Source: a virus. Taken from it: DNA of 64,000 nt. Positions within the stretch are counted from its first letter, which is position 1, and each line of letters starts with the position of its first letter. Of the stretch, positions 1 to 64,000 are shown in pieces. The translations under genes were made by a program, and so were the position numbers. The notes beneath the pieces are model-generated. The model was not told the DNA's origin and did no database searches. It saw only the letters and a program-made list of their open reading frames with translations. The DNA lies in the IMG/VR virus record IMGVR_UViG_3300044958_000668, positions 1-64,000 of that record; one strand, 5' to 3'.

Positions 1-137
1 TTATTAGCAGCATCTGGGTCGTCAGGATTGGCATCAGGATGTGTCTGTCTGGCAAGGTTGCGATAAGCCTTATTGATTTCATCATCGCCAGCATCTCTTG
101 AGACGCCTAATATTTCGTAGTAATCAGGAGATGCCAT
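1..137 (-). CDS. dnaJ: DnaJ-type J-domain protein (partial)
   Basis: The reverse strand from the ATG at 137 reads a J domain start: [13 protein letters not shown], then helix II with [18 protein letters not shown]. The HPD tripeptide that stimulates Hsp70 ATPase activity is present. The frame is open to the window edge, so only about the first 45 residues are visible, and the rest of the protein (G/F region, zinc domain or a phage-specific tail) is unseen. It lies 15 bp downstream of a GroES-like gene, so two chaperone cofactors are adjacent. It could be a full DnaJ or a short J-domain-only protein. The J-domain call is secure; the gene symbol is provisional. Confidence 0.85.
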
Positions 138-152
138 AATTTTACAAAAAGA

Positions 153-497
153 TTATTCTTCTTCGACAATCCCGTGAATGTTATGAATTTCCAAAAGAGC
201 AATGACTCTTCCTTTTTCAGCCCCACGAGGGTCTGCGACTGCCAATCCTTTTCCATCCCAGAAGACCCTTTGGCCTACTTTGATACCACAATTGTCATCA
301 AACGCTGGTCCCAACTCCATGATATAAGCCTGTGGGGGGCCTTCGTTCTCCAGCCCATCTGGTAGAACTAAGGATGTATCAATCATCTCTTCACCATTGA
401 TAATCTCTACAAGAATCTTCGATCTAAAAGGATGTACTGCTTTTATCTTTGGAACTTTGGCTGCTTTAGTTCCGTCTACGCCTACAATGCTGCTCAT
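153..497 (-). CDS. GroES/Cpn10-like co-chaperonin
   Basis: The 114-residue length matches bacterial GroES and T4 gp31 (about 95-111). The central part is cpn10-like: a beta strand with HPFRSKILVEI near residues 22-32, a loop region, then GPPQAYIMELGP and a VGQRVFWDGKG strand typical of the GroES barrel. Phage GroES analogues cap host GroEL so that the major capsid protein can fold. An N-terminal extension of about 20 residues precedes the fold. The acidic tail IVEEE is unlike the host type. It is followed at 15 bp by a J-domain gene and preceded by an AATAAATA promoter-like element 29 nt from the ATG. The family assignment is by reading only. Confidence 0.7.
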   Translation of the reverse strand: MSSIVGVDGTKAAKVPKIKAVHPFRSKILVEIINGEEMIDTSLVLPDGLENEGPPQAYIMELGPAFDDNCGIKVGQRVFWDGKGLAVADPRGAEKGRVIALLEIHNIHGIVEEE

Positions 498-525
498 TTT
501 GAAACCTCTTATCTGGTTAAAGTTG

Positions 526-533
526 TATTTATT
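526..533 (-). promoter_or_regulatory. T4-late-like -10 element (AATAAATA)
   Basis: AATAAATA on the reverse strand ends 29 nt before the GroES-like start codon. The same spacing and a near-identical octamer (TATAAATA) occur before the genes starting at 7236 and 10507. This resembles the TATAAATA late promoter of T4, which needs no -35 box. No experimental start site is known. Confidence 0.35.
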
Positions 534-568
534 AAAATAGTATCTTGAACAAAATTCTAAAAATATTT

Positions 569-964
569 TTATAAAGTGTAACTGAGGACGTTCGGTACTG
601 TGTGTTGTATCGAAACATTCTCTGGAATTGAATTTATTTGAACATTTGAAAAATCATCTCCGTTCCTGTTAGTACCAGCAGAATGAGTTTCTCCGATTTG
701 GATGTAATGATCTGTCTCTGAGTTTACAAAAGAAACATAGGGGTTGTCGATACTGTGTCTGTACCAATCCCGACTAGTGGCTTGTACACTTAGATTCGCA
801 CTATTGAGTTCCGCATTTTGCGACTGAGCCAGATGTTTATTCTCATCTTTGTATTTTTGCACTATTGCATAGCAATTTGCAGTCATTTGCTCAAAGTAGC
901 CTTCATATCCAGATTGATAAGCCTCTTCAAGCATAGATAGCAACTCTTGTTCTGAAATATTCAT
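569..964 (-). CDS. Hypothetical protein (131 aa)
   Basis: I do not recognise this protein. It is acidic to neutral, starts with an amphipathic helix (SEQELLSMLEEAYQSGYEGYFEQM) and continues with a charged helical stretch to about residue 60. The C-terminal half is Asn/Ser/His rich and probably less ordered. No transmembrane segment or metal motif is visible. Its start codon overlaps the stop of the nucleotide-sugar dehydrogenase gene upstream by 4 bp, so it is translationally coupled to it. Confidence 0.6.
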   Translation of the reverse strand: MNISEQELLSMLEEAYQSGYEGYFEQMTANCYAIVQKYKDENKHLAQSQNAELNSANLSVQATSRDWYRHSIDNPYVSFVNSETDHYIQIGETHSAGTNRNGDDFSNVQINSIPENVSIQHTVPNVLSYTL

Positions 965-1887
965 TCGCTAACGGCTCTTCCTTTTAGTGTTTCCCAATCT
1001 TTTTCTGGTCTGACTCTTAGATTGGTTTCCCATGCAGCAGACATTGTTGAACAATCCACATCATTAGACTTACAAAGTTGCAAAATAGCGTTCAAATCCT
1101 TCGGGAAGCAACTTCCGCCAAATCCATTTTTTCCATCCGGTCCCGGCACGCTCCAGTGAGAATTGCCAAGTCTTTCATCTTTCGTTGCATGTTTTGCCAC
1201 TTCGTCATAATCGACATTGATAGCTTTACACAATTCAAAAAGTTCATTGGCAAATGAAACCTTAACAGCCAAGAAGCAATTAGTTGTATACTTCACAAGC
1301 TCTGCAACTGATGAAGATGTTTTAAATAGAGGGACTTCGGGAAATGAAGACTCAAAAACTTGACTAAGGATTTCCAAACTTTCTTCTGGTCCTCCTATGA
1401 TGATCCTATTTTGATTTTTGAAATCTTCTACTGCATTTCTCTCCGTGAGAAACTCTGGATTGAAGCAAATATTGTTTTTGAATTCTGAATTGAAACCATC
1501 AACTGTGCCAGGAGGCACAGTTGATTTTATTACCACAGTTCTAACTTCTTCAGAAAGATCATCCAACATCTTTAAGGCACTTCTTAAAATGCTCAAATCG
1601 CATTCGCCACTTTTATTCATAGGCGTCGGCAAACACACAAATATAGGACCATCTGTTTGAGACAAAACAGATTTATAGCCTTCTTCACACGATAGAGTTT
1701 TATCCACTTGCTCTACAAACTGTATGACTACATCTTCATGCTCTTCTGATCTTGGAACCCAATCAGGGATAAAAGACCTTTTAAAGCCTTTGGATATGTC
1801 ATATGTGTTCACAGCAAAAGCGTGTTTGAAGCCCTCATACAAAGCACTTCCAACAAAGCCTTGTCCTATTATTCCTATGCTTTTCAT
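961..1887 (-). CDS. UDP-glucose/GDP-mannose-type nucleotide-sugar dehydrogenase
   Basis: The protein (308 aa from the chosen start) opens with the Rossmann NAD motif GIIGQGFVGSAL and carries the family signatures KSTVPPGTVDGF, FNPEFLTE, AELVKYTTNCFLAVKVSFANE and the catalytic-cysteine motif GFGGSCFPKDL. Such enzymes oxidise the C6 hydroxyl of a nucleotide sugar to a carboxylate using two NAD+. It is shorter than typical UDP-glucose dehydrogenases (about 390-440 aa): the C-terminal UDP-binding domain after the catalytic motif is largely missing, so substrate binding or activity may be altered. The Met at 1887 starts the Rossmann strand directly. The role is probably supply of a sugar acid for capsule or glycan work, together with the glycosyltransferases elsewhere in the window. 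Confidence 0.85.
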   Translation of the reverse strand: MKSIGIIGQGFVGSALYEGFKHAFAVNTYDISKGFKRSFIPDWVPRSEEHEDVVIQFVEQVDKTLSCEEGYKSVLSQTDGPIFVCLPTPMNKSGECDLSILRSALKMLDDLSEEVRTVVIKSTVPPGTVDGFNSEFKNNICFNPEFLTERNAVEDFKNQNRIIIGGPEESLEILSQVFESSFPEVPLFKTSSSVAELVKYTTNCFLAVKVSFANELFELCKAINVDYDEVAKHATKDERLGNSHWSVPGPDGKNGFGGSCFPKDLNAILQLCKSNDVDCSTMSAAWETNLRVRPEKDWETLKGRAVSE

Positions 1888-1894
1888 CAAAATA

Positions 1895-2098
1895 TTACCT
1901 TGGTTTATCCAAACAAACTGCATCTACTTCATTTCTACCATACCACTTTTCTCTTCTCATTGTGGCAAGGTCAAAACTTGCAAGACAGTCAGACAAATAT
2001 TCTGCCAGTATCCAATCAGGAGTATTGGAGCCATTTTCCTTGCTGCAACAGTTTATTAAAGTTTCTAATTCTTCTCGAAAATTTTCTGGTGAACTCAT
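1895..2098 (-). CDS. Small phage protein with NGSNTPD/ILAEYL motif
   Basis: This is a 67-residue protein with ENGSNTPDWILAEYLSDCL and a C-terminal RREKWYGR. From memory, this pattern recurs in short unnamed proteins of many large phages, where the segment NGS-x-TPD-x-ILAEYL is the conserved core. The function is unknown. It sits between the aldehyde dehydrogenase and the sugar dehydrogenase genes with only a few bases on either side, as part of the same transcript. Confidence 0.7.
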   Translation of the reverse strand: MSSPENFREELETLINCCSKENGSNTPDWILAEYLSDCLASFDLATMRREKWYGRNEVDAVCLDKPR

Positions 2099-2099
2099 T

Positions 2100-3587
2100 T
2101 TAATTACCTGTTTTCATACCTTGTGCCCAACTTATACCGTGTTCATAATTTGCAGTAACTGCCATTGTATGAGTTACCGCTTTATATGTGGCAGAAGCAG
2201 ATGCTCCATATCCGCTCTTCTTCCAGCTTGAAAATGGAAGGTGGGATTCGGCAGCAATCGATCCGCCGTTTAAGTAGAGCATTCCAGTTGTACATTCTTG
2301 CTCAATTATTTTATGCTTTCTGTAGTCGTCTGTCACGATTCCCAAAGCAAGTCCGTAATCAGTGTCATTATAAATTCTGATTGCGTCATCTAAATCATCA
2401 AATGGGATCAATACAACATGTGGACCAAAGACTTCGTTCTTTAAAAACTCTTTCTCGCCCCATTCACACTGATAAACAAAAGGTGTTAAAAAATATCCTT
2501 TTGGATGTGTGTTCTTAGTTGTGGAATCAGGAGATCCAGAAACTAGAACCTTGGCATCTTTGTCATCTCTCACCATTTGATTGAAAGACATAACTTTATC
2601 CATTTGTTCTTTGCTGATGATAGGTCCGTAAAAAGGAGCATCAGTTTCAAAGGGACAACCTGTACCAAGGGATGCAGCATGACTAGAGAAATCTCTGGAA
2701 AACTTATCAAAGATCGATCTTTGAACCAAAATCCTGCTCGAACTTACACATCGTTGTCCACTTAGCTTGAAAGCGGAGGCGATTGTTGCCTCTAATGCCA
2801 AATCATAATTTCCATCCTCAAATACAATTGTGGCGGACTTTGATCCACACTCCATGCTGCAAGTTTTTGTGAATGATTCTGCGCAGTGCTTTCTTATTTC
2901 CTGTCCTACTTCCGCAGAGCCAGTAAACAAGATGTGATCGACTTCCGATCTGACAAGGGCTTTTCCTGTTTCTCCAGCACCGTGTACCATGTTGTACACG
3001 CCTGGTGGGAAGCCTGCTTCGTCGTACAGCTTGGCGACCTTTTGTGCGATCATAGGTGTTAATTCTGATGGCTTATGCACCACCGTGTTGCCTTCCACAA
3101 TTGCTGGAGCAGATGACCAAAATGAACCAATCGCAAGAGGGAAATTCCAAGGACTGATGACTGCTATTACGCCTTTGGGTTTTCTTATTACTTTTGCATC
3201 TTTAGTTGACAGTTCAGATGCAATCACTTCTCCATAAGGCTGACGACCAGCAGACGCTGCCACTTGACACATATGCAGGGCTTCAATTACTTCTGCATGT
3301 GACTCGTTTGTATTCTTTCCTGTTTCAAGAGAAATGGTTTTAACCAAGTCGTCATGATCTCTCTTTAGCAACTGAGCGAGCGTGTCGAAAAAGTCTGCTC
3401 GTTGGACTCTGCTTACTTTCTTCCAGCCATGTTGAACCGCACGAGCGACAGATACAGCTTCCTCAACCTCTTGTTTTGTGCTCTCTGGAAAACTTCCCAA
3501 ACTATCTTCTGTAGCTGGGTTTATGTTTTCAAAATCAGGGCGAGTTGGACAAAAATCGCCATTTACATAATTCATTCCTATAATCAT
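2100..3587 (-). CDS. NAD(P)-dependent aldehyde dehydrogenase
   Basis: This is a full-length ALDH-superfamily enzyme (495 aa). The N-terminal cofactor domain contains SPWNFPLAIG with the catalytic Asn148, the FTGS turn (221-224), general base Glu246 in SMECGSKSA (family consensus ELGGKNP, so the second half is divergent) and nucleophile Cys280 in SGQRCVSSSR. It should oxidise an aldehyde to the acid. Overall flavour is succinate-semialdehyde/benzaldehyde-type, but substrate cannot be read from sequence. A GAGG ribosome site 7 nt before the ATG supports the start. It is unusual in a phage. A 2-keto-acid decarboxylase that would generate aldehydes lies about 2 kb upstream on the same strand, which suggests a paired pathway. 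Confidence 0.93.
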   Translation of the reverse strand: MIIGMNYVNGDFCPTRPDFENINPATEDSLGSFPESTKQEVEEAVSVARAVQHGWKKVSRVQRADFFDTLAQLLKRDHDDLVKTISLETGKNTNESHAEVIEALHMCQVAASAGRQPYGEVIASELSTKDAKVIRKPKGVIAVISPWNFPLAIGSFWSSAPAIVEGNTVVHKPSELTPMIAQKVAKLYDEAGFPPGVYNMVHGAGETGKALVRSEVDHILFTGSAEVGQEIRKHCAESFTKTCSMECGSKSATIVFEDGNYDLALEATIASAFKLSGQRCVSSSRILVQRSIFDKFSRDFSSHAASLGTGCPFETDAPFYGPIISKEQMDKVMSFNQMVRDDKDAKVLVSGSPDSTTKNTHPKGYFLTPFVYQCEWGEKEFLKNEVFGPHVVLIPFDDLDDAIRIYNDTDYGLALGIVTDDYRKHKIIEQECTTGMLYLNGGSIAAESHLPFSSWKKSGYGASASATYKAVTHTMAVTANYEHGISWAQGMKTGN

Positions 3588-3596
3588 CTATATTCC

Positions 3597-3947
3597 TCAA
3601 CAACTAAAGCTAGACCCGCATCCACAATTGGACTTTGCGTTTGGATTTGTAAACGCAAATCCACGCTTATTTATATCTTCATGAAAGTCTATCACTGTGC
3701 CATCCATATGAATGAGAGACTTTTTATCAATAACAACTTTCAAATCTTCTTCTTCCTTTAAAATGTAGTCATCTTCTGTGACCTCAGAATCATCTATGAA
3801 CCCCAATTGATACTGGAATCCGCTGCACCCTCCTCCAACGACTCCTACTCGTAACACATTGACTTCAATTTCTTGATCTTTAATAGTTGATCTGACCTCT
3901 TTTAAAGCCTTTTCTGTGATTTCTACATTTATTTCTACATTTGCCAT
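3597..3947 (-). CDS. A-type iron-sulfur carrier (IscA/ErpA/HesB family)
   Basis: The 116-residue product has all three Cys ligands of A-type carriers: VGGGCSGFQY and the C-terminal NCGCGSSF (CGC pair). The strands between (DDYILKEEEDLKVVIDKKSL, DFHEDINKRGFAFTNPNA) follow the family. These proteins bind Fe-S clusters and deliver them to apo-enzymes. The start at 3947 is chosen because GGAG sits 6 nt upstream; an in-frame extension lacks a ribosome site. It lies between an orphan gene and the aldehyde dehydrogenase. No Fe-S client is obvious nearby, so it may boost a host or distant phage enzyme. Confidence 0.9.
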   Translation of the reverse strand: MANVEINVEITEKALKEVRSTIKDQEIEVNVLRVGVVGGGCSGFQYQLGFIDDSEVTEDDYILKEEEDLKVVIDKKSLIHMDGTVIDFHEDINKRGFAFTNPNAKSNCGCGSSFSC

Positions 3948-3949
3948 GA

Positions 3950-5032
3950 TTAGCTCCAATATGATACAAAATAACACTTACCAGATCTCTCTCCCAATAT
4001 GACCGGAGAAATAATTTCATTCCTAATTAAGTAAGAACATGCTTCTTTTTCGCAAAGCGTCTTAAATTTATCGACACAAAGTTGTTTTTCAAAGTCTCCA
4101 AAAGTATACAAAACGAATAGATGGTCAAACAACGCTCTATTTCCCACCTTATCAAATTTTTCTATTTTATTTAGAATTTTTCCAACTTTAGAAGAAGCCT
4201 TCAATGCAGAAGGAATATTGAAAACAGGGGAAGAAAAAACTTTTAGACTGTCATAATCCGAAAAATTATATCCATGCTGTTTTGCAAGAATTATTGAAGC
4301 ATCGCCCATGTTCAAACGATTAAATCCATAATATGATTCTTCTTTTGTGGCAACACTATCCATGATCATCTTTGAAAACTCATTGAGGCCATAAGCCTTT
4401 AGAGCGTTAGACTTTTCAGTAGCCAATTTAACTTCATCGTCAAATGAATCAACTCCATAACAATACTTAGAAAAATCGTCTGCCGTGCTCATCCATCTGT
4501 CTAAGTCGATGCATACACGACTAGACTCTTTTTTGTTTCTAAGCTTCTGTACTTCACTTTTGTCTTTTAACAACCGAATATACAGGGAAGGGTTAATCGA
4601 AGATTTTTTTAAATAAGAATTTAAATATTGCCTAGCAGACTTGTTAACATTATTTTGAATACCTGGGGTTTCTTTACTTGCGTAGTCTGATAAATCTATA
4701 AAGTCTAATAGGGATTTGAAGTTTGATGGGTTAAAAATGCCATTAAGCACATCAAAAATATCAGGATGCTCTACATTGCAGATGCTTAAAAAATCATACA
4801 AGCAAGATCCTTTCTTGCCAAATATATTAACAATCTTTTTTTTAGGATTGTTTAAAAATAAAGTTTTATATGACTTCAAATCCTTGAAAACACATTTTGA
4901 AAACTTGCTTCTTTTGTTTATGTTTTTATAAACAATGTTTATAACTTTATTTTTATCTTCAATCAAAGCGTCCATGTTGAAAGCAACTCTTGAATCGAAT
5001 TCGCCTAAACCGACCTTAATGCTGGATTTCAT
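3950..5032 (-). CDS. Hypothetical protein (360 aa)
   Basis: I do not recognise a family. The product is Lys/Ser rich and appears helical throughout, with no signal peptide or membrane segment. Segments such as RVCIDLDRWMSTADDFSKYC and FDHLFVLYTFGDFEKQLC look like folded helical cores. Seven or more cysteines are scattered without CxxC spacing. Its stop is 3 bp from the Fe-S carrier start, and it is immediately downstream of IF-3, so it belongs to that transcript. Possible roles cannot be distinguished. Confidence 0.6.
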   Translation of the reverse strand: MKSSIKVGLGEFDSRVAFNMDALIEDKNKVINIVYKNINKRSKFSKCVFKDLKSYKTLFLNNPKKKIVNIFGKKGSCLYDFLSICNVEHPDIFDVLNGIFNPSNFKSLLDFIDLSDYASKETPGIQNNVNKSARQYLNSYLKKSSINPSLYIRLLKDKSEVQKLRNKKESSRVCIDLDRWMSTADDFSKYCYGVDSFDDEVKLATEKSNALKAYGLNEFSKMIMDSVATKEESYYGFNRLNMGDASIILAKQHGYNFSDYDSLKVFSSPVFNIPSALKASSKVGKILNKIEKFDKVGNRALFDHLFVLYTFGDFEKQLCVDKFKTLCEKEACSYLIRNEIISPVILGERSGKCYFVSYWS

Positions 5033-5047
5033 CGACTTATTCCCGAT

Positions 5048-5596
5048 TTATTGTTTCAATGGCTCTATTAAACAATTCAAATTATTTCCATTAAGTTTCG
5101 GCTTTGAGACCGCCAATCCAATATCTTTTAAATCTTCTATAATTCCGTCTAAGACTTCGAATCCCTGTTCTTTATGTGCGTTCTCTCGTCGTCTGTATTG
5201 CAACCTAAATTGCACCTTGTTGCCTTGAGCCAAAAATTTTCTAGCTGCTTTGACCTTTGTGTCTATGTCGTGTTTGCCAATAGATGGCCTTAAGCGAATT
5301 TCTTTAGTTTGTGCAGTTTGAGAATTTCTTTTTTGATTCTTCTCTTTAATAGACTTTTCATATTTATGTTTGCTGTAGTCCATTATTCGACAGACAGGAG
5401 GTCTAGAATTAGGAGAGATCTCCACCAAATCTAGACCATCTTTTCTTGCCATGTACTGGGCGTCCTTTATGGGCTTGGTTCCCAAGTTTTTCCCATCTTT
5501 GTCTATAACTACAATTGGGGATATTCTAATCCTTTCGTTTATTCTAACCTCGTAGTTTCCCGTGTCTCTGGAATTGTTATTTTTGTTGTTTTTCAT
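5048..5596 (-). CDS. infC: Translation initiation factor IF-3
   Basis: The 182-aa product has the length of bacterial IF-3 (about 180 in E. coli) and both domains. The N domain reads VRINERIRISPIVVIDKDGK and DAQYMARKDGLDLVEISPN, with the NSRPPVCRIMDYSKHKYE junction. The basic linker follows, then the C domain with KEIRLRPSIGKHDIDTKVKAARKFL and VQFRLQYRRRE. IF-3 binds the 30S subunit, blocks 50S joining and checks the start codon. A phage copy could bias initiation to phage mRNAs. No good Shine-Dalgarno precedes the ATG, which suggests coupling to or low expression after the decarboxylase gene 8 bp upstream. bS21 and peptide deformylase lie about 8 kb away. Confidence 0.96.
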   Translation of the reverse strand: MKNNKNNNSRDTGNYEVRINERIRISPIVVIDKDGKNLGTKPIKDAQYMARKDGLDLVEISPNSRPPVCRIMDYSKHKYEKSIKEKNQKRNSQTAQTKEIRLRPSIGKHDIDTKVKAARKFLAQGNKVQFRLQYRRRENAHKEQGFEVLDGIIEDLKDIGLAVSKPKLNGNNLNCLIEPLKQ

Positions 5597-5604
5597 ATTT
5601 TTAT

Positions 5605-7236
5605 TTAGACTTTTTTCGCAAGCCCGCTTGTCATCCTCTCCAAAGCATTTGAAACATCATATGAGTCTAAGGAAACATTAATCAAAAACATTTCCTTAGC
5701 ATTAAGGGCCTCGTCAACAACTGACTCTAATTCAGATTCAGTCTCTACCATCGCCCCTTTACCTCCGCCAATTATATCAACAAACTTATGATAGTTCCAG
5801 TCAGGAATATCATTAAAATCCCCATCCAATAAAAATCTTTCTGTGGTATAACCATGATTATTCAATATGAATATAATTGGATTTAATTTATTCGCAACAA
5901 TAGTGCTTAACTCCGTGCAAGACATTTGAAAAGCACCATCGCCAACTATCACAATAGTCCTGCTATCGGGTCTGGCAAATCCTGCCCCCAACGCTCCCGG
6001 AATTGATGTGCCCATACTTGTGTAAAATGCAGAACCTAAAAAAGCATTTTTGTGATGCATTGTTAAATCTGCTGCCCCAAACAAACTGTCGCCTATGTCT
6101 GCAACGACCGACATATCTTTTGTCAGCAAAGAATCAATTTTATCAAACAACCTTTTGCTCGTAATCGGAGTACCCGCAAGCGGAGAGAAACTCTTATTAG
6201 ATCGAGTATTCACCACAGAAGGCTTGTTTGAATGGGTAGGAATCGAAGCCTCATCAAAAAGTTTATTGCAAAAGTCTTCAAAATTTACAGAAGCATACAT
6301 ATGATTTTTAACTTTCAATCCTTGTATGCTGCAAGATACGGTATTCCTTTTTACAAATTTTGAAGGCATAAAGCTTAATGTCATATCAGTGAGCATCGCC
6401 CCAAACATAAGAAGACAATCAGATCCCTCGACTGCTGCCTGCACTCCCTCTTGACTCGTGCTTCCAGCATATACGCCTAAATAAAGCGGATGAGTCTCGC
6501 CAATTACTGATTTGCTAAGAAGAGTTGTTGCAATTGGAATGTTCGCTTTTTCAGCAAACTTGACCAGTTTAGATCCAAGTCCAAATCTTGAAACCTCAAT
6601 CCCTGCTAATATAACTGGATTTTTTGAATTATTTATCCAAGTTTCAACTTCTTCAAAAGACTCTTCTAAGTTTTGCAAATCTGTACTTGGAGAATCTGGA
6701 GTTCCCTGCTTGTAAACATCGTAACCAATCGGCTTGTCCGCAACGTCTCTTGGAAGCTCAATATAGATGGGCTGCTTATAGTAGTGAAGGGCTTCAAAAG
6801 CTTTATCGATTTTGTATCCCGCTGTATTCGGGTCGTCTAGAACAACAGACTCACATGTGAAATTTTCAAAAACTTCTTTTTGACACTCGAATGAACGAAC
6901 CATATGATGGAGCAAAACACCTTCGTCTCGCTCTTTCATTCCAGGCGAACCTGAAATGACAACTAAAGGAGACCTCTCAGCATAAGCACATTGAACTGCA
7001 TTTATAAGTTTTGCTGCTCCAACATTATATGTGACACAAACGCAACCAATACCCTTTATTCTAGAATACGCATCTGCTGCAAATCCTGCGTGATTTTCGT
7101 CTGTAGTGTTGATCAAACTTATGTCTGAATTATTTAATTTTTTATAGAAATTAAGAACATAATCTCCAGGAACTCCAAAGACGTGTTCAATTCCAGAATT
7201 TTTCATTCTGTCGATTAAGAAATCTGACACTAACAT
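5605..7236 (-). CDS. ThDP-dependent 2-keto-acid decarboxylase (pyruvate/indolepyruvate type)
   Basis: This is a complete 543-aa three-domain ThDP enzyme. Catalytic features are visible: Glu47 in TDENHAGFAADAY, the adjacent His pair 110-111 in LLHHMV (diagnostic of pyruvate/indolepyruvate decarboxylases rather than acetolactate synthase), the ThDP/Mg motif from GDG 432-434 to NN 459-460, and GYTTE ending at Glu466. It should convert a 2-oxo acid into an aldehyde plus CO2. A TATAAATA element lies 30 nt upstream of the start, so it may head its own transcript leading into infC. The downstream aldehyde dehydrogenase could consume its product. I know of no common phage role. Confidence 0.93.
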   Translation of the reverse strand: MLVSDFLIDRMKNSGIEHVFGVPGDYVLNFYKKLNNSDISLINTTDENHAGFAADAYSRIKGIGCVCVTYNVGAAKLINAVQCAYAERSPLVVISGSPGMKERDEGVLLHHMVRSFECQKEVFENFTCESVVLDDPNTAGYKIDKAFEALHYYKQPIYIELPRDVADKPIGYDVYKQGTPDSPSTDLQNLEESFEEVETWINNSKNPVILAGIEVSRFGLGSKLVKFAEKANIPIATTLLSKSVIGETHPLYLGVYAGSTSQEGVQAAVEGSDCLLMFGAMLTDMTLSFMPSKFVKRNTVSCSIQGLKVKNHMYASVNFEDFCNKLFDEASIPTHSNKPSVVNTRSNKSFSPLAGTPITSKRLFDKIDSLLTKDMSVVADIGDSLFGAADLTMHHKNAFLGSAFYTSMGTSIPGALGAGFARPDSRTIVIVGDGAFQMSCTELSTIVANKLNPIIFILNNHGYTTERFLLDGDFNDIPDWNYHKFVDIIGGGKGAMVETESELESVVDEALNAKEMFLINVSLDSYDVSNALERMTSGLAKKV

Positions 7237-7266
7237 AACCGCTCCTTGGGGAATGCGAGGTTTAAT

Positions 7267-7274
7267 TATTTATA
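7267..7274 (-). promoter_or_regulatory. T4-late-like -10 element (TATAAATA)
   Basis: An exact TATAAATA octamer on the reverse strand ends 30 nt before the ATG of the keto-acid decarboxylase, in an 84-bp intergenic gap. The same octamer lies 29 nt before the gene starting at 10507. The position and sequence match the T4 late promoter type; recognition by a phage sigma is inferred. Confidence 0.5.
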
Positions 7275-7320
7275 AATTACAGAATAGCTCTCTGCCTGTC
7301 TTGGCGTCAATACCATTAAC

Positions 7321-8142
7321 CTATTCCGTTGTAGGAGAAAAAGGAATGTGAATTAAAAACCCTTCGCCTGTCGTTGGAAATCTCCTAACCCATTCGACAC
7401 CTGATCCTATGGTGCAGCCAAAATCAGTAGGCGTAAGACTGCTAGGTGTGAAACTGGGGGTGACAGATGGGGCACTAGATGAAAGAAAGCTCACGCTCTC
7501 TTCCATTTTCAAAAGTTTAAATTCAAACCAATAACAACCAGGAAGACATGTGTTATTGGCGTTCCAATTATATACCAAAAGAGTTTCTAATAACTGGTCT
7601 TTTAAAGTTGTTCCGTCTTCCTGAGTTATGTCTCCCAAAACCAACTCTATAACAGCAGACGCATCCAAAACCCTAAATATCCTCATCGAAGATCCTTTCT
7701 TCCATGAAGACTCATTGGTTCCATTATATCCTCTCTGAACTTGAATTAACTTATTTGTTTCATCAAATCCAGTCACAAGCATATGCTCAGGAAGTCTAAC
7801 TCTATCCATGATGATGATGTCGCCAACCATCACCTGTTCAAACCCAATGTCGTCTGCCAACCTAAAGTAGGTATCAGATGTGTCAATGCTCGTCTTTAAC
7901 TTAGCAATAGCCCACATGTTTGCCTCTAACACCAAAGACGTGTCTAGTTCCCCAGTGTCTGGGTCTGTCAAGTCTAAAGGACCATCACAATCATCAGCAG
8001 CCAGTCTAAATGGCGGCTTAACATCGTGCCTTCTAATGGTAAAATCAGGACAAACATTGGACGGACATCCAAATTTATCTAAACAGTTGGAGTTTGTCGT
8101 GAGATCACACGAAACTCCTATTCTCGCTCCTTGAATACTCAT
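7321..8142 (-). CDS. Probable virion structural protein
   Basis: The 273-aa product starts MSIQGARIGVSC. It has segments typical of phage baseplate or head-decoration proteins: PPFRLAADDCDGPLDLTD, a beta-rich VGDIIIMDRVRLPEHMLVTG and VQRGYNGT (a hydrophobic-rich turn seen in many virion proteins), then a Ser/Thr/Pro-rich C-terminal linker around residues 220-245 before a short final strand. Six N-terminal cysteines (including CDLTTNSNC and CPSNVC) could form disulfides or bind metal. The upstream gene stop is 20 bp away. The assignment to a virion role is an inference from composition and style, not a recognised family. Confidence 0.45.
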   Translation of the reverse strand: MSIQGARIGVSCDLTTNSNCLDKFGCPSNVCPDFTIRRHDVKPPFRLAADDCDGPLDLTDPDTGELDTSLVLEANMWAIAKLKTSIDTSDTYFRLADDIGFEQVMVGDIIIMDRVRLPEHMLVTGFDETNKLIQVQRGYNGTNESSWKKGSSMRIFRVLDASAVIELVLGDITQEDGTTLKDQLLETLLVYNWNANNTCLPGCYWFEFKLLKMEESVSFLSSSAPSVTPSFTPSSLTPTDFGCTIGSGVEWVRRFPTTGEGFLIHIPFSPTTE

Positions 8143-8161
8143 ACAACTATATATGGAATAT

Positions 8162-8686
8162 TTATTCAAAAACTCCCAACAACTCCATCTGGGAAACTCT
8201 ATCTCTGATCCAATTTAAATTTCCTTCAAATTCTTGAAGGGTTACATTGCCTTTTTTTGCAATCTCTTGTACTTTTTGGATAGAATCAGCACTGTTTAAA
8301 GAAGATTTTGAATCTTTAGATTTATATGGAAAAAAAATAACTTTATCAATTTTATTTTTAACAATTTTGAGCATGCATTTTTTACACGGCCTAGCAGTAA
8401 CATAAAGAGTAGAACCATCTAAAGTTTGAAAGCCCAGTCTGCTAAAATCTATTGCATTTTCTTCAGCATGTTCCACGTAGTCATATTTGTGAGGTCGTTC
8501 CCAATTTATATCTTCGTCCTTTATCGAAGATGGTGGGCCGTTGTATCCCCAACCCAGTGGACGATTCGAAGAATCTATAATAAAAGCCCCAACCTGTGTA
8601 TCAGGGTCTTTCGAAAAAGACGCTGCCCACAGTGCCATGGCCATATATCTTTCATCACGACTAGGTACTGCTCTAGGCTTTTTCAT
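8162..8686 (-). CDS. dCMP deaminase
   Basis: This zinc-dependent cytidine/deoxycytidylate deaminase (about 174 aa) has the HAEENAI motif (His ligand and catalytic Glu) and ARPCKKCM (the two Cys ligands), and the Asn-rich substrate loop GWGYNGPP. It converts dCMP to dUMP, feeding thymidylate synthase, which is encoded about 40 kb away. The start at 8686 is preferred over 8692 because AAAGGG is at usable spacing only for the second ATG. It overlaps the end of the methyltransferase gene. Length and motif order match phage T4 dCMP deaminase. Confidence 0.93.
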   Translation of the reverse strand: MKKPRAVPSRDERYMAMALWAASFSKDPDTQVGAFIIDSSNRPLGWGYNGPPSSIKDEDINWERPHKYDYVEHAEENAIDFSRLGFQTLDGSTLYVTARPCKKCMLKIVKNKIDKVIFFPYKSKDSKSSLNSADSIQKVQEIAKKGNVTLQEFEGNLNWIRDRVSQMELLGVFE

Positions 8687-9461
8687 TGTCATCCCTTTCT
8701 ATAATTCTTTGTTCGAAATCATTTGGATAAAGAGTAAGAACAAATTGATAATCTAAAGAACTATGATCGATTACAACATTTTCTGTTATGTGTGTTAAAC
8801 AATGATTTAAAACTTTAGACGGCTCATAATAAAACAAATCATTAAATCTGAATTGTTTGTGGCCATCACTTCGTTGGTTTGCTCTATCTGACAAGATCGT
8901 GACAATGACTCCTTCGTCGCACAGGTTGAACATTTTTTCAAGAACAGAAAAAAGATATGCGTATTGATTGGGCGAATCAAGCAATCTGAGATTAAAAGTC
9001 CCCGCAGCAATTACCCATTCAAAAGATTTCTCAAATTCTAAATCTAAAAAATCTCCACAGCCAAAGCTAATTCTTGAAGTCGGGATTAGTTCGAGACCTT
9101 CCCGATGAGGCAGGGTTTCCCACACGCTTTCTGCCTGCCTCTTCGCTTCTTGTATCACATCCTCAGATATGTCTATTCCTGTATATGTCCAACCGCTTCT
9201 TTTATAATGGTTTTTGAACAAATAAGGCAAGAAGTCTCCAACCCCGCACCCAACATCCAACACACTGTCATAATTCGTTTGAGACCCTTTAACATTCTTC
9301 ATAATTACGTCAAAAATTCGACGCTGGTATCCTGAAGAAGACCAACTTGCAGCTTTCCATCCTGTTGCAGTTTCGTTCTCATTTCCGTTTCTAGAATGAG
9401 CAAGTCTGAGATTGTAAAAATTGTTTATAATCTCGCTTGTACCATTAAACTCAATACTCAT
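8673..9461 (-). CDS. Class I SAM-dependent methyltransferase
   Basis: Motif I DSVLDVGCGVGDFLPYL and post-I strand TYTGIDISED are typical of Rossmann methyltransferases; a FGCGDFLDLEF segment and the VIAAGTFNLR strand follow. The size is 262 aa. The N-terminal part (NNFYNLRLAHSRNG and WSSSGYQRRIFDVIM) is a cap. The substrate is unknown. Flanked by dCMP deaminase and an orphan gene, each overlapping by a few bases, so the three are co-translated. A base or nucleotide modification role is possible from this context but not shown. Confidence 0.85.
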   Translation of the reverse strand: MSIEFNGTSEIINNFYNLRLAHSRNGNENETATGWKAASWSSSGYQRRIFDVIMKNVKGSQTNYDSVLDVGCGVGDFLPYLFKNHYKRSGWTYTGIDISEDVIQEAKRQAESVWETLPHREGLELIPTSRISFGCGDFLDLEFEKSFEWVIAAGTFNLRLLDSPNQYAYLFSVLEKMFNLCDEGVIVTILSDRANQRSDGHKQFRFNDLFYYEPSKVLNHCLTHITENVVIDHSSLDYQFVLTLYPNDFEQRIIERDDNEKA

Positions 9462-10000
9462 TTAATCATTATCTCCGAGAGCTTACACTTATCTTCGGTT
9501 TCTCTGGCTATGACAATATAGCGATTTTCATTCAGCCAGGATAGTGCTGATTTATTATTGCCCTCAATTAAATGCGGCAAATGAAAAGAAACATTAGAAT
9601 CAATAAATTTTGTATCTTTCAAATCAAAGATATCGCTGCCTTGAAACCAGACTCCCATCCTTATTAAACACCTGCGAATTGCAATATCAGAATAATGATC
9701 AGAATAGCCAGTCTGATGTTTATAATTAAAAAGAGAATCTATGTCGTGTCTATCATGTACAAAAACGTTGTGTTTAGAAATCAATTCTTTAATCGAAGAT
9801 ATATCATTTCGAAAAAAATTCCAATAGGCGTCCTCATACATCTGCATTCCGAATTCCCACGAATACAGTTTAGCTTTGCACCTAAAGGCCCAAAACCAGT
9901 TTCCCTTACCGGCTTGCTTGCTAACGTTGCCTAAAAATTTATCTCTATTTTTCCCTAAATTTCCCACTTGCAAATAATGAATCAAATCAAAACATTCCAT
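9458..10000 (-). CDS. Hypothetical protein (180 aa)
   Basis: I do not recognise this family. It is rich in aromatic residues (NWFWAFRCKAKLYSWEFGM, MYEDAYWNFF) and has a conserved-looking core VFVHDRHDIDSLFNY and RRCLIRMGVWFQGSDIFD. The last third (HLPHLIEGN, WLNENRYIVIARE) looks folded alpha/beta. No membrane segment. The stop overlaps the methyltransferase start by 4 bp, and its own start overlaps the membrane-protein gene. It may act with the methyltransferase; this rests only on the overlap. Confidence 0.6.
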   Translation of the reverse strand: MECFDLIHYLQVGNLGKNRDKFLGNVSKQAGKGNWFWAFRCKAKLYSWEFGMQMYEDAYWNFFRNDISSIKELISKHNVFVHDRHDIDSLFNYKHQTGYSDHYSDIAIRRCLIRMGVWFQGSDIFDLKDTKFIDSNVSFHLPHLIEGNNKSALSWLNENRYIVIARETEDKCKLSEIMIK

Positions 10001-10310
10001 ATGTTAAATAAAAAAATAATGCTATTTGAAAAGAAGCTATGAAAGAAGCAACAGTCAACCCCCACTTCTTTTTAAAGAAATAAATCAAAGGAATCATTAG
10101 AATTACGATCATAGTTCCTATCATTTTCAATGTCATAAATAAAGCGACATCTCCACCATCCGCTTCTATAAGCATTACTCCTATTGGATTTTTTTCATGT
10201 TCTAAAATTACATCTGCTGTCTTAAACGTCCAATAAGAATCGTATATTGAAACAAAAACAATTATCAACATTAAAAGCGACAAGAAAAAAATTTGCATCT
10301 TTGCAAACAT
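9987..10310 (-). CDS. Small integral membrane protein
   Basis: The 107-aa protein has three predictable transmembrane helices by eye: about residues 6-24 (FFLSLLMLIIVFVSIY), 55-80 (FMTLKMIGTMIVILMIPLIYFF) and 86-106 (LTVASFIASFQIALFFYLTY). A short basic KKK turn sits between helices 2 and 3. A polar 30-residue loop after helix 1 contains Glu/Lys/Asp. The function is unknown; holin is possible but the topology is not diagnostic and no endolysin is adjacent. It is 2 bp downstream of the Lys-tailed small protein. Confidence 0.65.
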   Translation of the reverse strand: MFAKMQIFFLSLLMLIIVFVSIYDSYWTFKTADVILEHEKNPIGVMLIEADGGDVALFMTLKMIGTMIVILMIPLIYFFKKKWGLTVASFIASFQIALFFYLTYGMF

Positions 10311-10312
10311 AA

Positions 10313-10507
10313 CTAACCTTTTTTCTTTTTCTTTTTCTTTTTCTTCTTCTTTTTAGTTAAACTCTCCAACTCAAAAGGCGAAGCAGTTGACCTGCCGTGG
10401 ACAGAGCCTACAACGGCCAGCGGCATCAAGCCAAGAGCGGCGGCATGTCTGGCCCTTGTGGATGCACTAGATTCTTTGGTAATTAGCCAATCTTTGAAAG
10501 TAATCAT
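10313..10507 (-). CDS. Small basic protein with FKDWL N-terminus and poly-Lys tail
   Basis: The 64-aa product begins MITFKDWLITKES, one of seven proteins in this window that share an F/W-x-x-W/F N-terminal motif. It ends in a run of about twelve lysines and a final Gly encoded by AAG/AAA-rich DNA. The middle is Ala/Ser/Arg rich. The combination of a capsid-targeting-like N-terminus and a highly basic tail would suit a small DNA-binding head-internal protein; this is inference. A terminator (10586-10626) and a TATAAATA box 29 nt upstream show that it starts a new transcript. The Lys tract could be prone to frameshifting. Confidence 0.7.
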   Translation of the reverse strand: MITFKDWLITKESSASTRARHAAALGLMPLAVVGSVHGRSTASPFELESLTKKKKKKKKKKKKG

Positions 10508-10535
10508 AAATGTATGTATTACTTCAAGATCCCAT

Positions 10536-10543
10536 TATTTATA
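10536..10543 (-). promoter_or_regulatory. T4-late-like -10 element (TATAAATA)
   Basis: An exact TATAAATA lies 29 nt before the ATG at 10507 and just downstream of a strong terminator, so a new transcript must begin here. This terminator-then-octamer order is the best support in the window for the octamer being a real promoter. Confidence 0.55.
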
Positions 10544-10585
10544 AAATTGATAAATGCAATTCCGACATTTTTCAATTAGAAATTT

Positions 10586-10626
10586 ATAAAAAAACAACCC
10601 TTCTAGCTAAAGTAGGGTTGTTTTTT
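10586..10626 (-). terminator. Intrinsic terminator
   Basis: A 13-bp stem (arms 10589-10601 and 10614-10626, ACAACCC/GGGTTGT core) is followed on the reverse strand by about seven U. The stop codon of the coiled-coil gene at 10607 lies in its loop. A T run on the other side means it could also stop forward transcription. Confidence 0.85.
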
Positions 10627-10792
10627 CCAGTTTTTGAAGTTCTTCTAAGTGAGAATCTAATTCTTTCTCGGCAATCTCTATTCTTTTTATGTCAAAATTT
10701 AAAGGATTTTTTTTAAATCTTTCGCTAAAAATACTTAATTTTAAAAAAGTTTCATCTAGCTTTCCTTGTAAAATTGCGATTTCATTTAACAT
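10607..10792 (-). CDS. Small coiled-coil protein (61 aa)
   Basis: This short helical protein has heptad-like Leu/Ile spacing (NEIAILQGKLDETFLKLSIF, ELDSHLEELQKLEK). No known family. The start overlaps the end of the upstream 115-aa gene by 7 bp, and the stop sits in the loop of the terminator, so it is the last gene of its transcript. Confidence 0.55.
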   Translation of the reverse strand: MLNEIAILQGKLDETFLKLSIFSERFKKNPLNFDIKRIEIAEKELDSHLEELQKLEKTTLL

Positions 10793-11133
10793 TTACCCTC
10801 GTTTCTTAGTATTGCTTTATATTTTAATTTTCCAGATTTTATAAGAGATAGTTTTTCAAAATCCAAATCTCTCTTGGCGTTATTATGAACTCTTTCTAAG
10901 GTTATTATTTTATTCCTTAAAGTAGAAAGCCATCTTTCTGAACAAACGTACCCTGTATGTCTAGAAAAATATTTTATATTTATATTGCCATCAAATGTAA
11001 AATAGTATTTTAAGAATTGTCTTTGAGACTCGTTCCTAAAATATTTGAATAAGTATTTTTTTTCTTTAGGCAAATCACAATGAAGAAACTCGCCTGATAT
11101 AAATTTTAATTCTCTATCACTCAATTCCTTCAC
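10786..11133 (-). CDS. Hypothetical protein, possible DNA-binding (115 aa)
   Basis: The product is basic and rich in aromatic and Lys/Arg residues. It has KELSDRELKFISGEF at the start and FSRHTGYVCSERWLSTLRNK in the middle, which could be a helix-turn-helix with a recognition helix SERWLSTL. The C-terminal half (ERVHNNAKRDLDFEKLSLIK) is helical. No exact family is recognised. It overlaps the next gene on each side, in a three-gene transcript that ends at the terminator near 10600. Confidence 0.5.
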   Translation of the reverse strand: MKELSDRELKFISGEFLHCDLPKEKKYLFKYFRNESQRQFLKYYFTFDGNINIKYFSRHTGYVCSERWLSTLRNKIITLERVHNNAKRDLDFEKLSLIKSGKLKYKAILRNEGKC

Positions 11134-11527
11134 ACAACTCCAAATATATCAAAAGCAATCCTGCTGCGAACTGCTTTGGTATCTCCCTAATGCTGCACTC
11201 TTTGAAAACCGACATTACCAATCTAACATCATCGGACAACATCGCATCGTCCTCTTCTATAACCACGTCAGGGCATCGTTCAATTTTTTCATAAGCTTCC
11301 AGAACTCCCGTGCTTATATCTGTGTTCAGAACCGTGCTGATATTCCTCGGAGAAAAAAGTATATCTTCTCCAATCTCTCCGCCAAAATAATATGTCTTAT
11401 CAGAAAAAAAAGTTTGCATGTGCTTCTTTGCAACTGATTTAGCATCTTTTAAAAATCCCAAGAAGAAATCTCCCATTTCTTCTTGTTTCTCTTCAATTGC
11501 AACCACATCCTGTTCTTGATAACCCAT
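11117..11527 (-). CDS. Hypothetical acidic protein (136 aa)
   Basis: The start MGYQEQDVVA at 11527 is chosen because GGAG stands 6 nt upstream; the open frame extends another 19 codons without a ribosome site. Acidic N-terminus (EEKQEEMGDF), then FFLGFLKDAKSVAKKHM and SPRNISTVLNTDISTGVLEAYEKIE. No recognised domain and no membrane segment. It is the first gene of a three-gene transcript divergent from the lipoprotein gene at 11634. Confidence 0.55.
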   Translation of the reverse strand: MGYQEQDVVAIEEKQEEMGDFFLGFLKDAKSVAKKHMQTFFSDKTYYFGGEIGEDILFSPRNISTVLNTDISTGVLEAYEKIERCPDVVIEEDDAMLSDDVRLVMSVFKECSIREIPKQFAAGLLLIYLELCEGIE

Positions 11528-11633
11528 GAAATACTCCGTCAAGCGAATAAGTGAATAGTCGATAAATCTTAAAATAAATAACATACCATGTCAATAGATA
11601 CATTAGATATTTAAAAGAAAGAAAGGACGCAAA

Positions 11634-12140
11634 ATGAAAAAAGGAATTTTACTGGCATCTATGTTGTTTTCTATGATAATCTGTTCAGGATGCTCTAACA
11701 ATTTATCTCCATTTAGCCCAGACATGAAAAATGAGATAAACAACCAAAGTGGGAGAATAGAAGACATAAAGAGTAATCAAAACGGCCTAATGTTGGAGTT
11801 AATGAAACTTAGGAACGAACAACAGATTAATGCAGACAAAATTGAAAATTTTCAACAAGGTCTATTAAATCTTTCTGGAAAAAATGAAAACTTTGGAGTT
11901 CAAATTTTACAGGGTGATGGGTCGCTGGTGATGGTTTTTGCGTTAGGAACGATTGCCATGATGTTGATTTACCACTACAGAACAAAGTCAATAAAGAAAG
12001 AAAAAGCGGCAGGCATATTAGCGCAGCAAATTGTAAACTACAACGATGATTCGTTAACAGATGGCGTATTCGTTAGCGCAATGTACACAGATGTAGAAAA
12101 AGATGTTTATGAGTTGATCTCAAAGAATCAAAATCTGTAA
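11634..12140 (+). CDS. Lipoprotein with a C-terminal membrane segment (spanin-like?)
   Basis: The N-terminus is a lipoprotein signal: basic MKKG, hydrophobic stretch, then ICSGCSNN with the lipobox Cys20. Residues 31-80 are polar and helical, compatible with a coiled coil. A second hydrophobic helix spans about 97-114 (SLVMVFALGTIAMMLIY), followed by a Lys-rich stop-transfer and a 54-residue tail. A lipid-anchored N-terminus plus an inner-membrane helix is the plan of unimolecular spanins, which fuse the two membranes at lysis. The long tail is atypical for spanins, so another envelope function is possible. AAAGGA precedes the ATG. It is a lone forward gene. Confidence 0.65.
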   Translation: MKKGILLASMLFSMIICSGCSNNLSPFSPDMKNEINNQSGRIEDIKSNQNGLMLELMKLRNEQQINADKIENFQQGLLNLSGKNENFGVQILQGDGSLVMVFALGTIAMMLIYHYRTKSIKKEKAAGILAQQIVNYNDDSLTDGVFVSAMYTDVEKDVYELISKNQNL

Positions 12141-12192
12141 GAGGTAAATGAGAAGATTTAAAAAACCCATTTGCAAATTGAAATAATACAAT

Positions 12193-12468
12193 TCAGACAT
12201 CGTATCCTTGCTTTATATTTTTCAACAAGGGGTATCCTTTACAATTATCACCCAGCGGCACACCAGACGCCGCTGGGTCTTTGCCTTTACTCTGACAAGA
12301 TACAACCCACATTGAAATCTTGGCATCAATAAGAGACTTGTCGCTAATCTTATGTTTTAAACAATACCATTTATTCCAATTTTTCTCATCTTGCCTTAAA
12401 TATCGACAGGTATTTGAATCCGATCCACCAAGAAGGCACACGTTAACTAGTTGATTTTTAGAAAGCAT
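12193..12468 (-). CDS. Small Cys-rich hypothetical protein (91 aa)
   Basis: Five cysteines are spaced as VCLLGG, TCRYLRQDE, WYCLKHK, VVSCQSKG and NCKGYP, which could form a small metal-binding or disulfide fold. From memory, similar short proteins with CRYL and W-x-C-x-K occur in other large phages. It follows the peptide deformylase gene by 4 bp. Its 3' half contains an unusual GC-rich hairpin. Confidence 0.6.
   Translation of the reverse strand: MLSKNQLVNVCLLGGSDSNTCRYLRQDEKNWNKWYCLKHKISDKSLIDAKISMWVVSCQSKGKDPAASGVPLGDNCKGYPLLKNIKQGYDV
12250..12278 (-). other. GC-rich perfect hairpin inside coding sequence
   Basis: Ten perfectly paired bases (ACCCAGCGGC with GCCGCTGGGT, 12250-12259 and 12269-12278) enclose a 9-nt loop, within the codons for KDPAASGVPLGD. 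In an AT-rich genome this is out of character. No U tract follows, so it is not a simple terminator; an mRNA stability or processing element is possible. Confidence 0.6.
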
Positions 12469-12472
12469 ATTT

Positions 12473-13006
12473 TCACCAAATAGAAATTTCTTCCCCTATG
12501 TCAGATATCAAAGTACCATTTTGATGATCTATCTCATGAGCATAAACTACAGCATGCAAATCAGTCAACGTATCTTGAAAGCCTTCAAGAAAAAGACCTC
12601 CTTGTTCGTTTATAGACAACCTACTCCCTGTAACCAATATTTTATTAGACCTATCCACCCAATATCTTTTCAAAGTTCCGTCTGAATTTTTTAAAGAGAG
12701 GCAACCTTCTATGCCTCTCTTTGACTCGGATGCATCTTTAACCTCTGCATAAGAACAATTTACAAGATGATCGAATTCACCGTCTGGACTCTTTACTACA
12801 AAAAGTTTTAGTGGAACGCCAACCTGCACTGCTGACAGACCTATACCATCTGCTTTGATGCAAGCTCTTTCCATTTTGAGACACAAATCGTATGCCTCAA
12901 CCAAAGATTTGCAATCATCCTGAACGTCTTCTACAAATTCGCAATCAGGTATATCCTTTAAATCAACTATATCGGCCCCACGAAGAGGTTTTTTGTTTAA
13001 TTTCAT
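12473..13006 (-). CDS. def: Peptide deformylase
   Basis: All three deformylase motifs are present: GIGLSAVQVG (residues 54-63; consensus GxGLAAxQ), EGCLS (metal ligand Cys102) and HEIDHQNG (HExxH, His157, Glu158, His161). Size 177 aa is normal. The enzyme removes the formyl group from nascent N-terminal Met using Fe2+ or another metal. Many large phages carry one, presumably to keep pace with fast virion or photosystem protein synthesis. Here it sits two genes from ribosomal protein bS21, which supports a translation role. Its start overlaps the ribbon-helix-helix gene stop by 4 bp. Confidence 0.96.
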   Translation of the reverse strand: MKLNKKPLRGADIVDLKDIPDCEFVEDVQDDCKSLVEAYDLCLKMERACIKADGIGLSAVQVGVPLKLFVVKSPDGEFDHLVNCSYAEVKDASESKRGIEGCLSLKNSDGTLKRYWVDRSNKILVTGSRLSINEQGGLFLEGFQDTLTDLHAVVYAHEIDHQNGTLISDIGEEISIW

Positions 13007-13266
13007 TTTGACAAAGCTTTTACTATTCCAGAAACTCTAGAATCTAACCAAACCTTCAAGTCCTCTGGATTGCCTCGGAGGCTAGTGGGAATCTTTAGTA
13101 TCACAGGAATTTCTTCACCATCATTCACGATTAAATCTATATGTTTGTCTACTAGATCTCTAACAAGAGAAGATACCGAACATCCCATCTTTTTAGATGA
13201 GTTCTTTAACAGTTCCTGCATTTCAGGCTCTACTGACAAACTCATTATCTTTAATTTTTTACTCAT
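13003..13266 (-). CDS. Ribbon-helix-helix (CopG-like) protein
   Basis: The first half fits an RHH/CopG fold: strand KIMSLSVEP, helix EMQELLKNSSKKMG, turn CSVSS, helix LVRDLVDKHIDLI. Such dimers insert the strand into the DNA major groove. The C-terminal 45 residues (IPVILKIPTSLRGNPEDLKVWLDSRVSGIVKAL) form another small domain. Size 87 aa. Between bS21 and deformylase, it could regulate this transcript; that is inference. Confidence 0.6.
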   Translation of the reverse strand: MSKKLKIMSLSVEPEMQELLKNSSKKMGCSVSSLVRDLVDKHIDLIVNDGEEIPVILKIPTSLRGNPEDLKVWLDSRVSGIVKALSK

Positions 13267-13275
13267 AATAAACCC

Positions 13276-13536
13276 TTAACCAAAATGTTGACGCAATTTT
13301 TGCTTTAATTCTTCTTTTTTAACATTTGCAGCCGTTTCCTTGGCTTTTCTTCTACGCTTTTCGCCTTTGCTCTCATAAAATTGCTTTTGTTTCCATTGAG
13401 CAAGAATGCCTGCTTCATTGCACTGCTTTTTAAATGCAGAAAACATTCCCTTAAACGCCCTTTCCTTCTCTTCTCTAGAAGCATTGGGATTATATCTTTT
13501 TAACTCTACTCTAACTCTCGTGACGTTAGCCATCAA
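13276..13536 (-). CDS. rpsU: Ribosomal protein bS21 homologue
   Basis: The centre of this 86-aa basic protein matches bS21: KGMFSAFKKQCNEAGILAQ corresponds to the first helix of S21 (RFKRSCEKAGVL), and KQKQFYESKGEKRRRKAKE to the second, with the invariant FYE and basic run. bS21 sits near the anti-Shine-Dalgarno on the 30S platform and affects mRNA selection, so a phage version could specialise ribosomes for phage mRNA. It is slightly longer than E. coli S21 (71 aa), with extra residues at both ends. Two adjacent Met codons make the exact start uncertain by one codon. Confidence 0.92.
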   Translation of the reverse strand: MMANVTRVRVELKRYNPNASREEKERAFKGMFSAFKKQCNEAGILAQWKQKQFYESKGEKRRRKAKETAANVKKEELKQKLRQHFG

Positions 13537-13544
13537 TAAGTTCC

Positions 13545-14687
13545 TTAAACTTTAGGTATTTTTATAAACCTTGAACCAAATCTTTTATTTTTTAGTTCTC
13601 TAACTTTTTTATAAGGGACAATTTCTTCTATTTCCGCTGTAGAAGGCCAGTTGTCCCTATTTAAATCGGGTAAAAATTTATCTAGTCTATTGGTTAATGC
13701 GTCAAAAACATTCACCTTCCAAGAAGTATTATCTCTATGACCTAATATAGTAGGAAATCCAAAAATATATTCTCTAGGGATGTCATCTGCCATCAGATCG
13801 TCTATTTCAAACTCTTTACAATTAGAATATCTGCTTCTCTCATCAAACGCCACAAAGGGGCATCTTGCTATAATTGATAATCTTGAAATGCCAGAGTAAA
13901 AATCTACAACAAGCCCAACATGCCTCATAGCTGCCAATATATGAGAGATGTCTCCGTCATTTATGTACAAACATTTATCTAAAAAATCTCCAGAAATATC
14001 ATGAGTATATTTGTCAAGATACACAACTGGCTGGTATCCTTTAACCAGAAGGCTTTCAACTAGACCTATCCAAAAATTCTTATCAACGTCCACATAGTTA
14101 ATTCTTCCATTTTTCCAGTGCCTAGCAATAGAGTTTGGATATATAAACACTTTAAAACCTTGAGACTTACCCATATCTCTAATGAACTGGTTCCCTAAAA
14201 TTGCAGCCGAGGATATCGCTGGGAAATACTTTTTAACATTCTTGAATGCGTCAAAAAATCCCTGCTTTATTCCTCTATTGTAGAATTTTTGCAAGTCTTT
14301 ATAAGAAGAACAGTCTACAAAAAAATGATTTAAATTTCTTTCGTATCTAACACACAAATCTGAATTGTTTCTCATCCCGTCAGTTTGACGATACATTGAT
14401 TTCATTACAGATTTTTCGCTTATCGACCAATATTCATCTACATATGGAAATAGATTTTCATATCCAGTCCATGAGCAAAATATAAAATATTTAGATGATT
14501 TTAATTCTTCTCTAAACCTCTTCACTATCAAAGAAGAGGCAATTGACATAGATCGCATATCGCCAAATAAAAACAAAACACAAACATTGTCAGGATCTAT
14601 CGATGTAGGAACATTGTTTGAGTCATATCTAACACGCTCGAAGCCACATTTATCAGCAGCATTTTTTAAAAATAGAGAAGAATCCAT
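13545..14687 (-). CDS. GT-B-like protein, probable glycosyltransferase
   Basis: The 380-aa product has a two-domain layout like GT-B enzymes of the heptosyltransferase type. The N half includes VCVLFLFGDMRSMSIASSLIVKRF and FIFCSWTGYENLFPYVDEYW. The C half includes VFIYPNSIARHWKNGRINYV, FWIGLVESLLVKGYQPVVYL and a late GLVVDFYSGISRLSIIARCPFVAFD, which resembles the donor-site segment (a visited object, then a sugar-nucleotide pocket). The adjacent upstream gene is a second protein of the same general plan. No catalytic residue can be named, and transport or scaffold functions cannot be excluded. Confidence 0.5.
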   Translation of the reverse strand: MDSSLFLKNAADKCGFERVRYDSNNVPTSIDPDNVCVLFLFGDMRSMSIASSLIVKRFREELKSSKYFIFCSWTGYENLFPYVDEYWSISEKSVMKSMYRQTDGMRNNSDLCVRYERNLNHFFVDCSSYKDLQKFYNRGIKQGFFDAFKNVKKYFPAISSAAILGNQFIRDMGKSQGFKVFIYPNSIARHWKNGRINYVDVDKNFWIGLVESLLVKGYQPVVYLDKYTHDISGDFLDKCLYINDGDISHILAAMRHVGLVVDFYSGISRLSIIARCPFVAFDERSRYSNCKEFEIDDLMADDIPREYIFGFPTILGHRDNTSWKVNVFDALTNRLDKFLPDLNRDNWPSTAEIEEIVPYKKVRELKNKRFGSRFIKIPKV

Positions 14688-14691
14688 ATAT

Positions 14692-15861
14692 TTACCTAAT
14701 TAAAACCTCACGCTCTTTCTTCATGTTTTGAGCCACTACATCAGATTCTAACAGACCAAATACATCTTCGTAATTTCCGACTTCCATCTCTGTTATACAT
14801 TGATTGGTCAAAGACAATGCTGCTTCATTGTCGTCATACATATTTAAGTAATGACAAATGCAAAGTTTATTATCAGAAAAATCACACAATTCTCTCCGAT
14901 AACCCTCTTGCCCTCGACCCCAAATTTGATCTGGGCTTTCAAACAACAAGTACGGCGTGCCAACCATAGAAGCTAGTCGGGTAGAAGCTGTCCAGTACTG
15001 AATAGTGAAATTCAAAGAAGATATCAAAGCCAGAGTTAACTCTAAATCTCTAGACTCAGGCATCCTAGAAAAATCTACAACATCCTCAACAGGACATGGC
15101 AGAGTACTTTGTTTCTCGCCAAGCCAAATAGGGCTATATCCCATATCCCTGAGCATTTTTATTAAATTAACATAAAACTCAGGCTGCATGTTTCTGCCAT
15201 ATGTTTTTCTTCCACGAGCAAATATTCCAACAGGGTTTTTCCCCAAATAATATTTTGCTTGATCTATTTTAAATTTTGATGGATTAGGAGTTAACTTTGC
15301 ATATTTTTTAAAACTCTTGGGATCTGAGAAAAGTGAAGGAATGACATCTTCACTTTCGCAGTACTTGCACTTCTTACATGGATCAGTTTGTCCCCATGAA
15401 GCCCCGCAACTCTTGCATTTACATCCTACTGCAATTCTACCCATTTCCTGTGTTGTGATAACTCTTCCAAGTTTTTTCAAAGCCTTTTCTAAGTTGGATA
15501 GATTCTTGGAGTCATAATGAAAAGCCCTACAATAATCTCTCAAATGTTGAAACTCTTCTTTTATTTCCCAAAATTCATCTGCCAGATGCCGATATAAATA
15601 TTCCCTACCAAACCAACCTACAATAATTACATATTTTCCAGGATTCTCACGAAGGATTCTGGGAATGCAGTACATGCATCCAACAATCTCGCAACCAAAT
15701 TCTGACAAGCTTGAAATAATTAGTATATCATCTGGATTCTTGGGCTTTGTTCTTGGATTGTTTTTAAATAAATTAAAACTTATATCTACAACAGGCTCTT
15801 CTGCCTCAATCGACTTCTTGTCGCCAGCATTCTGTGGTTTGGGTTTTATGATTCTACTCAT
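14692..15861 (-). CDS. GT-B-like protein with inserted zinc ribbon
   Basis: This 389-aa protein resembles its neighbour: an N-terminal ILIISSLSEFGCEIVGCMYCIPRI strand-helix, a VIIVGWFGREYLYRHLADEFWE segment, and a C-terminal nucleotide-sugar-like domain (VGIFARGRKTYGRNMQPEFY, GYSPIWLGEKQS, LELTLALISSLNFTIQYWTAS). Between the halves at about residues 147-168 is a zinc ribbon with six Cys (CKCKSCG, CKKCKYCE). The pattern SE-FGCEIVGCMYC also clusters Cys at the N-terminus. A zinc ribbon inside a GT-like fold is uncommon. It directly follows a 61-aa zinc ribbon protein with a 4-bp overlap. Confidence 0.5.
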   Translation of the reverse strand: MSRIIKPKPQNAGDKKSIEAEEPVVDISFNLFKNNPRTKPKNPDDILIISSLSEFGCEIVGCMYCIPRILRENPGKYVIIVGWFGREYLYRHLADEFWEIKEEFQHLRDYCRAFHYDSKNLSNLEKALKKLGRVITTQEMGRIAVGCKCKSCGASWGQTDPCKKCKYCESEDVIPSLFSDPKSFKKYAKLTPNPSKFKIDQAKYYLGKNPVGIFARGRKTYGRNMQPEFYVNLIKMLRDMGYSPIWLGEKQSTLPCPVEDVVDFSRMPESRDLELTLALISSLNFTIQYWTASTRLASMVGTPYLLFESPDQIWGRGQEGYRRELCDFSDNKLCICHYLNMYDDNEAALSLTNQCITEMEVGNYEDVFGLLESDVVAQNMKKEREVLIR

Positions 15862-16043
15862 TTAGTGTTACCCTTAGTTCTGTACATCTTCGACGCATGT
15901 CCGCACTCAGGGCACCTGAACTGTCTACCCCCGCAATTCTTGCATTTTTTGATTTCTTTAAGATGATCTAGATCTGAAGAAAGTCCGGTAGACTTTTCTG
16001 CCCAATTGCAGGCTTTACATTTTATAAGAAACCTTTTATCCAT
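15858..16043 (-). CDS. Small zinc-ribbon protein (61 aa)
   Basis: Six cysteines in three CxxC pairs: KCKACNW, KCKNCGG and RCPECGH. They could bind one or two zinc ions, as in rubredoxin-like and zinc-ribbon proteins. The basic C-terminus (KMYRTKGNTK) may touch nucleic acid. It overlaps the start of the zinc-ribbon GT-like gene by 4 bp, so the two probably work together. Confidence 0.7.
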   Translation of the reverse strand: MDKRFLIKCKACNWAEKSTGLSSDLDHLKEIKKCKNCGGRQFRCPECGHASKMYRTKGNTK

Positions 16044-16064
16044 GAAATAATATAGTTAATAACT

Positions 16065-17234
16065 TTATTTTTTCATCTGCCTTAGAATTCTATTTCTTTC
16101 TTTTTCATTATACAAATCCCAAGTCTTAACCTTGGTGGCTTCATCATCGTCTTCATCTATCCCGCCACCGCCCATGCCGTAGAGGTATGCTCCCTTACCA
16201 AGTTTCCCTCCACCATTCCCTTTTTTCGCCTCTCCCAAGTCTTTACAAAGTTTAGGAACAGACACGGTAGAAGAAGAACTGCGAACTGAGCCTTCAATCC
16301 TGTCCCCATCAACCATTGCAAAGCTTATAGCGGTGGTCACCCCTTCCCATGTAACCATGTCATCAGACATGTCTGCGATCATATCTCTATGCCTAGAAGG
16401 AATTATCCCCATGCCCACAACGGCCACTCCCTCATTGATATACGCTTTCTTAGTAGCCTCTGCTTTTGAATCAACCCAAAACTTTGGACGTTCAAAATTA
16501 ACTATAGACTTCAAAGCAGACGGATGCCTGTATTCAAACAACCCTGACCACGCTTTGAATTCATACTCGGTTGCGTCATCAGCCATCAAGTTTTCAGTAT
16601 CTGTGCTTATCCCAACCATCAAGGCAGTAGCCAACTTAGAGTCAATGTCATTATCTGGATCAAATTTTAGACCCGTTTTTTCTATCAAATCATAGACGGT
16701 AGCCGAACAACTTCCTGCTTTCAAATTAATCCATAGACCTTGAAAACTAGCAGAAGGATTTTCCCTATGGTGATCAACTACAATGTCAAATGTGACTTCA
16801 TCACACAATCCCGCATTAACTGGGACTGTATCGCACAAAATATGGATACTATAGGGAGACTCTTTATGTATTTGGGCGTATTCGTCAACCCTTCTTAGAT
16901 TGGGATCAAGAAGGTTGACCATCGCAACATTTTGCGGATGAGAAACTTCTCCAGAATAGAACAAATCACTTTCAATTCCATAAGACTTTTCTAACAACCA
17001 CTGCATCCCCATCATGGAGCCGATAGCATCTGGATCTGGACACCTATGAGTGAATATCGCAGCCTTGTTGCAAGACTCTGAATTGTTGCGATTTTCAAAG
17101 CCTGTAGCCTCGCTGAAAAAGGATTTAAACTTTGTGAAGTACGTTGCCCTTTTACCAGAAGCAGGCTTTTTTTTAGAAGTTTTTTCTTGAGAAGATTCTT
17201 CAACATCCTTAGCCTTGGAAGAAGCGGTGTTCAT
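16065..17234 (-). CDS. DHH/DHHA1 phosphoesterase (NrnA-like)
   Basis: The product (389 aa) carries the DHH metal motifs: FTHRCPDPDAIGSMMGMQWLL (motif I), HILCDTVP (II), DIVVDHHREN (III, the DHH) and a later GISTDTENL (IV). The C-terminal DHHA1 domain has GSVRSSSSTVSVPKLCKDLG and a Gly-rich loop GKGAYLYGMGGGGI. This family degrades 2-5-nt RNA fragments, pAp or cyclic dinucleotides. A phage copy could recycle nanoRNA or destroy signalling nucleotides used in host defence; the substrate cannot be read from the sequence. The start at 17234 (MNTASSKAKDV) is just 2 bp from the previous stop, while the longer frame lacks a ribosome site. Confidence 0.85.
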   Translation of the reverse strand: MNTASSKAKDVEESSQEKTSKKKPASGKRATYFTKFKSFFSEATGFENRNNSESCNKAAIFTHRCPDPDAIGSMMGMQWLLEKSYGIESDLFYSGEVSHPQNVAMVNLLDPNLRRVDEYAQIHKESPYSIHILCDTVPVNAGLCDEVTFDIVVDHHRENPSASFQGLWINLKAGSCSATVYDLIEKTGLKFDPDNDIDSKLATALMVGISTDTENLMADDATEYEFKAWSGLFEYRHPSALKSIVNFERPKFWVDSKAEATKKAYINEGVAVVGMGIIPSRHRDMIADMSDDMVTWEGVTTAISFAMVDGDRIEGSVRSSSSTVSVPKLCKDLGEAKKGNGGGKLGKGAYLYGMGGGGIDEDDDEATKVKTWDLYNEKERNRILRQMKK

Positions 17235-17235
17235 C

Positions 17236-17640
17236 TTATACCTTAAAAACGAGTCCTTTGTTCCTGAGAAAAGTAACGATACTAATATCTTTTCCCATGT
17301 CATCTGTGACACGAATGTCAACGATCCAAAACGAGTCTTTTTTTTCCTTCAAAACACAACGAGGATTTGTGCTAGAATTGAACAACTTGATCAATTCATC
17401 CTTTGCCTTGTAAGAAGATGTAACTTCTAGAAAGGCCCAAACTTTCCTTCCGTCTTCAAGAACCAATTCAAACTCGTGACCAGAATTAACCCTTACTTGA
17501 TTTATTCCAAAAACTCCAAAAGAATCAACAATTCCAGATGTGGAATTGTTTGAAAATGGAGACTTTATACTACACATGACAACAAAGTTTGACAAAAGCA
17601 AAACAATCAAAATAAGCTTTAGCAAAGTATTTTTATTCAT
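17236..17640 (-). CDS. Membrane-anchored protein with SNase-like C-terminal domain
   Basis: The N-terminus (NTLLKLILIVLLLSNFVVMC) is a signal anchor; a Cys follows but the Met before it makes a poor lipobox. The remaining ~100 residues (HEFELVLEDGRKVWAFLEVT, KDELIKLFNSSTNPRCVLKE, FWIVDIRVTD, SIVTFLRNKGLVFKV) follow the strand-helix order of staphylococcal-nuclease-like proteins seen in several phages. The catalytic Arg/Glu set of true nucleases is not evident, so it may be a binding domain. It likely faces the periplasm. It is directly upstream of the DHH phosphoesterase. Confidence 0.5.
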   Translation of the reverse strand: MNKNTLLKLILIVLLLSNFVVMCSIKSPFSNNSTSGIVDSFGVFGINQVRVNSGHEFELVLEDGRKVWAFLEVTSSYKAKDELIKLFNSSTNPRCVLKEKKDSFWIVDIRVTDDMGKDISIVTFLRNKGLVFKV

Positions 17641-17698
17641 TTTAACCACTCAATATGATATGACACAATCCGCAAATACAAATAGAAAAAGATGTTTT

Positions 17699-18250
17699 CT
17701 AAGCTTGTTCCTCACCATTGGACTTATCATTATCTATTATCGCATCATTCAATTCTAAAAGTTCTTCGCACCACAAACCATATCTCGAAACATTCTGCGT
17801 GAAAACCAACAAGTCCAAAGGAGAAACCTTCCATTTCGGATTTCCGTCATCATCAATTTTCAACTCATTAGAATATTGAACTCTTCCAAATTCGTCTTTT
17901 ACGACTTTTTTCTTCCCATTTTCAACCACTACCTCTGGTAAGAATTCAGCTTCCATTCGGGTCATGTGCAAATCTATGAATGCATGCTTTTGGTCGGGGC
18001 CAAGTATTTGGTGCCATATATCTGAACAAATTACAATGCAAAAATCATATTTTGTGGCTTGCCATACTTTTGAAAACTCTGAAAATTTCTTAGTCGAACC
18101 CCAATTAAAACGATTATTTGTAAATGGCTTCGAATCTACAAAAGCAGCAGTGACTCGTGCTTCGTCTAAACGAGGAGAATGATGAAAAGATTTCACATCG
18201 TTAATTGTTGTTTGAACAGTGTCAGGTACTTTCCAAGTAACAGGCATCAT
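17699..18250 (-). CDS. Phage metallopeptidase-like protein without HExxH
   Basis: The fold region AAFVDSKPF, WQATKYDFCIVICSDIWHQI and PDQKHAFIDLHMTRMEAEF aligns by eye with putative phage metallopeptidases, where the last segment normally reads LLDHELCH. Here the zinc-binding HELxH is replaced by DLHMTRME, so peptidase activity is doubtful. The C-terminal half (EFGRVQYSNELKIDDDGNPK, SPLDLLVFTQNVSRYGLWC) continues the version of the family found in some large phages. It may be an inactive binding protein. The start overlaps the previous stop by 4 bp. Confidence 0.5.
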   Translation of the reverse strand: MMPVTWKVPDTVQTTINDVKSFHHSPRLDEARVTAAFVDSKPFTNNRFNWGSTKKFSEFSKVWQATKYDFCIVICSDIWHQILGPDQKHAFIDLHMTRMEAEFLPEVVVENGKKKVVKDEFGRVQYSNELKIDDDGNPKWKVSPLDLLVFTQNVSRYGLWCEELLELNDAIIDNDKSNGEEQA

Positions 18251-18459
18251 TTTTCCTTTTCTGTTTTTGTAATTTTAGATTTAACTTTTTCGTTTCGATT
18301 AAAAATATGAAAAAGTGTAGACAAGAATAACATTCCAAGCACGAAAAAACAAATGTTATTGAATATGCTAAGAACGCCATCCTTTTCATAAGAGTAATAT
18401 CCAACCAATACCGCTAGGGAAAGATAGGACAACGCAGACAAAGCATATAATATTTTCAT
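18247..18459 (-). CDS. Small two-helix membrane protein
   Basis: The 70-aa product has two hydrophobic helices (LYALSALSYLSLAVLVGYY, about 4-22, and FNNICFFVLGMLFLSTLFHIF, about 33-53) and a Lys/Glu-rich tail (KSKITKTEKEK), so both ends probably face the cytoplasm. Its ATG follows directly after the seven-U tail of a strong hairpin whose 3' arm contains its own AGGAAGG ribosome site, so expression is probably controlled by that hairpin. Confidence 0.7.
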   Translation of the reverse strand: MKILYALSALSYLSLAVLVGYYSYEKDGVLSIFNNICFFVLGMLFLSTLFHIFNRNEKVKSKITKTEKEK

Positions 18460-18493
18460 AAAAAAACCTTCCTAAAACTATTTAGGAAGGTTT
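18460..18493 (-). terminator. Terminator that also sequesters a ribosome-binding site
   Basis: A perfect 13-bp stem (arms 18464-18476 and 18481-18493, loop 4 nt) followed by seven U forms a textbook intrinsic terminator after the 258-aa gene. The 3' arm includes AGGAAGG (18467-18473), 7 nt before the ATG at 18459. Read-through transcripts would hide this Shine-Dalgarno in the stem. Confidence 0.9.
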
Positions 18494-18524
18494 ATTCTTA
18501 ATTATATCTGAATGAAAGTCAACG

Positions 18525-19301
18525 TCAATATGCTTGGCCAGAGGATATAGATTCTGGAGCCGAATGAGATAATTCGTCGCTCAACTTGTCAAGCTTTTCT
18601 TTAAGAGACTCCATCTTTTTTTCCATTGCTTCTGAGCGTTTTCCCAAACCTAACAAAGAATTGATTTTGTCACCCATCTCGTGCAGTTTAGCCTTAGCTT
18701 CTTCGATTTTCTCAAGATCTTCTTCACTATATGTTACTCCCAATTGCTCTGGTTCCAACTCTTGGTCAGGACCAATCGTATTTGGACGGATAGGATTGGG
18801 GGATTGCCTTATTGCATCAGCAACTTTTTTGATTCCCTCTTTATCAATAACTGACTCTGTGAACACCTCTTTAGGAGCAAGCTCGCCATTCGCAGACATA
18901 TTGTGAACAGTGTTCCAGTAGTCAGCATCTCGCTCAGACACGCCATCTGAAGGGTCTGAGTTCGTGGCTCCAAAAAAACTGACGTTTGCAGTTTTTTGGG
19001 ACGGGACGAAGTGGTTAGGAGCATTTTCGAAAACTCCATCGCTTTTTGCCTTTTCCCACTTTTCACACCAATCATCAAAGTCTCCTCTTTGCTCCTGCTC
19101 TCTGTCTTGGCCAAAAGAAGGATCGAATCCAGCAGAAGAAGAAACAAATGACTCGCTATCTGTCACTTTAGGCTGTGGATTTAAGTTTCCATTTCCATCA
19201 GTAATAGCACCTTTGGAAAAGTCTTCTTCATTCTTCGCTTTGTCCCATTTTTGACACCAATCGGCAAAGTCTTCTCTTTGTTGTTGTTCATAATCTTTCA
19301 T
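18525..19301 (-). CDS. Acidic protein with duplicated DFxDWCxKW motif
   Basis: I do not recognise this 258-aa acidic protein. Near the N-terminus a ~20-residue unit occurs twice: QQREDFADWCQKWDKAKNEE (about 6-25) and EQRGDFDDWCEKWEKAKSDG (about 70-90), separated by a Ser/Pro-rich linker. The C-terminal 70 residues (SEEDLEKIEEAKAKLHEMGD, EKKMESLKEKLDKLSDEL) form a coiled coil. The repeated unit may be a binding peptide, as in scaffold or adaptor proteins. It is last in its transcript, before the 18460-18493 terminator. No Shine-Dalgarno is clear. Confidence 0.55.
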   Translation of the reverse strand: MKDYEQQQREDFADWCQKWDKAKNEEDFSKGAITDGNGNLNPQPKVTDSESFVSSSAGFDPSFGQDREQEQRGDFDDWCEKWEKAKSDGVFENAPNHFVPSQKTANVSFFGATNSDPSDGVSERDADYWNTVHNMSANGELAPKEVFTESVIDKEGIKKVADAIRQSPNPIRPNTIGPDQELEPEQLGVTYSEEDLEKIEEAKAKLHEMGDKINSLLGLGKRSEAMEKKMESLKEKLDKLSDELSHSAPESISSGQAY

Positions 19302-19325
19302 AATAATTATATATGGTTTTCGAGC

Positions 19326-19538
19326 TTATTTTTTTAATTCTGGGTCGAAATAAATGGCCAAACTAGCAGTTGTGCTCTTCATCTCTCCAGAAAAATAAGC
19401 ATCTCTAAGACGAGATATGGCTAAATTTGTTATGTTATACTTATATTCTAAATGTTCCCAGCTTTCATCGAAGCCTCTCATCATACACAGTAGCTCGTCA
19501 ATAATCTTCAAATCATCTAAACGATATTCTTTATTCAT
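19326..19538 (-). CDS. Hypothetical protein (70 aa)
   Basis: A short helical protein (LDDLKIIDELLCMMRGFDES, NITNLAISRLRDAYFSGEM) with no recognised family. The YNITNLAISRLRDAY segment could be a helix-turn-helix, but the rest is too short to judge. It lies between two orphans on the same transcript. Confidence 0.5.
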   Translation of the reverse strand: MNKEYRLDDLKIIDELLCMMRGFDESWEHLEYKYNITNLAISRLRDAYFSGEMKSTTASLAIYFDPELKK

Positions 19539-19549
19539 AACGATATTCT

Positions 19550-20146
19550 TTATTTATCAGGCTCAACAAGCAGTCTATCGATTTTCTCTTTTGATCTAAA
19601 CTTAAACTCATCATGCCACCCAGTAGTTTTCCCCGTGTACCTCACGTTGCCCTTCAAAAACCTTCTCACAGCATACTCAGTATCTGAAGTATATCTAATA
19701 CTTAAGAGAGCTTCTTCAAAATTGTTCTCTACCCAATCATAGTTTTGGGAACAACGAAGCATCATGGTAAAAAACGACCTTCTCATGCCAGTCTTGGTCC
19801 AAAATGGAACAACTTTTATCCAAGAAATTGTTGATCTTTGAGTTGGGCCAATTCGAGACTTGTCTTTAAGTTTCAACTTGTTTTCGACTTTTCTAATAAA
19901 CCTAGCAACATCTTCTGTTTGATGTTTCGAGTGAGAATATAAAATCCTTGTCACTCCCTGAGATTCTTGTTGAAACCATTCTCTGCAAAAGTACCACTTA
20001 TTCGCCAGCCAAATTTCTTCGTTAGAAGGATGTGTTCGGGAGGAATGTCTAACTTTAGAAAAGGAACCTTGAGTGACTCGCATTGCAGAAGATCGTTTCT
20101 CACCAGTATCATTAGCAACTTTCTTTTTCTCGCCAATAATTGACAT
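19550..20146 (-). CDS. Hypothetical basic protein (198 aa)
   Basis: I do not recognise it. The first 40 residues are Ser/Lys/Arg rich and probably disordered. The remainder is basic with NEEIWLANKWYFCREWFQQE, VARFIRKVENKLKLKDKSRI and FEEALLSIRYTSDTEYAVRRFL. A nucleic-acid-binding role is possible from the charge. It follows the 161-aa gene by 19 bp. Confidence 0.5.
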   Translation of the reverse strand: MSIIGEKKKVANDTGEKRSSAMRVTQGSFSKVRHSSRTHPSNEEIWLANKWYFCREWFQQESQGVTRILYSHSKHQTEDVARFIRKVENKLKLKDKSRIGPTQRSTISWIKVVPFWTKTGMRRSFFTMMLRCSQNYDWVENNFEEALLSIRYTSDTEYAVRRFLKGNVRYTGKTTGWHDEFKFRSKEKIDRLLVEPDK

Positions 20147-20165
20147 CTATTTTCTCCAAGGGTTC

Positions 20166-20651
20166 TTAAGAGCTTTCTTCTGTCAGAATGTTTGCTCTAA
20201 TCGTAAGGCCATCCTCAGTGTTTTCGATGGCGTCATCTAAATTTATCAAAGAGACACAACTCCAGTGAGGATCATCACGAGGAATATATTCCTGTTGGGT
20301 ATAAAAGTAAACCTCAACTGTATAGCTGTATTTCTTTTTTGCTAAATCATCGTGAGACATCCCAGCCAACAAATCCTCCGACATCTCTCTTGGAATCCGA
20401 ATAGAATCTTTTTCATTTGCGTGAAGCAGTTTTCGCATGATTTGCATAACTGCTTCAATTTTTCCATCCCCTTGAAGCATCGACATAATGTTTCTTTTTT
20501 CCATTCCATCAAGAAACTCAGCTTTGGCTGTGTAACAAGCCATAACCTGACCTCTCTGAGGCTCATGCCTTCTGACATCAAAAAAATATTGATCAAAATT
20601 TTCTTCCGTGATGACCAGCAACTCTTCTTTTTCTTTTTCTTCTTCACTCAT
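20166..20651 (-). CDS. Hypothetical protein (161 aa)
   Basis: An acidic N-terminus (SEEEKEKEELLVITEENFDQ) precedes an alpha/beta-looking body with EPQRGQVMACYTAKAEFLDG, IEAVMQIMRKLLHANEKDSI and a beta-rich YSYTVEVYFYTQQEYIP. No known family. It is immediately downstream of the DNA polymerase gene (stop and start 1 bp apart), so it may be a polymerase-associated factor; this rests on position only. Confidence 0.55.
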   Translation of the reverse strand: MSEEEKEKEELLVITEENFDQYFFDVRRHEPQRGQVMACYTAKAEFLDGMEKRNIMSMLQGDGKIEAVMQIMRKLLHANEKDSIRIPREMSEDLLAGMSHDDLAKKKYSYTVEVYFYTQQEYIPRDDPHWSCVSLINLDDAIENTEDGLTIRANILTEESS

Positions 20652-20652
20652 T

Positions 20653-23385
20653 TTATATTCCCACTATTGTAAAGCCTTCATCGTTTATATCTTTCAAAAG
20701 CTTTTCCTCTGCCTTGGAAGGCTCATGCTTTATTTCAACTTGTTCCGGTTTAGCCATGACGACGAGTCTGCCATCTGCTGCTTTTTCAGGTAGCTCCGAA
20801 CGATTTCGTTTGGTCGGACTCTGAAAAACGTGACTGCTAAATCCGGGATCAGGTCGATTGATCCTCATTCTAAGAAAGTTACCTTGGCGGAATTCTCCGT
20901 CCCAATGCTCTATTTCTTCCTTAAATCTAACAAAATCATCTTCCCACATCGTCACCAGTCTTGTGTTAAAATTTTCATCTTGAACAGTAAAAACATAATA
21001 AGGATTTCCCTTTTTAGAAAGCCTCTCCTGTAATGATGACTCCTTTTTAGGAAGCCCTTTTTTATCCAAGCTTACTATCTGACATTCAATTGGTGCCCAA
21101 AGCAAGGTTGATTCCTCATCAAAACGGTCAAAAGTCATTCCGCCTTTATAGTCAGGGCTGAACTCTATAGGATGCTGCCATGCGAATCCATAATACATCG
21201 ATTCTGCAATGCCTAGCAACTCGTTGTAAACATTTTCAAATCCCGTGTCGATTTCTCCAGAAGGCATAAAATCAGCAAGAGTGATTGGCAGATCAGAATC
21301 TTTCTTCTTCTTCAAAGATTCGACGTTTCTCTTGTACTTCTTTCCAATCTTTAAAATGTCTTCCAAATCATCTTTTAAGTGTTGGAAATTAAAATTCTCA
21401 AATTCAAATTCAGAAATGAAGAAATCTTTCTTAGGCAAATCTAATAAACCGCTTTTCAGAATCTCTTTTAAAAAGTTTTCAGAGGAACCATCGCCCCCAT
21501 TCTTGTAAAGAACGTAGTCCATCTCTTCTACAATTTTTAATTTAGATTTATCCGCACGCTTATCTCTGTCCTGACGCTTTTTTGTTTCATGTTTAAAGTA
21601 CTCCCAAAATTCATGGAGCACCTTTCTGTCTTCCTCTTCTCCGAAGCAATTTAAGGCAATCAAAGGCTTTAGAACTTTTGAATCTGTGCCAAATCTTTGC
21701 AAGAAGTCATCAAATCCACTGTATGGCTGTCCTTCCTCGATCTTATGAGAGACATCTTCCCCTATTCCCTTAATGTCAGAGAAGCCCATATAGACCAAAT
21801 CATCAACAATTTCCCAGTTCCAACCTGATTTGTTGATGTCTACCCTTTTTAGCTCTACACCATCTTTCTCTGCCTCAAGTTTGTAATCTTTAATTTTACC
21901 TGACTGGGTTTCGCATTGCAAAGTTCCACAATAAAACTCAATTGGAAAATGTGCCTTCAAGTAAAGAAGCCTAGACGAAATATAAGAATATGCGTAAGCG
22001 TGGCTTGCGTTAAATCCGTACTCTGAAAAAGCTTCCACTTGATCCCACAGTTCTTCAACTTCTTTCTTTTCCCAGCCGAGATTTGATTGCCCACGACCAA
22101 CGAACTGCTCTTTATATCGAGCAAACTCCTTAACCTTTTTCTTACTCATTGCTTTTCTGACTTTTTCGCAATGAATAAGCGGAATGTCTCCCACGACATT
22201 CAAAATTTTCATAACCTGTTCTTGGTAAACCATAACTCCATATGTTCTGCCAAGAATTGGCCTGAGAATCGGATGCAAATCTCCATCCATGTCTGGAACT
22301 GGATTACTAACAGGCTCTTGTCCTCTTTTTCGCCTGATGTACGTTTTATCCATGTCCATATTAAGAGGGCCGGGTCTGTACAGAGCAGAATAAGCAGGTA
22401 AATCATCAAACCCTGTTACACCGCCTTTTTTAACCATCTCACGCATTCCATTAGAATCAAACTGGAAAATGCACTTTAGCTTTCCTTCATCCGCTAAAGC
22501 AATTGCTTTAGGGTCATTCAGATAGGCAGTATCAGACCAATCGTCATCCGTGCCATCCAAAGCAGATATTGTCTTTATGTGAGGATGATTCCTTTTGACT
22601 AACTCGCTGATGGTTACAATTCTTTTCAAATCCGTAACAACCAAGAGGTCAAATTTAATCAAACCCAAAGGGCCTAAGTCGGTTCCAGACAGCCCTTCCA
22701 CAAATGCAGAAACATAAGCGTCGTCTTTGCCCTTAACCAGTGGAACCAGTTTATTGATTCTTTGATCAGAAATGATTAGCCCACCAGCATGCATTCCCAT
22801 TCCACGATTGCGATTTAAAAGCCTACGGGCAGCGTCTGCAACATCTGGATTGTCTTCGCAATATTTGCCCAATTTCTCAAATTGCTCTAAAGCTTTATCG
22901 AAAGTAAGAGTCTTGCCATCATTATCTTTCAAGCCAAGCTGAGTGGTTAGTCCTATAATTTCATTTCGATCCTTATCATGGACCTTGGCCATATCAATTA
23001 AAGAACTTTTTATTCCGTAAGTTGTGTAGTTGCCAATTGCGCAAACATTTTCTTTTCCAAACTCTTTCGGTGCCCACTCAACCTTTAGATAATCACGAAC
23101 TTGAGGTAAGTAATCTATATCAATATCTGGAAACTCGCCCTGTACAGAAACTGGTGGCAAATTTATGTCGAAATCATCGACCAAGTCTAAAAGATAAGCA
23201 ATTAAAAGATTGTTTTCATTGTTTTCAAATTTAGCTTTTTTAGAATGAAGATCTACAAAATACTCATGTTCCGCCTGAGCATCAAGCTCTTTAAGCTCCT
23301 CTCTTAATCGCTCTTTATATTCAGAAGAATCTAAGCCCTTTTTGGACATTCCTTCCACGCAAAGTTTTAGTAGTTGATCTCTCAT
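20653..23385 (-). CDS. dnaE: DNA polymerase III alpha, C-terminal (catalytic) half
   Basis: This 910-aa protein contains the DnaE polymerase core: catalytic aspartates in FPDIDIDYLP, the third aspartate in GLIKFDLLVV, and the conserved NRGMGMHAGG, IFQFDSNGMREM, YSALYRPGPL, YGVMVYQEQVM and AFSEYGFNASHAYAY. The helix-hairpin-helix (YMGFSDIKGIG) and an OB-fold (NPYYVFTVQDENF) follow. It lacks the PHP domain and the GPGRGS region, which are encoded by the separate gene at 27904-29563. The first 35 residues (LCVEGMSKKGL, SSEYKERLREELKEL) repeat a segment that also occurs in the N-terminal protein, so the split involved a partial duplication. Together the halves form a replicative polymerase. Confidence 0.95.
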   Translation of the reverse strand: MRDQLLKLCVEGMSKKGLDSSEYKERLREELKELDAQAEHEYFVDLHSKKAKFENNENNLLIAYLLDLVDDFDINLPPVSVQGEFPDIDIDYLPQVRDYLKVEWAPKEFGKENVCAIGNYTTYGIKSSLIDMAKVHDKDRNEIIGLTTQLGLKDNDGKTLTFDKALEQFEKLGKYCEDNPDVADAARRLLNRNRGMGMHAGGLIISDQRINKLVPLVKGKDDAYVSAFVEGLSGTDLGPLGLIKFDLLVVTDLKRIVTISELVKRNHPHIKTISALDGTDDDWSDTAYLNDPKAIALADEGKLKCIFQFDSNGMREMVKKGGVTGFDDLPAYSALYRPGPLNMDMDKTYIRRKRGQEPVSNPVPDMDGDLHPILRPILGRTYGVMVYQEQVMKILNVVGDIPLIHCEKVRKAMSKKKVKEFARYKEQFVGRGQSNLGWEKKEVEELWDQVEAFSEYGFNASHAYAYSYISSRLLYLKAHFPIEFYCGTLQCETQSGKIKDYKLEAEKDGVELKRVDINKSGWNWEIVDDLVYMGFSDIKGIGEDVSHKIEEGQPYSGFDDFLQRFGTDSKVLKPLIALNCFGEEEDRKVLHEFWEYFKHETKKRQDRDKRADKSKLKIVEEMDYVLYKNGGDGSSENFLKEILKSGLLDLPKKDFFISEFEFENFNFQHLKDDLEDILKIGKKYKRNVESLKKKKDSDLPITLADFMPSGEIDTGFENVYNELLGIAESMYYGFAWQHPIEFSPDYKGGMTFDRFDEESTLLWAPIECQIVSLDKKGLPKKESSLQERLSKKGNPYYVFTVQDENFNTRLVTMWEDDFVRFKEEIEHWDGEFRQGNFLRMRINRPDPGFSSHVFQSPTKRNRSELPEKAADGRLVVMAKPEQVEIKHEPSKAEEKLLKDINDEGFTIVGI

Positions 23386-23421
23386 ATGAAATTTATAACC
23401 TAAATCAATTACATTTGCAAC

Positions 23422-23817
23422 TTATCTTTTTCTTTTGACAACATTTGAATCTTTTCTCTTTCTTCTTCTTTTTGGCTTTTCTTCCTCTTTTTCTTCCTCA
23501 ACCGGAATAGGTTCTGGATCGAGTTGAAGAACAGACGAATCGGTCCACTTATGTCGATCCCACACCTGAACTGAACGGTTAAATTTTTGAAAAACCTTTT
23601 CTGCCTCGGTTTTTAAATCTTTTAAAGTGTTGCTTTCCTTGTAGTGAACGTAACAATTAGGATTATCTTCTTTAGACAAACCTAGAACATATCTGAACTC
23701 GTATTTGACCATTCCATATTCATCAAATTCTAATTCAATTTTAGGTTTTTCTTCTTCGCCTTCTATTATTTCCTCTTCTATTATTTCCTCTTCTTTAATC
23801 TTCCTCTTTCTTCCCAT
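23422..23817 (-). CDS. Charged Glu/Lys-rich protein (131 aa)
   Basis: Both ends are low-complexity and charged (KIKEEEIIEEEIIEGEEE; and a final Lys/Arg-rich segment RRRKRKDSNVVKRKR that resembles a nucleic-acid-binding tail). The centre (YEFRYVLGLSKEDNPNCYVH, EKVFQKFNRSVQVWDRHKW) looks folded. No recognised family. The start at 23817 (MGRKRK) is chosen over upstream Met codons because the longer frame runs through the previous gene; 23823 is an alternative. Confidence 0.55.
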   Translation of the reverse strand: MGRKRKIKEEEIIEEEIIEGEEEKPKIELEFDEYGMVKYEFRYVLGLSKEDNPNCYVHYKESNTLKDLKTEAEKVFQKFNRSVQVWDRHKWTDSSVLQLDPEPIPVEEEKEEEKPKRRRKRKDSNVVKRKR

Positions 23818-24067
23818 TTTCATTCCAGTATATTTGAGTGTGTTTATTGTTTTTGGAAAGCCATTCATGAACGTGATGGAGTGTATCAATACAATCTTGC
23901 TCAGTGAAATCCTTTAGCCTCTTTTTCTTTGGGAAATATGAATACTCTGAACTATCCGACCAGCCCTCGCCAGCAAGCTCCATCCCAAAGAGACCTTCTG
24001 CGTGCCCTAGAAACGAAGCCAGGAGAGACGTTACGTCTTGCAATTGTTTTAATTCATCAGAACTCAT
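23795..24067 (-). CDS. Hypothetical protein (90 aa)
   Basis: An acidic helical small protein (MSSDELKQLQDVTSLLASFL, then a Tyr/Lys-rich segment SYFPKKKRLKDFTEQDCIDTLHHVHEWLSKNN). The start 24067 is 2 bp after the previous stop. No known family. It overlaps the start of the charged-tail gene by about 23 bp. Confidence 0.5.
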   Translation of the reverse strand: MSSDELKQLQDVTSLLASFLGHAEGLFGMELAGEGWSDSSEYSYFPKKKRLKDFTEQDCIDTLHHVHEWLSKNNKHTQIYWNENGKKEED

Positions 24068-24069
24068 TT

Positions 24070-24327
24070 TTAATCCCAAATTAAAGTGCTTCTGTACCAA
24101 TCCTTGACCCAAAAATGATCTCTCCACATGGGGTCAAGTTTATATGGATGCTCTTTGTAATAATCCATTAATTTTATATTCAGCATCCCTTTCATTTTGG
24201 CATACTCTACAGGATCTATTTCTTGGCCGCAATCCTGGCATGTATAGCTCCCAATTAAACTATACATGCCATTAAATGTTGCATTGTCGTGTTCGCAGAT
24301 TAAGTCATCATAACTCTGATGCATCAT
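24070..24327 (-). CDS. Small protein with CxxC (85 aa)
   Basis: It has a Cys/His set LICEHDNATF and YTCQDCGQEIDP, which may form a zinc site (C-x-H … CxxC). The C-terminal half (YYKEHPYKLDPMWRDHFWVK, DWYRSTLIWD) is rich in aromatic residues. No named family. The ATG overlaps the tail of a 42-codon ORF upstream. Confidence 0.55.
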   Translation of the reverse strand: MMHQSYDDLICEHDNATFNGMYSLIGSYTCQDCGQEIDPVEYAKMKGMLNIKLMDYYKEHPYKLDPMWRDHFWVKDWYRSTLIWD

Positions 24328-24436
24328 CTGGGGCTTCCTTGAAAAAGTCTAAGGGGTATTCAACAACCGCACCTGTCTCCAACGGCTGAATTTCAAAAAT
24401 CAAACTCAAGTCAACATATTGCCCGTGAAATATCAT
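24308..24436 (-). CDS. Very small protein (42 aa)
   Basis: An ORF reading MIFHGQYVDLSLIFEIQPLE and ending FFKEAPDDASEL fills the gap between the YopX-like gene and the 85-aa gene. Its ATG directly follows the upstream TAA (TAAATG), and its end overlaps the next start, the coupled arrangement seen throughout this strand. A beta-strand-like N-terminus and acidic tail are all that can be said. Confidence 0.55.
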   Translation of the reverse strand: MIFHGQYVDLSLIFEIQPLETGAVVEYPLDFFKEAPDDASEL

Positions 24437-24835
24437 TTAATGATCTCCCTCAAATATGTTTCCAATTACTTCTATTTCACCCAGAAAATCACAATGTAAC
24501 CAACCGCCGTTGGGAACCCAGATTCCCCAACATAGATTATCTAAAGTTTGATCACTGTTCCACTCAACAAACCCAACATATCTTTCGCCGCCAATATCTG
24601 AGTTGTCAAAAACAACTTTATCTCCCTCGTAAATGTCAACTCCATTTTTATCTACAAGACCAATCCACTGCTGAGTAATGATGCCTTCTATTGGATGTGA
24701 CAACCGATGACAATTATGGCAGTCACTAGGGTTGGGACGAAAGCTGCTGCTGCATATGCCACGATTGCCAATATGCAGATTTTCCCTGAACATGCCAGAG
24801 CTTTGATCCCAGAATCTAAACCTAAACCTACTCAA
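24437..24835 (-). CDS. YopX-family protein
   Basis: The 132-aa product matches the YopX family seen in many phages: opening RFRFRFWDQSSGMF, then TQQWIGLVDKNGVDIYEGDKV and an ending LGEIEVIGNIFEGD. The function is unknown. A short insertion with CHNCHR near residues 39-44 carries a possible Cys/His metal site not typical of the family. It is a marker of phage DNA rather than of a pathway. Confidence 0.85.
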   Translation of the reverse strand: MSRFRFRFWDQSSGMFRENLHIGNRGICSSSFRPNPSDCHNCHRLSHPIEGIITQQWIGLVDKNGVDIYEGDKVVFDNSDIGGERYVGFVEWNSDQTLDNLCWGIWVPNGGWLHCDFLGEIEVIGNIFEGDH

Positions 24836-24854
24836 GTCATCTCCAATTTAAACC

Positions 24855-25073
24855 TCAATTATTTTCCGCAAATATCTCGTTAAAATAAGCCCTCGACGCT
24901 TCAGCGGTATCGTATCCGCTTGGATTAGTCTCCATGAAATCAGCAACATCTGCCGATGGACCAATTTGAACTAATTCTTCAAAGCATTCACGACATATGT
25001 AACCGTATGTATGAGAGTACCTTTCACACATGACGTTAGGACAATTTCCTCTGGCACAGGGAAGAACACTCAT
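24855..25073 (-). CDS. Small Cys-rich protein (72 aa)
   Basis: Five cysteines (LPCARGNCPNVMCERY and YICRECFEELV) suggest one zinc site. From memory, short phage proteins with the pattern C-A-R-x-x-CPN-x-MC-x-RYS-x-x-YGYIC-x-ECFEEL are widespread and of unknown function. The rest is acidic. It is the first protein gene after the tmRNA terminator. Confidence 0.75.
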   Translation of the reverse strand: MSVLPCARGNCPNVMCERYSHTYGYICRECFEELVQIGPSADVADFMETNPSGYDTAEASRAYFNEIFAENN

Positions 25074-25164
25074 TTCTTTTCCTTTGATATTAGAGTTTCA
25101 AACATCTTAAAAAAATGTCACGCATGAGTCAATAAAAAAAAGCTCAGTCATGCTTCATAACTCA

Positions 25165-25200
25165 TAATAAAAAAGCTCCCCTCGCAATGCGAGGGGAGCT
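25165..25200 (-). terminator. Intrinsic terminator of tmRNA
   Basis: A 12-bp GC-rich stem (25174-25185 with 25189-25200, AGCTCCCCTCGC arm, 3-nt loop) and a U run end the tmRNA transcript 4 bases after its mature 3' end. Confidence 0.93.
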
Positions 25201-25204
25201 TCAG

Positions 25205-25560
25205 TGGACCGGACGGGAGTCGAACCCGTGTGTTGCGCTACCTATTCAAAAGCGTCTACCTGTATAGTTTGATGTTTGAGTTTCGCATCATTAAACCACA
25301 ACAAACAAAGGTTTAAATCAACTATCAAACAACGAGTCTTAGTTCAAAAGTAGTTTGATTTGCTTTGAACGCATCCAGTATTGCGGCAAGTTGTCAAACG
25401 TCACTGGCAGACCTTTGAAACTTGGGCTACTTATAATTAAGCAGCCATAGCGAAATTAGTTTTGTCAACTAAATTTTTAATCGGATTTTTAAGGAGCCTT
25501 CCGATCAACTCCTACAGGCAACTCAAGAACTCAACAGCCAATCGATACCATTTCCAGCCC
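25205..25560 (-). ncRNA. ssrA: tmRNA (ssrA)
   Basis: The 356-nt region is a one-piece tmRNA. The acceptor stem pairs GGGCTGG (25554-25560) with CCGGTCC (25206-25212); the discriminator A is at 25205 and the CCA is not encoded. The T arm reads ACGGGTTCGACTCCCGT (25213-25229), and the 5' D-like segment is GGTATCGATTGG. The tag frame at 25469-25437 reads VDKTNFAMAA followed by TAA. tmRNA rescues stalled ribosomes and tags the product for ClpXP-type proteolysis. The tag ends AMAA where most bacterial tags end ALAA. Several hairpins in the middle are consistent with pseudoknots. A phage-borne tmRNA would keep rescue active late in infection. Confidence 0.96.
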
Positions 25561-25607
25561 GTGTGTTTTAGTTATACGCAAAAAAGATATTTTTGTAAAC
25601 TTAATTT

Positions 25608-25895
25608 CTAATTTTTATGAGCATCTGCCCATTTTGAATCTTCTGGAATGTCGTGTGTTTTGACGTAATCTCGCCACTTTTCATATCCATAAAGATCGAT
25701 ATATTCGCCTCTTCTTAGAGATCTTTTTTCTTCTGCCTGCTTGAGAATCTTTTTCCTATCTTGATCAAGCTTTGGATAATCGGCACGACCAGATTGCTGC
25801 GATGCTGCTGTATTCGCCCTCTTTAGCTTCTTTTCAAAAGATTTACTAGTTTTTCTCAACTCTTCCCGTCCTTCTAAGAACTTAGAAAAATTCAT
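25608..25895 (-). CDS. Basic protein with NFSKFLEG N-terminus
   Basis: A 95-aa basic, Lys/Arg-rich protein. It begins MNFSKFLEGREELRK, one of the seven F/W-motif N-termini discussed in the findings, and continues with a helical KSFEKKLKRANTAASQQSGR and a C-terminal YIDLYGYEKWRDYVKTHDIP. The start at 25895 is chosen because the longer frame begins inside the divergent gene's leader. It is divergent from the sulfotransferase gene. A role in the head is suggested only by the N-terminus. Confidence 0.6.
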   Translation of the reverse strand: MNFSKFLEGREELRKTSKSFEKKLKRANTAASQQSGRADYPKLDQDRKKILKQAEEKRSLRRGEYIDLYGYEKWRDYVKTHDIPEDSKWADAHKN

Positions 25896-25944
25896 AAAAT
25901 ATTCAGTCTGTTTGTTGTGTGATTTCATACTATTATATACCAGC

Positions 25945-26586
25945 ATGGTAAAAATATATTCCAACATATTTCCAGGAAAAATCACTGGCAGCGAATTCTG
26001 GAACAGGAATGGCCACTTAAATGACACCATCTGCTTTCTAAATGATTATTACAAATTTAATTTTTTATGTATACCCAAAAATGCCTCGAACACCATACGT
26101 AAAGAGCTTAATTCCAAAAGAGAAAAACTATTTTCCAAACTGAACAAGGATGAACAACTTTATCCAATTATCTGCTTTGTAAGACCTGTGGATGATAGAT
26201 TTTGGTCTGCTGTCAATACTATTTTGAGAAGAAAAAACGGCAGCACTAGAATGTTTTTAAGAAACTGCGATAGTATCGAGAAATTAGCAGATTACATTGC
26301 CTCCGGTAACGACCCGCACCTTGCATCCGTTTCCGTCTTAACATCAAACATAAAACACACGGACATACGTTGGTATGATTTGAAGGTTTTAGACCAACTT
26401 AACATTTGCCACCCAAGCATAAATCGCAATTTTGACACTTTAGACACATTGAAGCAGCTTGACATATTTGGATCAAAAAAAATCCAATCTTATTATGAAA
26501 AAGATTTTGAAATTTATGAAAACTCAAAAAAAGAGATTGAAAACATTAAGTTGAAGAAGTTATGTCATAAAAAAAGCCTGTTTTAA
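25945..26586 (+). CDS. Sulfotransferase-like protein
   Basis: The 213-aa product has a PAPS-site-like segment FLCIPKNASNTIRKEL (5'-phosphosulfate-binding loop) and a 3'-phosphate motif IICFVRPVDDRFWSAV, like small sulfotransferase-2 family members. It should transfer sulfate from PAPS to a glycan or other hydroxyl. The C-terminal half (RWYDLKVLDQLNICHPSINR) is divergent. It is a lone forward gene; its stop lies within a two-way terminator. A second sulfotransferase is encoded at 40935-41528. Confidence 0.7.
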   Translation: MVKIYSNIFPGKITGSEFWNRNGHLNDTICFLNDYYKFNFLCIPKNASNTIRKELNSKREKLFSKLNKDEQLYPIICFVRPVDDRFWSAVNTILRRKNGSTRMFLRNCDSIEKLADYIASGNDPHLASVSVLTSNIKHTDIRWYDLKVLDQLNICHPSINRNFDTLDTLKQLDIFGSKKIQSYYEKDFEIYENSKKEIENIKLKKLCHKKSLF

Positions 26587-26600
26587 AAACAGGCTTTTTT
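26571..26600. terminator. Bidirectional terminator
   Basis: The hairpin AAAAAGCCTGTTT…AAACAGGCTTTTT (26571-26583 and 26587-26599) has an A run on one side and a T run on the other. It ends the sulfotransferase gene, whose stop codon is in the loop, and the acidic-repeat gene transcribed from the other strand. Confidence 0.9.
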
Positions 26601-26625
26601 ATTTCGGCTTATGGAAATTCTTGTT

Positions 26626-27324
26626 TCATCTCATGTTCATATAGCTTTTCATGGCGTCAGGCATTCCATCTGGAAGTCTTCTTTCACTGTGTTTCGATCT
26701 TAATCTTTCGAGTGGACCCATTTCGTCATCCATGCCCTCTTCGTCGTCTTCCATGTCTTCGTCGTCAGCATCCATGTCCATTTCGTCGGCATCCATGTCT
26801 TCGTCGTCGGCATCCATGTCTTCGTCGTCAGCATCCATGTCTTCGTCGTCAGCATCCATGTCTTCGTCGTCAGCATCCATGTCTTCGTCGTCAGCATCCA
26901 TGTCTTCGTCGTCATCCATGTCATCTTCAGTGCCCATGGGAGGACCAACCGCTTCGTTTTTATTTTGCATAAATGCATCAAAGCTTTCTGGCCATGTTTT
27001 TGCCTCTTTGCCGCTGGCATCTGTGTCTGGACTGTAGATTAAGTTTTTGTCGCCATCGTCTCCAAGTCCTTTTTCTTTGCCACCATCTGCAACTTGCATC
27101 CCAGGGTCTTTACCAGCAGCTTTGTATGGTGCAGGCTTAGAAGTTTTACTTCCAGCTACGTCTTCCATACCTTTTCCATCATCCTTTAACTTACGACCAG
27201 CCTGAGACTTCTCTGGAGAAGCTGGGGTTGGACCGTCATAGTCAGCAACTTTTTTAGTGCTTGCCTTTTCTCTCGTCTTGCTTCTAGAGTCTATATACTC
27301 GTTCCAAGTTTTCCAATTGTTCAT
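26626..27324 (-). CDS. Acidic repeat protein with NNWKTW N-terminus
   Basis: A 232-aa protein. It starts MNNWKTWNEYIDSRSKTRE (F/W-motif N-terminus), has a Lys/Gly/Pro-rich central region, and then a run of DDEDMDA heptapeptides from about residue 135 to 200, ending in LERLRSKHSERRLPDG. The strong acidic block may mimic DNA or bind basic proteins or divalent metals. T4 prohead core proteins are also charged and helical, so a scaffold or internal head role is conceivable. No known family. Confidence 0.75.
   Translation of the reverse strand: MNNWKTWNEYIDSRSKTREKASTKKVADYDGPTPASPEKSQAGRKLKDDGKGMEDVAGSKTSKPAPYKAAGKDPGMQVADGGKEKGLGDDGDKNLIYSPDTDASGKEAKTWPESFDAFMQNKNEAVGPPMGTEDDMDDDEDMDADDEDMDADDEDMDADDEDMDADDEDMDADDEDMDADEMDMDADDEDMEDDEEGMDDEMGPLERLRSKHSERRLPDGMPDAMKSYMNMR
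26755..26901 (-). repeat. 21-bp tandem repeat, 7 units
   Basis: Seven consecutive 21-bp units with forward-strand consensus GTCTTCGTCGTCAGCATCCAT encode DDEDMDA on the reverse strand. The second unit (GTCCATTTCGTCGGCATCCAT) is divergent. A partial unit follows. Copy number is likely variable by slippage. Confidence 0.9.
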
Positions 27325-27332
27325 CTTTTCTC

Positions 27333-27515
27333 CTAATGTGCATTTTCTGCTATTAGCATTATAATTAATAAAATGAGATAAAGCCCTAGGCCAGTGCCGA
27401 AAAATACAATGCCTAAAACAAATCCTAGTCTAACTGTTGTAGGGTTGATGTTTAAGTCTCTTCCCAATCCTGAACAGACACCAAACAAAACCTTATTGCC
27501 AAGATCTCTCTTCAT
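27333..27515 (-). CDS. PspC-domain small membrane protein
   Basis: The 60-aa product is nearly the whole PspC domain: KRDLGNKVLFGVCSGLGRDL, NINPTTVRLGFVLG and a hydrophobic IVFFGTGLGLYLILLIIMLI helix. Host PspC is an inner-membrane partner of the phage-shock response. The start 27515 has AGGAG 8 nt upstream. The phage version is the minimal domain without the cytoplasmic or DNA-binding regions, so it might modulate the host envelope-stress sensor. Confidence 0.85.
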   Translation of the reverse strand: MKRDLGNKVLFGVCSGLGRDLNINPTTVRLGFVLGIVFFGTGLGLYLILLIIMLIAENAH

Positions 27516-27581
27516 AATATACTCCTGTTTTATATTTAGTGTATTATGTGCTTTTTTTTTAAAGCATAAAGTATATATTGT

Positions 27582-27902
27582 ATGCAATTCAGAAAATGGC
27601 TAATAAAAGAAATGGCTCACATATCAATTGATGAACCAATCGACATTGGAGATCAAAAAAATGTATCTATGATTGATATGCAGTTTGAACTATATCCCGA
27701 CATGACCCAGACAACTCTAGCTCACTGGATAGTCAACGGATTTGCCGCCAAAGTCCCAAATAGCAATTATTATATAGTTTTTGACGGAAAAACAGGAAAA
27801 GCAAAGGTGTCCGATTCGACAGAGAACAAAATGCAAGTTCCTGGCGAATGGCACAAAATGGCTTATATGTCGAGCGATATGCCAGCTTGGAAATCTGCGT
27901 GA
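27582..27902 (+). CDS. Protein with QFRKWLIKE N-terminus (106 aa)
   Basis: It begins MQFRKWLIKEMAHISID (F/W motif, with a Glu after a hydrophobic pair, like a prohead-protease site). The rest is a small alpha/beta domain (VSMIDMQFELYPDMTQTTLA, YYIVFDGKTGKAKVSD). No recognised family. It is convergent with the dnaE N-terminal gene, whose stop is 1 bp away. Confidence 0.65.
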   Translation: MQFRKWLIKEMAHISIDEPIDIGDQKNVSMIDMQFELYPDMTQTTLAHWIVNGFAAKVPNSNYYIVFDGKTGKAKVSDSTENKMQVPGEWHKMAYMSSDMPAWKSA

Positions 27903-27903
27903 G

Positions 27904-29563
27904 TTATTGATCTGACCAAACACGATCAGTTCTTCCTAGAAAAGGCGCAGACTCAATTGCTTCGTCCATGGGAATGGGATCAATATTCGAAAAAGATGGT
28001 TCTCCCGAAAATCTAAACTTAATTTGTTTTCCGCCACGAGCAGGACTCAAAAATCTAGAAAACAATAGACCATGCTTGATTGGATCGACATCCGTTATCC
28101 CAAGACAGTAGCAACTAAGAGCACCAACTGCCGAGCCTCTTCCGGGACCGACTGCCGAAGAACCGCTGGAGCCATATGTCTCAAAGTACCATCTTCTGGC
28201 TTCATCGGTCATCATTTTTTGGATCAAAAAGTAAGAGGAAAAGCCTTTTTGGCAAATTAAAGAATATTCTTCTTCTATCCTATCCAAATATTCTTTATTC
28301 CTAGGAATTTTCCTCTTAACAACCCCTTCTATGATTGATTCCTTAAACTTAATGTCAGATTCGCTAAATGCAGGAAGTTTGATAGTTCTATCAAGCTTTA
28401 CGCCTTTTGCTTTTTCGCAAAGGGCAACGGTATTTAACTTGGCCTGCTTAAGTATTTCGTAATCTATTACATCCTTGTAATCACTTTCCCACTTCGCATT
28501 TATCTCTTCTTCTGACTTCATCCATAAGTTTGAATCTTGCAATTCGAACATATCAGCCATGTCATTCTGTGCCAACGCTTGTTCGATTTGCTTCATGGTT
28601 CTTCCTGTTTGAACCATAATCATCTTTCTCTGCATTTCGCTGTCTTCTTTGAGACAGTAGTGGCAATCATTTGTAACAATAATTGGTAAATTATATTTTT
28701 GGCTGGCTTTTATTATAAACTCATCATAAGGCTTTTGTTTCGAGAAGTCTAAAAGCATTATTTCTAGATAGAAGTTTTCTCCGAACATGGCCATATATTT
28801 TTCGACCATCTCCATAGCTGGACCTTCGCCACCCACATCAAAAGCTTGTCCAATTTCACTGTTATAACAGCAAGAAGTGAATATAATTCCTTCTTTATAT
28901 TGCATGAGGACTTCGTGATTGACTCTGGGTTTCCTGTAGAAACCCCTCGTCCAACCCCAAGATGAAAGAGTAACCAGATTGCTGTAGCCTGTTTCATTAT
29001 AGGCTATGGCAAGCAGATGATTCGATTTTCTTAACTTGGCTTGCTCTTCTTGCGTACCCAGACCTCTATTGAATTCCGTCATAGAAGGAATAGTGGTCGT
29101 GTCAGGCTGCAACTGATTTACATAAAGCTCACAAGCAAATATAGGCTCTAGGTTGTTTTCATCGCATGCTCTAATCTGGCGTGGGACAGAACCCATCGCA
29201 CCATGATCTGATATGCATAAAAACTTTTGATTTACCTGTTTAGAATATTTTCCATATTCTTCAACAGTGGCGTATCCATCTAAGCACAAACTCCACAGTT
29301 TCTTGTGGTGTAGACTATATCATCACCCCGAAGGGTGTCGGACGCTCTGGCCTGTAATTAAGAGGACTGAACCTCTCAGGTAGTCGTTGCACGTTCCAAA
29401 AGTGTACTTCTGGCTTCGCTCAGGATTGCCCTCGACTTTACGTTAGGGTTTCCCTGAATTCATCCGATTTGCATGCAAGATTTCTCTCACATGGCCCCAG
29501 TTAGTTAAGGCTGAAATCAGTATGTCTGTGTAGATGTTCAAAACCTACAATCAGGTCTTTCAT
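27904..29563 (-). CDS. dnaE: DNA polymerase III alpha, N-terminal (PHP) half; intron-interrupted
   Basis: The gene has two exons: 29508-29563 and 27904-29284, joined across a 223-nt group I intron. The spliced reading is 478 aa. Exon 1 gives MKDLIVGFEHLHRHTDFS, and the junction codon CT|C plus TTA gives the PHP motif HLHRHTDFSLLDGYA. Further PHP ligands are SDHGAMG and NDCHYC. The C-terminal part reaches the palm start: SAVGPGRGSAVGALS and GITDVDPIKHGLLFSRFLSP. It ends where the separate 910-aa polymerase protein takes over (about 4.5 kb downstream). AAAGGAG precedes the ATG. The unspliced frame would have only a TTG start inside the intron and no motif I. Confidence 0.93.
29285..29507 (-). 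other. Group I intron in dnaE PHP motif
   Basis: A 223-nt insertion with a group I core: P4/P5 element GGCAATCCTGAGCGAAGCC (29412-29430), R element with ACGACTA (29381-29392) pairing with S element GATATAGTC (29313-29321) to form P7, a P8 hairpin CACCCTTCGGGGTG, a P9 hairpin CCACA…TGTGG and a P7.1-like hairpin, so subgroup IA is likely. Exon 1 ends GCCT, and the intron's GGGC can pair with it (U-G at the splice site). The intron ends in G at 29285. It is too short to encode a homing endonuclease. Confidence 0.9.
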
Positions 29564-29636
29564 ATTTTACTCCTTTAGATTCAAGATACTTTTCAAATTC
29601 GCCAGCGTCATATTTGCCATTATTTAATCTTTCCAT
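29538..29636 (-). CDS. Tiny ORF upstream of dnaE (32 aa)
   Basis: The frame MERLNNGKYDAGEFEKYLES overlaps the stop of the nuclease-like gene (ATG inside its last codons) and runs 25 bp into dnaE exon 1. The start-stop overlap is the style used by true genes here, so a leader peptide coupling the nuclease-like gene to dnaE is possible; it may also be a chance frame. Confidence 0.35.
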   Translation of the reverse strand: MERLNNGKYDAGEFEKYLESKGVKYERPDCRF

Positions 29637-30139
29637 TGTTTCCATTTGCCCGTCTTTTCATTTTTAAAGTAAAAAGCAGCTTTTGGATCTTGTGTGTCTA
29701 CCTTGAAGAAAGGCTCAGATCCTTTTCTGTTTCTGCACCACTTGTTTTCAACAGGCGACTCCAGCATGGCTTCACGATTTACAATGAACAGCCTTTTGTA
29801 ATCGCCCCCGATTATCATCATATGAGTGGCATGCTCTTCTGCTTTGTCCCTTTTGCGGTAAGGGAAGTCCATTGTATGAAATTTGAAAGGAACGTCAAAC
29901 CATTTTGTTCCCCAATCTTGCTTTATCTCGGCCTCAATTCTCCATTCACCGATACTCTTTTTTGAATGCGTTCCAGCAACATCCCATATCTTTTTAAATT
30001 TTCCTCTGCTCTCGTCTAAGTTCTCTGATATTTTTTTGAATCCACGTTGTTGTAAAAATTCCGTTGCCACTAGCTTTGCAGGTCCATCATACTTTTCGTA
30101 CCTATCTTTGCAAAACCTTATATCATTAGGTTTTGGCAT
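29624..30139 (-). CDS. Probable PD-(D/E)xK nuclease-like protein
   Basis: The 171-aa product has features of a restriction-like fold: an N-terminal helix (GPAKLVATEFLQQRGFKKIS), then KKIWDVAG, and the Asp…Glu-x-Glu/Lys set IEAEIKQDW, followed by a strand MMIIGGDYKRLFIVNRE and a conserved-looking FFKVDTQDP. Similar small proteins in other phages are thought to be nucleases. The catalytic Asp/Glu/Lys assignment is by eye. The start overlaps the ClpP stop (TGATG). It lies between ClpP and dnaE. Confidence 0.5.
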   Translation of the reverse strand: MPKPNDIRFCKDRYEKYDGPAKLVATEFLQQRGFKKISENLDESRGKFKKIWDVAGTHSKKSIGEWRIEAEIKQDWGTKWFDVPFKFHTMDFPYRKRDKAEEHATHMMIIGGDYKRLFIVNREAMLESPVENKWCRNRKGSEPFFKVDTQDPKAAFYFKNEKTGKWKQWKD

Positions 30140-30852
30140 CAAATACATTCCTTAAACTTAGAGCATCTCCTTATCTTTGCTATAGTTTCGAAACCTTTGG
30201 TTCCCAAAATCCCATCAGCAAAGCCGTAGTACACTGCCTCTTCCGCAGACATGTACCAATCACTCTTATCCTTGAGCTTTTTATCTATCCAAGATATAAT
30301 TCGTGATTCTGTGTATTCTTTCTCTAAAAAGAACTCTCCAATCTTACAGCGTCTAGCAAATATTTGCAACATACGTTTCATATATTTATTATTCATTTCC
30401 ACAGCGGAGTTTACAGCTATGGAGTTATCATGCAAAGCTATAGAACCATGGTGAATCATGAATTCACAATTAGGCGTTAAAACTCTTTTATCAGCCGCTT
30501 GCAACAAAATTCCACTCATAGAAGAAGCTTGTGCATAAGTAACAAACGTGACTGATGAGTTTGCAAATCTAATTGCATCAAACATCGCTAACCCATCGCA
30601 CCAACTTCCGCCAGTAGAATGCATGTGTACCAGTACGTTTTCAGAATTCTGATTCTCTAAAACAGATAAATTTTTATTAAATCTAACTGCCATTCTGTAA
30701 TCTACACCTGGTTCGGAATCGTCAGACAAAGGGCTTAAAGAACTGTGCAGAAAGAGTTCTCTTGTATAGTGATTGATATTGTGAGAGTGAACATCGCTGA
30801 GAAGCTGTTCAATTTCCGACTTTTTACGCAAACTATTTTTCGTTGTAGCCAT
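30139..30852 (-). CDS. clpP: ClpP-like serine protease
   Basis: The 237-aa product fits ClpP: an oxyanion-loop Gly pair in HMHSTGGSW, the nucleophile Ser111 in QASSMSGILLQAA, His134 in EFMIHHGSIAL, and the helix-loop DWYMSAEEAVYYGFADGIL, where the ClpP Asp lies. An extra 40 residues at the N-terminus (to about LFLHSSLS) are not typical. GGAGG stands 5 nt before the ATG. ClpP assembles as a tetradecamer and works with ClpX/ClpA. A phage subunit could mix with the host rings, process phage proteins or act on tmRNA-tagged products. It follows the SpoVR gene after a terminator-like hairpin. Confidence 0.88.
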   Translation of the reverse strand: MATTKNSLRKKSEIEQLLSDVHSHNINHYTRELFLHSSLSPLSDDSEPGVDYRMAVRFNKNLSVLENQNSENVLVHMHSTGGSWCDGLAMFDAIRFANSSVTFVTYAQASSMSGILLQAADKRVLTPNCEFMIHHGSIALHDNSIAVNSAVEMNNKYMKRMLQIFARRCKIGEFFLEKEYTESRIISWIDKKLKDKSDWYMSAEEAVYYGFADGILGTKGFETIAKIRRCSKFKECI

Positions 30853-30959
30853 CGCAACCTCCAAAAAAGTCTTTATTTAATTCACTATTATATATCTGAT
30901 TTATATTCTATTTATCTTTTTTAACTTCCTTCCTAGGAAAATATTAAAACTATTAACTT

Positions 30960-31004
30960 CAAAAATGTTCATAAGTCCTTTTATTTAAAGAACTTATGAA
31001 CATT
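30960..31004 (-). terminator. Terminator-like hairpin before clpP
   Basis: A 12-bp perfect stem (ATGTTCATAAGT, 30965-30976, with 30992-31003) plus inner pairs, followed on the reverse strand by five U. It separates the prkA-yeaH-spoVR cassette from clpP, though partial read-through is possible because of the short U run. Confidence 0.6.
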
Positions 31005-31052
31005 ATGATCTTTAGAGATCCCATTCTCAGCCTCAGATTGTTTATCACTCAT
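30981..31052 (-). CDS. Tiny ORF (23 aa) after spoVR
   Basis: The frame MSDKQSEAENGISKDHNVHK ends with a stop codon in the loop of the downstream hairpin, the same arrangement as at 10607. A GGATG before the ATG could serve as a weak ribosome site. It may be a short peptide gene or chance. Confidence 0.25.
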   Translation of the reverse strand: MSDKQSEAENGISKDHNVHKFFK

Positions 31053-31102
31053 TGCTTACATCCCTTTTGACTTTCTTTAATGCTTTTAGCAGGTCGAACA
31101 CC

Positions 31103-32695
31103 CTATAGCGATTCGTATTCTTCTCTGGTCATGACGGCCACATCGCCATCCTGTGTTCCTACGCACCAATAAACTATTTCTTCGTCATCGGAACCAGTAG
31201 TAGACAACACCACATCATTCCCCCAAATGAATCTTAAAGACTTTAAAGTGGGGATTAAATCCGGCTCATACAAGCCTCTGCCATCGGAGTTGTGCTCTAG
31301 CAACATGACTCCCTTGCCTTGGTGGTTTGGATCTACTAGATATATCTCTGGCAAGCCTCCATTCAAATGTCTTTTGATCAACTTACTTTTGATTGACTTG
31401 TGGTCACGATTTTCAATCTTGTACTCGCCATTTGGATATCTTTTCCATTCAAAAAACTCATATTTATTACAAAAATCTTCTGTGAAAAACTCCATCAAAG
31501 CTGTTAGGTCATTATATTGCTTTCGAACATCAAATATTTTATCTCTGCCTAGACCTAGATTCTTATCCCAATTTTCTTTTTCTACTATATTGCTACATTC
31601 TTCGTACTCTTGGCCAAACTTGCCTTTATTCCACCTCTCTTCGATATCCAACAAAAGACAGAATCCTAGCTTATAAGGATTCATCGAATACTTGCCTCCG
31701 AGAACGCCCATCTTGTGAGCGGAGTATTCAACGATGCCGCAGTCTTCGCCTGTCTGCCCTAAGCCACAAAGTCCCATTTCACACATTACTGTATAATCTG
31801 TAAAGCTTGCCCATCCTTCGTTGAGCATTTTTGTAACTCTTTGAGGCGAAAAATATAAACTTTCCTCATACATCATGGAAAGAATGTCTGACTGCCAAGG
31901 TTTCAAAGGAGCACTATCTCTTAAAAATCCCATAATGTCTTTAGTTGGATTTTTAAATATTCCAATTTGCTGTGCGGCCTCATCTCGACTAATCTTTTCT
32001 TTTTGGCCATCAATCCATCTTTTAGGATTGATATAAGGCTCCATGTAATCACGGTCAGAATTTACACCTAACCTTTTAGGCTGCTTGTAGGTTCTCTCAT
32101 CTTGTATGACACGATCTTTTACAACCTTTTCTTCCCAAGCCTTCGCTGAGTCTATCAAAGTTTCAATCGAGCAGCAGTGGTCGATAAATTCTGTAACTTT
32201 CTCCACGCCCCAACGCTGCATGTATTTTCGGATGCGGGTTCCATGATTAGCAAGTTGGTTCATCATATTTTGCGAGGTGGGCGCAAAATATATGTTGTTC
32301 TTAAAAAAGTCATTGTGGCCTAAAGCGTGAGCAATAACCGTAACATTATCCACCAGCGTATTTGAATCCAAACAGTAGATGTAACAAGGATTGGTATTAA
32401 TAACCATTTCATAAATTCGGTGCATCCCATGCTCGTAACCTTTTTGAAGGCTTTCGTATTCCATTCCCCATTTCCAGTGTGGGTAACGAACTGGAAATCC
32501 TCCGTAAGATGCAACTTCACTTATTTCATCGTAAGTCAGCATCTGAACAACGGTGGGATAAAAATCGCAGCCGAAGTCTTTAACTGCCTTGAATATGTCA
32601 GGCATAATCTTCTTAAGCTCACTAGGAAGCTGAACGCCTGGCACAGTGCTGTCACCGAGAAGCAGAGAAGAGCCTCTGAAAAATTTACTAGACAT
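31103..32695 (-). CDS. spoVR: SpoVR family protein
   Basis: This full-length SpoVR/YcgB homologue (530 aa; about 510 in E. coli) contains the family signatures FYPTVVQMLTYDEISEVASY, GGFPVRYPHWKWGMEYE, INTNPCYIYCLDSNT, VIAHALGHNDFFKNN and the C-terminal YSMNPYKLGFCLLLDIEERW and ENRDHKS. The function is not established; it is a partner of the YeaG kinase and YeaH in starvation and stress in enterobacteria and affects the spore cortex in Bacillus. It is the third gene of the cassette, 5 bp after yeaH. Confidence 0.96.
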   Translation of the reverse strand: MSSKFFRGSSLLLGDSTVPGVQLPSELKKIMPDIFKAVKDFGCDFYPTVVQMLTYDEISEVASYGGFPVRYPHWKWGMEYESLQKGYEHGMHRIYEMVINTNPCYIYCLDSNTLVDNVTVIAHALGHNDFFKNNIYFAPTSQNMMNQLANHGTRIRKYMQRWGVEKVTEFIDHCCSIETLIDSAKAWEEKVVKDRVIQDERTYKQPKRLGVNSDRDYMEPYINPKRWIDGQKEKISRDEAAQQIGIFKNPTKDIMGFLRDSAPLKPWQSDILSMMYEESLYFSPQRVTKMLNEGWASFTDYTVMCEMGLCGLGQTGEDCGIVEYSAHKMGVLGGKYSMNPYKLGFCLLLDIEERWNKGKFGQEYEECSNIVEKENWDKNLGLGRDKIFDVRKQYNDLTALMEFFTEDFCNKYEFFEWKRYPNGEYKIENRDHKSIKSKLIKRHLNGGLPEIYLVDPNHQGKGVMLLEHNSDGRGLYEPDLIPTLKSLRFIWGNDVVLSTTGSDDEEIVYWCVGTQDGDVAVMTREEYESL

Positions 32696-32700
32696 ATTTT

Positions 32701-33933
32701 TTATCCTTGAATCTTCTTTTCTATTAAACCCGGTTTTCCTAATAAATCAATAATTGCTTCTCTGATTTTTACGTCTCTTTCTTCCTCTGAAATTTCAGAA
32801 GCAGGCCCCCAACTAGATACATTGTCTTCTGAGTCAGACATTATATCTGTGGTCACAACGTTAGAAGGAGGGCTTTCCGACATTAAAACATTCTCATCTA
32901 CATATTCTTTCAAGCTTCCCTTGTATCTCCAAGGCAAAATTTGAGCTATTCCTATAAAGTTGACAATATCTTCTGTGAATTGATCTTTTATTATTTTTGA
33001 AAAGACTTCGTTGTCATTGTCCCAGTTTTCCCCGTCAGTAAAATAAATTACGTACACATTCCACTTTTCAGGAGGAAACCTATTTTCCATCTGCTTTGAA
33101 ATTAATTTCAAAGCAGATGAACATGTTGTTCCACCACCATATCGGTATTTATAGAATCTTTTCTCATCAACTTCCGAAGCTTCTGTGTCGTGCCAAATAT
33201 AACATCTTTCGACACGTTTATAAAACTGCCTTATCCATAAATCTATCCACCAAGACATATCGCTAACAATATCACACTTTGTCTGGTCCATTGAAGCAGA
33301 TCCATCACGAGCGAAAAATATAACAGCATTGCTCGATGGAACTTTTATTTCTTTATATCGCCTATACCTGCGATCACTGTTTATCGGCATGATCATTTTT
33401 ACAGGCTCCTTCATGCCGGGAATGGCATGGAGTTTTTCCAATTCTCCAGAAGCAGCCATTCTCTTCATGGCTTGCTGCATAGTTCTTCGATTGTGCCTTA
33501 AGGATTCTGGACCTTGTAATGAAATATCATTGTATTTAATTTTAATTTCATCATAAGTTTGATTTGGCTTTGGCTTTAAATCAGGAAGTTCTAATTCATC
33601 CTGAAGAAATTTTAAAACATCTTCCAAGTCTATGGATATAGTAACGCCATCAGATTGTCCTTGTCCTGCCTTGCCCTTGCCTTTTCCATCGCCTGGATCA
33701 TCTCTCCCAACTACGTCTCCAGGTTTTCCACCGCCACGTCCGACTCCCTCGCCACTATTCCCATAAACAATATGTGGTATGTCTATTTTTGGGATTGTGA
33801 TGTTTATCTTTTTCCCATCTCCACGAGTTCTAAATATAGATCCGTTTTTAATCCTCTTTTGAAGATCTTTTCTTATTCGGCCAGAATAAACATCTCTAAA
33901 TCTTTTGTGGTCTTCTTCAATACGTCTTGGCAT
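32701..33933 (-). CDS. yeaH: YeaH/YhbH family protein (DUF444)
   Basis: The product (410 aa; about 427 in E. coli) has the expected order: a Gly/Lys-rich N-terminal disordered region (HIVYGNSGEGVGRGGGKPGD), an alpha-helical section and a von Willebrand-like domain with DGSASMDQTKCD (metal-site DxSxS-like) and RYGGGTTCSSALKLI, then VIYFTDGENWDNDNE. YeaH is a functional partner of the YeaG (PrkA) kinase. AAAGGG is 7 nt before the chosen ATG (33933). A terminator-like hairpin lies between it and prkA, which may set the ratio of kinase to partner. Confidence 0.95.
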   Translation of the reverse strand: MPRRIEEDHKRFRDVYSGRIRKDLQKRIKNGSIFRTRGDGKKINITIPKIDIPHIVYGNSGEGVGRGGGKPGDVVGRDDPGDGKGKGKAGQGQSDGVTISIDLEDVLKFLQDELELPDLKPKPNQTYDEIKIKYNDISLQGPESLRHNRRTMQQAMKRMAASGELEKLHAIPGMKEPVKMIMPINSDRRYRRYKEIKVPSSNAVIFFARDGSASMDQTKCDIVSDMSWWIDLWIRQFYKRVERCYIWHDTEASEVDEKRFYKYRYGGGTTCSSALKLISKQMENRFPPEKWNVYVIYFTDGENWDNDNEVFSKIIKDQFTEDIVNFIGIAQILPWRYKGSLKEYVDENVLMSESPPSNVVTTDIMSDSEDNVSSWGPASEISEEERDVKIREAIIDLLGKPGLIEKKIQG

Positions 33934-33953
33934 TACTGAACCCTTTAGTAGTC

Positions 33954-33995
33954 TAAAATAAAGAGCCACCCCCACAAAGAAGTGAAGAGTGGCTC
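33954..33995 (-). terminator. Attenuator-like hairpin between prkA and yeaH
   Basis: GAGCCAC and GTGGCTC (33963-33969 and 33989-33995) form a 7-bp stem followed on the reverse strand by a U-rich stretch (TTTATTTT). It is weaker than the other terminators and may give partial termination between kinase and partner. Confidence 0.45.
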
Positions 33996-34008
33996 ATCCT
34001 CTTTATAT

Positions 34009-36123
34009 CTAGGAGTCGTTAGCTACATCGCCTCTTGCAAATATAGAACCAACATAATCAAGAACATCCGTTGCGGATTTTTCGTTATATCCATGATGCT
34101 TAATCAAGCGGGACTTAATTGCATCAATTTTTTCTTGAACGTCTGGATCAACTACAGAGGCACCAAGAGAATTTAAAGCAGAAAGCTTTATGTGATCTCT
34201 AGTGTCTTCGAATAGTTTGGTTTGCAAAGCCTTTTGCAACTGTGGGTTACTATCCCACTTAAAGGTTTTGCTTTCATGGGCAAGATTTCCAATGAAAGCT
34301 GCCAAACTTCTGCGGAAGTCGTCAGAGCCAACTTCTGGAACATCAATTTTTTCTTCAATCGATCTCATCAACTGCTCATCTGGCAACTGTTCCTGTCCTG
34401 TGTACGGATTGGTCACTTTTGCCTTTTTAATGTATGCCATCACGTTATCGACATAATTAGTACAAAGTCTAATAATGGCATTCTCATCACCAACAAGTGC
34501 TTTTTGAACTTCTGTTTTCAAAATCTCATCTAGCTCTTTCATAGCAAAATCAACACAAGTGTTAAACCTACTTGCGTCCTCTTGATTAGAGATCAAAGAA
34601 GATCCGTCAAGTCCTTCACGAATTTCATTCAGCACCATGAATGGATTGATGTAATCATGGTGAGAACTCAAACAGTTAGAAATCTTGTCCTGAACATATC
34701 GAGCAGAGACTCCGCCAGACATCCCTTCATTTGGATATTTATCTCGCATTTCTTTTACTGAATCTTCAGTCCAGCCAGGCATTGATTTTCCATCATAAAG
34801 CTTTGACTTCTCTACCAAAGAAATTTTGCCATCTTTATCATCTTGCAATCTTGTCAAAACCGCCCAAAGAGCGGCAATCTCTAAAGTATGAGGAGCAACA
34901 TGCTGAGGAACTTTACTTTTGCCGTAATCGTTCTGATAAACTTTAAGTTCATCAGAAAGACTTAAAAGATATGGAACATCGATCTTCACAGTTCTATCAC
35001 GCAAGGCTTCCATGCTTTGATTGTTCTTGAGTTTTTCATACTCAGGATTATTTGTATGCCCAATTAAGACTTCATCGACCCCAATCTGAGCGAACTTTTT
35101 CGGCTTTATGCTTCGCTCTTGAGACGCTCCCAAAAGATCGTACAAAAACTCTTGAGCAAGCTTCAGCATCTCAATAAATTCAACAACACCACGATTCCCC
35201 ACACAAAACTCACCATCAAAGTTGAAAGCTCTAGGATCACTATCAGATCCAAAGTGAGGAAGCTTCGCATAATTGATGTCACCAGTTAGCTCAGTAGCAT
35301 CTTGATTCTTTTCGTCTTTAGGTTGAAAAGTTGCAATCCCGCATCTGTCTGCTTCAGAATAAACTTTTCTCACAACAACAATGTGCTCGTCAACAACCTT
35401 TCTCCAATCACCCTTGTGTATTTTCAAAAGTTCATCCATAAACTTTTTACATCTCGGATTAAGCTCCCCGTCGCAACGGAGTTCGTATGTTTGCTCTCCT
35501 TGAGGGTGATTCCCAAACTCTGCCTTTACTTCATTCAAATCTTTGAGAAGTTCTGCTCGTACTTTCATGGGCACTAACTTAATGGGATCGTCATGCATCG
35601 GACAATCATCAGAATCATTTGTATAAATTCCATCGGACCCTGTTGGAAGGTTTTTCCAACGGTATGTATACCAAGCACCTTGGTCTGTTTGAGAGTATTC
35701 TTCCATGCCTCTTTTGATAAGTCGGCAAATTGTAGACTTAGACGAACCTACTGGCCCGTGGAGAAGAAGAATTCTTTTTTCGGTTCCGTACCAACCGGCA
35801 GCACCCCGAATAAATTTAACCAATTCATGTAGAGTATTGTCCAAACCATAAATTGGAATTTCATCATTATCAAAGAAGTTATAATGGATATAGGTTTTTC
35901 GATACTTTTTAAACTCAGAAGTTCCAGCATTCATGATCATATCATAAACTCGCTGGTAAGCTGATCGGACTAAGCCTGGACTTTTATAACAACTATCAAT
36001 GTACTCAGAAAAAGTCATTTCCTGATTAAGTGTTTGAAATTTACCAGTATCAAAAAATCCAGCAAGCTTGTCTAGCTTAGAAGTGCCTTCATGCTCTTCC
36101 TTGTTGAAATTTTCATTTTCCAT
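34009..36123 (-). CDS. prkA: PrkA/YeaG-type serine protein kinase
   Basis: This 704-aa protein (about 640 in E. coli YeaG) has the AAA+-like PrkA core: GLDNTLHELVKFIRGAA, Walker A GPVGSSKSTICRLI, and YTYRWKNLP…CPMHDDPIKLVP, the PrkA-specific loop. Later, FNFDGEFCVGNRGVVEFIEM and DEVLIGHTNNPEYEKLKNNQ correspond to the Walker B/sensor region, then RDRTVKIDVPYLLSLSDELK and GGVSARYVQDKISNCLS. The C-terminal kinase-like domain follows. PrkA proteins phosphorylate or act with stress substrates. With yeaH and spoVR it forms the same three-gene order as many proteobacterial chromosomes. The extra length lies in the N- and C-terminal regions. Confidence 0.96.
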   Translation of the reverse strand: MENENFNKEEHEGTSKLDKLAGFFDTGKFQTLNQEMTFSEYIDSCYKSPGLVRSAYQRVYDMIMNAGTSEFKKYRKTYIHYNFFDNDEIPIYGLDNTLHELVKFIRGAAGWYGTEKRILLLHGPVGSSKSTICRLIKRGMEEYSQTDQGAWYTYRWKNLPTGSDGIYTNDSDDCPMHDDPIKLVPMKVRAELLKDLNEVKAEFGNHPQGEQTYELRCDGELNPRCKKFMDELLKIHKGDWRKVVDEHIVVVRKVYSEADRCGIATFQPKDEKNQDATELTGDINYAKLPHFGSDSDPRAFNFDGEFCVGNRGVVEFIEMLKLAQEFLYDLLGASQERSIKPKKFAQIGVDEVLIGHTNNPEYEKLKNNQSMEALRDRTVKIDVPYLLSLSDELKVYQNDYGKSKVPQHVAPHTLEIAALWAVLTRLQDDKDGKISLVEKSKLYDGKSMPGWTEDSVKEMRDKYPNEGMSGGVSARYVQDKISNCLSSHHDYINPFMVLNEIREGLDGSSLISNQEDASRFNTCVDFAMKELDEILKTEVQKALVGDENAIIRLCTNYVDNVMAYIKKAKVTNPYTGQEQLPDEQLMRSIEEKIDVPEVGSDDFRRSLAAFIGNLAHESKTFKWDSNPQLQKALQTKLFEDTRDHIKLSALNSLGASVVDPDVQEKIDAIKSRLIKHHGYNEKSATDVLDYVGSIFARGDVANDS

Positions 36124-36244
36124 GAGAAGTTCCTATTCTATAATTTCGAAAGTTTGGAGAGTTTGGAGATTCTTGTTCCCGAATATAAAAGAGTATAAGA
36201 CCTTCTAGAATTATGATCAATGCTAATTTGTTTGATAAATTATT

Positions 36245-36613
36245 TTACTTAACCTCGCCAAAATTTTCGCCACTAGTGATGTCATCGATCTGTTGACCAA
36301 ACTTTTTAACATCAGCATCTCCATACGGATCAGTTCCCATTTTGCTAACAGCTTCTGCAATTTTTCTGGTCGCTTTCACACCGCCTGGTTTTTCCATTTT
36401 ATGTTTAAACCTATAATCGTGCGAATTGTTAAACTTATCTGTTCCCTCTGGATTTGAAAAAGAAAAATTTGTAGAAGAAACCAAAGAAACTTTTGATTTT
36501 GATCCACATTCAGGACACTTGGCTTTTTTTATATTTTCTTCCCTGTTGGACATTGTAGACATGATGTCATAATCATGTCTACATTTTTTACATTCTAATT
36601 CATAAAAAGGCAT
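36245..36613 (-). CDS. FmdB-like zinc-ribbon protein
   Basis: The N-terminus MPFYELECKKCRHDYDIMST, followed by AKCPECGSKSKVSLVSS, is the FmdB zinc ribbon (two CxxC pairs). The remaining 75 residues are polar and helical (ATRKIAEAVSKMGTDP), and probably flexible. FmdB-type proteins are small putative regulators of unknown action and are common in phages. It lies upstream of prkA (about 120 bp), so an effect on that cassette is possible but unproven. Confidence 0.85.
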   Translation of the reverse strand: MPFYELECKKCRHDYDIMSTMSNREENIKKAKCPECGSKSKVSLVSSTNFSFSNPEGTDKFNNSHDYRFKHKMEKPGGVKATRKIAEAVSKMGTDPYGDADVKKFGQQIDDITSGENFGEVK

Positions 36614-36615
36614 TT

Positions 36616-36930
36616 TTACTCCGAGTCTTCTTCGTTTTCGTTTTTATCTTGTGTTTTTTTATACATCAATATATACAGTAATGTATAAAGTTCGGCTATT
36701 TTTTTTGACTTGTATTCTGGTGATCTGAATCTCCAAAACCAACTTTTTTCTAATGTTTTACGTACTGTTTCCAAAACCTTGGGTCTAGGATCTTTTGTCT
36801 TAACTTCAACGTGCGGCACCTCAAGGTATTCTCGCATTATATCTTCTTCATCAAAATAACGTTCTTCATTGAAAAAATTATCTATATCGTCCCTGAAATC
36901 TTCGTTGCCATCATAATCGAAATATCTCAT
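36616..36930 (-). CDS. Acidic hypothetical protein (104 aa)
   Basis: The start at 36930 follows GGAGG at good spacing. The N-terminal half is strongly acidic and Tyr/Phe rich (YDGNEDFRDDIDNFFNEERY), the C-terminal half basic and helical (TLEKSWFWRFRSPEYKSKKI, AELYTLLYILMYKKT). No recognised family. It lies 2 bp from the FmdB-like gene, so the two are coupled. Confidence 0.55.
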   Translation of the reverse strand: MRYFDYDGNEDFRDDIDNFFNEERYFDEEDIMREYLEVPHVEVKTKDPRPKVLETVRKTLEKSWFWRFRSPEYKSKKIAELYTLLYILMYKKTQDKNENEEDSE

Positions 36931-36943
36931 CCTTTCCTCCATC

Positions 36944-37474
36944 CTAAAAGGTAGCCTTGTATAATTTTTCTGCCTTTTCCCACAGCTTAATTATCCTAGA
37001 TTCATTAACGCTCATTTCGGAACTTATAAATCTTCGAGATATAGCACCAAAGGGTAGTACATTTTTATTTATGCACTCAGCTAAAACAAAGTTACCAACT
37101 CCATCTAAATAACTTACGAATGTAGATTGTTCATTAGATTTAGAAGAAGTAATTTTATCCCCTAAATAAGTGTCAACGGCCATAACGTCAGAATTAATAA
37201 ATAAAGTTTTTTCAAAATGTCTACTAAATTTCGTTTTAGCAACATTTAAATAATTTTGATCATTATATTGAGAAAAATTAATTTTACATCTTTTTGCCCA
37301 ATTTGAAACAATATCGCTTTTAATAAAGTCTCCTCTTGCAAGTATGAAAACCTTTGCGTCTGGTAAATTCTTAACAATTGAATACCATGAGCAAAACGCC
37401 ATCCATGGCTCAAATGGGTCTTTATCAATATTAATAACAACAGCTAAGTTGTCGCCAGTTTTAGAGATAGTCAT
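36944..37474 (-). CDS. Possible nucleotide-sugar transferase-like protein
   Basis: The 176-aa product has a GT-A-like start (NLAVVINIDKDPFEPWMAFC, KVFILARGDF) and a strand-loop FEKTLFINSDVMAVD that could be the donor-site region; a final GAISRRFISSEMSVNESRII follows. It is short for a full enzyme and has no clear DxD with confidence, so it may be a stand-alone accessory domain. It is an AT-rich gene in the accessory block. Confidence 0.35.
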   Translation of the reverse strand: MTISKTGDNLAVVINIDKDPFEPWMAFCSWYSIVKNLPDAKVFILARGDFIKSDIVSNWAKRCKINFSQYNDQNYLNVAKTKFSRHFEKTLFINSDVMAVDTYLGDKITSSKSNEQSTFVSYLDGVGNFVLAECINKNVLPFGAISRRFISSEMSVNESRIIKLWEKAEKLYKATF

Positions 37475-37556
37475 GTTTTAATTTAGTTACCAGTGTAAAT
37501 TTTCAATAACTAAATAAACTACTTAGACTTACAATCGCAGTGACTGCTTTATTGCT

Positions 37557-37763
37557 TTATTCCTTTGATTCATCTTCTATCAATTCTCCAGATTCAGCAT
37601 CAACGATAGCAAAATCAGAAACATCCATTTTCAATGTTTCTACATACTCTGCACATGCAGCGAGCATTTCTTTCGCTTCTTCAACATCAGAAGTAAACCA
37701 CAATCCAACTTGAGGATGCTTTAAGGTTCTGCCTGTCTTTTTATTCAATAAAGTATACATCAA
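37557..37763 (-). CDS. Hypothetical protein (68 aa)
   Basis: A small acidic alpha/beta-like protein (MYTLLNKKTGRTLKHPQVGL, WFTSDVEEAKEMLAACAEYV, FAIVDAESGELIEDESKE). The pattern of strand, helix and strand suggests a compact domain. No known family. Its start overlaps the end of the F/W-motif gene upstream by 4 bp. Confidence 0.6.
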   Translation of the reverse strand: MMYTLLNKKTGRTLKHPQVGLWFTSDVEEAKEMLAACAEYVETLKMDVSDFAIVDAESGELIEDESKE

Positions 37764-38152
37764 CCTATATTAGTATCAGGCGATGGAACTTGAACCGTTG
37801 AGTTAGCATTATTTTGAGCTTGTCCAAATTGTTGAGGCTGACCTATGCCGCCGCCACGAACCGAACCAGATTTTGGCGTCGAGGGTGGGGACATATTAGA
37901 AGCAGGGGGAACAGGATTCGGCTGAGTGCCGGGACTCATGTTTGAAGCTGGTCTTTTGTTGTTTGTTTGCAATTTGTCAGACACATTAAATGCCGATCTG
38001 GGCTTTTTAGAACTATTTAAATTATCTTGAGGATTGATGCCTGCCATTTGTGGATTAGCAGGTGCTACAGGGCTTTCTCCTGCCCTTCCTGCTGCGTTCA
38101 TTCCTGTGGCACTTGCTCCCGTGCCTTGCTCAAGCCATTTTCTGAATTCCAT
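37760..38152 (-). CDS. Low-complexity protein with EFRKWLEQG N-terminus
   Basis: After MEFRKWLEQGTGASATG (F/W motif with Glu after hydrophobic pair) the 130-aa protein is Asn/Pro/Ser/Gln-rich and probably disordered, with repeats of the type PASNMSP (ASNMSPGTQPNPVPP, ASNMSPPSTPKSG). No recognised family. A head-internal role is suggested only by the N-terminus. Confidence 0.65.
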   Translation of the reverse strand: MEFRKWLEQGTGASATGMNAAGRAGESPVAPANPQMAGINPQDNLNSSKKPRSAFNVSDKLQTNNKRPASNMSPGTQPNPVPPASNMSPPSTPKSGSVRGGGIGQPQQFGQAQNNANSTVQVPSPDTNIG

Positions 38153-38166
38153 ACTATTATGTAGAT

Positions 38167-38445
38167 ATGGGACGTAAAAAAACGCTAATCAACAAGAAAA
38201 ACAAGAAAAGATTAGAAAGCTGTGCTTTTTGCGAATGTGCAGACTATGAAATTTTAGATGTCCACAGAATAAACGAAGGAGCAGACGGAGGAAGATATAC
38301 CAGTCACAACTCCTTGACTGTCTGTGCAAACTGCCATCGGAAAATTCATTCTGGAAAAATAAAAACATTCAGAAAGCATCTAAGCACTGGCGGATATGTC
38401 CTTCATTGTGAAATCGAAGGACAAGAACAGTTTTTGAAACTATGA
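38167..38445 (+). CDS. HNH endonuclease-like protein
   Basis: The 92-aa product has the HNH fold: CAFCECADYEILDVHRINEG (two Cys and the first His of the ββα-metal site), then LTVCANCHRKIHSGKI (CxxCHRKIH), with a zinc-supported core. It could be a free-standing homing or restriction nuclease. It begins 14 bp from a divergent gene; the ATG lies at 38167. The exact target cannot be read. Confidence 0.85.
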   Translation: MGRKKTLINKKNKKRLESCAFCECADYEILDVHRINEGADGGRYTSHNSLTVCANCHRKIHSGKIKTFRKHLSTGGYVLHCEIEGQEQFLKL

Positions 38446-38706
38446 TTACTTCTTTGCGTTATTGTCAGGCAAAAATTTTGCTGCATCGGCTGGCTTTAGC
38501 TGGCCGCTATCGATTGCTTTTATAACATTATTTTTTACAGCATCTTTTACGGCTTTAGAATCTCCACCACTTTTGATTGTTTTTGTGGTGTCTGCTTTAA
38601 TTTGCTGGCTCAACTGAGAATTCTCTGCGTCCTTTTCCGCATTGCCCTGTTGTCCCACTTCCATCTCTTTAAGAGATACCCATTTTTCAAAAGAATAATT
38701 ATTCAT
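38446..38706 (-). CDS. Small protein with SFEKWVSLKE N-terminus
   Basis: It starts MNNYSFEKWVSLKEMEV (F/W motif), and the other ~70 residues are Lys/Ala/Asp/Gln-rich and helical (DTTKTIKSGGDSKAVKDAVK, IDSGQLKPADAAKFLPD). The stop is adjacent to the HNH gene's stop on the other strand. No recognised family. Confidence 0.6.
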   Translation of the reverse strand: MNNYSFEKWVSLKEMEVGQQGNAEKDAENSQLSQQIKADTTKTIKSGGDSKAVKDAVKNNVIKAIDSGQLKPADAAKFLPDNNAKK

Positions 38707-38763
38707 AGTAATTTATCTATGTTTGAAGCGTAAATATTTAAAACTTTATTTAAGGATGGATAA

Positions 38764-38949
38764 ATGAAAAAAATACTAACTTTACTAATTTTGGGAATGT
38801 GTTTTTCCCTAACTGGATGCTCTTCCGACGACTCTTCCTGCTGCTGTGAGGGGGATAAATGCCATTGTGTGGATATCGGTGCCTGCTGCTGTGAAGAAGG
38901 CAAATGCAAAATAGAATGTGATTGCGAAGGATGCGATTGCAGCAAATAA
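38764..38949 (+). CDS. Cysteine-cluster lipoprotein (metallothionein-like)
   Basis: The 61-aa product has a lipoprotein signal (KKILTLLILGMCFSLTGCSS, lipobox Cys19). The mature part of about 42 residues holds 13 more cysteines in SCCCEGDKCHCVD, ACCCEEGKC and CDCEGCDCSK, together with Asp/Glu. This is the composition of a metal-binding peptide. It should lie in the periplasm tethered to a membrane. Oxidising conditions there may instead give disulfides. An AAGGATGG ribosome site precedes the ATG. I know of no common phage family. Confidence 0.8.
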   Translation: MKKILTLLILGMCFSLTGCSSDDSSCCCEGDKCHCVDIGACCCEEGKCKIECDCEGCDCSK

Positions 38950-38971
38950 ACGTTGCGCAGACCACATAGCA

Positions 38972-39475
38972 TCAAATAGGTTTCAACCTCGCCATAAACT
39001 CTATCTCTTCTATCATGGCGACAACGCCTTCTTTAATCAAGTCATCTACGGCTGTCTCTACTCCGAACCTTTTTCCGGGTCGCTGTAGATGATCCTTGTA
39101 GTCGTGACACAATATATCCTTAGCTCCACATCTAATTGATCCTAATATATCCCTCTTCACAACCTCTGCATCGTGGTTGCCATCAATAAAAGCAAAATCT
39201 ATTGATTCAGTAGTGGATTCAAAAAAATTATCACTAGACATGTGATGAACAATACAATTGGTTAATTTCCTTGCTTTTATTCCAGCTACGAAAGCTGCCT
39301 TCCATTCTTCAATAGGCCATATATCGACACAATGAATTTTGCCGTTGCATATTTCAGCCATTGGAAAAATTGATGCACCTTGATATACGCCTATGTTGAC
39401 TATATTCTGATAATTGTTTTCTTTGACAATCTCAGCCATTATTTGATATTGCTTATTTGAGCATTTTCCTCTCAT
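38972..39475 (-). CDS. SAM methyltransferase-like protein (Methyltransf_24 type)
   Basis: The 167-aa product has a Rossmann-like motif I NIVNIGVYQGASIFPMAEI, acidic post-I strand KIHCVDIW, and SIDFAFIDGNHDAEVVKRDI, which matches the IDGxHxYE motif of the Methyltransf_24 family. These enzymes act on sugars, lipids or natural products. The start is at 39475 (MRGKCSN) as the longer frame lacks a ribosome site. It is one of five such domains in this part of the window. Confidence 0.75.
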   Translation of the reverse strand: MRGKCSNKQYQIMAEIVKENNYQNIVNIGVYQGASIFPMAEICNGKIHCVDIWPIEEWKAAFVAGIKARKLTNCIVHHMSSDNFFESTTESIDFAFIDGNHDAEVVKRDILGSIRCGAKDILCHDYKDHLQRPGKRFGVETAVDDLIKEGVVAMIEEIEFMARLKPI

Positions 39476-39541
39476 GCCAGTATATAGTAATATCAAATAA
39501 ATTGTATTTTTAAAAAGTTTGAGGTGTGGGTAAATAAATAT

Positions 39542-40303
39542 ATGATTAATGTCTTAATGTGTACTTATAAATCTGGCGATGTATTGCCTTTATCTTTAAA
39601 GCCTCTTGTGGACTTTCCGGGAATCACCAAGATACTCATAGCAGATGGTCCTCATGGTGGCCCAATTAAGCCGGGAATAAAATTTGATGAACCTTCTGTC
39701 TACAAGATAGCAGAAAAGTTTAACAAAAGTGGAAAAATACATTATGAGTATACTGACACCTGCAAAAACAGAGCATTGAAGAACAACAGTGTTTTAAAGC
39801 ACACTACAGACGATTGCAAATGGATTTTAAATGTAGACTCTGATGAGGTTTATCACGAAGATGGGTTGAAAAGGCTATTTGAATTCATCCTCACTACTGG
39901 CAATGGGTACGATAAATATAGAATCAAAACTATTGACCCTATTGATGATTTTTTCCACGAGATCAGAATACCAGATTGGAAGCCAAGACTTTACAAATAC
40001 AAAAAAGGATACATCTGTCCTCCGGGCGATTGTAGAGCACATCAATATGTTGTTGACCCAAACAAAATAAATTCTCACAGAGAAGCAATAGAAAAATTGC
40101 CAGAAGACATTTGTAAAATATATCATCTAAATGCTTTGAGAAACGCAAGTCTCCCACGCAAGAGAATTAAAACACTTAAGGATGGTTCATATTGTTGGAG
40201 TGGCGGCAAAATGAAATTCTATTCTGAGAAATTCGAAATAGATCGAAAAGAAATACCTAACTGTATATTGAAATTAAACAAGGATACATTGTGGACTATA
40301 TAA
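39542..40303 (+). CDS. GT2-like glycosyltransferase
   Basis: The 253-aa product begins with a GT-A strand MINVLMCTYKSGDVLPLSLK, then ILIADGPHGG, and the donor-metal motif WILNVDSDEVYHEDG (DxD-type). The rest (DPIDDFFHEIRIPDWKPRLY) resembles a small glycan transferase. Start 39542 (MINVLM) is selected over an upstream GTG-like frame. It overlaps the next forward gene by 13 bp. Confidence 0.75.
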   Translation: MINVLMCTYKSGDVLPLSLKPLVDFPGITKILIADGPHGGPIKPGIKFDEPSVYKIAEKFNKSGKIHYEYTDTCKNRALKNNSVLKHTTDDCKWILNVDSDEVYHEDGLKRLFEFILTTGNGYDKYRIKTIDPIDDFFHEIRIPDWKPRLYKYKKGYICPPGDCRAHQYVVDPNKINSHREAIEKLPEDICKIYHLNALRNASLPRKRIKTLKDGSYCWSGGKMKFYSEKFEIDRKEIPNCILKLNKDTLWTI

Positions 40304-40965
40304 AATGGGCACAAACCGCAATAGAAAATGCTGGCAAAGAAGTTTCTAAGCTTAACAAGGGTGCTCTTATGGTTGACGGCATGTCTTCTACGAAGAGTCG
40401 CCATCTTCTTAATAATTTATGTGCATTTCCTGAAGCCGTTTATTTTGAGATAGGAAGTTGGAAAGGATCAACCATTATTGCTGCCTCGTTTGAAAATGAA
40501 GGTAAATTCTACGCTTTAGACCAATTCTCGTCTAAGTTTAAACAAAAAGAAAGTGCATCGGTAGACTTTTATGCTAACAAAGAAAGATTCTCTAAGCATT
40601 GCGATTATACTTTCTTCGAAGAAAACAGTTGGGAATTTGACGTGTCCAAGATAGAAGAAAAGGTTAATGTTTACTTCTATGATGGAGACCACACTCCTGA
40701 AGGCACCATTAAAGCTTTTACGCATTACAATGATGTTTTCGCAGACACATTTATTATGGTGATGGATGATTGGAATAGAGGACACATTAGAACTTCCACT
40801 AAGGCTGCACTGAAGGGCTATAAGATACTCTTTGAGCAAGAGTTTTTTACTCCCGGTGGCAAGAATGACCCACATGGAACAAAAAGACTTGGATGCATGG
40901 AAGGAAGAGAAGTTGACACTTGGTGGAATGGTCTTTACTTGGCTGTGTTAGAAAAAACATCATAG
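40291..40965 (+). CDS. SAM methyltransferase-like protein
   Basis: The start codon is GTG at 40291, inside the end of the glycosyltransferase gene. Motif I is YFEIGSWKGSTIIAASF, post-I FYALDQFSSKF, and VYFYDGDHTPEGTIKAF matches the DG-x-H motif of Methyltransf_24, followed by FIMVMDDWN. The 224-aa size is typical. The C-terminal GTKRLGCMEGREVDTWW could contribute to substrate binding. It is probably part of the glycan cluster. Confidence 0.75.
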   Translation: MDYIKWAQTAIENAGKEVSKLNKGALMVDGMSSTKSRHLLNNLCAFPEAVYFEIGSWKGSTIIAASFENEGKFYALDQFSSKFKQKESASVDFYANKERFSKHCDYTFFEENSWEFDVSKIEEKVNVYFYDGDHTPEGTIKAFTHYNDVFADTFIMVMDDWNRGHIRTSTKAALKGYKILFEQEFFTPGGKNDPHGTKRLGCMEGREVDTWWNGLYLAVLEKTS

Positions 40966-41528
40966 TATTTGTCTGCAAACCAATTGACTTCTTTAAGAAA
41001 ACTTTCCTTGCATTTTGTGTCGATGTCTTCAAAATTATCACAGTGATATTCTTTGTTTGTATTTATCTTTATATCTAAATCTTCTTGACATATTTCAACG
41101 TCATTGATTTCAAAATCATCAAGCAAGGATTGCAAATAAACAATATCAGTTGTCATTTTTTCAAATCTTATCATCTTTATACCTTCTTCTAAATAGGAGT
41201 CTAGTATAGTGTAATGTTCTTTCATAAAAGGAACAACTGTTTCGCATTTAAATTTAGGTCTTCTATTGTATGCGGATAGAAAAACATCATGAGGGTGACG
41301 AATTAGAATGGCTTTTTTTTCAACCTCTAAGTCTTTGAAAACATTCATCAAATAAGAATTAACTTCTCCATAAAAATCTTTTTGAAATCTGGGTTGGACT
41401 TTTTCTATTGGTGCTTTTCTTTGTATGCCCGGTTCATGCAAAACAGTCCAAACTTCAGACCTATTCATTAATTGGCTTAAAAAAGTAGTACCACTTCTCC
41501 CCATGCCTGTAATTGCAAAATTCTTCAT
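40935..41528 (-). CDS. Sulfotransferase
   Basis: The 197-aa product starts MKNFAITGMGRSGTTFLSQL, the P-loop-like PAPS-binding 5'-PSB motif, and contains AILIRHPHDVFLSAYN, the 3'-PB motif. A second Phe/Arg-rich ENMTTDIVYL segment and a conserved HYHCD follow. It should use PAPS to sulfate a glycan or lipid. It overlaps both the convergent methyltransferase gene (31 bp) and the upstream methyltransferase (4 bp). Confidence 0.85.
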   Translation of the reverse strand: MKNFAITGMGRSGTTFLSQLMNRSEVWTVLHEPGIQRKAPIEKVQPRFQKDFYGEVNSYLMNVFKDLEVEKKAILIRHPHDVFLSAYNRRPKFKCETVVPFMKEHYTILDSYLEEGIKMIRFEKMTTDIVYLQSLLDDFEINDVEICQEDLDIKINTNKEYHCDNFEDIDTKCKESFLKEVNWFADKYYDVFSNTAK

Positions 41529-42151
41529 AGTTCTAGCAAAGCCCTCAATACAGTATTTTTTCTTTTTACATCTAGCACTTTTGCCCATTTGCTGAGGTAA
41601 TCTTCAAATTCTTTCTCTGAATACCACCAATGCACATGCGTAGGATGATTGTAATGCTCCTTAAAGGGCACAGAGATTAACATCTTGGCCGCAGGCTTAG
41701 TAAGCTTCTTTAAGCCCTCAAATATCTCCGTAGGGTCTTCTACGTGCTCGAAACAATGAGATGACCATACAGAGTCATATTCAGCTTCTTCTACCGTCTC
41801 ATCTAGGTGTAAACACTCAAACGACACATCGTCTTGTATTTCGTGAGGCTGCAAGCCTTTGAGATAATTAGCTATTGCAATTGCTGTGCGGCTATTATCG
41901 ATACCATGCACCTTGCGGCCTTTAAAGGCTAGGCAGATGTCAGAATGCCCTGAGCCGCATCCAAAATCAATGGTGTGCCCCGATATCTCAGGATATGATT
42001 CTAACATGTCCAAGTATTCAAAATGCTTAGCCCAAAATTTGAAATACATTGTATGACGCTGCTTACTAAACATCCTGATATAGAAGATGTCATCTTCATC
42101 CCCTATGTCTTGTATGAGTTTAGCCAGTGTTGGGATGTCAGGCTCTACCAT
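41525..42151 (-). CDS. Class I SAM-dependent methyltransferase
   Basis: Motif I HTIDFGCGSGHSDICLAF, post-I KVHGIDNSRTAIAIAN, motif II YDSVWSSHCFEHVEDPTEIF and motif III MLISVPFKEHYNH are all evident in 208 aa, the usual pattern for UbiE/small-molecule enzymes. It overlaps the sulfotransferase start (4 bp) and the GT17-like stop. Likely substrate is a sugar or a lipid; not determinable. Confidence 0.88.
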   Translation of the reverse strand: MVEPDIPTLAKLIQDIGDEDDIFYIRMFSKQRHTMYFKFWAKHFEYLDMLESYPEISGHTIDFGCGSGHSDICLAFKGRKVHGIDNSRTAIAIANYLKGLQPHEIQDDVSFECLHLDETVEEAEYDSVWSSHCFEHVEDPTEIFEGLKKLTKPAAKMLISVPFKEHYNHPTHVHWWYSEKEFEDYLSKWAKVLDVKRKNTVLRALLEL

Positions 42152-42945
42152 GCGATATACTTACTCCAAAAGTCAATGTTGTCTAATATTGTTTGAGGAT
42201 AGGTTTCGTCAACTGGGACCTTCGTAAGCGTTTGAACTTCGCCAGTCGAGAGCGTTCTGTCAAAAGGGTCTTGTTGTTTTGAAATTCTTTCTTTAATCTT
42301 TTCTTCATCCGTGAACTTGTTTTTCATAAATTCAGGATGTCCTGCATTATTGATCTTGTAAGCAATTCCTTCAGGATCGGTAAGATAACTAAAGTGCTTG
42401 CCATCTGTATTTATGACACCAATGCCCTTGCGTTCATTTCGGAGTTTATAAATATTTTCATTCCGCTTTCTCAGTTCTCTGCCTGTAATGGCGTAAGAAC
42501 ATCTCCATCCCTTATTTGCGTCTTTCTGGCCTCTTTGCAGATTAATCTTGTAGTAATAGCAATGCATCGCCAGCTTTACGAAACCATGCTCAGACGCAGC
42601 ATCGATGATCCTCGGAAGGTCTTTCTTGTTGTTAATTTCATCAAGGTCAGAACAAATCAGCACATCGTCATCATCGTAATCAAAGAATCTTAAAACACCA
42701 TTCTTTTGAATGGTGTCATTCGGCCTATGAGCATTGGGTGAGAATTCATCTTCAATAAAACAAAACTCTACTTTTGGATTGTTTTCATGCTTGTTGCCTT
42801 TTAAATTTAAAGGCTTTGGCAAACAATGCAGCGACTGATTCGATTCAATAAGAAATATCTTATCTACCGTATCTATTTCTTCAGCAACCTTCAAATCAAG
42901 AAGGTCGTATTCATTAAAAAAAGGGGAACAACTATAAACTTTCAT
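42145..42945 (-). CDS. Glycosyltransferase family 17-like
   Basis: The 266-aa product matches the GT17 (beta-1,4-mannosyl-glycoprotein GlcNAc transferase) pattern: KVYSCSPFFNEYDLLDLKVA, VDKIFLIESNQSLHCLPKPL, VLICSDLDEINNKKDLPRII and YKINLQRGQKDANKGWRCSY. The DLDE motif is the probable donor-metal site. The start 42945 is inferred from the strand MKVYSCS. It overlaps the tandem methyltransferase gene by 4 bp. Confidence 0.8.
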   Translation of the reverse strand: MKVYSCSPFFNEYDLLDLKVAEEIDTVDKIFLIESNQSLHCLPKPLNLKGNKHENNPKVEFCFIEDEFSPNAHRPNDTIQKNGVLRFFDYDDDDVLICSDLDEINNKKDLPRIIDAASEHGFVKLAMHCYYYKINLQRGQKDANKGWRCSYAITGRELRKRNENIYKLRNERKGIGVINTDGKHFSYLTDPEGIAYKINNAGHPEFMKNKFTDEEKIKERISKQQDPFDRTLSTGEVQTLTKVPVDETYPQTILDNIDFWSKYIAW

Positions 42946-44084
42946 TTTGACCACCACCAAAAATTTCTATCTTTTTTATAACCAGGAAGTAATTCCATTA
43001 CGGCTCTTTCAACTCCTCCCTCAAGGTCGTGACGACCTTTGTGAGCAGAAGCAATATCGTCTCCGCAAAGAACACCGTTCTTAGTTAGTTTGGGAAGCAA
43101 CGTTTTAATTGTTTTTTTCACACTCTCATAGTCATGAGACGCATCAATGTGGCAAAATTTAACTGGTTTGTCTAATTTTTCCAGATAGTCAAAACAATCC
43201 ATTTGATGTACTTTTACATTCCCTTTTGTGTGCTTCTCTATATTCTCATCAAAAATTGCCTTTACATCTACTGAAGCTGCGACCTTGGCCGTAGGATGAA
43301 GCTTTCCTGTAACGTTGCCTTCGTCGATATTGCCCTTCCATGTATCGCAAGCATTAAAGGACATAGGCCATATTTTATTGGCAATTGCTGAACAACTCTT
43401 TCCTTTCCAGCAGCCGATTTCTATAAACAAGCCTTCGTCAGAAGTATCCAAAGCCATATTGACAACATTAATTAAAGACTTAACTTGATAGTCTGTATAC
43501 TGATTCTCCATGTTGTCCGTGCTTCTTTTAAGGATCGTTAGGCCGCTGCAATTTGCATGATGCTCTAATTGATCCCAATCATCATTAGAACTCAAAAACT
43601 CCTCAATAGCTGGTTTAAGTCCTTTAGCACCAGTGTTGTGACCACCAACAAGACCACAACTTTCTGTGTCGTGCATCACTATGTACTTAGTAACTTTGTT
43701 ATGATGAAGTTCAAGCTCTTTCTTTAAATGATCGTATGTGTGAAAAGAATCAATGAAAAGCAAATCTGTTTTTTCTATTTCTGTTTCTACTGAACTCTCA
43801 TGTTTAAATTCAAACTCAGTTCCTTCTGAAAGTTCTCCAATTTGCCCTACGCTTCCTTTTGGATGAATGTCGTATGTTACAAATTTACTCGGCCTTGCGG
43901 CAAGCCAGCAAACCGTTGAAACTCCATGCCTTGCACCAAATTCAGTAACATGACTGCACTCTTTGGCAAGGGAAAGCATTCTTGGAAAATGAGCATTAAT
44001 GTCAGAAGAGGTTTTCTCACATATTTTGTAAAGACCAGACAAAGTAGGGCTGTCGGATTCAAGATAGTCAATTAGTTGTTTCAT
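42942..44084 (-). CDS. Tandem Methyltransf_24-type protein
   Basis: Two Rossmann methyltransferase-like domains are fused. The first (1-190) has HVTEFGARHGVSTVCWL, KFVTYDIHPK and DLLFIDSFHTYDHLKKEL. The second (about 205-380) has LFIEIGCWKGKSCSAIA, FNACDTWKGN and KFCHIDASHDYESVKKTI. In the second, the ID-x-SHDYE motif is complete. One domain may be catalytic and the other structural. It belongs to the glycan and sulfation block. Confidence 0.8.
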   Translation of the reverse strand: MKQLIDYLESDSPTLSGLYKICEKTSSDINAHFPRMLSLAKECSHVTEFGARHGVSTVCWLAARPSKFVTYDIHPKGSVGQIGELSEGTEFEFKHESSVETEIEKTDLLFIDSFHTYDHLKKELELHHNKVTKYIVMHDTESCGLVGGHNTGAKGLKPAIEEFLSSNDDWDQLEHHANCSGLTILKRSTDNMENQYTDYQVKSLINVVNMALDTSDEGLFIEIGCWKGKSCSAIANKIWPMSFNACDTWKGNIDEGNVTGKLHPTAKVAASVDVKAIFDENIEKHTKGNVKVHQMDCFDYLEKLDKPVKFCHIDASHDYESVKKTIKTLLPKLTKNGVLCGDDIASAHKGRHDLEGGVERAVMELLPGYKKDRNFWWWSK

Positions 44085-44125
44085 TTTTTCTCCTCAATAT
44101 TCTCTTGCTTGTTTTTCGACATATT

Positions 44126-45118
44126 TTAATTTCCTTTTGATACGTACTCTTTCATTCCGATTGAAGAAAAATAAGAATCTCCATAAATTCTAAAAGAGTC
44201 CTGAAGAGGTTGTTTTGCCTTGATTGCTTCTTTTAGATTCGTCTCAATCATGCCGTTACGACTCGAAATGTAATCGGCACGGCTCAAAATGCCCGCCTCA
44301 ACAGATTGAACAGTTTTAACCGAACCCCATTCGGGAAGTCCGTGGTGACTGGCGATCAGATGAAGAACTTCATTAACCCAATCTTGCGTCACAAAGCTAT
44401 CGCCTTGAAGTTTCTTCTTCTCTTGAGACACAAGTTCCATGCCATAAAACAAATGACCAATAGTTCTCTCTGTTGTCAATGTTTCTGCGATACCCATATC
44501 GTTAAGATAATAAGTTTCAACTTTTCCAAGATCGTGAAGAATTGCTCCAGAAAACAACGCATCTCTATTTATAAAACTGTATCTCTTGCTTGCATCTGCA
44601 ATTGCTCTACATAGATCTAAAACTTCAGAAGTGTGAACAATTAGTCCGCCACCATAATTGTGGTGAACTTTCCCGGCTGCGGGGCAAGCTCTCAATTTTT
44701 CTACGTCGAATGTCGAAAGACATTGCATGGTGAACTTGTGATGCTTATCATCGTCCCAAAAGCTAGAATCAGAAATAAGATTCAAAGCAGACCTCATCTC
44801 TTCTTCAGATGCTTTTTCAAATTCTAATATAGAGTGCTCTTCTTGCGGCAGCGTTTCTTTAGTGAGCCTGTGAAAGCCTCTGATGACGATGCTGCCCCGT
44901 TCGGCAAACTGGTCGTCATATCCTGTAATCTCAATAATGTCGCCCGTGTGAGGGAAAAGTGGCGACTCCTCAGCATTTGATGGTGCATTCCACATTAGAG
45001 ACTTGATATTTCCGACACATGTTTTTAAAGCATTTTGCCAAAAGTAATCGCCATTCTTTGTGGTTCTTTTTTCCTGCTCAATTACGAGAGCATAAATCGG
45101 TACTGGTAATTGTGTCAT
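44126..45118 (-). CDS. YhaM-type 3'-5' exoribonuclease (OB + HD domains)
   Basis: The 330-aa product has an N-terminal OB-fold (DIIEITGYDDQFAERGSIVI) and a C-terminal HD domain: VHHNYGGGLIVHTSEVLDLC, GAILHDLGKVETY (the HD metal pair), GHLFYGMELV, LIASHHGLPEWG and a final AGILSRADYIS. YhaM family enzymes digest RNA or ssDNA from the 3' end. A phage copy may help mRNA turnover or produce nucleotides. It is 33 bp from the end of hldE. Confidence 0.9.
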   Translation of the reverse strand: MTQLPVPIYALVIEQEKRTTKNGDYFWQNALKTCVGNIKSLMWNAPSNAEESPLFPHTGDIIEITGYDDQFAERGSIVIRGFHRLTKETLPQEEHSILEFEKASEEEMRSALNLISDSSFWDDDKHHKFTMQCLSTFDVEKLRACPAAGKVHHNYGGGLIVHTSEVLDLCRAIADASKRYSFINRDALFSGAILHDLGKVETYYLNDMGIAETLTTERTIGHLFYGMELVSQEKKKLQGDSFVTQDWVNEVLHLIASHHGLPEWGSVKTVQSVEAGILSRADYISSRNGMIETNLKEAIKAKQPLQDSFRIYGDSYFSSIGMKEYVSKGN

Positions 45119-45151
45119 AATAGGAATTTATACTATTTCGAGAATGTTGAA

Positions 45152-46582
45152 TCAAGATCGACTTGCCTTGTTTATTATTTCTGTTGTTGACATGCCTTCA
45201 AGCAATTCAACAAATCTAACGTCTTCCACCAAATCGGAGCCAATAACGACCTTGCCTTCCCAATCTCCACCTTTTACCAAAACATCAGGCATTATCTTTT
45301 TGATCAATGCATATGGAGTTTTCTGGTCAAAGGAAACGACAAAATCAACACATTCTAACGCTGCCAGCATCTTTACTCTATCTTCTAGAGGAATTATTGG
45401 CCGCTTGTCACCTTTTATTCTTTTAATGCTATCATCAGAATTAATGCCAACAACTAACTTGTCGCCAAACGATTTAGCTTCTTCCAAAACTTTTAAATGA
45501 CCTGAATGTAATAGATCATAACACCCATTTGTAAAAACAAGTTTATAATCTCTTTCTTGAGGAGGCATTGTCAATTTATCTGTACTCATAAGTATATCCG
45601 ATGGTTTAATAGGCTTGTTGTGAGAGTTTTGCACATAAATTGCACCAGCCTCATAAGCAATCTCACATGCATCAATTATATCCATCCCAACAGAAAGAGC
45701 CATGGCAAGGAAGGCGGCGAAGCAATCCCCTGCCCCAATTACAGATTTAGCCTTGATGCTATCCCCCGATCTGTAATTAAAGTGCTTCCCGCCAACCTTA
45801 CCGTATACTCCGTCGCCCCCATTTGTAACAACGACAGCCATGCAACCGATTTTAGCTTGAAAATAATTGCACTGCTCTATCGGGTCTTCAAGCCCAGAAA
45901 GCTTTTTGGCTTCAAGAAAGTTAGGCTTAAACACAGTACATCCACGCCACTTCTCAACCGGCCCATTTTTTGGGTCTACGATTGTTATAGTGTTTCCATC
46001 AGTGAGTGATGGCCAATCGACAAAAGTACCGTGAGAGTCTTCCTCGAAAATGCCTTTTCCATAATCTGAAAAGATTGCGACATCAAAACTTGATTTAAGC
46101 CACTCTGTTTGAAGTCGATCCCTAGCTTTTATAAAGTGTTCAGATGAAAGTCCATAATTTTCCTTTTCAACATCAAGCCTGCATAGGGGGAAATCTCTTT
46201 GATAAAACCTGTTTTTTGTTGGTATTTTTTGACCGTATGATTCTTCAATATTCACAGATTCGTAAAAATTGACTTGGTTTTCATGCTGAAAACCAAGTCC
46301 CCAACTCTCAGAATTGAAAACTTTTAATGCCAAATCGTCAACATATCCCAAAAGTTCAACTCTTACAGGGAAGTGTTTAAATTGGGAGACAACATTGGCA
46401 GCACCACCAGGAACTGACTTTTCTGGCGATTCCCCTTCCATCAGCATCACAGGAATAGGGAATTCAGGACTGACTCGGTTTGCGCCAACTCTAAAATAGT
46501 TGTCAATCATGCAATCGCCAATAACTCCTATTCTTGGCGATTGCGTTTTGATGTTTTCTAAAAAAGTATTAAACTTATTCAT
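45152..46582 (-). CDS. hldE: Bifunctional heptose-7-P kinase / heptose-1-P adenylyltransferase
   Basis: The length (476 aa) and both domains match E. coli HldE (477 aa). The N-terminal ribokinase-like kinase has VIGDCMIDNYFRV, PGGAANVVSQFKHF and IGAGDCFAAFLAMAL with the GAGD catalytic motif. The C-terminal cytidylyltransferase-like domain has VFTNGCYDLLHSGHLKVLEE and VVGINSDDSIKRIKG. HldE makes ADP-heptose for LPS inner core. This points to a Gram-negative host. ADP-heptose is also an innate immune signal in host cells, so a phage copy could serve surface remodelling or glycosylation of phage proteins or lipids. Confidence 0.96.
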   Translation of the reverse strand: MNKFNTFLENIKTQSPRIGVIGDCMIDNYFRVGANRVSPEFPIPVMLMEGESPEKSVPGGAANVVSQFKHFPVRVELLGYVDDLALKVFNSESWGLGFQHENQVNFYESVNIEESYGQKIPTKNRFYQRDFPLCRLDVEKENYGLSSEHFIKARDRLQTEWLKSSFDVAIFSDYGKGIFEEDSHGTFVDWPSLTDGNTITIVDPKNGPVEKWRGCTVFKPNFLEAKKLSGLEDPIEQCNYFQAKIGCMAVVVTNGGDGVYGKVGGKHFNYRSGDSIKAKSVIGAGDCFAAFLAMALSVGMDIIDACEIAYEAGAIYVQNSHNKPIKPSDILMSTDKLTMPPQERDYKLVFTNGCYDLLHSGHLKVLEEAKSFGDKLVVGINSDDSIKRIKGDKRPIIPLEDRVKMLAALECVDFVVSFDQKTPYALIKKIMPDVLVKGGDWEGKVVIGSDLVEDVRFVELLEGMSTTEIINKASRS

Positions 46583-46612
46583 GACGCAATAATAGAGTTA
46601 CCTTTTTACAAA

Positions 46613-46657
46613 TTATAAAAAAAACGGGTGATCTATCGTAACTTAGATCACCCGTTT
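46613..46657 (-). terminator. Intrinsic terminator
   Basis: A 14-bp stem (AAACGGGTGATCTA 46622-46635 with 46644-46657, 8-nt loop) is followed on the reverse strand by eight U. It ends the transcript of the guaC-linked small gene before hldE. Confidence 0.92.
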
Positions 46658-46726
46658 ATTAAGGAGAAATTGACCCAGTAAACATCAGGTCAACCAACAC
46701 AATGGCGTTTGTGCAATCTAAAGTAG

Positions 46727-47008
46727 TTACTTCAAAGTTTTTTTAAAATGATTTTCACAAGATTTTATTGCAGGGTTCTTCTTACGATGTCTTGAGATAA
46801 TGCGTTCAGAAAAAGTTTTAGAATTTCTTCCCTGAAATTCTTCAATCACAATCGCATAGTAAGCATCGGGCATTGCGCCGTTCCCTAAAAAAATATGAGA
46901 ATGGATGACTTTGTAGCAATTACACTTGCTTTCCCATATCCTTCGGTCGGATACGTCAGTGCGATCCTTTTTACATCGTTTTTTCCAGACAAGACTATTA
47001 TTCCCCAT
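46727..47008 (-). CDS. Small basic protein (93 aa)
   Basis: It begins MGNNSLVWKKRCKK, overlapping the guaC end by 11 bp, and has a core CYKVIHSHIFLGNGAMPD, YYAIVIEEFQGRNSKTFS, ISRHRKKNPAIKSCENHFKK. The final HRKKNPAIKSCENH looks like a conserved tail. No named family. Confidence 0.6.
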   Translation of the reverse strand: MGNNSLVWKKRCKKDRTDVSDRRIWESKCNCYKVIHSHIFLGNGAMPDAYYAIVIEEFQGRNSKTFSERIISRHRKKNPAIKSCENHFKKTLK

Positions 47009-48062
47009 ACACTGTATTATGCGTCCTTGCACACCTTACAAAAGTTGTACACTTGCTAAGATCTTTTAATCTGGTTGCCCCAACATAAGAACAAGCACTT
47101 CTTATGCCGCCTTCGATATTTTGGATAACATTCTGAACAGGGCCTTTATATGGTATTTTCACGACTTTTCCCTCTGCTGCACGATGGCTTGCCATGCCCC
47201 CTGAATATTTGTCCATAGCGGTTTCACTGCTCATCCCATAAAAAATTAATGCTTCTTTTATATCTGGTCCAGCATCTGAATATTCCCATTCGCCTTCACA
47301 TTCCTCTGTGCCAGACAACATCCCACCAAGCATTGCGAAATCTGCACCTGCTCCAAAAGCTTTTGCAATGTCGCCAGAGGTAGTGCATCCTCCATCGGCG
47401 CAAACCAGTCCTCCAAGTCCATGTGCAGCATCGGCACACTCAATGATTGCAGACAACTGCGGGTAGCCAACGCCAGCAACAATGCGAGTTTCACAAACAC
47501 TGCCCGGTCCAATTCCCACTTTAACAATGTCTGCACCCGCAAATAAAAGTTCTTGTACCATTTCAGGAGTGCAAACATTTCCAACCATCAAATCGATGGC
47601 TGGGTATTGCTCTCTAAACCTTTTAACTTTGTCAACGAAAGCTGCACTGTACCCGTTCGCCACATCTATACAAACATGCTGTAGCCTTTCTCCACAGCCC
47701 GTGCCTTGAAAAAAGACACGTTCGAATTTGGCCATGTCTGAGTCAACAATTCCAAGTGTGTACCATGCGTGATTGATAACTTCATCTGATTCATTTTTGA
47801 AAAAATCAATTAATTCAGATGTTTTATAATGCTTATGAAGACAAACGTCCATTCCATGTTTTGCGAATTCTCTGGCCATATCCATAGTGCCAACGGTGTC
47901 CATGTTGGCTGCGAATATTGGAAATCCGTCATACCAATTTTTTGAATTCTTATATTGATAAGTTCTCTTTATGACAACATTTGAACGACTTGCTGTCTCG
48001 GATCTCTTTGGCCGAATTAGAACGTCACAAAAATCAAGCTTAATGCCGTCTTCAATTTTCAT
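46998..48062 (-). CDS. guaC: GMP reductase
   Basis: The 354-aa TIM-barrel enzyme (347 in E. coli) has LDFCDVLIRPKRSE, IFAANMDTVGTMDMA, catalytic loop VGIGPGSVCETRIVAGVGYP with the nucleophile Cys, and FYGMSSETAMDKYSGGMAS. The last 60 residues (HRAAEGKVVKIPYKGPVQNV, GGIRSACSYVGATRLKDLSK) are characteristic of GMP reductase rather than IMP dehydrogenase. It converts GMP to IMP with NADPH, which would recycle host RNA guanine for adenine nucleotides. It is the first gene of this part, upstream of the small basic protein. Confidence 0.95.
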   Translation of the reverse strand: MKIEDGIKLDFCDVLIRPKRSETASRSNVVIKRTYQYKNSKNWYDGFPIFAANMDTVGTMDMAREFAKHGMDVCLHKHYKTSELIDFFKNESDEVINHAWYTLGIVDSDMAKFERVFFQGTGCGERLQHVCIDVANGYSAAFVDKVKRFREQYPAIDLMVGNVCTPEMVQELLFAGADIVKVGIGPGSVCETRIVAGVGYPQLSAIIECADAAHGLGGLVCADGGCTTSGDIAKAFGAGADFAMLGGMLSGTEECEGEWEYSDAGPDIKEALIFYGMSSETAMDKYSGGMASHRAAEGKVVKIPYKGPVQNVIQNIEGGIRSACSYVGATRLKDLSKCTTFVRCARTHNTVYGE

Positions 48063-48080
48063 TTTATAAATCCGTCTTTA

Positions 48081-48374
48081 CTACCAATCTTTTTTATACT
48101 CAAAACCCTGAATGTAGCTGTCTTCCTCTTTCTCCGAAGGGATCAATGACCATTTTCCTTCATCGTCTCCATCTGCTTTGTTCTCTTCAAAACTTGTTGT
48201 ATATTTTTGCTCTATATCTTTAATGGGCAAATCAGGTTGAGGATCATATGACCTTATCAAAAACCCACCTGCAAATCCTGCAAGTAAACCAATAAGTAAA
48301 ACATTTAAAATTTCTGAGTGAATTAGGCTCTTGCCGTTCTCACTCTTTTCCGTTTTTTCCGACTCTTTTGTCAT
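48081..48374 (-). CDS. Single-pass membrane protein (97 aa)
   Basis: A charged N-terminus (TKESEKTEKSENGK), one hydrophobic helix (ILNVLLIGLLAGFAGGFLIR, residues about 22-41) and a negative, soluble C-terminal domain (EQKYTTSFEENKADGDDEGK, GFEYKKDW). The start at 48374 lies in the end of the DHFR gene. The function is unknown. Confidence 0.6.
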   Translation of the reverse strand: MTKESEKTEKSENGKSLIHSEILNVLLIGLLAGFAGGFLIRSYDPQPDLPIKDIEQKYTTSFEENKADGDDEGKWSLIPSEKEEDSYIQGFEYKKDW

Positions 48375-48885
48375 TTTCTGCCAATTCCTTTTCATAGTTT
48401 AAAATTAAGAAGTAGTTATGATCCTCTACATTTGAAATTTTCCATTTTTTATCTAATTCAGGAAAAAAAGTATCACCTTTATGGCACTTAGCTTTGATTA
48501 AACTCACGATTACCGAGTCAACCAAATCGTTCTCAAGTACATACCGATACAATTGCCCGCCACCAATTATGTAAATATCTTTATCTGGCCAAAGATCTTT
48601 TGAATAACCTAAAGCAGATTCAACAGATTCTGTTGAAATAAATGAATCATCTTGATGCATTGACTTTGGAAACTCTAAGCCTGTCGCATTAGAGGTGACA
48701 ACAATGTTCTGCCTGTTTGGAAGAGGCTTTTTAGGAAGGCTATCCCAAGTTTTTCTTCCCATTACAACAACGTGATCCGTGGTTAATCTCTTAAAGTTTT
48801 TAAGATCTTCAGGAACGCTCCAAGGAATCTTTCCTTCATTTCCGATGACTCTGTTTTCATCGTGTGCAACAATTAATTTAATCAT
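48340..48885 (-). CDS. folA: Dihydrofolate reductase
   Basis: The 181-aa product has the DHFR pattern: LIVAHDENRVIGNEGKIPWS (with W and D in the PWS-x-PED site: PEDLKNFKRLT), VVMGRKTWDSLP, and IYIIGGGQLYRYVLEN. It makes tetrahydrofolate, regenerating the dihydrofolate released by thymidylate synthase, whose gene overlaps its start by 4 bp. Both act in dTMP synthesis for phage DNA. Confidence 0.96.
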   Translation of the reverse strand: MIKLIVAHDENRVIGNEGKIPWSVPEDLKNFKRLTTDHVVVMGRKTWDSLPKKPLPNRQNIVVTSNATGLEFPKSMHQDDSFISTESVESALGYSKDLWPDKDIYIIGGGQLYRYVLENDLVDSVIVSLIKAKCHKGDTFFPELDKKWKISNVEDHNYFLILNYEKELAENDKRVGKNGKE

Positions 48886-49754
48886 ACTGCAACTTCGAAC
48901 TTTATTTCTGGCTCAGGGTTATAATCTTCTAAGACGAAATCAGAAGGCTTGTAGTCTTCAATTGAATTGGCTGTGGCGAAGATTTTCAAAACGGGAGAAT
49001 CAGGCTTGCCTCTAGAAAGATATTCCTCAACAGCTTCTATCTGATTGACATAGATGTGACTGTCTGCTGTCGTATGAATAAACTCGTAAGGCTCTAAATC
49101 CGCTTGTTGGGCAAGCATATAAATCAAAGCACTATAGAATGCTATGTTAAAAGGAACACCAACAGGGAAATCACAAGAGCGTTGCGTAAGCATACCGCTA
49201 AGTTTGCCATCATGCGTATAACACTGGAAAGTGTAATGACAAGGAGGCAATCTCATTTGATGCATCATCTTAGGATTCCATAGGGAGAAGAGAATCCTTC
49301 TATCATTTGGATTATTTTTTAAAAGATCAACCATGTAAGCAAGTTGATCAAAACCACCTTCTCCATAAAGTGGATTAGCATTAACTTCGCTTGAGCCGTT
49401 TCCATAGTGTCCACCAAAATGCCTAAGCTGGAAGCCATACAAGGGACCAAACGCACCGTCTACAAATCCATTTTCTTCTTCGAACTCTTTGTCCAGCCAA
49501 GGAGTCCAAAACCCACAACCTAGATCTTTCAAATCTTGGTTTAAAGTGCTACCGGACAAAAACCAAAGAAGCTCGCCAACCATTGATTTATGGCGAATTT
49601 TTCGTCTGGTCAAAAGAGGAAATCTCTCATCAATCCTATAGCGAGATTGCATTCCAAAAAGAGAAATAGTATCAACGCCTGTGCGATTTGTCTTTCTTAT
49701 TCCGTGTTTTAGAATCTTTTCCAAAGCATCGTCATAATCTTGCATCAAATACAT
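48882..49754 (-). CDS. thyA: Thymidylate synthase
   Basis: The 290-aa product contains KTNRTGVDTISLFG, WFLSGSTLNQDL, the catalytic motif LPPCHYTFQCYTHDGKLSG with the nucleophilic Cys, TQRSCDFPVGVPFNIAFYS and the C-terminal DSHIYVNQIE. It methylates dUMP with methylene-tetrahydrofolate and is slightly longer than E. coli ThyA (264). The start (49754) or an alternative ATG 9 bp inside are possible. It pairs with DHFR and dCMP deaminase. Confidence 0.97.
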   Translation of the reverse strand: MYLMQDYDDALEKILKHGIRKTNRTGVDTISLFGMQSRYRIDERFPLLTRRKIRHKSMVGELLWFLSGSTLNQDLKDLGCGFWTPWLDKEFEEENGFVDGAFGPLYGFQLRHFGGHYGNGSSEVNANPLYGEGGFDQLAYMVDLLKNNPNDRRILFSLWNPKMMHQMRLPPCHYTFQCYTHDGKLSGMLTQRSCDFPVGVPFNIAFYSALIYMLAQQADLEPYEFIHTTADSHIYVNQIEAVEEYLSRGKPDSPVLKIFATANSIEDYKPSDFVLEDYNPEPEIKFEVAV

Positions 49755-49763
49755 TTAAGTTCT

Positions 49764-49922
49764 CTAAGGCTTTACTTTTGATAATCTGTCTTTTATTTTT
49801 TCCAAAAGAGGCTCTTCACTCTCGTCGTAATCACGCACGAGTGCCAAACCACCAAGAGCCTTCTTTAAAAAATCAATTTCTTCAGATCGAAGCATGACAG
49901 GGTAAACCATTACATTTTTCAT
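49764..49922 (-). CDS. Small protein (52 aa)
   Basis: The 52-residue product MKNVMVYPVMLRSEEIDFLK has a helical second half (EEPLLEKIKDRLSKVK). Its start is 2 bp from the parvulin stop. The ORF was extended upstream in the sequence, but the ATG at 49922 fits the gene spacing. No known function. Confidence 0.5.
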   Translation of the reverse strand: MKNVMVYPVMLRSEEIDFLKKALGGLALVRDYDESEEPLLEKIKDRLSKVKP

Positions 49923-49923
49923 T

Positions 49924-50199
49924 TCAATCTCTGGCTGTGACTTGTAGCAGATGATAACCAAACTGCGTCTTCACTGGTCCTTGCACTTCGTTCAGGGGGC
50001 AGCTAAATACAACTTGATCAAACTCAGGAACCATTCTTCCTCTTCCAAAAGATCCTAGCCCACCACCAGTTTGACCTGATGGGCATTTTGAATAATCTTT
50101 GGCGGCTTGTCCAAAATCCGACCCAGATTCAATCTCTTTTTTCAGTTCTAAACATCGTGCCTCTGAGTCTACCAAAATATGTCTTGCAGTCGCTTGCAT
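49924..50199 (-). CDS. Parvulin-type peptidyl-prolyl isomerase
   Basis: The 91-aa product is almost exactly one parvulin/PpiC domain: ATARHILVDSEARCLELKKE, GSDFGQAAKDYSKCPSGQTG, GGLGSFGRGRMVPEFDQVVF and the final FGYHLLQVTARD. The conserved GGxLGxFGRGxMVPEF and GYH pieces are clear. It accelerates proline cis-trans isomerisation. It lacks a signal peptide, so it acts in the cytoplasm, possibly in virion protein folding. Confidence 0.95.
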   Translation of the reverse strand: MQATARHILVDSEARCLELKKEIESGSDFGQAAKDYSKCPSGQTGGGLGSFGRGRMVPEFDQVVFSCPLNEVQGPVKTQFGYHLLQVTARD

Positions 50200-50228
50200 C
50201 TTAATTCTCTCTAAAGTTTAAAAAAAAA

Positions 50229-50283
50229 GACGCCCCAGAGGATTCGAACCCCAAAGCCCAGCATCTTGTGCTTGCTAGAGCGT
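50229..50283 (-). ncRNA. tRNA-like element without D arm
   Basis: The sequence TGGGGTTCGAATCCTCT is a good T arm followed by GGGGCGT and a C, then eight U. The upstream ACGCTCT pairs with GGGGCGT as an acceptor stem (with U-G pairs). Between them is a small stem (AGCA…TGCT) with a 9-nt loop and GGGCTT, so the total is about 55 nt with no D arm. It is not a normal tRNA. A degraded tRNA, or a tRNA-like 3' end of a small RNA, fit. The surrounding 50200-50524 holds this RNA and a terminator at 50424-50457, with AT-rich promoter-like DNA between. Confidence 0.35.
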
Positions 50284-50423
50284 TATGGGAATAATCGTTT
50301 TTCAAATGAATTGCTTCAAATGAAAGTTCGGCTTCCCAAACCGCTGACATTGTAGTGTCAGGTTTTCTAATATAATTATTTTTAACTTAAGTAATATTTA
50401 AAATCTTCTTTATAATTAATAAG

Positions 50424-50457
50424 CAAAAACAGTCTCCTGCCCTTTGGCAAGGATACT
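50424..50457 (-). terminator. Terminator hairpin
   Basis: AGTCTCCTGCC and GGCAAGGATACT (50431-50457) pair, with one mismatch and one bulge, followed on the reverse strand by a U run (50424-50429). It ends the gene at 50525-50923. Confidence 0.7.
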
Positions 50458-50524
50458 AGATCAGTGTTCCTGCGACGGTAATAATATAGTAATCAATCAG
50501 AATAATCAATGCCGAATTGAAAAA

Positions 50525-50923
50525 TTACATGGGTGACTGAGAATCCAAGCCTTGCAGAAGTGCGGTGTTCAACTGATCAACAGGAATCGTATAAACTTTG
50601 TTATCTGGATCTTCATAAGCACTGACTCTGATTTGCTTTCCATCATCGTCTTTTTTAAACTTTTTCTTTGTTGTATCACTTGTATCGTTCATCATCTGGA
50701 TTTTAGCATGGGTTATATTTCCATCAGAATCACGATCATACCCTAAAATTTTATATCCAGATAGGTTATATGAATTTCCACCTATAGAAAACTGAGAAAT
50801 AGTCTGCGGACTGTCTGCAACTAGTTCAGGGGGTATTCCTAGCTCGTCTTCAATTTGGTTTAAATAATCTATTTTTTGTTTTTGATATTCCAAAAAATCT
50901 CTAAATGATAAATTGTTGTTCAT
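50525..50923 (-). CDS. Protein with LSFRDFLEYQ N-terminus
   Basis: A 132-aa protein starting MNNNLSFRDFLEYQKQKID (F/W motif). The body is polar: ELGIPPELVADSPQTISQFS, then a beta-rich FSIGGNSYNLSGYKILGYDR and IRVSAYEDPDNKVYTIPVDQ. No recognised family. It is divergent from the forward pair that begins at 50969. Confidence 0.65.
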   Translation of the reverse strand: MNNNLSFRDFLEYQKQKIDYLNQIEDELGIPPELVADSPQTISQFSIGGNSYNLSGYKILGYDRDSDGNITHAKIQMMNDTSDTTKKKFKKDDDGKQIRVSAYEDPDNKVYTIPVDQLNTALLQGLDSQSPM

Positions 50924-50968
50924 GCCTTATATACTCTATGAGTAGATCTTTTTTTGAGAAACATTAAT

Positions 50969-51322
50969 ATGAATAAATCTCCTGCATTTTCTGAATTTAG
51001 AAATCTAATGGACACATGGGACAAACAAGTCCTCCATGAGAACACAATAGACAATTTTATAGATAAAAACGGCCTTTTATTATTTTTCACAAAAGGAAAA
51101 AATTGCTTTGGAGCACCAGAGCAAAGCAGGTTAATTTTTGCAAAATTAAAATCCGATGATGAAGATTGCGAAGAAGACGGCTGGAGAGATGAAGCATCCT
51201 TCGCCGCATTAAATTTACAAGATGCACTAAACGGTGAAGAAAAACAGCATATTTTTTCTAATAGAGACTTGAATTCTATAAAGATAATAGACAAACGTGC
51301 TCTTTACGAGAAGTTAAAATGA
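50969..51322 (+). CDS. Hypothetical protein (117 aa)
   Basis: A small acidic protein (MNKSPAFSEFRNLMDTWDKQ, LLLFFTKGKNCFGAPEQSRL, DDEDCEEDGWRDEASFAALN). No recognised family. Its end overlaps the start of the TnsA-like gene by 4 bp (ATGA), so the two are translated together. Confidence 0.55.
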   Translation: MNKSPAFSEFRNLMDTWDKQVLHENTIDNFIDKNGLLLFFTKGKNCFGAPEQSRLIFAKLKSDDEDCEEDGWRDEASFAALNLQDALNGEEKQHIFSNRDLNSIKIIDKRALYEKLK

Positions 51323-52002
51323 CCCTTCCTTTTGACAACACTAATAAAAATCAAAGAAAGTATCAGTGTTTTGTATGCGGCAGACAATATATGTCTTTTT
51401 CTGAATTTAAGGAACATATATTAGAAACCCATGATGAAGGTCGTGAGTTTCTAATATGCCCATGCGAACACTGCGGTGCTCCTGTCAGGGATATGAGGAT
51501 GCACTTCAAGGTGAAGCACCCACACTCTCCCATCCCCAAGAAGGGAATGATGAAAGCACTTGTCTGGAAAGATATGTCTCCAAAGAAAGGGAATTCAAAA
51601 GGCAAAAAAACTAAAAAGCCTAAATTCAGAGAAGGATATTACGAATCTGCAAAAATGAAAAAATCGCTCCACTACCGATCTGGATATGAAGCGACAATAT
51701 ACGAATGCCTAGATTCTTGGCACAAGGTCGTGGCATTCGAAGTAGAGCCTTTCGAGATACCGTACATCTATAAAGGATCGGGACATAAGTATATTCCTGA
51801 TTTACTTGTTCACTACAAAGATGGAGAAAAAGAAGTTTGGGAAATAAAACCAGCAAACCAAACTACTCTTGAAAAAAATACCCAAAAATGGAGAGCAGCA
51901 GAGTTAGCATTAGAACATAGAGGGTGGAAATTCGTAGTTGTTACAGAAGTTGGAATAGATAAACTAAAGCAGTTGGTAAGAAACCAATTTTTAAACGATT
52001 AA
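51319..52002 (+). CDS. TnsA-like nuclease with zinc fingers
   Basis: The 227-aa product begins with a C2H2-like finger (YQCFVCGRQYMSFSEFKEHI…THDEGR) and a second Cys/His set (LICPCEHCGAPVRDMRMHFK). The C-terminal region reads YRSGYEATIYECLDSW, KYIPDLLVHY and VWEIKPANQ, the E…PD…ExK of PD-(D/E)xK nucleases of the TnsA type, and also of phage head-completion nucleases. A packaging or DNA-repair role is likely. It overlaps the convergent cupin gene stop (shared TTAA). Confidence 0.7.
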   Translation: MTLPFDNTNKNQRKYQCFVCGRQYMSFSEFKEHILETHDEGREFLICPCEHCGAPVRDMRMHFKVKHPHSPIPKKGMMKALVWKDMSPKKGNSKGKKTKKPKFREGYYESAKMKKSLHYRSGYEATIYECLDSWHKVVAFEVEPFEIPYIYKGSGHKYIPDLLVHYKDGEKEVWEIKPANQTTLEKNTQKWRAAELALEHRGWKFVVVTEVGIDKLKQLVRNQFLND

Positions 52003-52472
52003 TCGCCTTTAATTACTCTAAATGAATCTTCATCAAAGTGTTGCGTGCTGAACTCAAAGAGCCAAGTGTCTTTGATGCCTTCCATCATATGCCTTAGACC
52101 AATAGGAATTTGAAACGTATCCCCTTCTTCTAAAACTATAATTCCATGTTGTGAAAATTGCTTTATCTCTAATTTTTCCCCGTCTGCTGTGATGGTTTGT
52201 CCTTTTTTATCAACAGGATACATTTGGTTTTTCATCAAATCAGAGTGAACATCATCATCGCTCCACCAAACTTTCAATTCGCCCTTATGCACATAAAAAG
52301 TTTCTGTTTTAATCTTGTGGTAATGAAAGCTACACTTTTTTCCACGCTTAAAAAACAAAAGCTTTCCACAATACTTTTCAGAATTGACTATCCAGTCTTC
52401 ATATCCCCACCCTTTTGAAACAAAGACTCTGCTAGGTTGAGGAGTTACTTCGTGCCCTTGAATGTGCCTCAT
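51999..52472 (-). CDS. Cupin-domain protein
   Basis: The 157-aa product has a cupin-like core: KLLFFKRGKKCSFHYHKIKT, ETFYVHKGELKVWW and the second motif FQIPIGLRHMMEGI. It resembles the sugar-isomerase-like (phosphomannose isomerase type II) cupins. The His residues in FHYHK and the Glu (ETFYVH) are potential metal ligands. It overlaps the dNMP kinase gene start by 4 bp. Confidence 0.8.
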   Translation of the reverse strand: MRHIQGHEVTPQPSRVFVSKGWGYEDWIVNSEKYCGKLLFFKRGKKCSFHYHKIKTETFYVHKGELKVWWSDDDVHSDLMKNQMYPVDKKGQTITADGEKLEIKQFSQHGIIVLEEGDTFQIPIGLRHMMEGIKDTWLFEFSTQHFDEDSFRVIKGD

Positions 52473-53179
52473 GCTATCGCCTTGTATCTATTTTTGATAT
52501 ATGGAACTACAATTTCATCAATCTTTTTATAAAGATCTTGAACAGTTCCATCATTACGAATAAACAAATGAACCAAGTCGGCACCCTCTGGCAAGCTGGT
52601 TAGCTCATTGGGATCTAAATTTAAAAGGAAATCACCTGTGTCTCCCTCTACATTTGTTTTCTTCCAAAAGTCTACCGCAGGCTTGATTTGCTTTTCAGAC
52701 CCATTGGGATCATCGTTTTCACGTTCTGGATGCCAAACTAAAATATTTGTGCCGTTAACCGAGAATATCTTGTCTAATTCATTTATGTATCTGGCATCTG
52801 AAATGATGACTGAATCTTCTCTATTTAAAAACGGCTTATTAAGCCACACATCGCCCTGAATTTCTCGAAAGCCATCGCCTATAAATTGTAAAGATTGCCT
52901 AACGGGCTTTAAAAATCCTGGCGGAGGTTCTGGAATCGTTTTCCACTTTTCGATAAAGTCCATATCGACACCAAAAGTGTCACAAAAAACCTTTTTAACC
53001 CCTGCGGCGAATGCATCTCTCCGGTAAGAAAGGTTGAAAATGCTGGATGAGTTGAAAGGACTTTGTATTGGGCGGCGATCAAGTATAGCGGAATACAAGT
53101 AGTCGGCAATTGTGTCTTTACCATTTTGCATCTGTCCAGCTACTCCAACAGCGGCAAAATTTAGATTTTCGGCTATCAT
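52469..53179 (-). CDS. Deoxynucleoside monophosphate kinase
   Basis: The 236-aa product has a P-loop GVAGQMQNGKDTIADYL, followed by AFAAGVKKVFCDTFG, RQSLQFIGDGFREI, VIISDARYINELDKI and DLYKKIDEIVVPYIK, which resemble phage T4 gp1-type kinases. It phosphorylates dNMPs to dNDPs for replication. The P-loop is QMQNGKDT, close to the GxxxxGKDT form of dNMP kinases. Confidence 0.9.
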   Translation of the reverse strand: MIAENLNFAAVGVAGQMQNGKDTIADYLYSAILDRRPIQSPFNSSSIFNLSYRRDAFAAGVKKVFCDTFGVDMDFIEKWKTIPEPPPGFLKPVRQSLQFIGDGFREIQGDVWLNKPFLNREDSVIISDARYINELDKIFSVNGTNILVWHPERENDDPNGSEKQIKPAVDFWKKTNVEGDTGDFLLNLDPNELTSLPEGADLVHLFIRNDGTVQDLYKKIDEIVVPYIKNRYKAIA

Positions 53180-53243
53180 TTTAATTTCCTGTTAAATATA
53201 ATAAAATATAACACTAATTTAACTACAACAAGGTTGAAAATCA

Positions 53244-53522
53244 ATGGCAAAAAAAGTAGAAAAAACATGCAAGAACTGCCAATTATACAACCAAAAGAGC
53301 GGAGAATGTAGTGTAATAGTCCTTCATGAAGGAGAAAAAATAAACATTCCTGTTGATCCAGAGGATGCATGTTTTTTTGAAAATGAATTCATAGAAAAAT
53401 ATAAACCTATTCAGGACGTAAAACAAGTTAAGCTTTGGGTAGAAGATCCAAAAACTGGCGAAAAGACTACGGATGGAGTCGTAAAAATAGAATACCCAAC
53501 TGATTTTTTTGGTGAAGAATAA
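53244..53522 (+). CDS. Small Cys-containing protein (92 aa)
   Basis: A cysteine set KTCKNCQLYNQKSGECSVIV and DACFFENEF suggest a small Zn or disulfide-bound domain; the later segment (VKLWVEDPKTGEKTTDGVVK) is polar. From memory, similar short proteins occur in other phages near structural genes. It is directly followed by the Cys/Gly-rich gene. Confidence 0.6.
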   Translation: MAKKVEKTCKNCQLYNQKSGECSVIVLHEGEKINIPVDPEDACFFENEFIEKYKPIQDVKQVKLWVEDPKTGEKTTDGVVKIEYPTDFFGEE

Positions 53523-53523
53523 T

Positions 53524-54645
53524 ATGGCGACATTGGAAAACTGCTGCGGAGGAGGAGGAGGAGGAGGGGTAGACTCAAACTGCTGCGGTCCTTTTAGCCT
53601 CGGAACGCCTGGCAGTGGTTGGTCCTCTTGTTGCGACAACGTTTGTCCGCCACCCGTTTGCTGCTGTGGGAGCGTTACGTTCAATTATCAATGCGGTGGA
53701 GGCGGAACTGGTGCGTCAGACTGCTACCCTGTAAACCCATGCGACCTCTGTCCTCCACCTTGTGAAGGTAGCCCGCCATCTTGTACTCCGCCATCATATG
53801 ACCCGCCCGATTGCATTCCATCTTGCTGCCCGCCGTCGTATGACCCACCGTCGTATGATCCACCGTCATATGATCCACCGTCATATGAAGATCCACCAAT
53901 CACGTCCAGCGTAGCGTTGAGATTTCGGTCCATTCTGCCAGAGGGTCATCCTGATTACTCGAATAATAGGTCAAATCTATCCTATGCCTTGGAAGATTTT
54001 CCAGGAATAGAAGATTTTACGAATAGTTATATTGGCATGGAAAACAACCCCAACTATACCAAATTCGCTCGTGAATCTGGTTCGCATTTGCCAAGCCGTG
54101 AATATATTTCCAGCGAGGATTCTTTTGAGTCTCTTGGAGCCATTCAGTCTCTTGAAGTCACTCCCAGTCCATCTGTTATTGACCCGTCCTGTTGTTGCGA
54201 CCCATGTACTTGTGCAACGACTAGTGTCACCGTGACTTTCTCAGGTTGCTGCCTGTATATTGATGGGTGCAGCATCACCACTGTTGGATCTGGAGACCTA
54301 ACATGGAACTCAGCATTCACTGCTGGCAGTTGCAGTGGGACAGTTTCTGTAAACGGGGACTCATCAGGAAGTTTATCTGTCGCAGACGGCGAGTCAGTCA
54401 GCGTATCAATCAGTGGCGTCTCAGGTGATTGCTGCAATTGTGAATTAGTATCTCAAACAGGTTGTGGAATCGCATTTGACAATAGCAACCTCTACTCTCT
54501 TGTAAACGGGAAGTTAGCGTTAAACAAAAAAGAGTACATGAAGCAAAGAAACGCCCTAATCAAACACAGAGCGGAAACGAAACTCAGAAAATTATCCAAA
54601 GAAAGAAAGAATTCTTTGCTAAACAAAATCAGAAGAAGAAATTAA
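53524..54645 (+). CDS. Cys/Gly-rich PSYDP-repeat protein
   Basis: A 373-aa protein. It opens with MATLENCCGGGGGGGVDSN, then several Cys-rich pieces (CCDNVCPPPVCCCG), and a PPSYDPPSYDPPSYDPPSYE repeat (15-bp units) near residues 95-125. A central ordered region (VALRFRSILPEGHPDYSNNR) follows, then a Cys/Ser/Thr-rich beta-looking region (CCCDPCTCATTSVTVTFSG) and a basic C-terminus (RAETKLRKLSKERKN). About 37 Cys are visible. It could be a cross-linked structural protein or adhesin; no known family. It ends with a TTAA shared with the helicase gene. Confidence 0.6.
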   Translation: MATLENCCGGGGGGGVDSNCCGPFSLGTPGSGWSSCCDNVCPPPVCCCGSVTFNYQCGGGGTGASDCYPVNPCDLCPPPCEGSPPSCTPPSYDPPDCIPSCCPPSYDPPSYDPPSYDPPSYEDPPITSSVALRFRSILPEGHPDYSNNRSNLSYALEDFPGIEDFTNSYIGMENNPNYTKFARESGSHLPSREYISSEDSFESLGAIQSLEVTPSPSVIDPSCCCDPCTCATTSVTVTFSGCCLYIDGCSITTVGSGDLTWNSAFTAGSCSGTVSVNGDSSGSLSVADGESVSVSISGVSGDCCNCELVSQTGCGIAFDNSNLYSLVNGKLALNKKEYMKQRNALIKHRAETKLRKLSKERKNSLLNKIRRRN

Positions 54646-56672
54646 GTTATATCCTTTGCGCTTTGACAAATTTTATCTATAGATTCCTTTTTCATGTTCA
54701 AAATAGATTGAACTTTTCCTTGATTTGAAGAAACATCTTTTGCGTTCTTTATCCCAGCCTTCCAGAGTTTCTCTGCTCTGACCTTTCCTATATTTGCAAT
54801 CCCACAGAGGGAGAGCAAGTGTGGTTTGACTCCATAATTAATTCTTAAACTTAGAGTCTTAAACCAATCTTTTTTGTTCCACTTGCAATTCATTTGATCT
54901 ATTGCCTGCAAGACCTGAATCATCCTTGGAGCATCCCATTGCAGAGTTTTTGAAACTCCAGATATACTTCCACCGTGAATCCCATTCATGAGACAATAAT
55001 ACGCATATCCAAATTTTATCTCTGGGTCTTTGAACTGAAATCTGCCGTAAGATTTTTGAACCATGCTTTTAAAGCCAGCCATGTCTTTCTTTTCAGCATT
55101 ACTTATGATTCCCGCTCTTGCATTTTCTACGTTAGCAAGAGCCATGGCCACTCTTAAATCATTGTCTTCATATCCGCCATCAAACACATCTTTAAAGTTT
55201 CTTCTTAAATCAGCAACATCAAAAGGACTGAAGTAAAACAAAGAAGCAACTGTTCCAATGGCAGTGGCTTTATAGATGCCATTGTCTTCTTTTATTGCCC
55301 TGCATTTCAAAAGCATATCAATAGTAGAATCTGCTATTTGGTCATCTAGATCCTTCGCTTGAAAGGATGCCAAGCTTTTTTCGTACCACTTATGCAGATC
55401 TTTTTTATTCTTAATCGATCCGTGGTGAATTTCACTGACTAAATGAAAAGCAAGAGTCTTGTACTTAGCTTTTTTTCCATTTCCAACATGTTCTAATAAT
55501 CTAGACTCAATTTTCTGATGTGCTTTTAATCTACTTCTATGCTTTTCTTCATTGTTGTGAGGCAGAAGTATATAAACATCTCCACGAGGGTCATATCCAG
55601 GTCTGCCAGCACGCCCTGCCATCTGCCATATATCATACGTTGCAACCTCTTGCATACCCCTGTGTACTCCGAGAATTATGACTCTACGAGCAGGCATGTT
55701 GAGACCCCAAGCAAGAGTTGAAGTGGCAACAATTATTTGTAAATTTCCTTCACGAAATTTCTTTTCTACAGAATGCCTTTTGTTCTTATCTAAATCTGCG
55801 TTATGAAACTCTGCTTCATATCCAGCTTTCTCCAAAGCCTTTTTAACCATATGCCCCGTTCTTTTGGTATGGACAAAAACGATAAACTTGTCTTCTTTAT
55901 AGTCGTTTATGATATTCAGGGCAGAATTTAGTTTTTCCTCTTCTATAGACTCATACTTTCCTTGAGAAATATAAGATTCATAATGCACGCCCAAAGGACA
56001 CGGCCTATATTCCGATTCAATTAAATACGTTTCTTTGCCTGTAAGTTGGTAGCTGATCCACTCGGCTATTTCTCCAACATTAGGCATAGTAGCAGACAGA
56101 AAAACAACTCTAGCATTGGGGGCGACTTGAGTAAGCTTCATCAAGCCAACTTCTAAATGATCGCCCCTGCCTGGTACGGTCAAAAGATGAGACTCATCAA
56201 CGACGAGCGTTCCTATGTCTTTGAGCCACTCATTGTTTTCAGATTTATTGTTCCTGCATCTGGAGTTCAACATCTCAGATGTCATCAGAACTATGTCTGA
56301 ATTTTCAAGCTCTTTTTTTCTGGCCGCTGTCAGTCTGTAGTCGCCTGTACAAATGGAAAGATTACAATCTGCAAAGTGGTGATTGGGATCGGTCCAGTCG
56401 TCAATTTTCTCTTTAGCCAATGCTTTTAGAGGTGCTAAGAACATGGCCTTGCCGCCACGCTCTCTAATCTCATGAGCCATGATCATTTCAGAGCATATGG
56501 TCTTTCCCGCTGATGTCTTTGCTGCAACGATGACGTTGCAATCCTTATCGAATAATTCAAATATCCGACTTTGAACCGGATTGAAATTTTCAAAAGGAAA
56601 GTTTGCGTATGAAGGATATTGCTCAGTAGGAACCAAATCATTTTGATCAGTCAGATTTTTGACTGGTGGCAC
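54642..56672 (-). CDS. SF2 helicase, Ski2/Hel308-like
   Basis: The 676-aa product has all helicase motifs: Q-like NFNPVQSRIFEL, Walker A AAKTSAGKTICSEM, LAPLKALAKEK, DESHLL (II), SATMPN (III), VFVHTKRTGH (IV), STLAWGLNMPARRVII (V) and QMAGRAGRPGYD (VI). The C-terminal half has a ratchet-like region and a helix-hairpin-helix (LCGIANIGKVRAEKLWKAGI). This resembles archaeal Hel308/Ski2 rather than bacterial RecQ or UvrB. A DNA-repair or recombination-associated unwinding role is expected; it lies close to RecA and SSB. Confidence 0.92.
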   Translation of the reverse strand: MPPVKNLTDQNDLVPTEQYPSYANFPFENFNPVQSRIFELFDKDCNVIVAAKTSAGKTICSEMIMAHEIRERGGKAMFLAPLKALAKEKIDDWTDPNHHFADCNLSICTGDYRLTAARKKELENSDIVLMTSEMLNSRCRNNKSENNEWLKDIGTLVVDESHLLTVPGRGDHLEVGLMKLTQVAPNARVVFLSATMPNVGEIAEWISYQLTGKETYLIESEYRPCPLGVHYESYISQGKYESIEEEKLNSALNIINDYKEDKFIVFVHTKRTGHMVKKALEKAGYEAEFHNADLDKNKRHSVEKKFREGNLQIIVATSTLAWGLNMPARRVIILGVHRGMQEVATYDIWQMAGRAGRPGYDPRGDVYILLPHNNEEKHRSRLKAHQKIESRLLEHVGNGKKAKYKTLAFHLVSEIHHGSIKNKKDLHKWYEKSLASFQAKDLDDQIADSTIDMLLKCRAIKEDNGIYKATAIGTVASLFYFSPFDVADLRRNFKDVFDGGYEDNDLRVAMALANVENARAGIISNAEKKDMAGFKSMVQKSYGRFQFKDPEIKFGYAYYCLMNGIHGGSISGVSKTLQWDAPRMIQVLQAIDQMNCKWNKKDWFKTLSLRINYGVKPHLLSLCGIANIGKVRAEKLWKAGIKNAKDVSSNQGKVQSILNMKKESIDKICQSAKDIT

Positions 56673-56699
56673 TTCGACACTCCTTCAAATAATAAAAAC

Positions 56700-56808
56700 T
56701 CACAGAGTCGGGAATCGAACCCGAATTAGGGAATGACCCTTTACAGATCCACTATCGACGCTCGTGCCACACGATATAGGGTATTGAACCTTACACGCCG
56801 CATCTGTG
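56700..56808 (-). ncRNA. tRNA-like element, 109 nt
   Basis: TTCGGGTTCGATTCCCGA is a perfect T arm, followed by CTCTGTG and A. The 5' sequence CACAGA pairs with TCTGTG (extended to an 8-bp CTCACAGA/TCTGTGAG stem). Between are hairpins (AGGGTCATTCCCT and CGTGTGGCACG), but no standard D arm or anticodon arm. It is followed by a U run. Length of 109 nt is too long for a normal tRNA, so it may be a disrupted tRNA or a tRNA-like RNA. Confidence 0.4.
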
Positions 56809-56831
56809 AGCCGAAAGCTCCACCACTTCTG

Positions 56832-57131
56832 TTACGCATTCTGTCTTTTCTTCTTATCAGAAGATTTTTTGAAAGATTTTGAATCTTCTCCATATCTCCT
56901 AATATTTTCTTTTTTAACATAATCTCCAACCATGTCAAGCATGTCGAACCATTCTGTACATGAAGAAGCGGCAGAAAGCCAGTTATCAACACTTCTTTCT
57001 CTTGATAAAAACTCTGCCGACTCTGCTTTGTCTCCACTCAGAGAATGAGTGAAACGAATCGATAGATAACGTAGATCTTCGTCAGAAAGCTTTCTGACAT
57101 ACTCTTTTAAAACATTCTCAATCTTTTTCAT
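56832..57131 (-). CDS. Hypothetical protein (99 aa)
   Basis: A helical, charged protein (MKKIENVLKEYVRKLSDEDL, RYLSIRFTHSLSGDKAESAE, SVDNWLSAASSCTEWFDMLD) with a Lys-rich tail (KSFKKSSDKKKRQNA). No recognised family. It is just upstream of the tRNA-like element and divergent from the forward gene at 57147. Confidence 0.6.
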   Translation of the reverse strand: MKKIENVLKEYVRKLSDEDLRYLSIRFTHSLSGDKAESAEFLSRERSVDNWLSAASSCTEWFDMLDMVGDYVKKENIRRYGEDSKSFKKSSDKKKRQNA

Positions 57132-57146
57132 GAGTCCGTCCCTCTA

Positions 57147-57440
57147 ATGTTAGACCCTAGTGAATTTGAAAAAATAATACTTTCAAAATGGACAGAGTTC
57201 TTTGACAATAGAAAATTACTTTCTATTGCAAAAAAATTAGCAATAGAAAATCTAGACATAGATTCCTCCTGTCAGATTACAAAGCTAACTCTATCTCGTT
57301 TTGAAAAACAAAAATCAAGTTTTTTATTATGGATAGATTATACAATCCTAGAATATAAAAACAATATCACTTCGGCAACTAGCGAAATAATTTTGAACAA
57401 AGATGGAAAAACCATCCATATAAAAACAATTAAAAACTAA
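57147..57440 (+). CDS. Hypothetical protein (97 aa)
   Basis: An AT-rich gene for a small helical-to-beta protein (FEKIILSKWTEFFDNRKLLS, TLSRFEKQKSSFLLWIDYTI, ATSEIILNKDGKTIHIKT). No known family. Its stop shares bases with the convergent gene's stop. Confidence 0.5.
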   Translation: MLDPSEFEKIILSKWTEFFDNRKLLSIAKKLAIENLDIDSSCQITKLTLSRFEKQKSSFLLWIDYTILEYKNNITSATSEIILNKDGKTIHIKTIKN

Positions 57441-57739
57441 ACTACAGATAAAATGTGTTGTTCTTCTCCATTTTGCCCGATGGCTTGGTCCTCAAATATA
57501 AACTTATTTGTATCGGCGTTAAAACTCAATCCTAAATTGTAAGCATCCATAGAAGCAGTTCTGCCGTCTTGGGTCGCTATCATCCAACAGTAATTGTCTT
57601 TCTTTACTAAATCGCCAACCTTGTCCTCTTGAACTGTCCCAATCTCTAGAACAATACCATCGGGTAAAATAAGTTCGACGTATCCCTCTTCTAAAAGATG
57701 ACTAATTAGAAGTTGTTGAATTTTTTTAGATTTATTCAT
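57437..57739 (-). CDS. Hypothetical protein (100 aa)
   Basis: A helical N-terminus (KKIQQLLISHLLEEGYVELI) precedes a beta-rich region (GIVLEIGTVQEDKVGDLVKK, YCWMIATQDGRTASMDAYNL). No recognised family. From its spacing it is the first gene of its transcript; a weak hairpin lies upstream. Confidence 0.55.
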   Translation of the reverse strand: MNKSKKIQQLLISHLLEEGYVELILPDGIVLEIGTVQEDKVGDLVKKDNYCWMIATQDGRTASMDAYNLGLSFNADTNKFIFEDQAIGQNGEEQHILSVV

Positions 57740-57825
57740 GTTTCCACTCCTGTATTTAAGTTATGAGCTTCCTTCTTATATACAAATAATAAGAAAGGAA
57801 AACTTAAAAAGAAAACAAAAGATAG

Positions 57826-58293
57826 TTAATAAAAATTAACTGTGGTAGGGTCAATATATCCGTATTCAAAGCCTTCATAAACACATCTTTCAACACTCTC
57901 TGACTCTTCAAGATTACTTTTCATTGGCTTCCCTCCATCATCTACTAACAAAGTCCAACAATAAATTTTCCTATTACCTCTGAGCATCTCCACAAGAGAG
58001 AGACGATGGCCGCCTAGAATCTTTTGGGCTAATTTTGCAACCAAGTTAAATGGTAAAAAGGGAGCATCTTTAGACATTACTTGTAATGTCTCTAAATAAT
58101 GATTTTCATACTTTGCTTTGCTAAAATGTAGGATTATTCTATATCCATCTATGGTGCAATCTGTAATTTTTAAAAAATTTAAATCATCTTCCCAAACTGG
58201 ATCGCCTAAAGGAAAATTATAAGGAATTAATAAATTCCCCATATTCTTCATACGATCAATTATTTCATCTAATTTAAGTTTTTCATAAGACAT
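57826..58293 (-). CDS. Hypothetical protein (155 aa)
   Basis: An alpha/beta protein (LDEIIDRMKNMGNLLIPYNF, DLNFLKITDCTIDGYRIILH, YCWTLLVDDGGKPMKSNLEE). The region YCWTLLVDDGGKP resembles YCWMIATQDGRTA of the neighbour at 57437, so the two may share a distant fold. No recognised family. Confidence 0.5.
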   Translation of the reverse strand: MSYEKLKLDEIIDRMKNMGNLLIPYNFPLGDPVWEDDLNFLKITDCTIDGYRIILHFSKAKYENHYLETLQVMSKDAPFLPFNLVAKLAQKILGGHRLSLVEMLRGNRKIYCWTLLVDDGGKPMKSNLEESESVERCVYEGFEYGYIDPTTVNFY

Positions 58294-58334
58294 AATGTAC
58301 CTCAGAAGTATATATTGATAAGCATCTGATAAAA

Positions 58335-59411
58335 TTAAAATCTGTACTCAGTAGAGTACAGATTTTTTTCATCGTTCAAAGAATTTAAAAGGTCATTGTC
58401 GCTTAATCCCATAGATTTTATAGCCTCATCTAATTTCTCTTTAGATTGTGATCTTGATAAATTAGACCACACTCCTGGCGAATCTGAATCAAAGATATTG
58501 TTTTTTAAACGAGCTAAAAACCAATTCCTAACTTGTTCCATCCCTTTCGAAAGAATATATTCCTCGTGAAAAAACCCTAAAAAGTACAAAACTTCATCAG
58601 GATCTAACCAAAGAAAAGATGACCAAGGATCATCACACTTGTAACTTCTTGGAGCCATTGCCCAACTTGAAACGTCTACAAAATGCAACAAAAGTTTAAT
58701 CCAGTTTTTGACCAAGAAAGGATTAACGCAACCATCTGATTCTATTATTCTAAATTCTATAGTATTTCTATTCCTTCTGCATTTATGGTATGTGTTTAAA
58801 GAATAATATTTCATAGTTCCTAAAGAGTTTATTATCTCTCCATCTGAATAGTCACAATCGTGCTCAAACAAGTCTGTTAAACCGATAGCCTGACAATACC
58901 TATTTATTTTTCTATTGGCTGGCACTGAGTCCAAAAATACGCTTTCGCATTTGATCCAATATTTCAATATATTAGCAATTTGTGCGTCCGATAGGTCAGA
59001 AACATCAATATGACAATGAAAGGAACATCTCGAATCTACTCCCACCGAAGTGTTGTCTTTAATAAATTCTACAACTTTGCAAACCTCTTCCAATCCATCC
59101 CAACCGGAAAGAACAGGAGAACAAAGTTCCATTCCACAACTTGAATCCGGCTTCAGCCTCCAATTTTCGTTATCGTGAGTATGATGCCAGCCTGTAACCT
59201 GCACAGTTGAATCTAAATTAGACTTATCAGACTTTAAATAGTAACTTCTCAAAAAATCGCTACATTCTTTAGAGAAATCCATCATTCCCAAGGGCTGTTC
59301 GCCTCGTTCTAAAGGGTTGCTCTTGAAATCCCTGCGATCTTGGGAGTTTAATTCAATTTCGACTCCAAAATTTCTTTTAGAGTCCGATTTTAATAAAAAG
59401 CTTTCTACCAT
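58335..59411 (-). CDS. Putative amidoligase
   Basis: The 358-aa product has the amidoligase (COOH-NH2 ligase, Pfam Amidoligase_2) signatures: FGVEIELNSQDR near the start, the Gln/His section WRLKPDSSCGMELCSPVLSG, RCSFHCHIDVSDL and NTIEFRIIESDG. These residues form the ATP-metal site of the glutamine-synthetase-like fold. Such enzymes join amino groups to carboxylates in peptides or cell-wall-like molecules, and are linked to phages. The start at 59411 (MVESFLLK) has no strong ribosome site; the upstream frame lacks one also. It is divergent from the gene at 59502. Confidence 0.8.
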   Translation of the reverse strand: MVESFLLKSDSKRNFGVEIELNSQDRRDFKSNPLERGEQPLGMMDFSKECSDFLRSYYLKSDKSNLDSTVQVTGWHHTHDNENWRLKPDSSCGMELCSPVLSGWDGLEEVCKVVEFIKDNTSVGVDSRCSFHCHIDVSDLSDAQIANILKYWIKCESVFLDSVPANRKINRYCQAIGLTDLFEHDCDYSDGEIINSLGTMKYYSLNTYHKCRRNRNTIEFRIIESDGCVNPFLVKNWIKLLLHFVDVSSWAMAPRSYKCDDPWSSFLWLDPDEVLYFLGFFHEEYILSKGMEQVRNWFLARLKNNIFDSDSPGVWSNLSRSQSKEKLDEAIKSMGLSDNDLLNSLNDEKNLYSTEYRF

Positions 59412-59501
59412 GTTTTTTATTTTACATAATAAAATATTTGATTGCAACCTTGCTTTTCTTTGAGAAAAATGCAATAATCTAAAAATATATTGGAGAAAAA
59501 A

Positions 59502-59987
59502 ATGTTAACCAAAAAAGACCACAACTGCATATTGCTAAAAACCAAAGATAAAAGAAATTTCTTTACGTCTGAGAAAAATTTAAATTATCTAATAGAGTTT
59601 TCAAATTTTTTCAATGCTGAAATAAAGCATGTCAAAATTAAAAAAGGCGAAGTGCTTAATCTAGAAGAATTGGCTTCTGCAATTTCAAACCCAGATTATT
59701 CAGCAAACTTTGAATATGAAACAGTCGAATCAGTCCCTAAAGTGCTAGACCAAAAGGGTGTGCCTCGAAAAGAAAAAATGAGAAGAGCAGCAATCATTAG
59801 GAACCATATAAAGAAAGAATTCGAAAAGGGAAAGACTGTAGACCTTTCGAAAGTCAAGAAAAGATATGAAAGGTATGAGTTAAGCTCTGCATGTTTTTCT
59901 TCTCACATTTCTCATGTTAAAAAAGAAATGGAAAAACAAGGATGCAAAATCAAAAAAGTTGGCGGAGGGAAGTACGTTAAAATCTAA
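59502..59987 (+). CDS. Basic hypothetical protein (161 aa)
   Basis: The ATG at 59502 has GGAG 7 nt upstream. The product is basic and Lys rich: MLTKKDHNCILLKTKDKRNF, a central RKEKMRRAAIIRNHIKKEFE and a C-terminal region SSACFSSHISHVKKEMEKQG, which could be a winged-helix-like DNA-binding domain ending in a GGGKYVKI strand. No recognised family. It is followed by a bidirectional terminator. Confidence 0.6.
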   Translation: MLTKKDHNCILLKTKDKRNFFTSEKNLNYLIEFSNFFNAEIKHVKIKKGEVLNLEELASAISNPDYSANFEYETVESVPKVLDQKGVPRKEKMRRAAIIRNHIKKEFEKGKTVDLSKVKKRYERYELSSACFSSHISHVKKEMEKQGCKIKKVGGGKYVKI

Positions 59988-60010
59988 AAATAAGATTCTA
60001 ACGCACCTAC

Positions 60011-60042
60011 AAAAAAACCTCGCCTTACGGCGAGGTTTTTTT
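60011..60042. terminator. Bidirectional terminator
   Basis: A 14-bp stem (AAAAAAACCTCGCC with GGCGAGGTTTTTTT, 4-nt loop) flanked by A and T runs ends both the forward gene and the recA gene on the other strand. Confidence 0.93.
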
Positions 60043-60084
60043 GATCACAACTAACCCAGTGATACGCCAACTCTCTTCAAGAGC

Positions 60085-61359
60085 TTATTCAGATTCTTCT
60101 GGCGTGAACTCATCACTATTAAATTGATCTTCTAATCCGAGATTCTTCAACACGTCTGCATCCTTGACCATGTCAACATTTTCATCTGCGATGCCCTCTG
60201 TTTTGAGATCGGCTGCTGCTAATTTGGAAGCTCCCTCCCAAATGGAAAGATAATCTCTTACCTGTTCTTCGTTTTCAGCATCGATAAGTGATGGGCACTT
60301 GAGGAGAATCTCTTCTGGGACCACACCCTCAGCAGCAGATGCTTTGAATGTGACCTCTTCCCCGCCTGCCCACGGTTCATTGACGATCCAATTTCCCTTG
60401 GGACTTGGTCGCTCAATCCTTTCTGCTTGCTTCAGGCTCATCAGAAGTCCTCCTAGAGGTGAGATTCCTTGATCGAAGAAAAGCTGAACACCTTCGACGA
60501 CGCCAAAAGGTTTGAAAGCTCTATTCTTCTTGTTGCGGAAATTCAGATTAACACCACATGGGACTTCGTGCTTGTCAAGCATGTGCTTTGTCGCACTAGT
60601 TCTGAGACGACACGAGGCGTAGAAAGGGAGTGCTTTTCCACCACCAGCAGTGGTTTCGTCGCTGCCAAACATAACTCCAATCTTTTGCCTAGTTTGATTT
60701 ACGATGTACAGAGATGCATTGTGATCATTCAAAAAAGGATTCAACCTTCTAAGAGCATCGCCTGCGGCTCTTGCTCTTTCTCCCGGTCGCTCTTTGGAAC
60801 CTACAACTCTCTTAAATTCAGCCGCAGTATAGTTTTCAGGTAGCTCATTAGTTTTCCACTCTCGTTCCGTTGGAACAACAGAAATTGAGTCCCACACGAA
60901 AAGCTTTGGAATATCGACGCCGTAATGCTTTGTGATCAATTTGATAGAAGTTCTAATCTTGGCTTCAACTTGCTCAATAGAGATCGGCTCATACGTTATA
61001 AGTTTATCAACATCTACTTTGGCTGCATTTTTTGCAAATTCAGGATTTCCTGCACGTTCGCAGTCTAGATAGACAGCAATCCCTCCCATGCGTTGACAAG
61101 CACCAAGAACACAATTTCCCAAAAGGGACTTGGCCGATGCAGAAGGTCCATAAACTTCTGTGATTTGTCCACCTGGAATGCCTCCGCCTACGTACTTGCC
61201 AGAACAGATTCTATTTAGAGCTAAATTCCCGGTATCAATGAAATACTTTGAAGCTCCCACTTCGCTCATTATTTGACCTCCAGTCTCAGAAGCAAGCTCC
61301 TTCAGAAAGTCATCATCAGATTTAGTTTTAGTTGTTTTTTTAGTTCCTTTTTTAGCCAT
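60085..61359 (-). CDS. recA: RecA/UvsX recombinase
   Basis: The 424-aa product has Walker A GPSASAKSLL (71-78), an acidic Walker-B-like LFVWDSISV, and NQTRQKIGVMFGSDETTAGG, the L2/ssDNA region. An N-terminal segment TKSDDDFLKELASETGG contains a DDDFLxEL motif that also ends the SSB protein. The C-terminal 60 residues are acidic, as in RecA (EEILLKCPSL…DEFTPEESE). It performs strand exchange for recombination-dependent replication. A terminator and TTGTTGA tandem repeats lie between it and the SSB gene upstream. Confidence 0.95.
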   Translation of the reverse strand: MAKKGTKKTTKTKSDDDFLKELASETGGQIMSEVGASKYFIDTGNLALNRICSGKYVGGGIPGGQITEVYGPSASAKSLLGNCVLGACQRMGGIAVYLDCERAGNPEFAKNAAKVDVDKLITYEPISIEQVEAKIRTSIKLITKHYGVDIPKLFVWDSISVVPTEREWKTNELPENYTAAEFKRVVGSKERPGERARAAGDALRRLNPFLNDHNASLYIVNQTRQKIGVMFGSDETTAGGGKALPFYASCRLRTSATKHMLDKHEVPCGVNLNFRNKKNRAFKPFGVVEGVQLFFDQGISPLGGLLMSLKQAERIERPSPKGNWIVNEPWAGGEEVTFKASAAEGVVPEEILLKCPSLIDAENEEQVRDYLSIWEGASKLAAADLKTEGIADENVDMVKDADVLKNLGLEDQFNSDEFTPEESE

Positions 61360-61383
61360 AATTCACTCCGTAATTTTTGTTTG

Positions 61384-61404
61384 TTGTTGATTGTTGATTG
61401 TTGA
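61384..61404 (-). repeat. Tandem 7-bp repeat upstream of recA
   Basis: Three direct copies of TTGTTGA lie in the recA leader, 24 nt upstream of its start codon and just after the upstream terminator. They may be a slippage product or regulator-binding site. Confidence 0.7.
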
Positions 61405-61439
61405 TTAAAAAAGAGCCTTGCCCAAACGGGCAAGGCTCT
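61405..61439 (-). terminator. Intrinsic terminator after SSB
   Basis: A 12-bp GC-rich stem (AGAGCCTTGCCC with GGGCAAGGCTCT, 4-nt loop) followed on the reverse strand by six U. It separates SSB and its structured 3' region from recA. Confidence 0.95.
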
Positions 61440-61440
61440 A

Positions 61441-61560
61441 GCAAAGCTACTAGCGTATAGGATTCAAACCCATTAAGCCCAGTTATTATTTTAAGTTATT
61501 ACTGGTGTTCCCTCTGTCAGGGCATGTGTCGCTCACCACATCGCCGCTTTCGCTTCTGAA
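61441..61560 (-). other. Structured 3' region with T-arm-like motif
   Basis: Between the SSB stop and the terminator lies a 120-nt region with hairpins (GGC-ATGTG…CACAT-GCC; CCCT…AGGG; CCAGT…ACTGG) and a T-arm-like ATGGGTTTGAATCCTAT. The hairpin-GGGCTT-T-arm order resembles that at 50229-50283. No acceptor stem can be drawn, so it is not a tRNA. It may protect the SSB mRNA end. Confidence 0.4.
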
Positions 61561-62547
61561 TTAACTGCTTAGATTTCTTAGTTCATTCAAGAAGTCATCA
61601 TCAGCCATTGATTCTGTTTCTCCAGAAGTTGGCAACTCCGTTTCAGCGACAGCAACTGCGGCAGCAGCGGGAGCGGGAGCGGAGTCCAAAGGAGCATCTG
61701 TTACCGTTGCTGATGCAACTGTTGCACTCGGAGATGTTTGAAATTCAGTAGGATCAAACCCACTAGAACCAGAGCTATCTTGAACCAACCCAAGATGAAC
61801 TTTAAGCTCATGCTTAAGCTCATCTTCTGGCCTCAAGGCTCTCAGAGATGCAATATCGTGCAAATCTGTCATCCATTTTTCAATTTGATCTGGCTCACCT
61901 AATGGGCTTGGATCTAAGAATTTAGAATCGCTGTAATTAGGATAAGAATCACGACCTGATTGTCGCATCGTTTTGATTAACTTAAAGTCTCTGCCGTTTG
62001 TCGGATGAGTTACATCCCCCAAAGCAGCCTCATTGATCGATTTGTCGCCAACAATCGCTCGAATGATCATCTTGTGTAAAGTTTTACCAACAGACAAGAT
62101 TTTGGGACCAACATTTTCTTCCATCTTTTGAGTCTGCTCATTGAACACAGATCGAACAACAACATTGTAATAGTAACGCTCGATTGGCTTTATCTTTCGA
62201 GCATTTGCCTGCATTTGATTAGCTTCTTCAGGCGACTTCTTTTCCGACTCTTGCCACAGCCAATTATAATATTTGCAAATAGGACAATTATCGCCCTTCC
62301 ATCGTGAACCGTCTAGTTCTTTAGGGCAGTGGCAGCTTTTGTTGTTTACTCTATGAATCCTTGTAGAGCAGTAGAAAGGATTTTTATCCCTGCCAAAAGC
62401 ACTTGCTGGTGCTGGTGGTAGAAGCCTTAAAACTAAGGCCCCATTGCCTTCTGGCATTTTTACAAAGTTTGCAAGATAATCACCTGCTTGTGATTCTGTT
62501 GATAATCGATCATTTTCTGCTTGTAGAGCACCGATGTCTAAAGTCAT
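61561..62547 (-). CDS. T4 gp32-like single-stranded DNA-binding protein
   Basis: The 328-aa product resembles phage gp32: an N-terminal basic segment, an OB-fold-like core GALVLRLLPPAPA, a zinc motif (IHRVNNKSCHCP…NCPICKYY), then an Ala/Pro-rich linker and the acidic tail MADDDFLNELRNLSS. The tail would recruit partner proteins. It binds ssDNA during replication. The tail motif DDDFLNEL is echoed in the N-terminus of the RecA protein downstream. A U-rich terminator and a structured region separate the two genes. Confidence 0.92.
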   Translation of the reverse strand: MTLDIGALQAENDRLSTESQAGDYLANFVKMPEGNGALVLRLLPPAPASAFGRDKNPFYCSTRIHRVNNKSCHCPKELDGSRWKGDNCPICKYYNWLWQESEKKSPEEANQMQANARKIKPIERYYYNVVVRSVFNEQTQKMEENVGPKILSVGKTLHKMIIRAIVGDKSINEAALGDVTHPTNGRDFKLIKTMRQSGRDSYPNYSDSKFLDPSPLGEPDQIEKWMTDLHDIASLRALRPEDELKHELKVHLGLVQDSSGSSGFDPTEFQTSPSATVASATVTDAPLDSAPAPAAAAVAVAETELPTSGETESMADDDFLNELRNLSS

Positions 62548-62686
62548 TTTTGTTCTCCGTAGTTTTTAAAGGTAATGCAACGTTTGTTATAGTTTTCGTT
62601 GCGTGGTTGATTGTTATAAATAGTATCGTCAATAAGGTCAATGGACTTTAGTTATATTTTTATTTTATTTTTAGGTAGGCATCGGT

Positions 62687-63157
62687 TCAGTTTTTAAGGT
62701 CTGGCTCTGATGTTGCGAAACTGCATTCCGCCCCTCCTGCAAAGCCTCCAATAGTTTTCTTTTTGATTTGATTTTTGGCCTTTTCAACGGCTCCAGATTT
62801 TATAGCTTCTAGCTTTTCTTCAGGGGTTGTTGCACCTGTCGCCACTAGTTCCTCGTTTAACTTTTTTCTATTTTCTGCTTGTTGGCCACTTTCTTCTTCT
62901 AAAGCTTTCAGGATCTCTAAATTCTTCTCTAGTTTTTCCATCACTTCTGCATCCTTTTCTGGATTAGGTTCTTTTTTTCGGTATGTAGTAGACAAACCGG
63001 CTTTAGCGGCAGCTTTGCGAGCACGCTCTTGAGAATCTCTTTCGGCCCTTTTCTCCTTTGCCTCTTCACGAATTGCTGACCTGCGTGCCAGAACTCTCCC
63101 CTTGGCTAATTTTTCTCTTTTTTTCTTTTTCTTTTCTTGTTTTTTTAAATTGCTCAT
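62687..63157 (-). CDS. Coiled-coil basic protein (156 aa)
   Basis: It begins MSNLKKQEKKKKKREKLAK, a strongly basic region, continues with a long charged helix (REEAKEKRAERDSQERARKA) and ends near GGFAGGAECSFATSEPD. No recognised family. A nucleic-acid or scaffold role is possible. The start overlaps the end of the next gene by a few bases; 139 bp without a gene lie between its stop and the SSB start. Confidence 0.6.
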   Translation of the reverse strand: MSNLKKQEKKKKKREKLAKGRVLARRSAIREEAKEKRAERDSQERARKAAAKAGLSTTYRKKEPNPEKDAEVMEKLEKNLEILKALEEESGQQAENRKKLNEELVATGATTPEEKLEAIKSGAVEKAKNQIKKKTIGGFAGGAECSFATSEPDLKN

Positions 63158-63159
63158 AT

Positions 63160-63975
63160 TTACCTCACGCTTGGCATGTTGTCGCCAATTACGCCGCTCC
63201 ATTGTAATTTTGAATCTGACTGGTCTTGGATCTGGACACCTCTTTCCCGATCCCCGATTAACTGTGATGTTTCCGTTTTGAAGAACTTATCTGACATTGC
63301 TTGTTTGTTGCCATTATCATCTAAAGTAAAATACTGCATGCCTGCGTATTGATTTCCAGCAGCTTTTTCTTCGTATATTGGATATTTTTTACCCAAAGTA
63401 AACCTAAGACCTCGACGTTTGGCATCTTGTGCTAACCCGTCTATAACAGGATCGAACACCTCGTACCTCAAAGGAGCGTTTTTAAATTGCGACTTGCCTT
63501 TGGGACTAGGTGCTGTAGCCTGTGGGTGTGTTTTTCTAGATGGTGTGTTTTGCGACGATTCGTGTGGGAAAGGCACGCTGGCAGTCTCGGCCCCAGCAAC
63601 CCCAAGCGAATTGATTAAATCAGGATTGGCATCAAGCAAGGCTTTGAGTTGGTCTATGGGATCACTTTGCTCAAGGCTCTCGCCTTTCAACGTTGACCCA
63701 TCATCAAACTTAAACTTCCTATTTTTTATAACAATGCCGTCTTTCGCCTCTCTGAATGTTACGCTTTTTTTCTTAAATTCGCTTATCTCTAAACTTGTAA
63801 CTAGAATACTTCTCCGAGCCAAGAGTGCCATTACTTTGCCAGCTAAATAATCTAATTCCACATCTTCCCACGCCTCACCTACAATTACCATGCCTTCTTT
63901 TGTTTCTTCTTTGTTATATTCTCCACGCTCTATTTCTTCGTGGTAATAGTATACAACTTCGTAACCCATTGACAT
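63160..63975 (-). CDS. Hypothetical phage protein (271 aa)
   Basis: I do not recognise the family. The N-terminal half is beta-rich (GYEVVYYYHEEIERGEYNKE, LARRSILVTSLEISEFKKKS), the middle is Pro/Ser/Ala-rich (NTPSRKTHPQATAPSPKGKS), and the C-terminal part (APLRYEVFDPVIDGLAQDAK, FTLGKKYPIYEEKAAGNQYA) looks like another small domain. No membrane segment. Its stop is 3 bp from the next gene start. Confidence 0.6.
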   Translation of the reverse strand: MSMGYEVVYYYHEEIERGEYNKEETKEGMVIVGEAWEDVELDYLAGKVMALLARRSILVTSLEISEFKKKSVTFREAKDGIVIKNRKFKFDDGSTLKGESLEQSDPIDQLKALLDANPDLINSLGVAGAETASVPFPHESSQNTPSRKTHPQATAPSPKGKSQFKNAPLRYEVFDPVIDGLAQDAKRRGLRFTLGKKYPIYEEKAAGNQYAGMQYFTLDDNGNKQAMSDKFFKTETSQLIGDRERGVQIQDQSDSKLQWSGVIGDNMPSVR

Positions 63976-64000
63976 TTACCTCTTTTACTATTATTTCTCT

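Follow-up and report, generated by a model that had tools for sequence, protein, structure and literature searches.

Introduction

Known pairs of an AAA+ ATPase and a VWA protein include RavA-ViaA, CbbQ-CbbO and ChlI-ChlD. A three-gene bacterial set, with PrkA, YeaH and SpoVR as its products, is the closest relative of the locus described here; in E. coli it is represented by yeaG-yeaH plus ycgB, and in Bacillus by prkA, yhbH and spoVR. In R. etli, the counterpart prkA-CH02816-CH02815 is a three-gene operon controlled by (p)ppGpp and sigma-N, and prkA heads a highly conserved cluster (PMC3188799). Grown on 384 nitrogen sources, the prkA mutant was without a defect (PMC3188799). Under nitrogen starvation, an E. 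coli yeaG mutant remains metabolically active while its viability falls; its shortened lag is shared by a yeaH mutant (PMC4664914).

Here, we analyze a viral window, that is, a stretch of 64,000 nucleotides covering positions 1 to 64,000 of IMG/VR record IMGVR_UViG_3300044958_000668 (83,101 bases), which encodes all three proteins. The new elements are a putative metallopeptidase-like site in SpoVR, phage-type residues beside it, inteins in the SpoVR genes of relatives and a zinc-ribbon neighbor.

Results

Three uninterrupted genes in the bacterial order

All three open reading frames are uninterrupted and lie on the minus strand. The PrkA/YeaG-type AAA+ ATPase (34009..36123, minus strand, 704 aa), assigned from Pfam, alignment A1 and residue maps, contains both family domains at full length, with 268 bits for PF08298 and 236 bits for PF06798 against cut-offs of 25. 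YeaH/YhbH (DUF444; 32701..33975, minus strand, 424 aa) scores 235 bits against PF04285 and carries a VWA domain, as judged from Pfam, an AF2 model and VWA matches; the family consensus and a codon map place its true start probably at Met15 (position 33933). SpoVR (31103..32695, minus strand, 530 aa, without an intein) was assigned from Pfam, a 68-row alignment, an AF2 model and VIA matches, and scores 356 bits against PF04293 over its full length. The small C-terminal domain SpoVR_C falls under the Pfam curated cut-off (22.2 vs 27.6 bits), while the other Pfam matches pass. None of PrkA, YeaH and SpoVR reaches its NCBIfam equivalog cut-off, and they are therefore divergent members of their families.

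A sequence-only reading of this DNA had described three full-length genes with their family motifs, in the bacterial order and among phage replication genes, and our data bear this out. The frames are intact with family Pfam matches, the AAA+ Walker A and VWA MIDAS residues are present, and pieces of a DNA polymerase III alpha gene lie close by (27904-29289 and 20653-23385), which makes the description of the surroundings fair. Among the best 80 bacterial loci, 51 have the order PrkA>YeaH>SpoVR (53 minus the phage loci L087 and L088), 2 have YeaH-SpoVR divergent from PrkA, and for 27 only part of the set was found in the stored sequence (18 with PrkA alone, 9 with PrkA-YeaH), counted regardless of contig ends.

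The cassette is conserved in one large-phage lineage

The window's own PrkA, used as query, retrieved 133 IMG/VR stretches. All three genes are present in 75 of 80 related IMG/VR loci, and the other 5 run into the end of the stored sequence; L011 and L021 (SpoVR) and L061 (PrkA) are end-truncated and were scored as having the gene. The 80 loci form 59 clusters at 95% PrkA identity. Cassette order and strand are identical in 75/75 phage loci, with some gaps between genes of 1-2.5 kb. The cassette also occurs in a phage record of 595,163 bases, and a viral contig of 245,522 bases (L004) matched all eight query proteins at 100%. The terminases of four lineage records are 45-79% alike among themselves, whereas their local matches to the terminases of two ~640-kb phages show a likeness of only 22-31%.

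FastTree trees, from which near-copies were taken out, split phage from bacterial rows by one branch for PrkA (52 phage and 75 bacterial rows, support 98), YeaH (47 and 52, support 99) and SpoVR (45 and 42, support 100). Loci cut by contig ends, intein-split or stop-bearing matches and minus-strand loci were left out of the alignments, of which A3 and A4 were hand-picked. The stops in the YeaH matches fall among the first 12 matched residues in 8/8 phage loci examined (of nine dropped) and in the bacterial locus L154, upstream of the likely YeaH start; in the bacterial loci L134 and L170 the stop is elsewhere. All three genes are under purifying selection, with dN/dS of 0.03-0.18 in 27 of 48 gene-pair comparisons, values that are rough because synonymous distances are mostly >1 and because intein-bearing SpoVR genes enter with their best-matching piece only; the remaining comparisons are saturated or identical.

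Carriers are not confined to this lineage. A second PrkA type retrieved 179 IMG/VR stretches, possibly including misfiled bacterial contigs; 80 were kept, and 69 of these have all three genes in order, possible bacterial contigs among them. A further 16 of 50,697 phage records matched, one of which, LAU1, is probably host DNA. The sequence-only reading had proposed a search of phage genomes with trees, and this search revealed carriers in several large-phage groups and one lineage group per tree. Its view that the cassette is not a standard phage module is contradicted by the IMG/VR stretches, Thermus phages and ~640-kb phages that carry the genes and by a Ralstonia jumbo phage with at least two of them. 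It would have given up its proposal if the genes proved both widespread in unrelated phages and already characterized there; the former is the case, whereas no such characterization was found in the literature looked at.

PrkA keeps its ATP-binding lysine, and its kinase label is doubtful

The Walker A lysine of PrkA, K129 (35737-35739), is Lys in 51/51 phage and 76/76 bacterial rows. At the position of YeaG R232, the window PrkA has A286 (35266-35268); Arg occupies this position in 16 of 51 phage rows versus 75 of 76 bacterial rows, the remaining one having Lys. Replacement of YeaG R232 by Ala destroys function in E. coli (PMC4664914). Therefore, with Ala at this needed position, the window PrkA may not act like the host protein.

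The position of the kinase-domain lysine K426, which E. coli YeaG needs, is D479 (34687-34689) in the window PrkA, which thus lacks the kinase lysine there. Within the window's PrkA subtype, this position is Asp in 49/51 phage and 76/76 bacterial rows, and the residue that follows it is Lys in 47/51 and 74/76 rows, respectively. In vitro kinase activity has been cited for E. coli and Bacillus PrkA (PMC4664914, PMC3188799), and another report found none for a Bacillus PrkA (PMC13001217). Of the earlier designation as a "stress kinase", membership in the PrkA family stands, whereas the kinase part is doubtful for this subtype, given the Asp at the K426 position and the Bacillus PrkA without activity (PMC13001217). 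The sole PDB match to PrkA was to the 9xip structures, titled "Serine protein kinase" (5e-212).

YeaH keeps its MIDAS and SpoVR a putative metal site

The MIDAS residues of YeaH (D224, S226, S228, T283 and D314) are kept in 60/60 aligned rows, and the AF2 model of YeaH gave VWA-fold matches with Z up to 15.8.

In SpoVR, the putative metal triad H123, H127 and E293 and, in addition, E96 are invariant in 68/68 rows, as are N292-E293-G294 and A296. The latter stretch resembles the motif EGxA seen in six M1 sequences, which are the motif-matching ones from 20 loci and hence were themselves selected by that motif. H123-x3-H127 is kept, with Val or Ala at the position of the HExxH catalytic Glu in 68/68 rows. 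Two positions beside the putative metal site separate phage from bacterial proteins: position 124 is Ala in 29/29 phage rows versus Val in 39/39 bacterial rows, and position 300 is Asp in 29/29 versus His in 39/39. Judging by these residues, the SpoVR motifs appear to be like those of zinc metallopeptidases with the catalytic Glu missing.

We are less sure of the predicted fold, which may also resemble that of zinc metallopeptidases. Ten of the top 12 VIA rows for the AF2 model are titled M1 or M32 enzymes, with middling Z values that are common for helical models. The best M1/M32 row is 3cia (Z 10.3, 178 residues, 3.7 A), the best row overall is 3o0y, a putative lipoprotein (Z 11.2, 186 residues, 3.5 A), and the top 12 also include 7a03, titled only "CHT". 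Foldseek of the model against the PDB gave nothing at E<=0.001 (best E 0.35); among viral models it matched a single one, A0A3Q8HYQ4 (E 1.2e-11; 617 aa), which we infer to have the same length as the SpoVR of Thermus phage phiLo. A SpoVR profile matched the six M1 sequences with a probability of only 2%, the aligned piece placing AHxxxH on AHExxH.

Inteins in the SpoVR genes of relatives

SpoVR inteins are present in 22/75 phage loci at two insertion points, both empty in the window. Site a (32395..32396, minus strand), at the N100/T101 junction, is filled in 14/75 related loci. Site b (31807..31808, minus strand), at the A296/S297 junction (NEGWA|S), is filled in 16/75 related phage loci. Some bacteria have an intein there too: in a sample of 282 genomes of a single bacterial phylum, 12 carry one. 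The inserts are in frame, contain splicing and homing domains, start with Cys, end with HN and are followed by Ser or Thr. PF14528 was above its cut-off in 7/7 scanned inteins and PF14890 in 6/7 (L082, 31.5 of 35.8 bits). For the split SpoVR matches in relatives, broken or intron-split genes were considered and rejected, as these genes are single open frames with inteins.

Both insertion points adjoin invariant SpoVR residues, and inteins usually sit at such places in working, needed proteins. A tree of the site-b inteins left the bacterial rows unresolved and had two long end branches; with only two bacterial rows, the support of the phage group was 62/77. A literature search found no publication on SpoVR inteins, and as far as searched they are not in print.

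Neighboring genes

Just upstream of PrkA lies a gene for an FmdB-type zinc-ribbon protein (36245..36613, minus strand; Pfam PF09723, NCBIfam TIGR02605). It precedes PrkA in 67/75 phage loci and 0/73 bacterial loci, as detected by tblastn and a phage-protein profile, and by this distribution it is a phage-side extension of the cassette. It is followed upstream by two genes for proteins with no assigned function, a short one (36616..36942, minus strand), weakly conserved at the same place in some relatives, and another (36944..37474, minus strand), weakly conserved at the same place in many. Downstream of SpoVR is a ClpP-like serine protease (30139..30864, minus strand), recognized by Pfam and under all NCBIfam cut-offs, including that for head maturation (60.5 of 120 bits). 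Where loci have enough sequence, a ClpP-like gene was found near SpoVR in 25/52 phage and 0/31 bacterial loci, and was not found there in the other 27/52 phage loci.

An anti-phage defense or counter-defense function was considered and rejected, as PADLOC models gave no match for PrkA, YeaH or SpoVR at E<=0.01. For the zinc-ribbon protein, PADLOC gave one weak hit, to PDC-M14A (E 0.0011).

Discussion

We give about an even chance to the following explanation: the ancestor of one large-phage lineage took up the bacterial prkA-yeaH-spoVR genes long ago, and the lineage kept them as a core set that shapes a starved or low-activity host during infection. PrkA would form an ATP-driven AAA+ ring, the MIDAS metal site of YeaH would link this ring to a client, and SpoVR, holding a metal in a metallopeptidase-like fold, would be the client or an effector. 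We infer a role in infection in which the phage-made set would bring the host cell into, or keep it in, a low-activity, stress-resistant state; alternatively, in starved cells it may substitute for the set that the host encodes. Either way, a phage with a very large genome could complete its long infection. The uptake and retention agree with the complete genes in fixed order, the kept ATP-binding and metal-site residues, the purifying selection and the single phage group in each gene tree, and the proposed role agrees with that of the operon in starved bacteria. More tentatively, we consider it possible that the cassette serves at least one lineage of huge phages as a core infection machine, in which an AAA+/VWA motor, retuned by loss of an Arg that the host version needs, drives a metal-holding, Glu-less, M1-like SpoVR with phage-type residues at its active site, and that this site, NEGWA|S, is the shared homing target of one intein family of phages and bacteria.

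Some observations sit uneasily with the explanation by uptake and host shaping. With Ala where YeaG requires R232, the window PrkA may work differently from its host counterpart. The R. etli prkA mutant grows without a defect on the nitrogen sources tried (PMC3188799), and the evidence on the SpoVR fold is middling. Of the four Thermus phages examined, two (phiYS40 and Lalka8) have the set close to packaging genes and all have a different gene order, which would fit another role.

The phage proteins might, on the contrary, block the host starvation programme, with an altered PrkA that joins or titrates the host ring and its YeaH and SpoVR, so that the cell is kept active. We think this unlikely. 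The Ala at the YeaG R232 position, where Ala kills E. coli function (PMC4664914), the rarity of Arg there among phage rows compared with bacterial rows, and the phage-type residues at SpoVR 124 and 300 would all agree with it, and yeaG deletion makes starved E. coli more active, which could be useful to a phage (PMC4664914). However, one protein would be enough for a poison, yet YeaH (26 phage rows) and SpoVR (29 phage rows) keep their metal-site residues throughout and the Walker A lysine is invariant. Moreover, the best bacterial PrkA found is just 54% alike, and mixed phage-host rings are therefore uncertain.

A slightly smaller chance still goes to a machine on the phage side, for assembly or quality control, that would act on phage proteins, for instance in head maturation, and not on host physiology. 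Its appeal comes from Lalka8, where portal and minor head genes flank the cassette on one side and TerL on the other, from phiYS40, where they are near TerL, and from the ClpP-like protease, which has some likeness to head-maturation proteases and follows SpoVR in nearly half of the phage loci and in none of the bacterial ones. This protease is nevertheless far under the head-maturation cut-off and is not found near SpoVR in the other half, in the part of MN1 and phiLo that was read the set has no packaging gene next to it, and DNA polymerase III and further DNA genes are among the window neighbors. Finally, the sequence-only reading had named host chromosome or a chimeric assembly as grounds for refutation, and we regard the chance of this as negligible. 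The operon is also bacterial, and Enterobacter phage LAU1 carries yeaG-yeaH, probably host DNA, at the very end of its prophage record and without spoVR; such an origin is contradicted here by the complete set in 75/80 loci, including the 595,163-base phage record, by the separate phage groups in the trees and by the terminases related across four records, and the phage-specific zinc-ribbon neighbor also argues against it.

Taken together, purifying selection on all three phage genes and inteins that mark the putative active site make the function of the cassette testable, with regard to the key SpoVR residues, to PrkA as a motor or a kinase, and to a starvation machine that would hold cells for a long infection.

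Comparison with known systems

Viral spoVR has been reported as the most abundant sporulation-type viral gene in an oxygen-minimum zone and as an auxiliary metabolic gene (PMC8940887). That study differs from ours in reading viral spoVR as a sporulation gene, and PrkA does not occur in its main text (PMC8940887). Ralstonia jumbo phage RsoM2USA encodes SpoVR as ORF28 and PrkA as ORF30, and differs in that the best matches in the published table are Vibrio and Alcanivorax proteins (PMC8504454); its genome is absent from the matches among the 50,697 phage records. The cultured Thermus phages phiYS40, phiLo, MN1 and Lalka8 carry the same three families, annotated in part as serine kinase, SpoVR, vWA and conserved bacterial protein. 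In all four, however, the order is VWA-SpoVR-PrkA; their PrkA is only ~30% identical, and each of the three trees places them on a branch of their own. The ~640-kb huge phages LR745206, LR756504 and LR756502 have PrkA, YeaH and SpoVR in the same order as the window. Their PrkA is ~25% identical and groups with Enterobacter YeaG in the tree, and the SpoVR of LR745206 has H-x4-H in place of H-x3-H.

As in RavA-ViaA-type pairs, the AAA+ ATPase gene of the cassette adjoins one that encodes a VWA protein whose MIDAS is intact; unlike in these pairs, PrkA has no MoxR-type Pfam match at E<=0.001 and has its own C-terminal domain, PF06798. The bacterial operon of R. etli, E. coli and Bacillus shares with the phage cassette the same three families, order and strand, as well as the Walker A, MIDAS and invariant SpoVR residues. 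The phage cassette stands apart from it in a PrkA that shares at most 54% identity with the bacterial rows, a SpoVR for which alignment A3 gives no more than 43%, a YeaG R232 position without Arg in 35/51 phage rows, Asp for His at SpoVR 300 and Ala for Val at 124, and the zinc-ribbon gene beside PrkA.

The cassette and its conservation in phages

The PrkA-YeaH-SpoVR cassette is a genuine phage variant of an operon known from bacteria, and it is both old and widespread. The window, which covers 64,000 of the 83,101 bases of the virus record, carries three minus-strand genes, each an ORF with a clear Pfam match: PrkA (34009-36123), YeaH (32701-33975, with the real start probably at 33933) and SpoVR (31103-32695). 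This bears out the complete three-gene set described in the sequence-only reading. YeaH and SpoVR are separated by 5 bases, and PrkA and YeaH by 33 or 75 bases, according to which YeaH start is used. An FmdB-type zinc-ribbon gene lies upstream of the cassette and a ClpP-like gene downstream.

With the window's PrkA as query, 133 IMG/VR stretches were matched and 80 were taken on, forming 59 clusters at 95% DNA identity of PrkA. The full set was present in 75 of the 80 loci (including L011, L021 and L061, in which one gene is cut by the sequence end), and gene order and strand were identical in all 75; in the other five (L059, L072, L073, L076 and L080) the sequence stops before or inside the missing gene. 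Additional ORFs of 112 to 490 aa lie between PrkA and YeaH in L031, L048, L051, L065 and L068, and are perhaps mobile or homing genes.

The cassette also occurs in LR756511, a phage record of 595,163 bases. Terminases, compared in six of 10 records searched, were 45-79% alike among four records of the lineage, including LR756511, and just 22-31% alike (local matches) between the lineage and two ~640-kb phages. The other four records, among them the one bearing L004, the window's identical copy, gave no terminase match and may be fragments.

By tblastn, 67 of the 75 phage loci with sufficient DNA had a zinc-ribbon gene on the same strand no more than 3 kb upstream of PrkA, and none of 73 bacterial loci did; a profile made from 71 phage proteins gave these counts again. 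A ClpP-like gene follows SpoVR in 25/52 phage and 0/31 bacterial loci.

The window also encodes a helicase, UvsX-like and single-strand-binding genes, a tmRNA and pieces of DNA polymerase III alpha. The polymerase gene is fragmented across 20653-29620 on the minus strand: its first exon lies directly upstream of a group I intron (29292-29517), followed by the PHP and N-terminal part (27904-29289) and the C-terminal part (20653-23385), all on that strand. The tmRNA (25204-25560) and small ORFs occupy the 4.5 kb separating the last two parts. Host-type metabolic genes at 961-7236 and 45152-48062 comprise a UDP-glucose dehydrogenase-like gene, an aldehyde dehydrogenase, a TPP enzyme, a heptose kinase/adenylyltransferase-like fusion and a dehydrogenase.

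Gene trees, selection and earlier records

FastTree analysis placed the phage copies together on one side of a branch for PrkA (52 phage and 75 bacterial rows, support 98 for the phage branch), SpoVR (45 and 42, support 100) and YeaH (47 and 52, support 99). The bacterial side was drawn from the best 80 of at least 576 relatives, and therefore a nearer bacterial sister could exist outside this sample. Within these best 80, the top bacterial PrkA proteins were 49-54% identical and came from Planctomycetota, Myxococcota, Bdellovibrionota, Chloroflexota, KSB1 and others. Thermus phages form a separate branch in all three trees, on long branches of unsure placement, and in the PrkA tree the ~640-kb phages join Enterobacter YeaG; these positions suggest that phages acquired the set more than once.

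Selection on the cassette genes looks purifying: dN/dS could be computed for 27 of the 48 gene-pair comparisons and lay at 0.03-0.18, the remainder being saturated or identical. Confidence is lowest in the upper values, because most computed comparisons had synonymous distances >1 and intein-bearing SpoVR genes were represented by their best piece only.

The sequence-only reading had considered the module non-standard for phages. The surprise at phage carriage is smaller than it supposed. SpoVR and a serine kinase are already annotated in Thermus phage records, the available text of PMC8504454 reports SpoVR and PrkA in RsoM2USA, and that of PMC8940887 lists spoVR among viral genes of an oxygen-minimum zone. 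A term search of the main text of the huge-phage paper PMC7162821 found neither "SpoVR" nor "kinase".

In LR756502, a ~640-kb phage, the window's SpoVR matched at 520010-521386, far from PrkA, and the SpoVR of LR745206 matched another site adjoining PrkA (L090); this phage may have two SpoVR genes. In Enterobacter phage LAU1 (L089, 1-3308), yeaG and yeaH lie without spoVR at the extreme end of a prophage record and are probably host DNA carried into it.

Mobile inteins in SpoVR

One or two long in-frame inserts interrupt SpoVR in 22 of 75 IMG/VR loci (site a in 14, site b in 16, both in 8), or in 15 of 54 95% clusters with a complete SpoVR; the other 53 loci, two of them partial, have none. 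In seven insert-bearing proteins scanned, all showed LAGLIDADG domains above cut-off and all showed intein splicing domains, six above cut-off. Site a follows N100 and site b lies in NEGWA|S; the window's SpoVR has no intein at either. Near-copies differ in intein content: within one 95% cluster, both sites are occupied in L022-L024, site b alone in L020 and neither in L027, and L037 carries a site-a intein that its near-copy L038 lacks. The SpoVR inteins therefore move.

An intein exactly at site b was also found in two bacterial SpoVR genes, L094 (Chloroflexota) and L152 (Myxococcota), in the partial bacterial SpoVR L128, and in 12 of the 282 genomes that were sampled within the Sorangium phylum. 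The phage site-b inteins form a single clade (97/100), beside which the bacterial ones are unresolved. Between phage L012 and bacterial L152, the intein is more alike (46%) than the extein, the SpoVR part outside it (38%); the corresponding intein and extein values are 47% and 57% for the phage pair L012-L020, and 39% and 62% for the bacterial pair L094-L152. These values fit a site-b intein that crossed between phage and bacterium after the SpoVR genes diverged. They are support rather than proof, because L012-L094 shows no intein excess (35% against 37%) and in some phage pairs, too, similarity is higher between the inteins than between the exteins (for example L053-L062, 95% against 80%). 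A search of open-licence papers found none that names SpoVR together with an intein.

Proposed role of the cassette

As far as the available text of the cited papers goes, the operon is under (p)ppGpp and sigma-N control in R. etli (PMC3188799), and E. coli needs yeaG to settle into nitrogen starvation, its yeaH mutant resembling the yeaG mutant in recovery (PMC4664914). A Bacillus PrkA had negligible kinase and protease activity and formed oligomers with ATP (PMC13001217); kinase or protease activity is reported in other work cited by these papers.

We propose that PrkA would act as a motor, YeaH as its adaptor and SpoVR as its client or effector, and that the phage may employ the set to keep the cell in a state suited to long infection. 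At the sequence level, complete genes, retained ATP-binding and metal-site residues, constant linkage and selection support this model. Walker A K129 is kept in 51/51 phage and 76/76 bacterial PrkA rows, and the YeaH MIDAS residues are present in 60/60 rows. The predicted YeaH model has a VWA fold (mean pLDDT 81.0; VIA Z up to 15.8).

Two YeaG residues, K426 in the kinase domain and R232 in the AAA+ domain, are needed in vivo according to the available text of PMC4664914. YeaG numbering was taken from the Enterobacter protein of record MN688132, with K116 on Walker A as the sole check. The K426 position is Asp in 76/76 bacterial rows and 49/51 phage rows of the window's PrkA subtype, with Lys one residue later in most rows. 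The R232 position is Arg in 75 of 76 bacterial rows (Lys in one) and in 16 of 51 phage rows, and Ala in the window. With this loss, the set may instead block the host programme, a less likely reading than the proposed maintenance of a suitable cell state.

SpoVR and the metallopeptidases

For SpoVR itself, the surprise is larger than the sequence-only reading had thought. The AF2 model (mean pLDDT 85.3, pTM 0.80) had as its top VIA row 3o0y, titled putative lipoprotein (Z 11.2, 186 residues, 3.5 A), and 10 of the next 11 rows were titled M1 aminopeptidases, leukotriene A4 hydrolase or M32 carboxypeptidase, the best being 3cia (Z 10.3, 178 residues, 3.7 A). ACE2, dipeptidyl peptidase III, BepA and BlaR1 appear further down. 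Foldseek of the model against the PDB gave no significant match, and Z values of this size may arise by chance when a model is helical.

SpoVR carries AH-x3-H (H123, H127) and N292-E293-G294-x-A296, which resemble the AHExxH and EGxA of six M1 sequences, where EGxA usually stands in NEGFA or a close variant of it; E96 is invariant. The catalytic Glu of the M1-type HExxH is missing in 68/68 rows, its position being Ala in 29/29 phage and Val in 39/39 bacterial rows. Position 300, directly past the NEGWA motif, is Asp in 29/29 phage and His in 39/39 bacterial rows. From motifs and model, we read SpoVR as a putative metal-holding protein with a peptidase-like fold and a phage-type active site, and not as an ordinary peptidase. 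The SpoVR of the ~640-kb phage LR745206 (L087, 11106-12776) has H-x4-H (AHAAYGHNHFF) rather than H-x3-H; M49 and M1 peptidases differ from each other in a like manner.
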